Part shown: one piece after another, positions 1 through 38,388 of the stretch
How the letters are laid out: the number at the start of each line of letters is the position of its first letter
How positions within the stretch are numbered: position 1 is the first letter of the stretch
Origin: Paracoccaceae bacterium
Lineage (GTDB): Bacteria; Pseudomonadota; Alphaproteobacteria; Rhodobacterales; Rhodobacteraceae
DNA: 38,388 nucleotides
Reading direction: 5' to 3'
Assembly (NCBI GenBank): GCA_902554705.1
Contig: CACDPP010000018.1
Location: 1-38,388 of the forward strand
The notes under the pieces: model-generated
The model's database searches: none
Told to the model about the DNA's origin: nothing
What the model saw: only the letters and a program-made list of their open reading frames with translations
Program-made: the position numbers and the translations under genes

Positions 1-17
1 TCCTGCCGGAGTCGCCA
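1..17 (+). tRNA. 3' end of a tRNA (cut by the window edge)
   Basis: The first 17 bases fit the last part of a tRNA: one T-loop base, CCTGC as the 3' half of a 5-bp T stem starting with the invariant C, seven bases CGGAGTC as the 3' acceptor strand, G as discriminator, then CCA. The anticodon lies outside the window, so identity is unknown. The pairing partners cannot be checked here, so this rests on spacing alone. Confidence 0.5.
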
Positions 18-122
18 CTCTTCTTTCAAAAAAAATGTTTTACGCAATGGAACAATTGAAGGCTTCGTAATTTAACTTAAACATTTTTGTCATATCAAAA
101 ACTCAACATTGGTTCTTCTTTC

Positions 123-251
123 ATGATTAATCATTTTCTATATGGCGTGTTGCCAATTTTTTCGATTGGAGTTTTAGGTTTCCTTTTGGGAAAGAGGAAG
201 GTCTTTAATTTCGACGCCGCTATGGTGTTGAACAAGTTTGCAAAAGGATGA
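123..251 (+). pseudogene. N-terminal remnant of an AEC (auxin efflux carrier) family transporter
   Basis: An ATG-started frame of 42 residues ends in TGA. Its sequence (VLPIFSIGVLGFLLG, then about 12 residues to MVLNKFA) matches the usual start of AEC-family permeases: first membrane helix, a short basic loop, then the L-N-x-F motif that opens the second helix. A complete AEC protein has about 300 residues and ten helices. Here the frame stops just before helix 2, and no continuation is visible in the other frames before the convergent desaturase gene ends at 290. I read it as a decayed or truncated gene; a functional 42-residue peptide is unlikely. The assignment is by eye from a short segment. 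Confidence 0.5.
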
Positions 252-289
252 ACTTAATAACTGGCGACAATCAGAAACAGATAATACGT

Positions 290-1477
290 TTATTCTTCTT
301 TGATATGATGGTTAAACAAAGTTGACGAAAACTTAGCCTGACTAAGTCCTTTGGGGGCCAAATCTCCGATGGATTTTGCTTCTGATGGCAGGTGATAAGT
401 ATTTTTGGAATTTTCCGGCACTGGTGTATCAAAAGCGTAGGCAGGATTATTTTTTTGAATTTTCCAAGTATCCAACATTTCTTTCCAAGCCTCGAATAAA
501 CTTTTTGGTTCTGGCATATCTTTTTTGATTTCGTCGGCAAGTTTACGCAAATTGTAACATGGTATGCCAGCATACATGTGATGCTCCGTATGCCAGTTCA
601 TATGCCAATAAAGATACTCTAAGAATTTTGGTAAATGTATCGATCTTGTATTCTTGCGAAAATCAGTAGTGTTCTGAATTAGTCCACAATGCTGGGTCAA
701 TCCTAGAAAGTAACTGAGCCAATTTGCGGTGTAACTTGGGATTGTTATGATAAATGGTAAAACCCATAATCCAGTTAGAATTGCTAAAACCAAAACAAAT
801 ATATGGAAGCCAAGTTGAATTTGGGACCACCTAATAGAAGCAAATTTTTGTTCAGATTGGTCTCTGTGTATAGCTTCTAACCATTCATTTGCAGGAATAT
901 CACTAGAACCGCTTTTCCCGAATGCTGCGAGTATTGTCAGCCATATTGCTGATAGCAGTCCGCCTTTACCGAACGTGCGACCCGGTTGGGTTATTAAATT
1001 AAAAGTAAACATTTGTAGTAAAAAAGTTGTACCAACATTTGGATGAACAGGCAAAAGAACTTCTCTATCACCCTCGGGGTGTAACGTGTAGCGGTGATGA
1101 TAAGTGTGGCTAGCCGCATAATCGAAAGGGTTCCACCAGCTTATAAGGCTGAAAAGGTAAAGAAAAAATTGATTTAGCCATTTGGTCTCAAAAACTGTGC
1201 CGTGCCCAAGCTCATGAACGGCAGTTCCCTTAAAAAATGAGGATATTGTCCCATGAATAAAAATAGAGATGGGAAACAAAATCCAATAACTATTTGACCA
1301 TGACAAATAAACAAACAGTCCAGTAATACAAAACAGTCCAAAGTGCCCGCCAGCTTGGGCAAAACCTTTATAATTGCTTCTTTTTGAAAATTTTCGAAAT
1401 TTATCAGGATCCATTTTGGACCTGTACCACTGCGGTTTTAAATTATTGCGAACTTCTGAAAGAGGAGGAAAAGCCAT
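290..1477 (-). CDS. Membrane fatty acid desaturase (type 1, di-iron)
   Basis: This 395-residue protein inserts a double bond in an acyl chain, or hydroxylates a related lipid, at the cytoplasmic membrane using a di-iron centre and O2. It carries the three histidine boxes of the fatty acid desaturase family: HELGH at residues 88-92, HTYHH at 124-128 and HTEHH at 296-300. Hydrophobic segments near residues 45-80, 103-115 and 220-262 fit four membrane passes. Length is usual for the family. The ATG start is preceded by a weak GGTG element. It lies alone on the minus strand, 138 bases downstream of the cytochrome genes. The substrate cannot be told from sequence; acyl lipids are likeliest, but carotenoid-type or dihydrorhizobitoxine-type desaturases share the motifs. 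Confidence 0.88.
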   Translation of the reverse strand: MAFPPLSEVRNNLKPQWYRSKMDPDKFRKFSKRSNYKGFAQAGGHFGLFCITGLFVYLSWSNSYWILFPISIFIHGTISSFFKGTAVHELGHGTVFETKWLNQFFLYLFSLISWWNPFDYAASHTYHHRYTLHPEGDREVLLPVHPNVGTTFLLQMFTFNLITQPGRTFGKGGLLSAIWLTILAAFGKSGSSDIPANEWLEAIHRDQSEQKFASIRWSQIQLGFHIFVLVLAILTGLWVLPFIITIPSYTANWLSYFLGLTQHCGLIQNTTDFRKNTRSIHLPKFLEYLYWHMNWHTEHHMYAGIPCYNLRKLADEIKKDMPEPKSLFEAWKEMLDTWKIQKNNPAYAFDTPVPENSKNTYHLPSEAKSIGDLAPKGLSQAKFSSTLFNHHIKEE

Positions 1478-1553
1478 TTCTTTTCACCAAATTATGAGTC
1501 TTTAAACGGATTTCTAGTAAGTTTAAAAATTGTTGAATAATTTTCAATAAATA

Positions 1554-1589
1554 ATTTGTAGCTGATAAAATTTTTTATCTACTACAAAT
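1554..1589 (-). terminator. Hairpin downstream of the cytochrome c' gene
   Basis: An outer 8-bp stem (1554-1561 with 1582-1589) and an inner 7-bp stem (1564-1570 with 1573-1579) are separated by a 2x2 internal loop and closed by a two-base loop. It sits 27 bases past the stop of the cytochrome c' gene on the same strand. It is AT-rich and lacks a clean T tract, so it may be a weak terminator or an mRNA 3'-end stabiliser. Confidence 0.4.
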
Positions 1590-1615
1590 CTGGATTTTAA
1601 ATTGAAATCTAAATT

Positions 1616-2053
1616 TTATTCTCGGTACCGACTGTGACAGGCCTTGCATCCTGAAGAAATTTGTTTTAGCGCTGGCCGTAAAACCTCAATAGTGTCTATA
1701 GAAACAGCTAAAACTGCAGAAGTTGCAGCTAAATCTTCAGAAAGTTTAGTAAATTCATTAAACTCATCCCAGATAGTTGGTTTAGCCTCTGACTTAGGAT
1801 CGGTAGCATTAACCTCAAAAACCTTTGGAGTTTTTAAAGAAAGAGAAGATAGTCTCTCTAAAGCTAATTTAGCTTCATTTGCATCAAAAGACGTTTTTCC
1901 TTTTAACATATGTCCAATAATTTTTGTATTATCGGCCATTTTTTTCATCAGCATCATGCGTTCTTTAACATTTTTGTCTTTAACGCCACTGTGGGCGAAA
2001 ACGACGGATGAAGTGACGATAAAGATCGCTGTAAATATTTTAAAAAAGTTCAT
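1616..2053 (-). CDS. Cytochrome c' (class II c-type cytochrome)
   Basis: This is a periplasmic monohaem protein of 145 residues. A signal peptide covers about residues 1-20 (hydrophobic stretch ending VVFAHS). The rest is predicted helical, and the haem-binding CKACH lies at residues 136-140, close to the C-terminus, as in class II cytochromes c (four-helix bundle). Class I cytochromes have the motif near the N-terminus. Family members bind NO or act as electron carriers or stress proteins. It follows a class I cytochrome c by 18 bases on the same strand, so the two are probably one transcript. The ATG is preceded by GAGGG at suitable distance. Function in NO binding or electron transfer is inferred from the family. 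Confidence 0.85.
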   Translation of the reverse strand: MNFFKIFTAIFIVTSSVVFAHSGVKDKNVKERMMLMKKMADNTKIIGHMLKGKTSFDANEAKLALERLSSLSLKTPKVFEVNATDPKSEAKPTIWDEFNEFTKLSEDLAATSAVLAVSIDTIEVLRPALKQISSGCKACHSRYRE

Positions 2054-2071
2054 ATTATTTTGCCCTCTAAT

Positions 2072-2503
2072 TCATAAAATACCATTTTCTCTCTGTAGTT
2101 CTCTAACGTAAGAAATAATTGCTTTGATATCACCTTGAGTTAATCCCTCAACTGCAGCCATATTACCGAAAGGCCAGTGGTGCGCTTTGACGCCCATTGC
2201 GACAGCTCTGTAAAAAGACTGATCAGAATGGTGACTTGGTTCATAAATTTTGTGTACTAAAGGTGGGCCTATTTCATGGCGACCCGCAGCATTTATTCCA
2301 TGACATGATTGACATTTATGTTCGAAAATATTTTTGCCAAGCAATCCCTGTTCGCTAATCTGGTCAGGAACTAAAACACTTTCAATTGGATGACCTTCTT
2401 CTAACTCAGCTGAACCGACTTTCTCATTATTTGAAAAAATATAAAAGTAAGATGCGGTAACAAAAAAAAGGCACAGAAATATCCCAATATTAGTTTTGTT
2501 CAT
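2072..2503 (-). CDS. Membrane-anchored class I cytochrome c
   Basis: This 143-residue protein has an N-terminal hydrophobic segment (residues 5-23) that probably stays as an anchor, a linker, then a cytochrome c domain with CQSCH at residues 64-68. The likely distal Met ligand is in GNM near residue 115. The length and the GPPL/LT..DI..I..Y pattern fit cytochrome c domains of the PF13442/PF00034 type. I chose the ATG at 2503 over the TTG one codon upstream because AGGG lies 5-6 bases before it. It is first in a two-gene operon with the cytochrome c' gene. It probably passes electrons between a quinol-oxidising complex and a periplasmic acceptor; the partner is not in the window. Confidence 0.83.
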   Translation of the reverse strand: MNKTNIGIFLCLFFVTASYFYIFSNNEKVGSAELEEGHPIESVLVPDQISEQGLLGKNIFEHKCQSCHGINAAGRHEIGPPLVHKIYEPSHHSDQSFYRAVAMGVKAHHWPFGNMAAVEGLTQGDIKAIISYVRELQRENGIL

Positions 2504-2592
2504 CAATACCCTATTTTTATTCTATTTTAAAAAAGTTTGTATTTATCTATTTGTAAAATAAGGCTTCCTGTAACTGGAGAGTCAAATATTTT

Positions 2593-2850
2593 TTAGTGTA
2601 CGCGCGTGCATTGACCTTTTCTGAATAAATCAACTGCAATACTATAAACACCATTAGCCTGAACAGTATCGCCGACCTTATTCCAATTCTCTGCAGTCTG
2701 CAAAAACTCTCTATATTGTTTGCAATAAGTTGAGTTATCTCGTATCCGCTGTTCTTCGTCTAGGTATTTCGGAATATATACAAAAGCAGCAACTAAAAGA
2801 CATAAAGTTACTACAATTAGAATTATTATTATTAGCCTTTTCCAGAACAA
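2593..2850 (-). CDS. Small single-pass membrane protein with two cysteines (paralogue A)
   Basis: No known family was recognised. The 85 residues comprise a basic tip (MFWKR), one long hydrophobic helix (residues 6-27), a charged linker (YLDEEQRIRDNS) and a small domain with Cys at about residue 43 followed by KQYREF, and a second Cys near the end (GQCT). The topology suggests a short cytoplasmic N-terminus and a periplasmic domain that could form a disulfide. The protein encoded at 26079-26351 has the same layout and shares C-x-QYR and a final CT, so the two are paralogues. The start is a TTG, with AGGG only three bases away, so the true start is uncertain. It is divergent from the next gene. 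Confidence 0.65.
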   Translation of the reverse strand: MFWKRLIIIILIVVTLCLLVAAFVYIPKYLDEEQRIRDNSTYCKQYREFLQTAENWNKVGDTVQANGVYSIAVDLFRKGQCTRVH

Positions 2851-2944
2851 AACCCTGCACCAAATTGAGTATTTCAGATATGTTGTTACTATTAGATAAA
2901 TTCAAACTTAAATTTCGCAAGAGCATTAGTAACAAGGATTTTAA

Positions 2945-3223
2945 ATGGCTTATTCACGAATAGTAAATGTTGAGTACAAATCTGAGAAAGATATGGAACT
3001 GTTTTTATCTAAGTGGAAAGATTGGATGGCCAAGCATATGCCTGTTGCGATTAGCAGAACTATGGTGAAAACTGGACCATCATCAAGTTTACTCATGGCA
3101 GTATACGCATCAAGCCAAATCGCCGAAAATGCTAGAGAGGTAGTCGAGGTTTTTTTTAACGAGAATAGAGACCATATGCTAGATATTATAGCCTTTCATG
3201 GTGAAGTTATTCAATTTGATTGA
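2945..3223 (+). CDS. Small hypothetical protein, possible dimeric alpha-beta barrel fold
   Basis: This 92-residue soluble protein has no recognised motif. The order strand (SRIVNVEYK), helix (EKDMELFLSKWKDWMAKH), strand (AISRTMVKTG), strand (SSLLMAVYASS), helix (AENAREVVEVFF), then a terminal strand resembles the ferredoxin-like half barrel of ABM-type proteins. AAGGA lies 8 bases before the ATG, supporting translation. It is divergent from the small membrane protein gene and convergent with the alcohol dehydrogenase gene, which ends 10 bases further on. No catalytic residues can be pointed to, and the fold is inferred from pattern only. Confidence 0.6.
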   Translation: MAYSRIVNVEYKSEKDMELFLSKWKDWMAKHMPVAISRTMVKTGPSSSLLMAVYASSQIAENAREVVEVFFNENRDHMLDIIAFHGEVIQFD

Positions 3224-3232
3224 GTTTTGGAA

Positions 3233-4399
3233 TTACTCCCAAATTTTCTGATACAATTGTATGATCTGTTTTTCAGTGGGCACTCTTGGATTGTTTTGTG
3301 GTGATCCAGAGGCCAGTGCTTGTGACGCCATCAGTTTTAACAGGTCGTAATCAGCTGAGTGACCCAAATTTCTGGGTGACGGAACTTTTAAATCTTCATT
3401 CAAAATAAAAAGATTTTCTATTAGTTTTGAACAGGCGGTATCGTCGTTATCGTTTTCTACTGCCCATTTCATTACGCGAGCGCAGGTTGCGTACCTTTCT
3501 TCATTTCCTTTTATAGAGAATTCCGTAACCTTTGGCAGTAACATCGCGTTTGATAGTCCATGCGTAACGTGGAAATGAGCTCCAATTGGTCTACTCATTC
3601 CGTGTACTAGGGCAACAGATGAATTTGAAAATGCCATTCCTGCCTGAGAGGCCGCCAACATCAAATTCTTACGGGCGTCGGCATTTTCTGGCTCATTGCA
3701 TGCTATTCTGACATTTTCAACTATTGCTGGCATGGCAGCGAGTGCAAATGCGTCTGTATACTCGAAAGCTTTTTTACTTACATATGCCTCTATTGCATGA
3801 GTAAGACTATCTACTGCTGTGTCAGCAGTAATTCGCCAGGGCTTTGTTGTGGTGAGAGTCCAGTCAATCAGAGCAGCTGTTGCGACGCAGGCCAAGCCCG
3901 ATAAATTATATTTTTCAGTATTTTTTGTGTCAGTAATAACGCACCATCTGGTTAGCTCTGAGCCGGTACCTCCCGTGGTTGGAATTAAAATTACTGGAGG
4001 ACCACATAAATCAATTTGATTTGGTGATTTGTAATCTCTGACGTGGCCATTATTTACGCTCATAAAACTAATTGCTTTTGCAGTATCCATTGGGCTTCCA
4101 CCCCCAAGGCCTATAACGCAATCAAATGAACCGCTATTAAACACTTCTAAGCCTGCATCAACACATTGATCGGTAGGGTCTTCAACTACATCATCAAAAA
4201 TAGTCCACAAAATATTGTATTTTTCAAGAATTGCTAAAACTAAATCAACGTGACCTAGTTCTACTAGATTTTTGTCTGTAACAATAAGAGGCCTTGAAAG
4301 GGATAGCTGTTTTAATACATCTGCAACTTCTTTTGCTACGCCACCTCCAATTCTAATTATTTTAGGAGATTGTATTCGACCAATTTTTTCACTTAGCAA
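3233..4399 (-). CDS. Iron-containing alcohol dehydrogenase
   Basis: This 388-residue group III alcohol dehydrogenase catalyses NAD(P)-dependent oxidation of an alcohol or reduction of an aldehyde or ketone in the cytoplasm. The nucleotide-binding motif GGGSPMDTAKA is at residues 99-109. The four metal ligands match the family pattern: Asp197 and His201 in D-S-L-T-H-A-I-E, His266 in VHGMSRP, and His280 in HVTHG. Length is normal. The start is TTG: an in-frame stop lies 15 bases upstream and no ATG occurs near the N-terminus, while the following residues already align with the family. No strong ribosome binding site precedes it. It stands alone on the minus strand. The substrate is unknown. Confidence 0.9.
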   Translation of the reverse strand: MLSEKIGRIQSPKIIRIGGGVAKEVADVLKQLSLSRPLIVTDKNLVELGHVDLVLAILEKYNILWTIFDDVVEDPTDQCVDAGLEVFNSGSFDCVIGLGGGSPMDTAKAISFMSVNNGHVRDYKSPNQIDLCGPPVILIPTTGGTGSELTRWCVITDTKNTEKYNLSGLACVATAALIDWTLTTTKPWRITADTAVDSLTHAIEAYVSKKAFEYTDAFALAAMPAIVENVRIACNEPENADARKNLMLAASQAGMAFSNSSVALVHGMSRPIGAHFHVTHGLSNAMLLPKVTEFSIKGNEERYATCARVMKWAVENDNDDTACSKLIENLFILNEDLKVPSPRNLGHSADYDLLKLMASQALASGSPQNNPRVPTEKQIIQLYQKIWE

Positions 4400-4445
4400 G
4401 TTGTCAACTTTCGCTTATTATTTTTACTGCAAATCTAAAAGTTAC

Positions 4446-5108
4446 TTACGGTGATTTCTGAAACTCTACTGTTTGTTCCTGTCCATCAATAATAAAGGTT
4501 ATTGTTGAATAAGAATATACTACCTCTTCTCTTGGAGAATTTTTAAATTTAGTTTGGCATTTTTGTCTATTTTCATACCCAACAATGCCTGAAATTGTTT
4601 TTGTTTTTTGATTTTCGTTTGCTAACGCCCCACCTACAAGTGCACCTAAAGCTGCACCTTTATCTTTTTTTGTTACGGCTTTGCCTATAATACCTCCTAA
4701 AACTGCACCACCTACGACTGCACCAGCATCTGGTTTTGATTGAATTTTTCCGTAGATAGGTACCTTCTGAATACTACAATTCTGATAGGGGATTTGTTCA
4801 AAAACTGTTTGGTTCTTATAAAAATCGGTTATTTTTGCTCCATCGATACTGATTGTCAAACCAGGGTAGCTGTAAGAGTTACACCTCGAGATTAAGTTGT
4901 TGTAGGCTGTGTCGCTGTGTGTACCCCAAATACCATCAGCGTTGACCCCAACCATTTGCTGCAAGCGTTTTATGGATAAACTTGAGGCAGTTGACTGTGT
5001 AATTGATTTGTAAATAGAGTTTGCATCGGAAACTTTAGCACAGTCGTAGGCAACTAATGGAGAACTAAGCAAACATAATAATAAAAAAAGATTCGTTATT
5101 TTTGTCAT
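4446..5108 (-). CDS. Secreted peptidoglycan-binding and glycine-zipper protein
   Basis: This is 220 residues from the ATG at 5108. I prefer that start to longer in-frame ones because it gives a clean signal peptide (MTKITNLFLLLCLLSSPLVA) and has GGAA upstream. After cleavage near residue 20, residues 45-73 look like a peptidoglycan-binding domain 1 repeat (KRLQQMVGVNADGIWGTHSDTAYNNL). Residues 129-162 form a glycine-zipper segment (GAVVGGAVLGGIIGKAV, then GAALGALVGGALA), as in 17-kDa outer membrane antigens. A C-terminal region of about 50 residues is predicted strand-rich. No lipobox is present. It probably sits between murein and outer membrane as an envelope-integrity protein; this is inferred from the domain pair. 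It lies 37 bases downstream of the tail-anchored protein gene and may be cotranscribed. Confidence 0.75.
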   Translation of the reverse strand: MTKITNLFLLLCLLSSPLVAYDCAKVSDANSIYKSITQSTASSLSIKRLQQMVGVNADGIWGTHSDTAYNNLISRCNSYSYPGLTISIDGAKITDFYKNQTVFEQIPYQNCSIQKVPIYGKIQSKPDAGAVVGGAVLGGIIGKAVTKKDKGAALGALVGGALANENQKTKTISGIVGYENRQKCQTKFKNSPREEVVYSYSTITFIIDGQEQTVEFQKSP

Positions 5109-5145
5109 TATCAATTTCCAAGTAAAAAGTTGTGGGATTATTCCC

Positions 5146-6009
5146 TCATTTTGTATTGTTGATAAGAAACATGATGACTGCTGCAAAAGCAAGTAGAGCG
5201 AATGCCCAAAATATGCCCTCAAAAGATGTTTCTACTGATCGAGATGGCCTTATAAATGCTTGTTGGCTGTGAATAGGCTGAAAAAATTTATCCCCAATAA
5301 CAAGTTTTTCAATGACTTTTTCTTCATCGGACATTATTTTTGAGTCAACTTCGCTATCATCAACTTGGGTGTTAACGATGCTGCTGCGAATAAACGAAAG
5401 AAGTCCTCTATCCATATATTCGTCATCTATTCCTCGGGCAGCTCGATAGATAAGAATTCTCTTGCTTTCCTCTAGACTTTTTAAGGCATCTTCAAATTCT
5501 TCATGTGATATTCCCAAATCGTCTTTATTTAATTTATCTGTATCTGGATCATATGAAGTTTTACATCGTTTGATTAAATCAATTAATATTCGCGATTTAC
5601 CTAGAGATGTTTTCTGGCTCTCTGTGAAAAAGGAAGAATTTAAGTATTCAACTAACTTTAAGTTTTTGCCAATATTTTCATTAACGAAAAGATCAGCAAC
5701 TTCTTGTTCATTTGGTGTTAAATCTTCTTCTAATTGATCATTAGAAAAGCCCAGTTCTAATAATTCAGAGTAAAAATTTTCCAAAAACGAAAAATATGTT
5801 TCTCTTTTGGTTTCTTTCTCAATGTTGGGAAGCGCATATAAGATTCTGTATAGAACTTTTACGCTCTCAGCATCGCTGTTTTCAGCGAAAACTGTGAGCC
5901 GCTTTAAACACTGATCATAGCTCTCGTCTGACCTGTTGAATGAAGCCATACTGGAATGGAGACGGCTTAATTTTTCGACAAGCAACGATCTTTTTTTACG
6001 AGTATCCAT
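5146..6009 (-). CDS. Tail-anchored hypothetical protein
   Basis: No family was recognised. The 287 residues are highly charged and predicted mostly helical, with several Glu/Asp-rich stretches, and end in one hydrophobic helix (about residues 265-283, FWAFALLAFAAVIMFLI) followed by NNTK. There is no signal peptide, so the bulk should be cytoplasmic and held to the membrane by the C-terminal tail. It is upstream of the glycine-zipper envelope protein on the same strand with 37 bases between them, so the pair may act together at the envelope. The start is an ATG with no strong ribosome binding site. Confidence 0.65.
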   Translation of the reverse strand: MDTRKKRSLLVEKLSRLHSSMASFNRSDESYDQCLKRLTVFAENSDAESVKVLYRILYALPNIEKETKRETYFSFLENFYSELLELGFSNDQLEEDLTPNEQEVADLFVNENIGKNLKLVEYLNSSFFTESQKTSLGKSRILIDLIKRCKTSYDPDTDKLNKDDLGISHEEFEDALKSLEESKRILIYRAARGIDDEYMDRGLLSFIRSSIVNTQVDDSEVDSKIMSDEEKVIEKLVIGDKFFQPIHSQQAFIRPSRSVETSFEGIFWAFALLAFAAVIMFLINNTK

Positions 6010-6206
6010 TTTAACTACAAATAAAGAGGCTGAATTTATCGTGTTTATGCATAGCGATTTTTTGAATATAATTCCATTAAAAAAGAGTGCTTTTTTTAAC
6101 GAAAAAATTTTGATTTTAAATTTTGAATGAAGTTTTCTTGTCTTTGACTACCTAAAAGATTAATTGCTTTTGTGGATGATCAATTTTGATGTATTTATGA
6201 TATAAG

Positions 6207-7112
6207 ATGAAGAACCTTCCATTTACAAAATATTCTTTGACTGGAAGTCCAGTGGCTTGCCCTATTTGTGGAAGCTCTAAAAGAACAATAATCAGTAGGT
6301 TTGACAGGCGCTTTAAAATTTTACCGCATTCCAAATGTGATGAATGCGCACTGGTGCGTCATGAGTTTATGCTTTCAGATGAACAGCTTTCAGAATACTA
6401 TTCCAAAAGTTATCGTAATGATTATCAATGGGTTAGTTCGGGGCCAACTTCAAAGCACATTCAAAAAAGATTTTCTGAGGCCAAAACAAGGTTAAATAAA
6501 CTTCAACCACACCTAACAAAACATCCAAAAGTTTTGGATTTTGGATGTGGATCTGGAGAGTTTATTGAGCTTCTGCGAGATAGTGGCGCATCGGCTGGTG
6601 GATTTGAGCCCGGGAATTTATATGCATCATTTGCCAGAGATCAAAAAGGTTTAGATGTTCAAAACTGTGGTTGGGAAAACTATGAATGCAAAGGAAAAGT
6701 GGATGTTGTTACGGCTTTTCACGTTTTTGAGCATCTTACTGATCCGTTGACAGCCTTTAAAAAAGCTATCAGCTGGCTAAACGTAAATGGTTTGATTTAC
6801 ATTGAGGTGCCTAATATGGCAAATGCTCTAAAACTAAAGGGTTTTGGGTCATTGCATATGGCGCACACAATTGGTTTTGGTCGCTATAATCTAGAATTGC
6901 TTGGCGCTTGTAGTGGGATGGTCCCATTGGAAATATTTGATGAATTCGACATAAGCATAATATTTAAAAAGGGACAGCCAAGACCACTTGAGGAGATAAA
7001 AAGTAATTCGATAGACGAATTTAATAATGTCACTTCAAAGCAAGTTAATAAACAGTTTTGGCTCTACAGCGCCTCAAAGCTTTTTGGAAAACGTTCCAAA
7101 GTTAGCTTCTAA
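6207..7112 (+). CDS. Class I SAM-dependent methyltransferase with N-terminal zinc ribbon
   Basis: In this 301-residue protein, residues 18-47 hold two CxxC pairs (C18/C21 and C44/C47) that form a probable zinc ribbon. Residues 107-120 carry SAM motif I (KVLDFGCGSGEF), an acidic residue follows in GGFEPG, and FHVFEHLTDP (about 171-180) is the motif seen in the Methyltransf_23/UbiG-like group. The zinc-ribbon plus methyltransferase order is common in enzymes acting on sugars or small molecules in surface polysaccharide synthesis. No such cluster surrounds it here, so the substrate is open. A TPR gene converges on it. The ATG has only weak upstream purines. Confidence 0.8.
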   Translation: MKNLPFTKYSLTGSPVACPICGSSKRTIISRFDRRFKILPHSKCDECALVRHEFMLSDEQLSEYYSKSYRNDYQWVSSGPTSKHIQKRFSEAKTRLNKLQPHLTKHPKVLDFGCGSGEFIELLRDSGASAGGFEPGNLYASFARDQKGLDVQNCGWENYECKGKVDVVTAFHVFEHLTDPLTAFKKAISWLNVNGLIYIEVPNMANALKLKGFGSLHMAHTIGFGRYNLELLGACSGMVPLEIFDEFDISIIFKKGQPRPLEEIKSNSIDEFNNVTSKQVNKQFWLYSASKLFGKRSKVSF

Positions 7113-7170
7113 GCGCTGCAGAGCAACTTATTATGTTGGGACTTTATTTAACAAAGCGGTAAAGTTTGAT

Positions 7171-7560
7171 TTAAACAGCTTCGCTTTCGGTTTTGGAGCT
7201 GCGTAGTAACTCTATATTGGCCGCTAATTGTTCGAAAACTTCGTCGTCGTGTCCAACTTCTTTAGCTTTTTCGAGCGCTATTTTGGCATTTTCAACATCT
7301 TTAACTTCGATTAAGGTGTGAATTATACTTATCCAATATCCTGCAACCGTTGGATTGGTTTCTATAGCAGTTCTTAGAAACTGAACCCCCATAGCTGGTT
7401 CACCTAATTTGGAACAAAGTAACCCAAAGTTATGATTAGCATCTGGATGACTGGGGTCTACTTTTAAAATTTCGAGATATTTTTCACCTGCGATCAGTAA
7501 ATCACCTGCCTCATGTGAAGAAATAGCGCTTTCTAGCGCTGCATCGACGTTATCTAACAT
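7171..7560 (-). CDS. Small TPR-repeat protein
   Basis: These 129 residues are almost entirely tetratricopeptide repeats. Repeats run at roughly residues 5-37 (HEAGDLLIAGEKYLEILKVDPSHPDA), 39-71 (ANHNFGLLCSKLGEPAMGVQFLRTAIETNP) and 73-105, with the typical W/G/Y/A/P spacing. No enzymatic domain is attached, though similar repeats often head larger glycosyltransferase or sulfotransferase proteins. It probably serves as a protein-binding scaffold. The ATG has AGGG 9 bases upstream. It is convergent with the methyltransferase gene; no partner is evident. Confidence 0.7.
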   Translation of the reverse strand: MLDNVDAALESAISSHEAGDLLIAGEKYLEILKVDPSHPDANHNFGLLCSKLGEPAMGVQFLRTAIETNPTVAGYWISIIHTLIEVKDVENAKIALEKAKEVGHDDEVFEQLAANIELLRSSKTESEAV

Positions 7561-7660
7561 TTATAAAATCCCTTCTTATTCGGGGATCATTTGCAATATC
7601 TGTTCCAAGTCATGTAAAAAGTTAAATTATTTCGAAAAATCTACAGAAAAAATTTATTTT

Positions 7661-8644
7661 TTAAGATAATTTAACTTTCTTCTTAGATTTTGATGACTTA
7701 ATTTTATGTAAAATAAGCTCCGTGAGTTTGTTGTCTCTCTCTTTCTCATGTTTTTCAAGTTCACTGAGTTGGTAAAGGTTTAGCAGTTCTTCTTCTAATC
7801 CAAGCTTAACCACTGATGACCATTCGATATCAAGTTTATTGAACATTTCCCCGTACATTTTTTCGTAACGTTTCACGTATCCAGCTATCCCCTCTGGTGC
7901 ATTCAAGTGAATAGTTTGGAAGGGTCCCATAAATGACCATCTAAGGCCGAGACCCTCAGAAATTGCCTTGTCGATATCTTCTGCTGAAGAAACACCTTCC
8001 TTTACGAGATTAAAGGCTTCGCTAAGTAGAGCACCTTGAAGACGGTTAACAACAAAGCCTGGAATTTCTTTTTTCAATTCCAAAGGCTCTTTGTCTATTG
8101 AGATAATAATGTTTTTAACAGCCTTTGTTACGGCCTCGCTCGTGAATGGTGCTGGTACAATTTCTACTGCTGGTATTAAATGAGGGGGATTAATAGGATG
8201 AGCCACAAGGCATCTATTTTGTCCTTTTACATCTTTTGCGTAAAGAGATGCAGGAATTCCAGAAGTTGAGCTGGCAATGGGGATATTGTCTGCTGTTGCG
8301 GCGTCTATTTTTATGGTAAGTTCCTTTTTTATTTCGAGATCCTCAGGCCCACTCTCTTGGACATGAATACTGCCTCTCACGGCATGTGAAAGATCTTGAG
8401 CAAGATGAACTTTATCTAAATAATCGGAAATATTTTTATTTTCGAGTACGCCATAGTTTTTTAGGTCGCCCAGCTTGGCTTTTATTTTTTCTTTAGCTTG
8501 AGCCATAACGCCTTCGACCGGATCAAATAATGAGATATGAAAACCTGCACTTAGGAAACTTATCGCCCATGATTGGCCAATCAAACCACATCCTATTAAA
8601 GCAACTTTTTTTTTCTGATTATTTTCATGTTTTTTTGAAGACAT
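7661..8644 (-). CDS. 3-hydroxyacyl-CoA dehydrogenase family enzyme, lambda-crystallin-like
   Basis: This 327-residue NAD-dependent dehydrogenase has a Rossmann motif at residues 18-23 (GCGLIG) and Asp41 after the second strand. The catalytic segment HPINPPH is at 149-155, followed by the C-terminal helical domain with GFVVNRLQGALLSEAF. The segment MGPFQTIHLNAPEG resembles lambda-crystallin/L-gulonate 3-dehydrogenase and related short 3-hydroxyacyl-CoA dehydrogenases. L-carnitine dehydrogenase is another relative. It oxidises a 3-hydroxy acid or its CoA ester; which one cannot be decided. The C-terminus is unusually Lys-rich (HKIKSSKSKKKVKLS). It is divergent from the GFA protein gene. Confidence 0.85.
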   Translation of the reverse strand: MSSKKHENNQKKKVALIGCGLIGQSWAISFLSAGFHISLFDPVEGVMAQAKEKIKAKLGDLKNYGVLENKNISDYLDKVHLAQDLSHAVRGSIHVQESGPEDLEIKKELTIKIDAATADNIPIASSTSGIPASLYAKDVKGQNRCLVAHPINPPHLIPAVEIVPAPFTSEAVTKAVKNIIISIDKEPLELKKEIPGFVVNRLQGALLSEAFNLVKEGVSSAEDIDKAISEGLGLRWSFMGPFQTIHLNAPEGIAGYVKRYEKMYGEMFNKLDIEWSSVVKLGLEEELLNLYQLSELEKHEKERDNKLTELILHKIKSSKSKKKVKLS

Positions 8645-8722
8645 GCCAAGACCACTACTAAAAAATTTGTTTGAAATTAATTACGTTGACTGTAGCCTAG
8701 CTTTAAAAATGAAACTACAGTT

Positions 8723-9175
8723 ATGGGTCTAAAAATGAAAAAAGCTTGTTTTTGTGGTAAGGTAACGATGGATTTTCCCGAAAAACCTCTTCTACATTTC
8801 ATGTGCCATTGCACCGATTGCGATTCTTTGTGGAACGGGGCATACATGGGTTTTGTTTATCCTACCGATGAGGTCACTATCGGTGGTGATAAATCTACTT
8901 ATCAATTTAATGGCGGCAGTAGTTTAGGTTTTGAGATTGACTTTTGTGCGACGTGTGGAACAAAAGTAGCCTCCCGACCAGAAGTAGTTGACGGATTGAC
9001 TTACATTCCTGCAGGTTTTCTAAAAAATGAAGTGGATTTCTCTCCTCAGGTTGAGATTTTTGCATACAATAAATACAAATGTTTTGGCGATCCGGAGACT
9101 TTAGTTGAAAGTTTTGATCACAATGGGACGGTAGAAAGAATTTCGGCTGTTATAGAAGCAATGAACCAAACTTAA
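8723..9175 (+). CDS. GFA/CENP-V domain zinc protein
   Basis: This 150-residue protein has the cysteine pattern of the glutathione-dependent formaldehyde-activating (GFA) family: C9 and C11 (CFCG), C28/C30/C33 (CHCTDC), and C75/C78 (CATCG). Two zinc ions are expected, one structural and one labile. Most members have no proven activity; some act on glutathione adducts. The second in-frame ATG at 8735 could equally be the start, since neither has a strong ribosome binding site. Its stop codon directly abuts the stop of the convergent adenylate cyclase gene with no base between, leaving no room for a separate terminator. Confidence 0.82.
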   Translation: MGLKMKKACFCGKVTMDFPEKPLLHFMCHCTDCDSLWNGAYMGFVYPTDEVTIGGDKSTYQFNGGSSLGFEIDFCATCGTKVASRPEVVDGLTYIPAGFLKNEVDFSPQVEIFAYNKYKCFGDPETLVESFDHNGTVERISAVIEAMNQT

Positions 9176-10099
9176 TCAATTTTCTAGTTCGCTGATAATT
9201 TCTAGCAATTTATTCTTATCAATCTTCTTTGGGTCGTATTCCAATTTGAGCCCATCCAACTCTTTTATCACTTTGGTGTTTTGAGATTCTTGTCTATTCA
9301 AAACGTAGCTTGCGATAGGTTTATCAATTCCCTTTGCCTTTACTTCAATTGGTAAGGAGGTTTCGAATTTATTTTTTATCAAGTTTTGTACAGTTGAAGA
9401 TACTAGAATAGAATTTTTTGGTGCAGCTTGCTCTAGTCGAGAAGCGACGTTTACGGCTCTACCAATAGCCGTGTAATCAAGCCGTTGTGCGCTACCGAAA
9501 TTACCTACGTTACACAAACCGTTGTGAATTCCCACGCGTACTTCAAGCTTTTCTGGAAAATTATACGTTTCCTGAAAATGCTGCTGGTTGCTCTCAAGAA
9601 AAGCGAGCATCTCCAATGCCATATTACAACACGCGGCAGCATCTTCCTTAGCCCCTTTTGTTTCGGGATCACCAAAAAAAATCATCAGTGAGTCGCCAAT
9701 AAATTTATCGATAGTTCCTCCATATCTCAGAGCAATGTCGCACATGTTAGTAAGATAAAAATTTAGAAAGTTTGAAAGATCTTCAGCTTCCATTTGCTCA
9801 GAAATTGTCGTAAATCCGATAATGTCAGAGAAAAAAATTGTAAGTTTTTTCCTTGCACTTTTGGTTGAGAATTCTGCGCCTGAAAAAATTTTTTCACAAA
9901 TTTGTGGTGAAAGATATTTTGATAGTTGTTCTGAGGCTTTTTGTAATTTGTCTCGTTGCGCGTCTGCCTCGACTTTTGCTTCTTGAACAAGGGATTTTTG
10001 GCGCTCTAATTCACTTGCCAGAGATTTCCTCAAACGTGCTTCCAATTTAAGTTTACTATTTTCTTGTTTAAGTGCTTTTAGTTCTTCAGTACTTTCCAT
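9176..10099 (-). CDS. Class III adenylate cyclase with N-terminal coiled coil
   Basis: This 307-residue soluble enzyme makes cAMP from ATP. Residues 5-60 are a charged heptad-rich coiled coil, probably for dimerisation or signal input. The cyclase domain covers about 83-270. It has both metal-binding aspartates (D92 in FSDIIGF and D136 in FIGDS), the ATP-selecting Lys132 and Asp208 (TIDKFIGD and QRLDYT), and the transition-state residues N217 and R221. All key residues are present, so it should be active as a homodimer. A short tail (about 270-307) follows. No membrane segment is seen, so the signal sensed is unknown. Confidence 0.88.
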   Translation of the reverse strand: MESTEELKALKQENSKLKLEARLRKSLASELERQKSLVQEAKVEADAQRDKLQKASEQLSKYLSPQICEKIFSGAEFSTKSARKKLTIFFSDIIGFTTISEQMEAEDLSNFLNFYLTNMCDIALRYGGTIDKFIGDSLMIFFGDPETKGAKEDAAACCNMALEMLAFLESNQQHFQETYNFPEKLEVRVGIHNGLCNVGNFGSAQRLDYTAIGRAVNVASRLEQAAPKNSILVSSTVQNLIKNKFETSLPIEVKAKGIDKPIASYVLNRQESQNTKVIKELDGLKLEYDPKKIDKNKLLEIISELEN

Positions 10100-10219
10100 T
10101 AAATAAACTTTCTAAACTCAATTGATTTACCTTAAACACAGACTGTTAACCCAAAAAAAATTAATAAGTTTTGATAAAAAAAATTTTATTCACGCTATAT
10201 AGTATTAAAAGGATTCTCA

Positions 10220-10555
10220 TTGAAAAGTTATATTTTTCTATCTCTGGCGATTATTTTGGAAGTTTTTGGGACAATGATGCTACCCGTATCCCAAAATTTC
10301 ACTAAAATTGTACCTACGGTTGCATTAGTAGTTGCCTACGTTTGCTCTTTTTACCTTTTAACATTTGCACTCAAAGCGATTCCAATAGCAGTAGTATATG
10401 CTTCATGGGCAGGTCTTGGTGTTTTTTTAGTCGCCATATTAAGCAAATTCCTTTTTGACCAGTCTTTATCTTGGCAGGTAATCCTTGGACTTATTTTGAT
10501 CATAGCGGGCGTTATTTTAGTAAATACTTTCTCTGGTTCCAATAGTATTGAGTAA
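10220..10555 (+). CDS. Small multidrug resistance (SMR) efflux protein
   Basis: This 111-residue protein has four predicted membrane helices. The essential proton- and drug-binding Glu14 is present (AIILEVFGT), as are Tyr60 and Trp63 in the substrate pocket (VVYASWAGLG). It should exchange protons for cationic compounds, polyamines or guanidinium-type substrates as a dual-topology dimer; which subgroup cannot be told. The start is TTG, backed by AAGGA 6 bases upstream. The membrane fusion protein gene follows on the same strand after about 100 bases, but SMR pumps do not normally use such a partner. Confidence 0.88.
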   Translation: MKSYIFLSLAIILEVFGTMMLPVSQNFTKIVPTVALVVAYVCSFYLLTFALKAIPIAVVYASWAGLGVFLVAILSKFLFDQSLSWQVILGLILIIAGVILVNTFSGSNSIE

Positions 10556-10658
10556 AGTATCTAAGACGATATTGTTTAGTTTTATTTCTAATTTTTGTTG
10601 AAAAATTGATCTGGATGGAAAATAATAACATGTGGGAAAATGTAGGGATAAAAGGGCT

Positions 10659-11597
10659 ATGAAAAATTTCAGACTTTGCGGGTTAGCATTATTTCTTTCA
10701 ATTGTTTCTTCGATGGCCTCCTCTGAAACTAATTTTCAGCCTGTAAGCTTATCCGGTACTGTTTTTGCGAACAATGAGACTAGCCTTTCGTATCAAACTG
10801 GAGGGTGTATAGCCGAAGTTTCTAGCCAATCACTAACATCTTGGAAAACTTACCAAGGTCAAATATTAGTGGAACTGGATGATAGGAATGCCGATCTGGC
10901 GGTCAAAACAGCAGAAGCTAGATTGCTTGATTTAGAAGCTTCAGTAGAAGATGCTGATTTCTCTATTGAAGTTGCAAAAGCAGACGTAGGACGAGTTGAA
11001 GAAGAATTTCAGTTTGTGAAACGTGAATTTGAGAGAACAAAAGTTTTATTTGAACGGGGACTAGTTAACGAAACGACTTTCGAATCTGCCGAGCGGCGAA
11101 AACTAGAAACGACTTTCTCTGTTCAGCGTGCAAAAGAGGCACTTGGGCGTTCTATTGCCTCAAAAAAAAGGTCTTTGATCGCTCTGGATATTGGTAAATT
11201 AGAGTTAGAGGGGCGACAATTAGATTTGGATAAATTAATTGTTCGCGCACCCCACGATGGAATTTTACTAGAGTTTGAACCAAATATTGGGGATTGTGTC
11301 TCTCAAAGTTCGTTGGCAGCAAAGTTATACAGGCCGGAAGAAAAGAGCGTTGAAACATTTATTTTTGTTCAACAGCTTGTAAATGCAGAAGAAATGGGTG
11401 TTGCTGTGGGGAATTCAGTAAACGTAATCAGAACAAATGGACAAATCTGCAAAGGAATTTTTTCTGTGGTTGGTACAGAAGCTGATCTAGAAAGCCAAAA
11501 CGTAAAAGCTATTATCGATTTAGATCCAACTTGTGCTCCTTCGATGTTTCTAAATGAGGCTGTAAAAATTGAGACTGTCTCTGAAAATATCAATTGA
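10659..11597 (+). CDS. Periplasmic membrane fusion protein (HlyD/RND adaptor type), orphan
   Basis: This is 312 residues from the ATG at 10659. I chose it because it begins a signal peptide (MKNFRLCGLALFLSIVSSMASS) and has AGGG upstream; a GTG nine codons earlier adds only polar residues. The order is a beta-barrel/lipoyl half (SGTVFANNETSLSYQTGGCIAEV), a long alpha-hairpin rich in Glu, Lys and Arg (about residues 75-175), the second lipoyl half (LIVRAPHDGILLEFEPNIGDCV) and a barrel domain. Adaptors like this link an inner-membrane RND or ABC pump to an outer-membrane channel. No pump or channel gene follows: a terminator comes 33 bases after the stop. The partner is presumably encoded elsewhere. 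Confidence 0.78.
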   Translation: MKNFRLCGLALFLSIVSSMASSETNFQPVSLSGTVFANNETSLSYQTGGCIAEVSSQSLTSWKTYQGQILVELDDRNADLAVKTAEARLLDLEASVEDADFSIEVAKADVGRVEEEFQFVKREFERTKVLFERGLVNETTFESAERRKLETTFSVQRAKEALGRSIASKKRSLIALDIGKLELEGRQLDLDKLIVRAPHDGILLEFEPNIGDCVSQSSLAAKLYRPEEKSVETFIFVQQLVNAEEMGVAVGNSVNVIRTNGQICKGIFSVVGTEADLESQNVKAIIDLDPTCAPSMFLNEAVKIETVSENIN

Positions 11598-11630
11598 TTA
11601 GGATTTCTAGACCGCTTAGCTAGTTATTAT

Positions 11631-11665
11631 GGAGGCGCATTCGGACTGCGCCTCCTTTTAGTTTT
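11631..11665. terminator. Rho-independent terminator between convergent genes
   Basis: A perfect 9-bp GC-rich stem (GGAGGCGCA at 11631-11639 with TGCGCCTCC at 11647-11655) closes a 7-base loop and is followed by TTTTAGTTTTTT on the plus strand. It ends transcription of the membrane fusion protein gene and, since stem symmetry allows, may also help the convergent 5'-nucleotidase gene. Confidence 0.9.
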
Positions 11666-13231
11666 TTATTGTGTTACTTCTATGCGACCATCTAAGTAAG
11701 GTTGGTATCCATTCTGTTTTGCTAAAAATTCAGCGGTTACGTCTGCTAAATCTGGGCCATAATCGTAAGCATTTGAGGCACCTCTAAACATTTTATAGCC
11801 ATCACCGCCATTTCTTACATAATTGTTTGACACAACTTTGTATGTTTTTCCCAAATCAATTGGTGATCCTCCAACTAAGACTTTAGAGATTCGTGATCCA
11901 ACCTCTGCTGAAGGGTTTACAGTAAAGGATAGGCCAGCAACTTGTGGAAACCGTCCTTTAACTTCCTCCATCTGGCTTACCCCATTTTCAAGTGCTGCAA
12001 CGATGGTTTCACCAGTGACTTCAAATGTTGAAAGTGTATTCTGAAAGGGGAGTACAGTTAACACATCGCCCATGGTTACATCTCCTGCGCCAATTGATGC
12101 TCTCAGGCCGCCACCATTCTGTATCGCAATTTCAACACCCTGACTGGAAACGCGTTCTAGCATAGCATCTGCAACCAGATTTCCCATTTGGCATTCTCTG
12201 ACTCGACAGTTTGCACGATCACCATCAATATCAGAAGCTGCATTTGCAACGACTTTATTTTTCATTTCTTCAATTGGAGCTCCCATCTCGGCGATACGTG
12301 CTGCAGTTTCTTCATCAGGAATTATTGATGCATCAAGCAAAATTGGATCACCTGAAGCAGAGGTTACATTCCCAGATCCATCGAAACTGACTGTTAGCTT
12401 GCCAAGGTATTTTGTGTAAGCATAAGCTTGTACAACTGGTACTGAACCAACCATTTCAGGGTAAGAGTAATTACTTCCTTCTTCATTCAACATTTTGCTA
12501 TGGCTGTGCCCGCCTATAATAAGGTCAATTCCAGGAACGCTTTTCGCTATTTCAATGTCCATCGGAAGACCAACGTGAGTAAGTGCGATAATTTTATTGA
12601 TGCCATTTGCTTCCATTTTTGCAACATCTTCCTTAAGAGCTGCTATCTCATCCATAAATTTAACATTATCGCCAGGACTGGAAGTATCTACAGTATCAGT
12701 GGCTAGAGCAGAAACTATCCCAATTTTTTGGCCACCTATATCTATAATCACTGAATCTTTCACATGATTTTTCAGAAGTGGTTCCTTGCTTAAATCGAGA
12801 TTGCCCGAAACTACTGGAAATGAAACTGCATCTATAAATTTTGCGAGGCCTTCTGGCCCATCATCAAACTCGTGGTTTCCAACAGCCATGGCATCGTAAC
12901 CAATAGCTTCCATGAATTCCGCTTCTGCAGCACCTTTGTAAGTTGTATAAAAAAGAGAGCCCTGAAATGGATCGCCTGCATCAAGAACTAAAATATTTTG
13001 ACCAGATAACTCTGACCGTTGCATATCAATAGCGGATTTAATTCGTGCAATGCCACCAAAGCATTTACGCTCTGCTTCCCCATCGGCATTACACGTTGAG
13101 TCATATTTATTAATGGACTCAATTCGGCTATGGATATCGTTTGTATGTAAAATAGTCACATTAAATTCTGCCAATGCAGCACTTGCAGAAATTGCGGTAG
13201 CTGCACCTACAAAAAATGAAAATAGTTTCAT
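11666..13231 (-). CDS. Periplasmic 5'-nucleotidase/2',3'-cyclic phosphodiesterase family protein
   Basis: This is 521 residues from the ATG at 13231. Three upstream in-frame starts are possible, but GGAG lies 6 bases before this one and directly abuts the ATG at 13237, and this start gives a clean signal peptide (cleavage after ALA21). The metallophosphoesterase domain shows all metal motifs: HTNDIH (29-34), DAGD, GNHE, THVGL and GGHSHS. The C-terminal 5'-nucleotidase domain contains the substrate-stacking region (NGGGLRASI and NNYVRNGGDGY). It removes phosphate from extracellular nucleotides or UDP-sugars, supplying nucleosides and phosphate. The gene stands alone, and the terminator at its 3' end is shared with the convergent fusion-protein gene. 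Confidence 0.9.
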   Translation of the reverse strand: MKLFSFFVGAATAISASAALAEFNVTILHTNDIHSRIESINKYDSTCNADGEAERKCFGGIARIKSAIDMQRSELSGQNILVLDAGDPFQGSLFYTTYKGAAEAEFMEAIGYDAMAVGNHEFDDGPEGLAKFIDAVSFPVVSGNLDLSKEPLLKNHVKDSVIIDIGGQKIGIVSALATDTVDTSSPGDNVKFMDEIAALKEDVAKMEANGINKIIALTHVGLPMDIEIAKSVPGIDLIIGGHSHSKMLNEEGSNYSYPEMVGSVPVVQAYAYTKYLGKLTVSFDGSGNVTSASGDPILLDASIIPDEETAARIAEMGAPIEEMKNKVVANAASDIDGDRANCRVRECQMGNLVADAMLERVSSQGVEIAIQNGGGLRASIGAGDVTMGDVLTVLPFQNTLSTFEVTGETIVAALENGVSQMEEVKGRFPQVAGLSFTVNPSAEVGSRISKVLVGGSPIDLGKTYKVVSNNYVRNGGDGYKMFRGASNAYDYGPDLADVTAEFLAKQNGYQPYLDGRIEVTQ

Positions 13232-13377
13232 ATTCATCTCCTTGAGTTTTGCTAGTTTGTCAGGCCTGCATAAACGCAAGTTAATTTCAAAAACATATTT
13301 ATAACAACGATTCTTTGTTTGGCACGCCTGAAGGTTTTATCTTCAATAAAAAAGCTGATTATGTTATCGTTCTTCCA

Positions 13378-14529
13378 ATGTTTCCCGTTGAATTCAATAT
13401 TGTTTACGAAGACTTTTCTCAAAATCCGTATCCGACACTTTCTAAATTAAGGAAGAAGGCTCCAATATCATTTGTACCACAACTAGGTGCAATTTTGCTC
13501 TCAAAACATGAAGACATATTCGTTTGTGAAAAAAATATATCGGTATTTTCTTCAGTACAGCCCGATGGTCTTATGACGAGATTGATGGGTCAAAATATGA
13601 TGAGGAAAGATGGTGAGGAACATAAAAAAGAGCGCCATATAATTTTTCCGACGATTTCACCCAAAACCACACAGAATGTCTGGAAACAAAAATTCATAAG
13701 TCATACAAAGAAAATTCTCGATAATCTTTCAGATCATCAAGAAATAGATTTGGTAAACGAATTTGCCAAACCAGTTTCAGCAGAAGCATTAAAGTCCATC
13801 ACAGGTCTTACAAATATGACTTGGCAAGAAATGGATCGTGTGAGCCAAGGAATGATTGACGGTTGTGCAAATTATACTCAAAATAAGGTAGTCGAAGAAA
13901 ATTGTAACAATTGCACTGCCTCCATTGATCTTCACATTCAAGAAAGATTGGATCAGGATTTAGGTTCTGACCCCTCACTATTATCTGTTTTTGCATTGAA
14001 AAACGAAAAATTTGAAACAATTTCTGCGAACGTAAAATTAGCTATCTCTGGAGGCCAGAACGAACCGCGAGATGCGATTGCTGGTACCATTGCCACGCTG
14101 TTGCAAAACCCAAAACAGCTTGAAAAGATATTAAATGGTGAATTTAATTGGCTGAAGGCATTTGAGGAGTATGCTAGGTGGATGTCTCCTATCGGAATGT
14201 CGCCAAGGCGAATAGCAAAAGATTTTTCTTATAAAGATTTTAATTTTTTTGAGAATGATCGCGTGTTTTTAATGTTTGGTTCGGCTAATCGCGATGAGGA
14301 TATTTTTGAAAAACCAGATGAATTCAAACTGGATCGAGATGTAGCTCGATCAATATCGTTTGGGGCAGGCCCTCATTTTTGTGCCGGAGCATGGATCTCA
14401 AAAACACTCATTGCCGAAGTTGCTATTCCAATGCTTTTTGAAAAATTTCCGAATATTAAATTACTCTCCGGAGTGGAATATTCTGGTTGGGCCTTTAGAG
14501 GCCCGAAGCCATTCTTTGTGAAAGTATAA
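13378..14529 (+). CDS. Cytochrome P450
   Basis: This soluble haem-thiolate monooxygenase has 383 residues from the ATG at 13378. An upstream TTG at 13315 would add 21 residues not typical of the family; neither start has a clear ribosome binding site. The K-helix ExxR is present as EYAR within FEEYARWMSP. The haem loop FGAGPHFCAG (about 14356-14385) supplies the Cys ligand. In the I helix, where most P450s have (A/G)Gx(D/E)T(T/S), the sequence is SGGQNEPRDAIAG (about 14050-14080), so Asn-Glu-Pro replaces the usual acid-Thr pair. No ferredoxin or reductase gene is nearby. It is tail-to-tail with a membrane di-iron hydroxylase gene, 3 bases apart. The substrate is unknown. Confidence 0.88.
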   Translation: MFPVEFNIVYEDFSQNPYPTLSKLRKKAPISFVPQLGAILLSKHEDIFVCEKNISVFSSVQPDGLMTRLMGQNMMRKDGEEHKKERHIIFPTISPKTTQNVWKQKFISHTKKILDNLSDHQEIDLVNEFAKPVSAEALKSITGLTNMTWQEMDRVSQGMIDGCANYTQNKVVEENCNNCTASIDLHIQERLDQDLGSDPSLLSVFALKNEKFETISANVKLAISGGQNEPRDAIAGTIATLLQNPKQLEKILNGEFNWLKAFEEYARWMSPIGMSPRRIAKDFSYKDFNFFENDRVFLMFGSANRDEDIFEKPDEFKLDRDVARSISFGAGPHFCAGAWISKTLIAEVAIPMLFEKFPNIKLLSGVEYSGWAFRGPKPFFVKV

Positions 14530-14532
14530 AAT

Positions 14533-15552
14533 TTAAGTTTGGGTCTTAGTTGGAAATTTTTCCTGATTTTTCTTGCTCAGCCTAGCGCGCAAGTTGTTGA
14601 ACGACTCTTCGCTACCGTCATGAAGCGTACCGAACCAACGATCCAAGGGTAAAATACCATCCGCATAATTGCATTCAAAATACTTGTGATGGAGGTAATG
14701 TGCATAGCTATCAAGATCAAAGCTAGTTTGCTCGTCAGTTTTTATTCTTTCAAATCCAGTGTGACCTGGCGCTGGACTTAATCCTGCGTGAACTAAAGTC
14801 ACAATTATAAAGGCTGGGTGGAATGGAAAAAAAAGATAAAGAAGAGCGCATGAAAAATAAAAAATATGCTCTATCGGGTGCATAGCCAGCCCTGACCATG
14901 GGCCCGGGTTAATATTTCTGTGATGTGTCTTATGGGCCAACTTGTATAATGGCTCAAAGTGAATAAGTCGATGAATGAGGTAAAAATGAAAATCACGCCA
15001 AAGGTGGATTAACAAAATCATAGCAACGAAATAAAACATATTCTCATCAAGGCTGATTAAACTCAAGTTCCCGCTTGCTGCAAACCACAAGATACAAATT
15101 TCAAAACAAGTCCAAATTAGAACACCACTGCAAAAAGTCAGAAAAATATTATCCTTAGTTTGGTTATCAAAGAGAAATTGTTTTGAATTTTCTGAAGGCC
15201 ATCGTGGGTTATATTTAAAATCTGTGTCTTGTGCCCGCTGAATGTATAGTCGATAGTGAAAAGTTCCATAAAATATTAATACGAGCCCACTGTTTTTAAT
15301 AAAAACTAAAAGACAAGTGATAATTGTGAGATTTGCATAATCTTCAAGTGGTGGAGATAAAGCAAACCATGATATTAAACCAATTCCGACATAAAAAAGG
15401 TTCCAGGGTAAAAAATAACCAGGAACTGAGAAAATCCATTTTAGTGCTCTGATAGGTGCTAATGGCCAAACAAAAACAGGTGGATAGCCCACGCGTTTTT
15501 TAGGTACATAGTTCCCCTTATAACTGCGGTCGCCAAATTTTTTTTCGTGCAT
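14533..15552 (-). CDS. Sterol desaturase/fatty acid hydroxylase superfamily membrane protein
   Basis: This integral membrane di-iron oxygenase has 339 residues from the ATG at 15552; a TTG four codons upstream is equally possible. Hydrophobic segments occur around residues 40-60, 65-110, 140-190 and 235-265. The histidine clusters of the PF04116 family are present in order: HRLIH (after HLWRDFHFYLI), HKTHH, and HYLHH near the C-terminus, followed by DRWFGTLHDGS, a typical ending (RLFGT). Members act on sterols, fatty acids, carotenoids or ether lipids. The position next to a P450 on the opposite strand is suggestive of lipid or isoprenoid oxidation but they cannot form an operon. Confidence 0.85.
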   Translation of the reverse strand: MHEKKFGDRSYKGNYVPKKRVGYPPVFVWPLAPIRALKWIFSVPGYFLPWNLFYVGIGLISWFALSPPLEDYANLTIITCLLVFIKNSGLVLIFYGTFHYRLYIQRAQDTDFKYNPRWPSENSKQFLFDNQTKDNIFLTFCSGVLIWTCFEICILWFAASGNLSLISLDENMFYFVAMILLIHLWRDFHFYLIHRLIHFEPLYKLAHKTHHRNINPGPWSGLAMHPIEHIFYFSCALLYLFFPFHPAFIIVTLVHAGLSPAPGHTGFERIKTDEQTSFDLDSYAHYLHHKYFECNYADGILPLDRWFGTLHDGSEESFNNLRARLSKKNQEKFPTKTQT

Positions 15553-15648
15553 ATCTAAATACAATTTTTTTTTGTCTTCATCTGATATACAGTAAAATTA
15601 CAAATTTAAGAATTATCAACTGTAGTTTTAAGTCTTTAGAAGGCGTTA

Positions 15649-17445
15649 ATGCATATTATCGATACATGGCAAAAAAATGCATCACAATTAATTTCCGTTG
15701 CAGCGGGTAGAGACCACGCTGAACTCGTTGTTCAAAATTGCCGGCTAGTAAACGTTAATTCAAGAGAAATACTGGATGGTTGGGAGGTGGCTATTCTAAA
15801 AGGCAGGTTTGCCTACGTAGGGCCAAATGCCAGTCATTGCGTAGGGCCAAATACCACTATTTTTGATGCAAGTGGAAATTTTATAATACCTGGGCTTTGT
15901 GATGGCCACATGCACATTGAAAGTGGAATGTTAACACCTGCCGAATTTGCAGCAGCTGTCATTCCACATGGAACTACGACTATGTTCACTGATCCCCATG
16001 AGATAGCCAATGTACTCGGTTTGAGTGGCGTAAAGATGATGCATGATGAAGCTATGATGCAGCCAATAAATATATTCACTCAAATGCCATCTTGTGCTCC
16101 CTCAGCGCCTGGTCTTGAAACAACTGGATTTGAAATTGGGCCAGAAGAGGTGGCTGAAGCAATGAAATGGCCAGGAATAGTTGGGCTGGGTGAGATGATG
16201 AATTACCCAGGAGTGATAAATAGCGACCCTAAAATGCTATCTGAAATTGCAGAAACGATGAATGCTAATAAAACAGTGGGAGGGCACTATGCTTCTCCAG
16301 ATAGAGGAATACCATTTCATGCATATGTTGCAGGTGGTGCATCTGATGATCATGAAGGCGTTGCTGAAGATGATGCAATTGCGCGCGTTAGACAAGGTAT
16401 GCGCTCGATGATGCGTCTTGGAAGCGCTTGGTATGACGTTGAAAACCAAATTACAGCCGTCACTGAGAGGGGGTTGGATCCTCGCAATTTTATACTGTGT
16501 ACGGATGATTGCCATTCGGGAACTTTGGTCAATGACGGGCATATGAACCGCGTCGTTCGTCATGCCATTGATTGTGGTTGTGACCCGCTAATTGCGATTC
16601 AAATGGCTACGATTAATACAGCTTGTCATTTTGGAATGGAAAGAGAATTGGGCAGTATAACACCCGGGCGTCGGGCAGATTTTATTGTTACGTCAAGTAT
16701 CAATGATCTTCCTATTGATGTTGTGTTTGCCAGAGGAGAGCGTGTGGCTGAAAATGGAAAATTGCTCACCAAATGTCCTCATTACGAATGGCCTCAAACT
16801 GTGAGGAAAACCGTAAACCTAGGTAAGAAACTTGAACTCAAGGATTTTGTGATATCTGTACCTACAGGTTTATCATCAGTAAAAGCTAAAGTTATTGGAG
16901 TTATCGAAAATCAGGCTCCAACTAAGGCCTTGGAATTTGACTTGCCGGTGAAGCAGGGGAAAGTTCAAGTAGAAGGGGATGTCTGCTATCTTTCATTAGT
17001 TGAAAGACACCGTGGAACTGGCGCTGTTGTAAATGGGTTTGTTTCTGGTTTTGGCTATACTGGATCTATGGCTATTGCGTCTTCAGTTGCGCATGACAGC
17101 CATCATATGATTGTCGTGGGAACTAATCAGGAGATGATGGCTTGTGCTGCCAATAGGCTCGGTGAAGTCGGAGGTGGTGTTTCGCTATGGAAAGATGGTT
17201 CTGAAGTTGCATTGGTTGAACTACCAATTGCGGGTTTAATGTCCGATAGTAAGGCTTCAGACGTGGCAGTCAAAGCGCAAGCTATTGTTTCTGCAATGAT
17301 TGATTGCGGTTGTACTTTAAATAATGCCTACATGCAGCATACCTTACTTGCATTAGTTGTAATCCCAGAACTTAGGATTTCCGATCTAGGCCTAGTTGAT
17401 GTTAATCGTTTTGAATTGACTAAAATTATAGAAACAAATTTTTAA
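15649..17445 (+). CDS. ade: Adenine deaminase
   Basis: This 598-residue metal-dependent amidohydrolase converts adenine to hypoxanthine and ammonia in purine salvage. The metal-binding motif GHMHIESGML follows the N-terminal beta domain. The family-specific stretches HGTTTMFTDPHEIANVLG, PSCAPSAPGLETTG, GLGEMMNYPGV, GGHY and CTDDCHSG are all present and in order. The C-terminal domain with GGGVSLWKDGSEVALVELPIAGLMSD is also typical. Length is normal for bacterial Ade. AGAAGGCG precedes the ATG. The gene seems monocistronic. The 5'-nucleotidase upstream may feed the same purine salvage route, but they are not linked in transcription. Confidence 0.92.
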   Translation: MHIIDTWQKNASQLISVAAGRDHAELVVQNCRLVNVNSREILDGWEVAILKGRFAYVGPNASHCVGPNTTIFDASGNFIIPGLCDGHMHIESGMLTPAEFAAAVIPHGTTTMFTDPHEIANVLGLSGVKMMHDEAMMQPINIFTQMPSCAPSAPGLETTGFEIGPEEVAEAMKWPGIVGLGEMMNYPGVINSDPKMLSEIAETMNANKTVGGHYASPDRGIPFHAYVAGGASDDHEGVAEDDAIARVRQGMRSMMRLGSAWYDVENQITAVTERGLDPRNFILCTDDCHSGTLVNDGHMNRVVRHAIDCGCDPLIAIQMATINTACHFGMERELGSITPGRRADFIVTSSINDLPIDVVFARGERVAENGKLLTKCPHYEWPQTVRKTVNLGKKLELKDFVISVPTGLSSVKAKVIGVIENQAPTKALEFDLPVKQGKVQVEGDVCYLSLVERHRGTGAVVNGFVSGFGYTGSMAIASSVAHDSHHMIVVGTNQEMMACAANRLGEVGGGVSLWKDGSEVALVELPIAGLMSDSKASDVAVKAQAIVSAMIDCGCTLNNAYMQHTLLALVVIPELRISDLGLVDVNRFELTKIIETNF

Positions 17446-17474
17446 TATTTTATGGTCGAAGTTATTTTAATAGA

Positions 17475-17699
17475 TTACGAAAACCATTCTATGACTTTCT
17501 TGGCGGCTTCCAGGGCTTCTTCTTTTGTTGAGTAAAGTTGACCCTCGTAACCATATGGGAACCAGCCATTTGGATCTTCTGGATCCTTACGGAAAGTCTT
17601 AAATGTAAAAAAGTTCTCTTCTGTCTGAATTAAATCAACACACTTTAGTCCTGTAGAATCCTCAAAAGACGCGACAGCTTTAAAATTTTTTCTATTCAT
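17475..17699 (-). CDS. Small hypothetical protein at the end of the TRAP/lyase operon
   Basis: The protein has 74 residues from the ATG at 17699, five bases after the lyase stop. Longer in-frame starts overlap the lyase gene and are unlikely. There is no recognised family. It is aromatic-rich and acidic, with NGWFPYGYEGQLY followed by an amphipathic helix (TKEEALEAAKKVIEWF), a pattern seen in small single-domain proteins of the DUF type. No ribosome binding site of its own is clear, so translation is probably coupled to the lyase. Position implies a role linked to the same pathway. Confidence 0.68.
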   Translation of the reverse strand: MNRKNFKAVASFEDSTGLKCVDLIQTEENFFTFKTFRKDPEDPNGWFPYGYEGQLYSTKEEALEAAKKVIEWFS

Positions 17700-17703
17700 A
17701 TAT

Positions 17704-18594
17704 TTATTCAGGTTTGTTTCTTTTCGATGTTTCATATTGGGACGAAATTTCATAATACTCTTCGAACCCAATTATATCGCGCAACTCACTAAAATTAAGA
17801 ATATCGTTGTCTCTCGGAGTATCACTTTTTAAATTAGCAAGTGCATTTTTCATCGCCCGCATTGATGCTGATAACAATGTTAGCGGATATGCAGCGATTT
17901 GGTAGCCCATTTCATTCAATTCGGTCATTGGGATATTGGGCGTTAAGCCTCCCTCAACTATATTTGCCATTTTACAGCCCGGGAGTTCACTACAAATTTG
18001 CTTCATTTCCTCTTCATTTTTTGGGGCCTCAACAAACAAGATATCTGCGCCTAAATCATGAAATTTTTGCGCACGTTCTAGCGCCTCTGTTAGCCCATAT
18101 GTATGATTGGCGTCGGTACGAGCCATGATTAATATATCATCACCGTTTTCACGAGCATCAACCGCTGCTTTTATTCTATCAAAGGCTTCTTCACGGCCCA
18201 CTACTTCTTTTCCTGGGGTGTGGCCACATCTCTTTGGTGCTAGTTGGTCTTCTATTAAAACGCCGGCGCAACCCGCTTTGGCTAGTCCTGACACTGTCCG
18301 TATGACATTCATTGCATTTCCATATCCAGTATCACCGTCTGCAATTAACGGAATAGAGGTAGCATCAGTTATGTTTCTCGCATGATCAACAACTTCGCCA
18401 TAAGACATTAAACCCAGATCTGGCGCTCCTATCCTCGAAGCTGATGCTGCAAAACCTGACATGAATGTAAGGTTGAACCCTGCTTGTTCTATCATCTTAC
18501 CGGAAAGTGCATCAAAACAGCAGGGCATTGGTAGAAATACCCCTGAACTTATTAGTTTGCGTAGTTTGGTTGCTTTCGGATTACTCATAAGCAT
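17704..18594 (-). CDS. Isocitrate lyase/PEP mutase superfamily C-C lyase
   Basis: This 296-residue cytoplasmic enzyme has the alpha/beta barrel motifs of the superfamily. PCCFDALSGKMIEQAGF lies near the N-terminus, the Mg-binding GDTGYG at residues 87-92, EDQ at 116-118 and KRCGH at 121-125. The catalytic Cys123 in KRCGH is found in isocitrate, 2-methylisocitrate and 2,3-dimethylmalate lyases and absent from oxaloacetate decarboxylase-type members, so a lyase is favoured. The ATG at 18594 has AAAGG 7 bases upstream. It begins 9 bases after the TRAP permease gene dctM, in the same operon, so the imported acid is probably its substrate or precursor. Which acid is not known; a methylated malate or isocitrate is a reasonable guess. 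Confidence 0.85.
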   Translation of the reverse strand: MLMSNPKATKLRKLISSGVFLPMPCCFDALSGKMIEQAGFNLTFMSGFAASASRIGAPDLGLMSYGEVVDHARNITDATSIPLIADGDTGYGNAMNVIRTVSGLAKAGCAGVLIEDQLAPKRCGHTPGKEVVGREEAFDRIKAAVDARENGDDILIMARTDANHTYGLTEALERAQKFHDLGADILFVEAPKNEEEMKQICSELPGCKMANIVEGGLTPNIPMTELNEMGYQIAAYPLTLLSASMRAMKNALANLKSDTPRDNDILNFSELRDIIGFEEYYEISSQYETSKRNKPE

Positions 18595-18603
18595 TTTCTA
18601 CCT

Positions 18604-19878
18604 TTAAAGTTTGAACGGGATATAAAGTACTAAATCACTCCACACATACATTACTGCGACTGTAAAAATCATTAAAAATAAAAATGGTAAAACACCCTTT
18701 GCGACATCTCCTAAAGGTGCACCTGAGACAGACTGAATAACGTAAAGGTTTAGGCCAACCGGTGGAGTGATTAAGGCACATTCTACCATCACGACCATAA
18801 ATATCCCAAACCAGATTGGATCAATTCCCATGCCCATAGCTGCAGGAAGTAAAACAGGCACCATAATCAAAACCATTGATAGTGTTTCAAAAACAAGTCC
18901 CATTGTAACTAAAACTGCGCAAACAACTACGACAAAGAGCGTTTTGCTATCGACGTAGGTTTGTATCAAATATGATATATCCTGCGGTATTCTGTATAAT
19001 GTAATTGCTTTTCCAAAAATTTTTGCACCAGCAATTATAATTAAAATTGCGGCAGTTGTAATCATAGCCTCGAAAACAGCACGTTTAAAATCTTTGAATG
19101 ATAACGATCGCATTAAAACAACAGTTAAAATTATAGCTAGTGAAAACCCAACAGCTGCGGCCTCAGTTGGAGTAAATATACCTGTATAGATGCCACCTAG
19201 AATTAGTGAAGCTAAGGCAATGGTTGGAGCTACTTTAATAGAGGTTTTAATCCTTACATCCCAAGGTGCTTTTTCGCTTGGAGTATATCCGCCAAACAAG
19301 TGAGCATAGATTATAGAATAAACTATGAAAAGTGCGATGAGGAAAAGCCCGGGGCCAATACCGGCTAGGAAAAGTGAGATCACACTTTCCTCAGTTATAA
19401 ACCCGTACACTATCATAGGTAAGCTAGGTGGGATGAGAATTCCAAGAGTTCCTCCGGCAGCCAGTAGACCATAAACAAATTTTTTATTGTAACCTCGTTC
19501 AATCATTTCTGGAATTGCAACAACGCCGATTGTGGCTGCCGTTGCTACAGAAACACCTGAGATCGCAGCGAAAATTCCGCATGAAATAATTGTTGCTATC
19601 GCCAAACCACCTGGCCAATGTCCCACCCAGGCCTGTACTGCTGCATATAAATCTCTACCACAGCCTCCGTACAAAAGGATATTACTCATTAAAAGGAACA
19701 GCGGAACGGCGAGTAAAATAAATCCATCCAAAGTTGATAAAATTGCTTGTGGTGCCATTAAAGGAGAGAAGCCTCCTCCCAAAAGCATACCTAAACCTAA
19801 ACTACCGAGTGAAAATGCTACTGGTAGACTCGCTAATAACAAGGCAAACATTATTCCCAAGATCACAATAAGTTTCAT
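18604..19878 (-). CDS. dctM: TRAP transporter large permease subunit (DctM type)
   Basis: This 424-residue inner-membrane protein has about 12 hydrophobic segments and the DctM hallmarks: GFSPLMAPQ, SGVSVATAATIGVVAIPEM, GGTLGILIPPSLPMIVYGFITEESVISLF, PTEAAAVGFSLAI and CALITPPVGLNLYVIQSVSG. It is the transport channel of a sodium-driven tripartite carrier for organic acids. Its ATG overlaps the dctQ stop as ATGA, so translation is coupled. Length is usual. The lyase gene follows directly. Confidence 0.94.
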   Translation of the reverse strand: MKLIVILGIMFALLLASLPVAFSLGSLGLGMLLGGGFSPLMAPQAILSTLDGFILLAVPLFLLMSNILLYGGCGRDLYAAVQAWVGHWPGGLAIATIISCGIFAAISGVSVATAATIGVVAIPEMIERGYNKKFVYGLLAAGGTLGILIPPSLPMIVYGFITEESVISLFLAGIGPGLFLIALFIVYSIIYAHLFGGYTPSEKAPWDVRIKTSIKVAPTIALASLILGGIYTGIFTPTEAAAVGFSLAIILTVVLMRSLSFKDFKRAVFEAMITTAAILIIIAGAKIFGKAITLYRIPQDISYLIQTYVDSKTLFVVVVCAVLVTMGLVFETLSMVLIMVPVLLPAAMGMGIDPIWFGIFMVVMVECALITPPVGLNLYVIQSVSGAPLGDVAKGVLPFLFLMIFTVAVMYVWSDLVLYIPFKL

Positions 19879-20381
19879 TGAGTTTCTCCCTCAGGAATAG
19901 GCTGATCAGTAAGAAGTTTCCAAATCTCAATTATGGCTTGAATTGCCAGCATTGCGAATAAAGTGGGTACAGGTAACTCAGCGATCCATGATGGTAAATC
20001 AAGCAGGCTTCCTGTTGTTCGACCTCTTTCAAAAGAGTCATAGAAAATCTGCGCGCCAAAAACAGTAACATATGCGCAAAACCACGTTAGAACACACATT
20101 GTGGCAATACCCGTAATTTTTTGAAGCTTAGTGCTCATAAGCCCAATAACAGCATTAATTTGAATATGTTTTCGGTTTTGCAGTAACCAACATAGAGAAA
20201 GTAGTGTGCCATAGATTAAACAAAGTTGACTGAGTTCTGCCGCCCATTTTGTTGGTGCTAAAAAAAAGTAACGGGCTACAACTTCGTAGCTGAGCATTAT
20301 ACCAGATAAAACAAATAGCCAGGCAGCTAACCAAGCCAGTTTAAGTGTTAAACCCTCAAAGTATTTAACAAACAAGTGCAT
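19875..20381 (-). CDS. dctQ: TRAP transporter small permease subunit (DctQ type)
   Basis: This is 168 residues from the ATG at 20381. A longer frame reaching 20459 would run through the hairpin and into dctP, so it is rejected; AGAAG lies 3 bases before 20381. There are four predicted membrane helices. The DctQ features are the first-helix region LSYEVVARYFFLAPTKWAAELSQ, LLQNRKHIQINAV and a C-terminal fourth helix. It supports the large permease. It lies between dctP and dctM, with a hairpin separating it from dctP. Confidence 0.9.
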   Translation of the reverse strand: MHLFVKYFEGLTLKLAWLAAWLFVLSGIMLSYEVVARYFFLAPTKWAAELSQLCLIYGTLLSLCWLLQNRKHIQINAVIGLMSTKLQKITGIATMCVLTWFCAYVTVFGAQIFYDSFERGRTTGSLLDLPSWIAELPVPTLFAMLAIQAIIEIWKLLTDQPIPEGETQ

Positions 20382-20401
20382 TATCTTCTGTCCTGATTGG
20401 A

Positions 20402-20426
20402 AAAACCACCCTGTTTGGGTGGTTTT
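20402..20426 (-). terminator. Intercistronic hairpin between dctP and dctQ (attenuator)
   Basis: On the minus strand AAAACCACCC pairs with GGGTGGTTTT around a five-base loop; the 3' arm runs into a further T (TTTTT then CC). It lies 10 bases after the dctP stop. It may end some transcripts or protect the dctP message, so binding protein is made in excess over the membrane subunits. Such excess is usual for binding-protein transporters; its cause here is inferred. Confidence 0.72.
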
Positions 20427-20436
20427 AATTTTTAGA

Positions 20437-21429
20437 TTAATAGTTTGATGCTGCTTCAAGCAATTGGACGCCTAGGGCTCCCGCTTTTTCTTTATAAGCA
20501 TCGTAAACAGAGCCTGATGCTGCTTTGAAGGCAGCGATATCATCAGCGGAAGGTACTACGATATTCATTCCATTGCTTTTAGCGATATCGTATGCCTCAG
20601 CTTCTATGCTGGACATTTTATCTCGAACTGATGTTTCAGCCATCGACGCGGCACTACTTATAATACTTCGCTGATCGTTGCTCAAACTGTTCCACCAATC
20701 TGTATTTGCTACTACGATAAATTCGATATCAGCATGGTTAGTAACGGTAATTGTATCCATAACCTCATATAATTTTCTGGATTTTACGCCGGAAACACCA
20801 GTCATACCTACATCTACAGTACCCCGTTGATAAGCTAAGTACTGCTCTGAGCCCGAGATTAAAGTTGGAGCTCCACCAGTTGCTTCAACAAATTGGCCTA
20901 GGGTTTTACCAAAAACGCGTACTTTTTTGCCTTTCATATCGCCTGGGTTTTTAATTGCCTCTCCTTTAGACAGCATTATCGCGCCGCCGTATGCTTGCCA
21001 CCACAATACAGTCGAGCCCGTATCCTTGATGGCTTCGTCAATAGGGCCACGAATTTCTGAGCCTTTTGCTACGGCTTTTCTTACTTTTGCTTCCGTATCA
21101 AAAAGAAAAGGCTGATAAAAAATATCAACAGCGGGGATATCTCCCACGTATCTTGTTAATGAAGCTACTCCCGCTTCAATTGAACCCGAGCCTACAGCTG
21201 CTGGCACTTCTTTGTCCTTGTATAACTGAGCAGAGTCATAGATCTCTATGGCTATACTGCCTCCAGATTTGCTTTCCACCTCCTCTTTAAAAAGGAGCAG
21301 ATTTTGCCCCAAGTGGCTTTTAAGTGGAAGCTGAAGCGATATCCGCATTGTAACATCCGCACTCCATGCTGGAATTGCTATACACAAAGATACTGCGGAT
21401 ATTATCCAAAGTTTAATTAAAGATTTCAT
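20437..21429 (-). CDS. dctP: TRAP transporter solute-binding protein (DctP family)
   Basis: This periplasmic protein has 330 residues from the ATG at 21429. That start has GGGAGG six bases upstream and opens a signal peptide (MKSLIKLWIISAVSLCIAIPAWSA); longer frames lack both. The DctP pattern is seen in LQLPLKSHLGQNLLLFKEEVE, EIYDSAQLYKDKE, GKKVRVFGKTLGQFVEATGGAP (with the conserved substrate Arg in KVRV), LAYQRGTVDVGMTG and ITVTNHADIEFIVVANTDWWNSL. It binds an organic acid and hands it to DctQM. It is first in the operon. The downstream lyase suggests a branched dicarboxylate or tricarboxylate as ligand. Confidence 0.93.
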   Translation of the reverse strand: MKSLIKLWIISAVSLCIAIPAWSADVTMRISLQLPLKSHLGQNLLLFKEEVESKSGGSIAIEIYDSAQLYKDKEVPAAVGSGSIEAGVASLTRYVGDIPAVDIFYQPFLFDTEAKVRKAVAKGSEIRGPIDEAIKDTGSTVLWWQAYGGAIMLSKGEAIKNPGDMKGKKVRVFGKTLGQFVEATGGAPTLISGSEQYLAYQRGTVDVGMTGVSGVKSRKLYEVMDTITVTNHADIEFIVVANTDWWNSLSNDQRSIISSAASMAETSVRDKMSSIEAEAYDIAKSNGMNIVVPSADDIAAFKAASGSVYDAYKEKAGALGVQLLEAASNY

Positions 21430-21458
21430 TATTTCCTCCCTTGTCCTTACGTAACCCA

Positions 21459-21475
21459 AGTTCATCATGTGAACT
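21459..21475. promoter_or_regulatory. Palindrome upstream of dctP (candidate operator)
   Basis: AGTTCA and TGAACT form a perfect 6-bp inverted repeat separated by five bases. The centre is about 38 bases before the dctP start, just upstream of the ribosome binding site. Position and symmetry fit a repressor operator for the operon. No regulator gene lies in the window and the binding family is unknown. Confidence 0.4.
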
Positions 21476-21517
21476 AAAGCAAGTAAAAAATGCAAAGGAG
21501 CTTATTTGAATAAAAAT

Positions 21518-21808
21518 CTATTCTTCGGAAAAGTAGGTAACTTTAAAGTCACCGTCCAGTCGAGGATTTAAGAAGTCCATAAGGCCATTTTCTACTCTAA
21601 AGTTCAAATAAGCTTGATGATCTTCTTTGCTATCCCATTTCTCATACAAGTAAACTGTTTTCTTGTCTTCAGCCAAAAATGTTCGAATATCTTCAAATCC
21701 CTTATGTTTCCTTGTGATTACATACCCGTCGTCACTTTTGCTCCAATCTATAAAATCTTGGGCTCCTTGTTCGGTCATTGGAAATTCTGCAACTACAATT
21801 ACTGACAT
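21518..21808 (-). CDS. ABM-type (antibiotic biosynthesis monooxygenase fold) protein
   Basis: This 96-residue protein has a ferredoxin-like dimeric alpha-beta barrel pattern. The strand MSVIVVAEF is followed by a helix (EQGAQDFIDWSKSD), then FEDIRTFLAED, KKTVYLYEKWDSKEDHQAYLNFR and a C-terminal strand (FKVTYF). The YLYEKWDSKEDHQAYL segment is the usual ABM signature (Y-E-x-W-x-S-x-E-x-x-x-x-H/Y). Members include quinol monooxygenases and proteins of unknown role. AGGAG lies 8 bases before the ATG. It is upstream of the TRAP operon on the same strand with 88 bases between them, and so may have a separate promoter. Confidence 0.8.
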   Translation of the reverse strand: MSVIVVAEFPMTEQGAQDFIDWSKSDDGYVITRKHKGFEDIRTFLAEDKKTVYLYEKWDSKEDHQAYLNFRVENGLMDFLNPRLDGDFKVTYFSEE

Positions 21809-21861
21809 TTTCTTGCTCCTACTTAAATGGCTCTCAGATGAATTTTCGGCTTGCCAAGATC

Positions 21862-21892
21862 TTGACGTTCCCTAGGGTTATTATTGCATAAT
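21862..21892 (+). promoter_or_regulatory. Possible promoter of the cyclase/TPR gene
   Basis: TTGACG (21862-21867) and CATAAT (21887-21892) resemble -35 and -10 boxes with a long 19-base spacer. An 8-bp perfect palindrome CCCTAGGG (21870-21877) sits in the spacer. The gene starts 75 bases downstream of the -10 box. This is suggestive only. Confidence 0.3.
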
Positions 21893-21967
21893 TAAATTAA
21901 ATATACTCAAAAATTTAAAAGATCACGCAAAGTAGCAACAAGTAAAGTTAAATTCTGGGGAAGGCTA

Positions 21968-23761
21968 ATGACTGAAGTTCAAAGAAAGTTCGCAACGATT
22001 TTAGCAACCGATTGTGTTTCTTTCAGTAAACATATGGCCGAAAACGAGGAAGGAACTCTCTCAAGTTTAAACAGTTGTAGATCAATCATTGATGAATATA
22101 TCGAGAAACACGGCGGAAGAATTTTCCATACAGCCGGAGATTCTGTCTTGGCAGAGTTTAACAGTCCAGTAGAAACAGTAAATTGCGCAATAAGTTTTCA
22201 AGACAGAATTTACGAAAGAAACGAAACACTGACTGAAGAAAGTGGCGACAGCCCATTACTTTGGAGAGTTGGTGTGCATTGTGATGAAGTAATCTTAGAA
22301 AATGAAAATGTTTATGGGAATGGCGTAAACATAGCAGCGCGGCTAGAAGCTCAGTGTTTGCCAGGACAAATCTTAGTTTCTCGAGCGATTAATGAACAAG
22401 TAGTTTCAAGGATTGAAGCAATTTCTCAGGCTGCTGGTAAGAAAAAACTAAAAAATATCTCTGATGAATTTGAAGTCTTTTCAATTTGTTCTGAAAAAAC
22501 AACCATTTTGGGGGCACCTCCAAAACCTACCAAGGAGCAACGTGAAATAAAGGCACAGAAACCAATAGTTTCAATTCTTCCTTTTAAGAATTTAAATGCT
22601 AATGAGGATAGTGCATTTTTAATTGATGGGATTTTCGAAGATATACTCACTGAGCTGTCGATGGTTAGGCAGGTGTCAGTTGTATCAAGACAATCAAGCA
22701 TGAATTTTTCTGAAAGTGGAGAAAATTTAGAACAATTCATTTCTCAGTTCAGTGTAAATTTTCTAATTCAAGGTTCCATCAGGTCTGCTGGACCTCGTGT
22801 TCGAATAACTGTTTCTCTAATCGATGCTGATACTCAAGAGGTTTTATGGAGTAAAAAGTTTGATCGCACTCTTGATGATATTTTTGAGGTACAAGATGAA
22901 ATTGTCAGAAGTGTTATAAAGGAAATTTTAGGTGAAATTGAGCTAGCTAGCCTGACTAGGGCAAAGCGAAAGCCGACCGAAAACATGAGCTCTTACGAAT
23001 TTCTCCTTAAGGGGAAAGAAGGCCATCATACTCTTACTGCTGAAGCTAACGCGAACGCACTCGAGATGTTTGATGCTGCTATTGAAGCTGATCCTGACAA
23101 CGCTCAAGCTTATGCCTGGAAAGCATGTACTTTAGGTCAAGCTATGGTCAGAGGTTACGTCGACAAGCCAATGCAAGAAATTATGCCAGAGTTCAGTAAT
23201 TTGATGTCTAGTGCCCTCAGCATTGATCCAAACGATTTTGAATGTCATCGTCTTCAGTGCGCAGTGAACACAATGATGGGTGATATGAAAGCAGCATTAG
23301 AGCACGGAAAGAAGGCTTACGACGTCAATCCAAATGATCCAAGAATACTGCAGCAATATGGCGAAGTGTTGCTTAAAACAGGCAAAACGGAAGAGGGGTG
23401 TGATTTAACTCTGCTGGCATTAGAGTACGATCCTATTGCACAGGGTCAAACGAATAGTGATAAACGAAAAAGTGATGGTGTTTTTGGTTGCGTTTTAGAT
23501 GATCGTCCAGATGTCGGTTTGGATATAGCATCAGGAATGATAGACCGATCGGAAAAAGTCCTGGTATACTCAGCTGCGCTTGCTGTTGCTAACACTGGGT
23601 CACTGCAAAATTTTTCATGGTTAATAGAAGACTTGAAAAACGCAGATTTTGCGCAAATTGAAGAAGCTATCGAGGAAATGGGTAAATTCGATGTCGTGGT
23701 TCAAAGTAAACTGAAAGAAGTTTTTCTAGATTATATCTTACCGTTAAAAGAAGTTGCTTAA
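21968..23761 (+). CDS. Class III cyclase fused to TolB-like and TPR domains
   Basis: This 597-residue cytoplasmic signalling protein has three parts. Residues 5-175 are a class III cyclase domain with both metal aspartates (D15 in ATDCVSF and D58 in TAGDSV) and the catalytic N121 and R125 (GVNIAARLE). Residues 195-325 are a TolB N-terminal-like domain (VSILPFKNLNANEDSAFLIDG, then VNFLIQGSIR and WSKKFDRTLDDIF). Residues 340-480 hold TPR repeats (ANALEMFDAAIEADPDNAQAYAWKA and later). This order is common in alphaproteobacterial cyclases. The usual ATP-selecting Lys is replaced by His54, and the Asp partner position is Asn, so substrate preference is uncertain. GGGGAAGG precedes the ATG. The stop overlaps the 3' end of the MFS gene by four bases. 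Confidence 0.87.
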   Translation: MTEVQRKFATILATDCVSFSKHMAENEEGTLSSLNSCRSIIDEYIEKHGGRIFHTAGDSVLAEFNSPVETVNCAISFQDRIYERNETLTEESGDSPLLWRVGVHCDEVILENENVYGNGVNIAARLEAQCLPGQILVSRAINEQVVSRIEAISQAAGKKKLKNISDEFEVFSICSEKTTILGAPPKPTKEQREIKAQKPIVSILPFKNLNANEDSAFLIDGIFEDILTELSMVRQVSVVSRQSSMNFSESGENLEQFISQFSVNFLIQGSIRSAGPRVRITVSLIDADTQEVLWSKKFDRTLDDIFEVQDEIVRSVIKEILGEIELASLTRAKRKPTENMSSYEFLLKGKEGHHTLTAEANANALEMFDAAIEADPDNAQAYAWKACTLGQAMVRGYVDKPMQEIMPEFSNLMSSALSIDPNDFECHRLQCAVNTMMGDMKAALEHGKKAYDVNPNDPRILQQYGEVLLKTGKTEEGCDLTLLALEYDPIAQGQTNSDKRKSDGVFGCVLDDRPDVGLDIASGMIDRSEKVLVYSAALAVANTGSLQNFSWLIEDLKNADFAQIEEAIEEMGKFDVVVQSKLKEVFLDYILPLKEVA

Positions 23762-24975
23762 CTAGCTGGTTGTAAACCTTTGAATTTTGAATTTCGATTA
23801 CGCATTATTAAAAATAGGACGATACCTATATTTAGGAAATTCCATATTATACCATTCCAAAAAGCAGCCGCGTAAGAACCCGTGATATCGTAAATCCAGC
23901 CCGACATCCAACCGCCGATTGCCATCCCCATTATGGTGCACATCATGACAAAGCCTACGCGTGTGCCGGCTTCTGCACTGGGTAGATACTCGCGAATAAT
24001 AATTGCGTAACTTGGGACGATACCACCCTGTGATAATCCGAAAACTGCCGAAACGATGTAAAGAGATACCAAACCATCAAAGGGCAGATACAAAAAAAGT
24101 GCTATGCATTGAAGAGTGGATCCAATTAATAGAGTATAAACTCCTCCTAGTTTATCAGCCAGCAAACCGTTTATAAGCCTTGAAATTATGCCTCCTATCA
24201 GCATTAAGGATAACATTTCAGCACCCACAGCTGGGCCGTACCCCAAGTCAATGCAGAACGCGACGATATGAACTTGAGGCATAGACATTGCAACGCAACA
24301 ACCAACGCCCGCGATCGAAAGTAAAATTGTAAGCATTCTGGGGGATATGTTTACGCTTGATCTTCTATTCTCGGAGGCGGCGTCAGACACTCTAGAAGTT
24401 TCTTCGCTGATTTTTTTAGTAAGCAAAAAAGACAAAGGGATCATTACAAAAATAGTGGCTAGTGCCAGTATTCCGTATACATCTCTCCAGCCATCTGATT
24501 GTAAGGCACTATTAAAAAGGGGAGGCCAAATTGCACCGGAGAAGTAATTTCCGCTCGCAATTAGGGCAACGGCTATGCCACGTCTCTTTAAAAACCAATG
24601 AGAAGTATCTGCGATGAGTGGGCCAAAAGATGCCGCGGTGCCAAAGCCAATAAAGAATTGTAATATACTAAGTAAATAAACGTTATTCACTTGCATGGCT
24701 GCGATATAGCCTACGGTGTTAATTATAGCTGCGAGAATAATTGTTTTTGTTATCCCATATTGGTCAACAATACGTCCCATCACTCCGTTACCAATAGCGA
24801 AGCCAACCATTGTTAAGGCGAATGGAATAGATGCTGTGCTCCGATCAATAGTAAATTCTTGCTGTATGTCTGGTAGTATGATGACAACCACCCACATGCC
24901 TATATTGCCTACTGTCGCTACTAAAAGAGCAATAAGCAGTCGGAACCAGGAGTATAAACTATCGTGCTCTTTCAT
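23758..24975 (-). CDS. MFS transporter, probably anion/monocarboxylate type
   Basis: This 405-residue inner-membrane carrier has 12 predicted helices. The loop 2-3 MFS signature is recognisable as GRIVDQYG near residue 66 and repeats in weakened form after helix 8 (NGLLADKLGG). The segments ADTSHWFLKRRGIAVALIASGNYFSGAIWPPLF and GVGCCVAMSMPQVHIVAFCIDLGYGPAVGAEMLSL are like oxalate/formate and monocarboxylate MFS members. The gene lies 92 bases downstream of the MBL hydrolase on the same strand, so a hydrolysis product of that enzyme might be the cargo; this is speculative. Confidence 0.87.
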   Translation of the reverse strand: MKEHDSLYSWFRLLIALLVATVGNIGMWVVVIILPDIQQEFTIDRSTASIPFALTMVGFAIGNGVMGRIVDQYGITKTIILAAIINTVGYIAAMQVNNVYLLSILQFFIGFGTAASFGPLIADTSHWFLKRRGIAVALIASGNYFSGAIWPPLFNSALQSDGWRDVYGILALATIFVMIPLSFLLTKKISEETSRVSDAASENRRSSVNISPRMLTILLSIAGVGCCVAMSMPQVHIVAFCIDLGYGPAVGAEMLSLMLIGGIISRLINGLLADKLGGVYTLLIGSTLQCIALFLYLPFDGLVSLYIVSAVFGLSQGGIVPSYAIIIREYLPSAEAGTRVGFVMMCTIMGMAIGGWMSGWIYDITGSYAAAFWNGIIWNFLNIGIVLFLIMRNRNSKFKGLQPAS

Positions 24976-25067
24976 AAAAACCCAGATTAAGTCTTCAAAA
25001 TTAAATTTACAGAAAATTGCTTTTACTTATTTTTGACTTAAGCAAATAGTACAATGTCCTAATATCT

Positions 25068-25895
25068 TCAACTTGTCATAAAATAACTGGATCCGCGCTT
25101 CTCTAAATGAATAAATTTTGGCTCTAACATGTGACCGCTGGTGCAGAGTAAATTATCATTAGACGCCATATCGAGTGCGTATTTTCTCGATTTAAGTGCA
25201 CTTTCGGGATCTATATCAAAGAGAGTACAAATATTTGGGTCTTTCAATTGAAGATTTGGCACATGAATTATGTCGCCCATGTGAAACATACTTTGATTTC
25301 CGTCGTCGACTCTAAAACCTGCATGGCCTGGAGTGTGTCCCGGAAGTGGTACAGTTGAAACTCCGCTAATAATATCTTTATTACTCTTTAATACTTCTAG
25401 CTGAGCATCATAGGCCGATAGAACATTTTTTGCTAAACTTGACCAATCTCTTCCGTTTATTTCATCTGAACCAAATTCTTTTAAAGTCCAAAAATTGTGT
25501 TCTTCCTCAACTATCTTGAAGTTTGCATTTCTAAAAACAGCAGAACCATCCTCATTAATACAACCGCCTATGTGATCGGGGTGCAAATGTGTGATAAATA
25601 TATCTGTTATATCGTCAGGAGCTAAACCTAATTCTTCTAGGGCATCGATAATGAAGCCACACGTAGGCCCAAATAGGGTTCCACAACCAGTATCAACAAG
25701 CAAATTTTGCTTTCCATTTTGGATCATGCAGGCGTTGAAATTTGTAAAAGTGAAGGACTGATTTTCATCACTGTTAATTCTATTAGTGTCTTCATCTGAT
25801 AAATTCTTTAGGGCTTCGGGTGGAAGTGTACGTTCGCCGTCGCGTAGTGTAGTTACGTTTATGGTGCCAACGGTTGTCGTGGAGATTCTGGACAT
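25068..25895 (-). CDS. MBL-fold metallo-hydrolase
   Basis: This 275-residue cytoplasmic hydrolase of the metallo-beta-lactamase fold has the zinc motif HLHPDH in FITHLHPDHIGG. Further ligands are in PLPGHTPGHAGF and GDIIHVPNLQ, and the final motif His is in TSGHM. The layout is that of lactonase, N-acyl homoserine lactonase or methyl-parathion-hydrolase-like members, which cannot be separated by sequence alone. The ATG has GAGG 8 bases upstream. The MFS carrier gene follows on the same strand. Confidence 0.87.
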   Translation of the reverse strand: MSRISTTTVGTINVTTLRDGERTLPPEALKNLSDEDTNRINSDENQSFTFTNFNACMIQNGKQNLLVDTGCGTLFGPTCGFIIDALEELGLAPDDITDIFITHLHPDHIGGCINEDGSAVFRNANFKIVEEEHNFWTLKEFGSDEINGRDWSSLAKNVLSAYDAQLEVLKSNKDIISGVSTVPLPGHTPGHAGFRVDDGNQSMFHMGDIIHVPNLQLKDPNICTLFDIDPESALKSRKYALDMASNDNLLCTSGHMLEPKFIHLEKRGSSYFMTS

Positions 25896-25999
25896 GTAGC
25901 GATCCTCTGTCGGTAAAACATGTTAAAAATACATTATTTTTCAATATTGGCACTAAATTTGCAACTATTTTTGCGAAGAACTTTTTAAAACTTATAAAG

Positions 26000-26023
26000 G
26001 CCACATAGCACATGCTATGTGGC
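26000..26023 (-). terminator. 11-bp palindromic hairpin after the small membrane protein gene
   Basis: GCCACATAGCA and TGCTATGTGGC are perfectly complementary with two bases between them. It lies 56 bases past the stop of the minus-strand small membrane protein gene and 104 bases before the MBL hydrolase. The plus-strand side has a long T-rich tail; the minus side reads only CCTTTATAAG, so termination on the gene's own strand would be weak. It might instead be an operator for the MBL gene. Confidence 0.5.
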
Positions 26024-26078
26024 TTATTTTTTATTTTAATTTTTGTTGGTAACATTTCACATCAGATCTGGAAATAAA

Positions 26079-26351
26079 TCAATTGATACGGATCCTAGTT
26101 TCAATTGGCGTACATTTGTACTTTTTCATGAGGCCTTGGGCTGCCATGCTTTCACGAACCCATTTTTTCCCAGCAGGATTTATAATATGACTTTCTTGTG
26201 ATAATTCAAACATCTGCCGATATTGTAGACATCCAATAGATTTATCTCTCTTTTCCTGCTGCGACTTCAGGTAAGAGGGAGCAAAAATAATGGCAAAAAT
26301 CAGAGTTAGCGTTACTGCGAAAACAATGAAGCTCCATACAAATGTTTTCAT
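26079..26351 (-). CDS. Small single-pass membrane protein with two cysteines (paralogue B)
   Basis: This 90-residue protein has no recognised family. A hydrophobic helix (residues 4-27) is followed by a basic and polar linker (YLKSQQEKRDKS), Cys at about residue 41 in GCLQYRQMF, and a second Cys near the C-terminus (YKCTP). It shares layout and C-x-QYR/CT motifs with the protein encoded at 2593-2850, so the two form a paralogous pair. The small domain should face the periplasm with a possible disulfide. AGAAGG lies 11 bases before the ATG. It is a single gene, divergent from the SOUL protein gene. Confidence 0.65.
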   Translation of the reverse strand: MKTFVWSFIVFAVTLTLIFAIIFAPSYLKSQQEKRDKSIGCLQYRQMFELSQESHIINPAGKKWVRESMAAQGLMKKYKCTPIETRIRIN

Positions 26352-26481
26352 GATGCAATAGACCTTCTCTAAACTGGGACTTTATTACACAATAAGTTTT
26401 AAAAAACTTTAAATAAATACTATTTTTTTTTCATTTTTTTAATCAGTTTTTTTAATGATTTTTATAGCAGTATAATTTATT

Positions 26482-26511
26482 TTGATAAAACTGAGTACAA
26501 GCAAATAGAAT
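26482..26511 (+). promoter_or_regulatory. Possible promoter of the SOUL gene
   Basis: TTGATA (26482-26487) and TAGAAT (26506-26511) are spaced by 18 bases, with the gene start 17 bases further on. A second -10-like TATAAT is at 26471-26476. Such boxes arise readily in AT-rich DNA, so either one is only a candidate. Confidence 0.3.
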
Positions 26512-26527
26512 CTAATGGGACTTAAAA

Positions 26528-27118
26528 ATGAGAGTTGGTCTAGTTTTTCTGTTAACTATTTTCTACTTCTGGGCGAATATATCTATCGCATTAGAAGAGA
26601 CTTCATATCGCGTAATTACTGCAAATCAAATTTATGAAATTAGAGAATATGATGATCGCCTTGCTGTGCAAACTAGGCAAAAAAATGGGCAAAACGGGGC
26701 CTTTAGAAAATTATTTAAGTACATTTCTGGGTCAAATATCTCTTCCACAAAAATAGAGATGACGACGCCTGTCACACAGTCGATAAAAATAGATATGACC
26801 ACGCCGGTTACGCAGATGTTTCAAGATGGCGAAATAATTATGAAGTTTTTTTTGCCAAGAAAATTTCAACTAAAAACAGCACCTCAACCATTAAGTGAGG
26901 ACCTATCTGTTGTCATCGTAAAAGGGGGTAAATATGCCGTTATAAAATACTCTGGACGCTCAACTTATAAAAATTTTGAAAGGCAATCAAAAGTACTTCT
27001 CGAAGCTTTAGATACTGACAAGATTGAAACAATTGATCAACCAATAAAGGCAACGTTTAACGGGCCTTTGACACCATTTTTTATGAGAAGAAATGAAGCG
27101 ATGATTAGGATCGAGTAG
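26528..27118 (+). CDS. SOUL-family haem-binding-like protein
   Basis: This 196-residue protein probably has a signal peptide (MRVGLVFLLTIFYFWANISIA) and would then be periplasmic. The SOUL domain covers residues 25-195: Y-E-I-R-E-Y-D, then an M-T-T-P-V-T motif that occurs twice 12 residues apart, F-F-L-P-R-K-F, and the C-terminal P-F-F-M-R-R-N-E. The doubled MTTPVT segment is common in bacterial SOUL proteins. Eukaryotic members bind haem or tetrapyrroles; bacterial roles are mostly unproven. A clear terminator follows. The ATG is preceded by GGGA. Confidence 0.85.
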   Translation: MRVGLVFLLTIFYFWANISIALEETSYRVITANQIYEIREYDDRLAVQTRQKNGQNGAFRKLFKYISGSNISSTKIEMTTPVTQSIKIDMTTPVTQMFQDGEIIMKFFLPRKFQLKTAPQPLSEDLSVVIVKGGKYAVIKYSGRSTYKNFERQSKVLLEALDTDKIETIDQPIKATFNGPLTPFFMRRNEAMIRIE

Positions 27119-27137
27119 TTCTAGATCTCGATGATTT

Positions 27138-27176
27138 AGCACGGGCATCTAAACATGCAAAAACCCGTGCTGATTT
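27138..27176 (+). terminator. Terminator after the SOUL gene
   Basis: AGCACGGG (27138-27145) pairs perfectly with CCCGTGCT (27164-27171) across an 18-base loop and is followed by GATTTTT. It lies 19 bases after the SOUL stop, just before the end of the convergent gene. Confidence 0.75.
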
Positions 27177-27178
27177 TT

Positions 27179-27802
27179 CTATTCGACCTTTACTAGCATT
27201 CTTGAAGACTTTAATGTTGCGGCCTCATGTGCAGCATTAACAATACCAAGAAAGCGTTCATCGGTAACCATTTTGTCAACAGATTGTCCCCAATGAACCA
27301 TGGAGTCAAATCGGTACACTATTCTGAGCATTTCATGGTCATCCTTCATGATTGGCATACCTACACCAACCTCAACTCCTAGGCTTTCCATAAGGTTTTG
27401 AAGTTCGGGCGCAAGCTCCAAGGCCTTTTGTACTGCTGATCTTGGGGTATGATAGTCACGGTGCACCACAACTGGCTTACTGCCCTTTGGAGCGTTCCCA
27501 AATATCATTCTCCCTATCCAAGGACCTACAACTTCTCCGACGGGATCGACAGCCCGCAATTGCATTACCTTTTGGAAGTCTTCATCGGCACCAAAAGCTT
27601 CAAAAGCGGTTGCCCCTGCTTCGACAGTGTCATACCAGTTCATTAAGTCAAATCGACCTGCCCCATCTCCAGCTACGACCTTGAATACGCTGGATTTTGC
27701 GCCATGCCGCTCCATAATGCTCGATAGTCGGAGCATCCTTTCCTGCAAAACGGCCTCTTTGCCAGTTACTGGCGTTACTTCTCTTATAGCTACATATGAC
27801 AT
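27179..27802 (-). CDS. Double ABM/NIPSNAP-like alpha-beta barrel protein
   Basis: No characterised family can be named with confidence. The 207 residues look like two consecutive ferredoxin-like halves (about 1-95 and 105-207). Each has an opening strand, a helix, and a closing segment with a W/F-bearing helix (NWYDTVEAGATAFEAF and VYRFDSMVHWGQSVDKM), as in NIPSNAP or ABM-type proteins that dimerise into a barrel. No signal peptide is present. GGGAGGA lies 6 bases before the ATG, a strong ribosome binding site. It is downstream of the small secreted protein gene with 79 bases between, on the same strand. Confidence 0.65.
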   Translation of the reverse strand: MSYVAIREVTPVTGKEAVLQERMLRLSSIMERHGAKSSVFKVVAGDGAGRFDLMNWYDTVEAGATAFEAFGADEDFQKVMQLRAVDPVGEVVGPWIGRMIFGNAPKGSKPVVVHRDYHTPRSAVQKALELAPELQNLMESLGVEVGVGMPIMKDDHEMLRIVYRFDSMVHWGQSVDKMVTDERFLGIVNAAHEAATLKSSRMLVKVE

Positions 27803-27881
27803 TTTAATCCTCCCTATTTGTATCTATATGCTACTTACTAAACCAAAAATTTTCTAATATATTTCCTCCGCAACTGTAGAA

Positions 27882-28319
27882 TTAGTTCACGGGTTTAAAA
27901 TCGTAAACAACACCTCCATCTACCCGGGTCCTAGTTTTGCCTTGAAACTTAGCTCCTGTTAAAGCTGCCCACTTCCCAGTTCCCGCAATTATTGTTAGGG
28001 CAATTGTGCCGTCTGGTTGGAAAACACCATTGACTAGCGAAATGTCACCATCTGGATCATGCGCCTGGCAAACCCCAATTCCCCCATTTGGTCGCTGTTG
28101 ACCGGTAGCAAAAACCTGAAAATAATTACAGTTAACTTTCATTGCTTCGGGAAAACCTTCTGGCGGATTTTCATACATCCATATATCGCTGGTCGTTGCC
28201 TGGACATGGTTACCAGAAGTGCCTTCAATAGTTTTTAAATCAATACGAACCCCTGTTCCAGATGCACTCAAAGCCGAATGACCTCCAGCAAAAGCAGCAA
28301 AAGGTGCAAATACCAACAC
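27882..28319 (-). CDS. Small secreted protein with unusual start
   Basis: No family was recognised. From the GTG at 28319 the protein has 145 residues, but its signal peptide is then too short and lacks a basic end. Reading upstream in frame to the stop at 28353 gives K-K-I-V-I-A-A-V in front of LVFAPFAAFA. That is a perfect signal peptide if translation began at 28343, where the codon is ACG and AGGA lies 7 bases before it. The mature part is Gly-rich and predicted strand-rich (GTGKWAALTGAKFQGKTRTRVDGGVVYDF), perhaps a small beta barrel, with two cysteines. I give the conservative GTG start. The true start is probably 28343. Confidence 0.65.
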   Translation of the reverse strand: MLVFAPFAAFAGGHSALSASGTGVRIDLKTIEGTSGNHVQATTSDIWMYENPPEGFPEAMKVNCNYFQVFATGQQRPNGGIGVCQAHDPDGDISLVNGVFQPDGTIALTIIAGTGKWAALTGAKFQGKTRTRVDGGVVYDFKPVN

Positions 28320-28350
28320 TGCGGCTATGACAATTTTTTTCGTTTTTAAT

Positions 28351-28380
28351 TCCTAATTTTGATTGAAATTAAAATTAGGA
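28351..28380 (-). promoter_or_regulatory. 10-bp inverted repeat covering the ribosome binding site
   Basis: TCCTAATTTT and AAAATTAGGA are perfectly complementary across a 10-base loop. In the mRNA of the small secreted protein (minus strand) the 3' arm includes the AGGA that would serve as ribosome binding site, so the hairpin could block translation. AT-rich hairpins of this kind can act as thermosensors; alternatively it could be a simple terminator reading the other way. Confidence 0.5.
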
Positions 28381-28621
28381 TTTTCCTGTAAAAACTATCA
28401 AGAATTACGTCACGCTATTTTTTACGAAGCAAATTAATTGAACATTTTTTACGCACTAAGTATCATTTTGGGAGCAGTTTAATAAGTGATCGGTCAAGCA
28501 AATAAGTTTAAAACTTAGCATTTAGGTAAAGAATGGCCTGGGCAGTATAAAAATTAAAGATTTATATTCAAAGGTTATTCTAAATGAACTAAAGATCACA
28601 TATCCAAATTGAGGTATTTTT

Positions 28622-29929
28622 ATGCAATTAGAGCGAAGAAAATGGGTGCCAGAAGCCAGCGAAAATTTAGTTCAAGATTTGGCTCAAAAAGTTTCAGGAT
28701 CATCTTCTAAAGAATTACTTGAACGGCTCACCTTTTTGGCTGATTTAAACAAAATTATTCACGAGAAAGACTGTTTTAACCTAAATCCAGCTACCAATGT
28801 TATGAACCCTATGGCAGAATCTTTTTTGTCTTGTGGTATAGGCACTCGTCCGTCGCTTGGATACCCAGGAGATAAATATGAAATGGGTCTTGAAGCAATA
28901 GAGGAAATAGAAGTTGTGGCTTCTAGTCTCGTGGCAGAAATTTTTTGCTCTAAGTTTGCCGAAATTAGAGTGCCCTCTGGTGCAATGGCAAACCTTTTTT
29001 CTTTTATGTCTATTTGCAAACCTGGAGATACAATTATTGTACCACCTGCCTCTATTGGTGGACATGTGACCCACCATAACCCAGGATGTGCAGGATTATT
29101 TGGGTTAAATATAATCGAAGCCCCTATCGATAAAGACTATTATACTGTGGATATAGACCAACTTCGTGAAATTGCTTTGAAAGAAAAACCAAAACTTATC
29201 ACACTGGGGGGTAGCCTTAATTTATTTGAGCATCCTGTTTCGGCAGTTAGTTCAATAGCCAAGGAAGTAGGGGCTAGACTTTTATTTGATGCAGCTCACC
29301 AGTGTGGGCTTATAGCAGGGAAAGCCTGGGAAAACCCATTAGATCTTGGAGCTGACGTAGTTACGATGAGTACTTACAAGAGCTTAGGAGGACCTCCAGG
29401 TGGTGCAATTATTACCAACGATGCTGGAATTGCAGAAAAAATTGATTGCATAGCATTTCCTGGCATGACAGCGAATTTTGATGCTGCTAAGTCAGCAGCT
29501 TTGGCTGTAACGATGCTGGATTGGAGGGAGTTCGGTAAAGAATACGTTGCTGAAATGGTTCTTATGGCTAAAACCCTTGCCTCATCTTTGGAAGAATACG
29601 ATATCCCAATATTTTTTGGAGCCTTGGGACATACGCAATCACATCAGTTTGCAGTACTAGCAGAAGAGTATGGCGGAGGTCAGCAAGCATCTAAACTATT
29701 ACGAAAATCTGGCTTTCTCGCTTGTGGAATTGGATTGCCAGTTAAAGAATTAGAGGGAGATATGAATGGTCTGAGGTTTGGCACTCCTGAATTGGTCAGG
29801 TGGGGTATGAAAGCAAAGGATTCAATCCGTTTGGCAGGATTGATTGCAAAAGCTTTGAAAGGTAAAACTCTAACAGAAGAGGTGTCAGAATGGCGCAAGA
29901 CTTTTAAAAAGCTCCATTTTATCCACTAG
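28622..29929 (+). CDS. SHMT-like PLP-dependent enzyme, divergent
   Basis: This 435-residue fold type I PLP enzyme is of the serine hydroxymethyltransferase group. PLP residues are present: Lys253 (STYKSLGGPPGG), Asp223/His226 (FDAAHQCG), GGHVTHH at 146-152 and carboxylate-binding Arg385 (GLRFGTPE). Aligned by eye with E. coli GlyA, the catalytic Glu of ASENY becomes Thr (PATNV), the His before the PLP Lys becomes Tyr, and KRYYGG becomes DKYEMG. Ordinary folate-dependent serine/glycine interconversion is therefore doubtful. Threonine aldolase, transaldolase or 2-methylserine-type activity is possible. GAGG lies 8 bases before the ATG. It is a single gene with a 290-base upstream region holding no other gene. 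Confidence 0.85.
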   Translation: MQLERRKWVPEASENLVQDLAQKVSGSSSKELLERLTFLADLNKIIHEKDCFNLNPATNVMNPMAESFLSCGIGTRPSLGYPGDKYEMGLEAIEEIEVVASSLVAEIFCSKFAEIRVPSGAMANLFSFMSICKPGDTIIVPPASIGGHVTHHNPGCAGLFGLNIIEAPIDKDYYTVDIDQLREIALKEKPKLITLGGSLNLFEHPVSAVSSIAKEVGARLLFDAAHQCGLIAGKAWENPLDLGADVVTMSTYKSLGGPPGGAIITNDAGIAEKIDCIAFPGMTANFDAAKSAALAVTMLDWREFGKEYVAEMVLMAKTLASSLEEYDIPIFFGALGHTQSHQFAVLAEEYGGGQQASKLLRKSGFLACGIGLPVKELEGDMNGLRFGTPELVRWGMKAKDSIRLAGLIAKALKGKTLTEEVSEWRKTFKKLHFIH

Positions 29930-29985
29930 AATAGGATTCTGCTAATCCGGTTTTAATTTTAGCATTTGTTATTCATTTATAATGC

Positions 29986-31107
29986 TTAACTTCGCTTTAA
30001 TTTCAGCTGAAAGAACGACTTATGATAACCGTTAAGCAACCAGTTCAAAGGCGTGAACTTGATAAAAATGTAATACAAAAATACGCAGACTATAAAACCA
30101 ATGATGATTGTCAGTAAAAAATTACTGATTTGGCTCAATCCAGCCTCATAGAGGCCAGCACTGATTATAGGCAGTGGAATAACGTGCATTATGTATATGG
30201 GGTAAGAGAGTTCAACAAACCATCTAAGGGTTGCACTACTTGATTGGATAAATTTGGATGCTAATCCAATAAAAAATAGACACCACAAGATAGTGTTGGC
30301 TCCTCTTGTAAATGCATTGAAAAGTACCTCAACGGTATCAAATTTTATAGATGTAATTTTTCTGATATCTTCTACTTCGCTGTAAAGTAAACTACCTGCA
30401 TATAATTGTGCGAAATATGCCAACACAGATAGGATACCCAATAGTGTGATAGTTTTATTCTCTGATAATTTGCTGAAGATTTTTTGGTTTGAGTAAAGAA
30501 GAACGCCCAACAAAAAATATGAAAAATAATATACCAAGTTACCAGGTTTAAGACTAAAAAAAGTTTCTGACGGCATTAGTGCGTACGGATTAAACGAATT
30601 ATTTAGAATGTGGGCTAAAGGTACTGTCGCAATTAACCATAAAGAAATTATGAGAAATATTTTTGGGGAAATTATTTTACAAACAAGGTCTTTGAATACT
30701 TTGATTTTGTATAAAAGTGAGAAACACAAGACAAAAATCATTAGTTCATACAGGAACCATAAATGCGCTGTAGTGAAATCAATCCTACCATCTAATATAT
30801 CGTAAAATGCAGAAAATAATAAGCAGGTTATGCCTATTCTTATAATGCGATCCTTTACGAAGTATGGGTTGCCTTTTTTTTCTATAACTAAAACAGCAAA
30901 AAAACCTGACAATAGAAAAAATAGAGGCATTCTCCAGTTACTGATGAAACTCATCACTAACCACCCCCAACTTTCTAGTACTGGTATATTCTCAATTTGA
31001 AAATCTCTTGCCACATCTGGCATCGTAAATAAGATAGGTGCATGAATGACCAATCCCATCATCATTGCAAACGCTCTTAAAAAATCCAAGTTATGTAACC
31101 GTGACAT
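29986..31107 (-). CDS. Acyltransferase 3 family membrane protein
   Basis: This 373-residue inner-membrane enzyme from the ATG at 31107 (a TTG two codons upstream is possible) has about ten hydrophobic segments. The N-terminus RLHNLDFLRAFAMMMGLVIHA carries the conserved R-x-x-x-L-D-x-L-R-A-x-A pattern and the catalytic His of the OafA/NodX group. It adds acyl groups, usually acetyl or succinyl, to sugars of surface glycans or to similar acceptors; the substrate is unknown. It stands alone on the minus strand, divergent from the oxoprolinase gene. Confidence 0.86.
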   Translation of the reverse strand: MSRLHNLDFLRAFAMMMGLVIHAPILFTMPDVARDFQIENIPVLESWGWLVMSFISNWRMPLFFLLSGFFAVLVIEKKGNPYFVKDRIIRIGITCLLFSAFYDILDGRIDFTTAHLWFLYELMIFVLCFSLLYKIKVFKDLVCKIISPKIFLIISLWLIATVPLAHILNNSFNPYALMPSETFFSLKPGNLVYYFSYFLLGVLLYSNQKIFSKLSENKTITLLGILSVLAYFAQLYAGSLLYSEVEDIRKITSIKFDTVEVLFNAFTRGANTILWCLFFIGLASKFIQSSSATLRWFVELSYPIYIMHVIPLPIISAGLYEAGLSQISNFLLTIIIGFIVCVFLYYIFIKFTPLNWLLNGYHKSFFQLKLKRS

Positions 31108-31280
31108 TTTCAATCTTTCTTTCGAGATTCTCAGAATTAAAAAATACTTGAGCCAATGCCAGAGACGTAATTATTACAGATTTATATTTCAAGAAAGTCT
31201 TACAGTATTGTCGGCGTTTAGGCGATTTGATTATAGTGAAAAAAAGTAGCAGTGAGTTTGCCAAAGGTGGTTAAAATTAA

Positions 31281-34200
31281 ATGTCCATAAAAACAGATAC
31301 TTCTGATGGTAAATGGCAGTTCTGGATAGATCGTGGAGGCACGTTCACTGATATAGTTGCAAAGTCACCGGACGGATCTTTTAAAAACTCGAAATATCTC
31401 TCTGAAAATCCGGAACAATATAAAGACGCTGCCATCCAAGGAATTCGTGATTTTTTGAAAATTGATAATAATAAAAAAATCAAAGAATTGGATGTCGATT
31501 GTGTAAAAATGGGAACGACAGTGGCGACAAACGCTTTGCTGGAGCGAAAAGGAGATCGAACGCTTCTTCTTATAACTGAAGGGTTCCGGGATTTACTTCG
31601 AATAGGATACCAAGCGAGGCCAAAACTTTTCGATTTCAATATTATATTACCTACTCCTATTTATGAAATGGTTGGTGAAATCAAAGAAAGGTTAGACGCA
31701 GAAGGTGAAATAATTGAGCCATTAGATGAGGCGAAGGCTCGTGAGGGTTTGAAATCAGCTCGGACTAAAGGAATTAAAAGTGTCGCTATCGCTTTAATGC
31801 ATAGTTATTTGAACCCAATACACGAAAAGCGGATTGCACAAATAGCTGCTGATGAAGGGTTTGAGCAAATTTCAATTAGTCATGAAATTTCACCTCTTAT
31901 GAAATTAGTTGGCAGGGCGGATACAACCGTTATCGATGCTTATTTATCTCCAATTCTGAAGCGTTATGTTGCTCAAATATCTTCAGAATTTGATACAGAT
32001 TATGCAGCGCGACTTTTATTTATGCAGTCAAATGGCGGTTTAACAGATGCAAATATTTTCAGAGGAAAAGACGCTATACTTTCTGGCCCGGCCGGTGGAG
32101 TTGTGGGTATGGTCAAAACTGCGCAAAGTGCTGGATTTAACAAATTAATTGGTTTTGACATGGGTGGGACTTCTACTGACGTCTGTCACTATAATGGCGA
32201 ATTTGAAAGAAGTTTTGAAACAGAAGTTGCCGGTGCACGGGTCCGTGCTCCTATGATGGATATACACACAGTTGCGGCTGGCGGTGGATCAATTTTATTC
32301 TTTCGAGATGGACGGTTTCAGGTTGGTCCCGAAAGTGCTGGAGCAAATCCAGGCCCTGCTTGCTACCGAAGAGGGGGCCCATTAACGATAACTGATTGCA
32401 ACGTTATGTTAGGCAAGCTTCAAGCGCTCCATTTTCCATGTGTTTTTGGATCTAATGCCGACCAGCCAATAGATGTGTCAATTGTTGAAAACATGTTTAA
32501 AGAGTTTGCTGAAGAAATATCAATGAAAACAGGGAACAAACCTTTGCCGGCTGTAGAATTGGCAGACGGGTTTTTGCGAATAGCTGTCTCTAATATGGCC
32601 AACGCTATCAAAAAAATCTCTATACAAAGAGGATATGATGTAACGAAGTATGCGTTACAATGTTTTGGCGGCGCAGGAGGGCAACACGCATGTCTGGTAG
32701 CTGATGCTTTGGGCATTCAAACCATTTTTATCCATCCTTTCGCAGGTGTCCTTTCAGCCTATGGTATGGGACTAGCTGAAATTCGCTGTATGAAAGAGAG
32801 CCAATTTGAGCGTTCTCTTACTGATTATCAAGAAGCATTAGCGCTCCTTTCAGAATTATCAGAAAAAGCTACAGACCAAGTTGTATCTCAAGGGGTTCCT
32901 CACGACGACATAATTGTAGAGTGTAGAGCGCACTTACGGCTGAAAGGATCACATCAAGCACTTATGGTTAGTTTTGGTAATTTGGAAGAGTTAAAAAAGC
33001 GTTTTGATGAAGCCCATCGCGCACGCTATGGGTTTTCTAGTGATGGAAGAGAGCTCATATTTGAGGCCTTAAGTGTTGAGGCAATAGGTGGCGCATCTGA
33101 AATTAAAGAGGCGGTTTATGAAGAAGTGAAGCAAGCGCCAGTAGCAGTCGATATAGTAAAAATGACTAGTCAAGGAGAGTTAATAAAAGCTCCACTATAT
33201 GAGAGATCTTTGTTGAAACCAGGGCAATGGATTTCTGGACCAGCAATTATAAAGGAAACCACAGGTACAAATATTATAGAGCCAGGTTGGAGTGCTAAAG
33301 TTAACGAATTCCGACACCTCATTTTAGAAAGAAAAGTGCCTATAAATAGAAAAGAGGCGATTGGAACGAAAGCAGATCCAATTATGCTGGAAGTTTTCAA
33401 TAGCTTATTTATGTCGATAGCTGAGCAAATGGGAGCAACTCTTGCCAACACTGCATATTCTGTAAATATCAAAGAAAGGCTCGATTTTTCATGTGCACTG
33501 TTCGATCCTAAGGGTGGACTAGTGGCAAACGCCCCTCATGTTCCGGTACATTTAGGAAGTATGTCTGGGTCTATTAAATCAATTATTCGACAAAATCCAA
33601 ATATGAAACAGGGTGAAGTTTTTGCACTAAATGCGCCATTCAATGGGGGTACTCATTTACCTGACGTTACCGTTATTACTCCAGTTTTTGATGATGATGG
33701 AGAGATTCTGTTTTTTGTAGCCTCACGTGGACACCATGCCGATATCGGAGGTAAAACCCCTGGATCAGCGCCTCCTGACAGTCAAACTATTGAAGAAGAA
33801 GGCGTATTAATTGATAATTTTAAGCTAGTGGAGAATGGCAATTTCAGAAGGCAAGAAACCAAAAAACTTCTTGGTTCTGGAAAATATCCCTGTAGAAACA
33901 TTGAGGAAAATCTAGCAGATTTAGCTGCTCAAGTTGCTGCAAACGAAACAGGGGTTCGAGAAGTAAACAAGATGATCGAACAGTTTGGCGTTAAAGTTGT
34001 ACATTCCTATATGCGCTATGTGCAGGACAACGCCGAGGAATGTGTTAGACAGGTTCTAGCCAGACTGAAAGGCGGAAAAAGCGAATATGAATTGGATAAC
34101 GGTAAATTCATAAGAGTATTGGTAAGCGTAGATAAAAAAGCAAGAACAGCAAAGATAGATTTTACAGGAACAGCCGCAAAAGATCCACTCAATTACAATG

Positions 34201-34898
34201 CACCGCTAGCCGTTTGTCATGCTGTAGTACTATATGTTTTTCGCAGCCTCATCGGCAAAGAAATTCCATTAAATGAGGGATGCTTTCGTCCGCTGACAAT
34301 CATAGCCCCTAAGGGGAGTATGATCCATGCTGAATATCCCTCAGCGGTTATTGCCGGAAATACCGAGGTGAGCCAGTTAATGTGCAATGCACTTTTGCAG
34401 GCATTGGGGGTCATGGCCGGCAGTCAGGGAACAATGAATAATTTTGTGTGGGGAAATGATGATACGCAAAACTACGAAACAATCTGTGGTGGAAGTGGTG
34501 CAGGTTCCAATTTTAATGGATGTTCTGGTGTTCAAACCCATATGACTAACACCAGAAGTACGGATCCTGAAATTTTAGAGTTTCGTTTTCCTGTGAGAGT
34601 TGAGGAAATGTCAATAAGGGTTGGGTCAGGTGGTAATGGAAAATTTACTGGTGGTGATGGGATAACTCGACGTTTGCGCTTTCTTGAGCAAATGACGGTA
34701 ACAACTTTGTGTTCCCATAGGCGGGTGCCTCCAAAGGGTCTAAATGGAGGCGAAAATGGCGAGGCAGGAAGCGAATGGATTGAGCGTCAGAATGGAAGTA
34801 TCGATAGGCACAATGGAAATGATGAAAACGAATTATATCCTGGTGATGTATTTGTAATGCAGACACCTTCTGGAGGTGGGTTTGGCACTAAAAACTAA
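31281..34898 (+). CDS. 5-oxoprolinase (ATP-hydrolysing), fused HyuA-HyuB type
   Basis: This 1205-residue enzyme has both subunits of the hydantoinase/oxoprolinase family in one chain. The N-terminal hydantoinase A part (residues 13-690) has the ATP-binding DRGGTFTD at 17-24 and GFDMGGTSTDV at 291-301. Hydantoinase B begins near residue 699 (DPIMLEVFNSLFMSIAEQMGATL) and ends with the glycine-rich PSGGGFG. The opening motif and single-chain form resemble the 5-oxoprolinase of animals and some bacteria, which opens 5-oxoproline to glutamate with ATP; N-methylhydantoinase is a relative. AAAGGTGG precedes the ATG. It is convergent with the M24 gene, 28 bases apart, and may act with the amidase genes beyond. 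Confidence 0.9.
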   Translation: MSIKTDTSDGKWQFWIDRGGTFTDIVAKSPDGSFKNSKYLSENPEQYKDAAIQGIRDFLKIDNNKKIKELDVDCVKMGTTVATNALLERKGDRTLLLITEGFRDLLRIGYQARPKLFDFNIILPTPIYEMVGEIKERLDAEGEIIEPLDEAKAREGLKSARTKGIKSVAIALMHSYLNPIHEKRIAQIAADEGFEQISISHEISPLMKLVGRADTTVIDAYLSPILKRYVAQISSEFDTDYAARLLFMQSNGGLTDANIFRGKDAILSGPAGGVVGMVKTAQSAGFNKLIGFDMGGTSTDVCHYNGEFERSFETEVAGARVRAPMMDIHTVAAGGGSILFFRDGRFQVGPESAGANPGPACYRRGGPLTITDCNVMLGKLQALHFPCVFGSNADQPIDVSIVENMFKEFAEEISMKTGNKPLPAVELADGFLRIAVSNMANAIKKISIQRGYDVTKYALQCFGGAGGQHACLVADALGIQTIFIHPFAGVLSAYGMGLAEIRCMKESQFERSLTDYQEALALLSELSEKATDQVVSQGVPHDDIIVECRAHLRLKGSHQALMVSFGNLEELKKRFDEAHRARYGFSSDGRELIFEALSVEAIGGASEIKEAVYEEVKQAPVAVDIVKMTSQGELIKAPLYERSLLKPGQWISGPAIIKETTGTNIIEPGWSAKVNEFRHLILERKVPINRKEAIGTKADPIMLEVFNSLFMSIAEQMGATLANTAYSVNIKERLDFSCALFDPKGGLVANAPHVPVHLGSMSGSIKSIIRQNPNMKQGEVFALNAPFNGGTHLPDVTVITPVFDDDGEILFFVASRGHHADIGGKTPGSAPPDSQTIEEEGVLIDNFKLVENGNFRRQETKKLLGSGKYPCRNIEENLADLAAQVAANETGVREVNKMIEQFGVKVVHSYMRYVQDNAEECVRQVLARLKGGKSEYELDNGKFIRVLVSVDKKARTAKIDFTGTAAKDPLNYNAPLAVCHAVVLYVFRSLIGKEIPLNEGCFRPLTIIAPKGSMIHAEYPSAVIAGNTEVSQLMCNALLQALGVMAGSQGTMNNFVWGNDDTQNYETICGGSGAGSNFNGCSGVQTHMTNTRSTDPEILEFRFPVRVEEMSIRVGSGGNGKFTGGDGITRRLRFLEQMTVTTLCSHRRVPPKGLNGGENGEAGSEWIERQNGSIDRHNGNDENELYPGDVFVMQTPSGGGFGTKN

Positions 34899-34926
34899 AG
34901 TTTATAATCTTGAGACAGAAAGATAA

Positions 34927-36081
34927 TTAGGCAATTATTACATCATCAATCGATTTTGGATGGGCCGTAAGAGGTTCCCACCCGGTTTCGGTCATAATTA
35001 CGCTATCTCCGACTTGAGCTCTAAAAGTCTCTCCTGAAACAGACCCGTCCACTGCAAAAACCATTCCTGGTTCCAGAATGGTTTTATCTCCAGTGACCAA
35101 TTGAGGTTTTTCCAAAAAGCTGAAGCCTGTAGCGCGGCCACAGCGAAAAGGATAATCAAAACCGGCATCTTGAATTACTGTTGCATAAGCGGCGTGTACG
35201 CTTTCTGCTGTCACACCCGGTTTAAGGACGTCCAAGGCCGCTCTCTGACTCGCTATGGCAACTTCATAAATTTTGATTTGAGATTTATCAGCAATTCTAT
35301 CAATCCAAAAAGTTCTATCGAACCCAAGTTTAAATTTGTGAAAATTTGTCATACCACAGAAACAAAGAAATACCGGCTCACCGGTTTGCATTATTCGCGT
35401 GCTGGCTCGGTGGTGAGTTTTAGTGATAGCGTCTCCCGATGCCATGATTTGCAAAAAATGAGTATTGGGTGACATAAATTTGTCTTCATATTCACTTTCT
35501 AAAATTTCAGCTGCTTTTTGGGTACCAGCATTTGATGTGGCTATCGCCACTTGGTATTCTGCTACACCGTGGCCTATCGCTTCACGACCAGCTGCCATCA
35601 TTGCGGTTGCAACTTTACCTGCATCACGGGCAATTTTTAGCTCTTCTTCTGATTTTATCATTCTCATAGTGCTCAAAATTGGAGTTGCGGATGTAATTCT
35701 GTCGTTTGACACCTCTGCGTCTATATATCTCCTAACGATCGGAGGCATCTGATCTGGCTCAATAGCTAGACGCTTGGACCTTTTTAAAACACTTGGTAGT
35801 TTTTCTCTCCACTCATTTCCCATGCCATCATTCCAAGCTGATATTCGGTCTACGCAAGCAGTTTCTTCGGCCGTGTTCAGATCTATCGTAGGAGTTATAA
35901 GGAGAGTTCCATGATCTATTGAGATGACCAGTAAGGTTGGCCGTCCAAATTCCATATGAAGATAGTCATAATAGCCGCACAAGTAGTAAACGTTATCTTC
36001 ATCCGTTATTATTGCAGTATCTATATCATTTTCTAGAAGCTTATTTTTTAATTTGGATAGTCGGCTTTCAAAAACTGTCAT
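34927..36081 (-). CDS. Creatinase-like M24 family protein without metal ligands
   Basis: This 384-residue protein from the ATG at 36081 has a creatinase N-terminal domain (residues 1-140; ESRLSKLKNKLLENDIDTAIITDEDNVYYLCGY) and a pita-bread C-terminal domain. Peptidases of family M24 have five metal ligands (D, D, H, E, E). By eye, all are lost here: LID becomes FLC, the second D becomes G in GFDRTF, the His is missing in RATGFSF, VEP is VDG, and the last Glu is Gly in QVGDS. Creatinase and ectoine hydrolase also lack metals and cleave C-N bonds, so hydrolysis of a small cyclic or amide compound is more likely than aminopeptidase activity. The ATG overlaps the stop of the M20 gene as ATGA, so the two are translationally coupled. 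Confidence 0.85.
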   Translation of the reverse strand: MTVFESRLSKLKNKLLENDIDTAIITDEDNVYYLCGYYDYLHMEFGRPTLLVISIDHGTLLITPTIDLNTAEETACVDRISAWNDGMGNEWREKLPSVLKRSKRLAIEPDQMPPIVRRYIDAEVSNDRITSATPILSTMRMIKSEEELKIARDAGKVATAMMAAGREAIGHGVAEYQVAIATSNAGTQKAAEILESEYEDKFMSPNTHFLQIMASGDAITKTHHRASTRIMQTGEPVFLCFCGMTNFHKFKLGFDRTFWIDRIADKSQIKIYEVAIASQRAALDVLKPGVTAESVHAAYATVIQDAGFDYPFRCGRATGFSFLEKPQLVTGDKTILEPGMVFAVDGSVSGETFRAQVGDSVIMTETGWEPLTAHPKSIDDVIIA

Positions 36082-37230
36082 ACCGAATTTGATCCCTCTG
36101 TAGAAAGGCGATTTTTTGCAAGACTGGTCCAAAAATCAGCACCAATTGGTAAGAGATCATCATTAAAATCATAATCGCTGGAATGGAGCGGTTTATTGTT
36201 TGCTCCATCTATCCCATTTCCTAAAAGCAAAAAAACAACTGGGTACGGCATTACTGAAATGGGCAAAGTCTTCTGAAAAACTCATAGGTTTACAGTCAGT
36301 GATTTTAAGGCCTATTTTTTTTGCAGTTTTTAAAACTGCTTCGGTAGGTTTGATATGATTAATCGTTTCTATAAATTCAGTTTTAAATGACACTTCAATT
36401 TCAATGTCATGCGCAGATGCTATACCATTAGAAATTTGGTTTAAGTAAAGCTCTATTTTTTTTCGATCATCAGGTCGCCTTGTTCTGACATCACCCTTCA
36501 GAATAGTTTCACCAGGCAGAACATTTCTCTGCCCATTAGAAATAAATTCAGTCACTGAAACCACTGCGCCTGATCCAGAAGCAATTTTTCTAGAGATAAT
36601 AGTCTGGAGGGCTTGGACAACCTCGGATCCAATAGTAATGGCGTCTCGCCCCAATTGCGGCATTGAGGAGTGTCCTCCCATACCTTTAATTTTTATTTCA
36701 AAGAGGCTTTCCGAAGAACAAATTATTCCAGATCGTGTTAATAGTTCTCCCGTTGGAACTCCTGGAAGGTTATGAATGCCATACATTTCTTGTATGGAAA
36801 AATTTTCTAATAAGCCCTCATCCATCATGGCTTTAGCGCCTAATCCAAGCTCTTCATTGGGTTGAAAAATAAAAACTATAGTTCCACTGAAATTTGCATT
36901 TGTAGAAAGTTTATGCGCAGCCCCCAAAAGCATCGCCATATGACCGTCATGTCCACAAGCATGCATAACACCTGTATTTTTCGATACGTAATTGTGACTG
37001 TTTGTCTCGGGGATGGGTAGAGCGTCCATGTCGGCTCTTAGCCCAATGACTTTACTGCCTTCACCTGAGCGAAGGATGCCCACTATTCCTGCACCATAAT
37101 GAACTTCTAATCCTAGTTCTTTTAGATAACCGGCTATTTTTTGTTTAGTCCTTTTCTCTTTGAAACCAAGTTCTGGGAATCTGTGAAAGTCACGCCGAAT
37201 TTCTACTAAGTTTTCGGATTTCAAATTCAT
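36078..37230 (-). CDS. M20 family amidohydrolase, frameshifted near its C-terminus
   Basis: This is an M20D-type N-acyl amino acid or amide hydrolase. The frame from 37230 runs to a stop at 36193 (345 residues). It has the metal and catalytic motifs HACGHDGH (C92, H94), PNEE (126-127) and YGIHNLP (H153), and GGHSSMP. It then ends in a non-homologous tail after FSNAVPSCFFA. The missing C-terminus (FLLLGNG..GANNKPLHSSDYDFND..PIGADFW) lies in another frame down to 36078. Removing one A from the seven-A run at 36229-36235 joins them into a 383-residue protein of normal family length. The C-terminal His in PLH is a metal ligand, so the product is probably inactive without this correction. The next gene overlaps its stop, which supports the longer frame. 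Confidence 0.82.
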
Positions 37231-37285
37231 TTAAGCTATCTGAACGCAATCTAAGAAGTTTTAATGCACTACTGCCATGAAATAT

Positions 37286-37313
37286 CTACGAGGAAAACTG
37301 TAAGACCTCGTAG
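37286..37313 (-). terminator. Hairpin after the cupin gene
   Basis: CTACGAGG (37286-37293) pairs with CCTCGTAG (37306-37313) across a 12-base loop. It lies 14 bases past the cupin stop on the minus strand. The tail after it is only weakly T-rich, so it is a probable but not certain terminator. Confidence 0.5.
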
Positions 37314-37326
37314 ACTTCCCGGTATA

Positions 37327-37683
37327 TTATCCAGCGTCGCCCCAAATACCGTGAAATTCATACGCGATTGCTTTTGTATCGCCGACAACCCATGCGTCAT
37401 GCCCAGGTTCGATTGAATATGCATCTCCTGCAGTGTAGGTAATTTCTGAGCCATCATCATGGCGGCAGGTTATTGTTCCTTCTACTATCACTCCGAGATG
37501 TTTGGCTTGGCAACTTTCAGTGCCCACTAGTGGTTTTATGTCTTTAGACCATACCCATCCTGGTTGGGCTGCAATTTTCATAACTCTATTACCGCCCACG
37601 TTTACAATTTCTACTTTCGCATTGTTGGGTTCCATTACTTCAGCCGCTTCTGTGGCAAAGGTCTTTTTTTCAACTGATGACAT
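37327..37683 (-). CDS. Small cupin-domain protein
   Basis: These 118 residues form a single cupin barrel. The segment ESCQAKHLGVIVEGTITCRHDDGSEITYTAGDAYSIEPGHDAW holds the cupin motif region with H/E-type residues (KHLGVIVEG; the later His is in PGHDAW). The N-terminal 40 residues are a strand-rich extension. The fold binds a small ligand or metal; many such proteins are unassigned. AAGGAG lies 8 bases before the ATG. It is upstream of the M20/M24 pair on the same strand, but 96 bases and a hairpin lie between, so it may be a separate unit. Confidence 0.8.
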   Translation of the reverse strand: MSSVEKKTFATEAAEVMEPNNAKVEIVNVGGNRVMKIAAQPGWVWSKDIKPLVGTESCQAKHLGVIVEGTITCRHDDGSEITYTAGDAYSIEPGHDAWVVGDTKAIAYEFHGIWGDAG

Positions 37684-37854
37684 ATTTCTTTCTCCTTAAT
37701 TATTTAACAAGAGCTTTGCATAAAAAACAAAGTTTCCAAAACCTTATTTTTTTTAAACTAATATAGCCGATGGAGAGTAAGGGAACTATGCCTCTAAATT
37801 AGGATATAAATTTTCTCTTTTTATCTAAAATTAGTTTTATTTTTTAATGCTTAC

Positions 37855-37860
37855 TATAAT
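37855..37860 (+). promoter_or_regulatory. Possible -10 box of the VOC gene
   Basis: TATAAT, perfect consensus, lies 35 bases before the ATG at 37895. No good -35 box is visible at 16-18 bases upstream, and the region is AT-rich, so this is weak evidence. Confidence 0.35.
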
Positions 37861-37894
37861 TTAGAGTGATATTTTACAATTGAAAGAATTGGAT

Positions 37895-38308
37895 ATGAAA
37901 CTCAAACTGCACCATATAAACTTGTGTACCTCCAATGTGAAAGAAATGGACAAATTCTACCGACAAATTCTTTGTCTAGGTGATGATGAACCTGCTAAAT
38001 TACCACCCATCAATCAAAACCGTGGATTAGTTGGGGATGTTTCATTTGTTACTGATGGTGATGTCCAGATGCACCTTACGAAAAAAGATATACTTAATTC
38101 TTTTCGTTCGGGTCAGACAGTAAACCCTCTAGAACGTGGACATATAGCCTATAGAACTGATGACATTGAGGCCTTTAAAGTGCATCTAGAAACTATGAAT
38201 GTGCCATATTCTGACTGGGGTAGTGATGCCGTAAAAGGGTGGCATCAAGTTTTCTTTTATGATCCTGAGGGAAATGTTATTGAGGTTCACCAAATAGTAA
38301 CTAGCTAA
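37895..38308 (+). CDS. VOC family (glyoxalase/dioxygenase fold) protein
   Basis: This is 137 residues from the ATG at 37895; a TTG five codons upstream is a possible alternative. It has the paired beta-alpha-beta-beta-beta modules of the vicinal oxygen chelate superfamily: LHHINLCTSNVKEMDKFYRQILCL, then GHIAYRTDDIEAFKVHLE and the ending FFYDPEGNVIEVHQ. His at residue 6 or 7, His in GHIAY and Glu in IEVHQ could bind a divalent metal. Members include glyoxalase I, fosfomycin resistance proteins and ring-cleaving dioxygenases; no subgroup can be named. It is divergent from the cupin gene with a 200-base intergenic region. Confidence 0.83.
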   Translation: MKLKLHHINLCTSNVKEMDKFYRQILCLGDDEPAKLPPINQNRGLVGDVSFVTDGDVQMHLTKKDILNSFRSGQTVNPLERGHIAYRTDDIEAFKVHLETMNVPYSDWGSDAVKGWHQVFFYDPEGNVIEVHQIVTS

Positions 38309-38388
38309 CGTAATTCAAATTTATCCGTTATTTTTCGTTTTAAGTAGCGGGCTCGGCAATGTTGGTGGAACATCTGATAAGACTGGAG

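Follow-up and report, generated by a model that had tools for sequence, protein, structure and literature searches.

A one-base frame break in an M20 amidohydrolase gene of a draft Rhodobacteraceae genome

Frame changes at homopolymer runs are known from transcriptional-slippage genes and from single-cell and draft genome assemblies. For the former, the available portion of PMC1088944 describes selection against slippage runs as evident at 9 nt in a large proportion of genomes, this length differing between bacteria. For the latter, a benchmark of a single-cell genome workflow is quoted in the accessible parts of PMC8443664 and PMC5712423 as giving 3.0 indels per 100 kbp, a figure absent from the accessible part of the benchmark paper itself (PMC5519541).

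The window analysed here comprises 38,388 nt, the full length of contig C18 in a draft genome (G000; 1.85 Mb, 79 contigs, 69% complete) of a marine Rhodobacteraceae genus. Judged from its kin, the draft appears to be a single-cell assembly. The three nearest named kin are the isolates AG-343-P20, AG-422-J09 and AG-359-N23, and AG- names are presumably those of single-cell genomes. In this draft assembly the gene of an M20 amidohydrolase, an ordinary enzyme that cleaves peptides or amides, is broken by one extra base, with its C-terminus intact in the next frame. The original prediction had said as much from the letters alone, and both the matches of related proteins in two frames and the comparison of the site among relatives confirmed it.

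The frame break and its surroundings

The main frame of the TIGR01891-type M20 gene occupies positions 36193–37230 of the minus strand and encodes 345 aa without the family C-terminus. Even truncated, it scores 294 bits against TIGR01891 (cut-off 153.75) and retains the HACGHDGH, NEE and IHN stretches, but the complete C-terminal catalytic segment of the family is not present in the same frame, which ends at 36193 with the segment in the next one. Reading the frame bore out the claim that it ends in a tail foreign to the family: ...VPSCFF is followed by AFRKWDRWSKQ, the final residues before the stop being SEDFAHFSNAVPSCFFAFRKWDRWSKQ. The second frame, at 36078–36281 of the minus strand, contains LLLGNGIDGANNKPLHSSDYDFNDDLLPIGADFWTSLAKNRLSTEGSNSV and encodes the family end LLLGNG...PLHSSDYDFND...GADFW, with matches to related proteins over about 36081–36242. 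Its TGA overlaps the ATG of the following M24 gene as ATGA. Positions 36229–36235, read directly, are seven A on the plus strand and hence seven T, followed by GC, on the coding strand of the gene.

The proteins of five same-genus genomes (G010, G008, G007, G006 and G002) each matched the window first in one frame and then in another, the two joining at 36223–36242, with identities of 79.6–91.7% before the shift and 65–89% after it, and a chance reading of the second frame was ruled out by these matches. The 46 codons after the shift include no window-specific amino-acid changes and two synonymous ones, so that the frame is still protein-like there. Deletion of one A had been predicted to restore a protein of 383 residues; the restored length is indeed that of the intact M20 proteins of G010 and G008, but the frame is not set by run length alone. 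The histidine of the PLH stretch, which lies past the shift, aligns with a conserved His in the structures 1ysj, 4ewt and 1xmb. We take this residue to be a metal ligand, and the suggestion that such a histidine is cut off from the main frame is plausible.

The M24 peptidase or creatinase-like gene (34927–36081, minus strand) is intact, and its convergent neighbour is a fused hydantoinase A/B gene of the oxoprolinase type (31281–34898, plus strand). Also in G010, G008, G007, G006 and G002 the M20 and M24 genes adjoin the hydantoinase gene. Upstream of the M20 gene is a small cupin-like gene (37327–37683, minus strand), for which the Pfam score of 21.6 bits was below the cut-off of 27.2 and NCBIfam gave no matches. 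Two further M20 paralogues are present in G000, with 42 and 47% identity, the second being a partial sequence. Identification of the two genes as the ectoine degradation pair DoeA/DoeB2 was rejected: M24 remained below the equivalog cut-offs (DoeA 74.1 against 613, DoeA_2 72.0 against 575), and M20 scored 283 against 550 for DoeB_2, its intact G010 relative reaching 316.2.

The site and the gene among relatives

Sixteen same-genus genomes, one per species, were searched, and ten of them, the window's own included, had an orthologue with an identity of 59% or more. Eight of these were in one frame, with open frames of 382–394 aa. Apart from the window's gene, eight of the nine thus read straight through the site, and the ninth, that of G003 (L119:6640-7690, G003:C24), is broken elsewhere by deletions of 54 and 46 nt, the adjacent M24 gene being intact. 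At the site itself, with all ten orthologue rows in coding orientation and in register, G007, G010 and G006 read TGTTTTTTCC in frame (T6 then CC) and G008 reads TGTTTTCTCC; G002, G013 and G009 have T7 then C, also in frame, and G004 has T6 then C. The window reads T7GC, one base more than all nine others, G003 included. The extra base had originally been placed in the run itself. Some close relatives do have T6 there, but because three intact ones carry T7 in frame, the length of the run does not by itself account for the lesion, and the alignment suggests that the added base may be either a T or the G, with one substitution besides.

The ATGA overlap with M24 had been taken to indicate that the longer frame is the selected one. 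The overlap is present in the window and common to G010 and G008, but it is not fixed, because the G007 gene stops four codons earlier and that of G006 likewise ends at ...STEG.

Among the best 80 of 583 confirmed loci of wider relatives, with L032-L034 coming from G007, G010 and G008 again, 77 reach the C-terminus in one frame, two are cut by contig ends and one is shifted. The alignment of wider relatives was made without L005, L007, L008 and L010 of its 88 rows, which had the wrong orientation. The shifted locus (L107:3001-4638) is an M20 relative from Thauera butanivorans that loses its frame close to the same position, in a GC-rich sequence.

Codon changes were assigned to the window branch with G007 and G010 as sisters and G008 as outgroup. 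The branch has 7 nonsynonymous and 11 synonymous changes in the 329 codons of M20 before the shift, 4 and 16 in 382 codons of M24, and 3 and 14 in 693 codons of HyuAB. M20 at 7:11 does not differ significantly from M24 and HyuAB taken together at 7:30 (p = 0.19). Since the ratio is 7:11 and the codons after the shift have no amino-acid changes, selection kept M20 until very recently. A long-dead pseudogene was ruled out by the same ratio together with the conserved downstream frame, which point to recent constraint.

Leaving aside residue 335, which lies at the shift, the window has ten amino-acid changes of its own. Three of them (P145S, I149M and G331S) fell on sites with a conservation of 75% or more in an alignment of up to 85 relatives, compared to one of 25 for three kin (Fisher p = 0.06); the 75% threshold was set once the list of changes was known. 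The sharpest of them is Gly331 to Ser, where 83 of 84 relatives have Gly; the base concerned, 36240, is 5 nt from the run. The run is flanked by window-specific substitutions at 36228 and 36240, but this clustering of changes at the lesion was given no weight as a signal, as 15-nt clusters of five or six are found elsewhere. From the aligned sequences, the conserved-site changes would lean weakly towards a real loss of the gene.

Frameshifts in the assemblies

Samples of three genomes were compared via each other's ORFs. In G000, where G010 ORFs matched 139,650 bases and G008 ORFs 77,433, that of M20 was the one coding frameshift, G010 had three distinct frameshifts (138,762 bases by G000 ORFs, 89,040 by G008 ORFs) and G008 had none (76,818 and 90,228 bases), all these base counts being upper bounds that include overlapping ORFs. 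Nor did any frameshifts turn up in the more limited samples of G006, G007 and G002 (15,957, 5,901 and 5,340 bases, respectively). Five flagged pairs upstream of a likely start codon, the starts being the author's judgement, were set aside, as was one flagged pair in an ORF antisense to a gene. The first set of relatives' stretches gave no match to positions 1–14542 of the window.

The three frameshifts of G010 are located at a C8 run in an MFS transporter gene, an A7 run in another gene and an A6 run in the gene of elongation factor P. The transporter gene is split at about positions 6558-6568 of L112 (G010:C10), and the window copy at 23758–24975 is intact. The elongation factor P gene (L113:7256-7832, G010:C10) changes frame at its A6 run, the part after the break scoring 191.3 bits (cut-off 185.8), and this split is probably an assembly error.

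If the benchmark rate in its quoted form is applicable, about 1.15 indels would be expected in a stretch the size of the window, and 4.2 in the 139.65 kb in which one coding frameshift was seen (P of one or fewer = 0.08). As 4.2 were predicted and one was seen, the actual rate of error in this genome may lie below the benchmark.

Origin of the extra base and comparison with known systems

Two explanations are left, an artefact and a recent real loss, both of them ordinary. We consider it slightly better than an even chance that the extra base is an indel from the making of a draft, probably single-cell, genome, be it at whole-genome amplification, at sequencing or at assembly. One of these steps would have added a base at the M20 site which the cell's own DNA would lack, and in the cell M20 would be whole, a metallo-amidohydrolase with a complete C-terminus whose translation overlaps that of the M24 peptidase. 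That the housekeeping elongation factor P is broken likewise in the sibling G010 points to homopolymer frameshifts as a class of error, and the selection that kept M20 until very recently also speaks for an artefact. Against an artefact stands G331S, since the change at base 36240 is a substitution and is left unexplained by a homopolymer indel error. A genuine, recent loss-of-function mutation in the lineage of this cell, with M24 kept, is a serious contender that we place somewhat short of even. The truncated M20, without the C-terminal segment bearing the histidine, would then probably be inactive, and the base may be a product of ordinary slippage or may have arisen together with the substitution next to it in a single event. 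Natural loss of M20 is possible because the G003 orthologue, with its two deletions beside an intact M24, is independently broken; the two other M20 paralogues of G000, the share of changes at conserved sites, Gly331 to Ser among them, and the ratio of changes in M20 relative to its neighbours also agree with a loss. Neither of the two tests, however, gave a value below 0.05, the conservation cut-off was picked afterwards, and the same kind of break is found in the elongation factor P gene of the sibling. With so few nonsynonymous changes and a downstream frame that has not altered, any loss would also be very young. If the loss is real, this is the second genome in the genus with the M20 partner broken and M24 kept, and translation of the main frame would end 111 nt short of the M24 start, so that M24 might be reduced.

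It is unlikely, in our estimation, that the lesion arose in one template-switch event, in which T6CC would have become T7GC by copying from an inverted arm, M20 being silenced and M24 kept. The candidate arm, GCAAAAAAAA on the coding strand at 36315–36324 (minus strand), matches TTTTTTTGC of the lesion in inverted orientation, and a switch of this speculative kind would account at once for the added base and for the change from C to G. Of the T7GC sites in the DNA sampled, 32 in all, the M20 lesion is the one with an inverted arm within 100 nt, where the chance expectation from word density is about 0.3; this comparison was made once the site was known. Even less probable, to a degree that we regard as very slight, is programmed or leaky slippage on the T7 run giving a minority of full-length enzyme and setting its amount, or use of the run as an on/off switch. 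The conserved downstream frame would fit such slippage, as would the rescue of genes frameshifted at poly-A or poly-T that the available part of PMC3017870 reports in insect endosymbionts and the rise of within-run deletions with run length in Buchnera described in the accessible text of PMC5574713. That same text, however, gives insertions as prevailing in homopolymers in the transcription of E. coli and Buchnera, with most deletions outside runs, and the run here, at 7 nt, falls short of the 9 nt given for many genomes in the portion of PMC1088944 referred to above. The two-frame layout occurs in none of the eight intact same-genus orthologues, the single-frame copies among the best 80 of 583 wider relatives likewise argue against it, and in the sampled G000 DNA the 296 mechanically listed ORFs contain 284 A/T runs of seven or more (T7 or longer 95 times, A7 or longer 189 times). 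Programmed slippage setting the amount of active enzyme, one of the options originally put forward, was therefore rejected on the conservation of the layout, the run length and the commonness of such runs. Some caution follows for drafts of this marine genus, in which conserved genes, elongation factor P included, show homopolymer frame breaks: because conserved genes break at homopolymers, a lone frameshift in such a draft is not to be read as regulation.

Compared with described M20 amidohydrolases (YxeP 1ysj, 4ewt and the plant ILL2 1xmb), the HACGHDGH, NEE and IHN stretches align via the intact G010 copy, whereas the PLHSSDYDFND segment of the window is in another frame. The locus shares with transcriptional-slippage genes (9A/9T, IS elements, Blochmannia) a frame break at a run and a conserved second frame, but differs from them in that its run is of seven bases followed by G and in that the layout is not kept in its kin. 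With homopolymer frameshifts of single-cell and draft assemblies, the class to which an artefactual indel would belong, it has in common that one base is affected, that the place is an A/T run and that the gene is otherwise conserved, and the sibling G010 has three such breaks at A/T or C runs; the difference is that the site in the window is flanked by a substitution at a conserved position.
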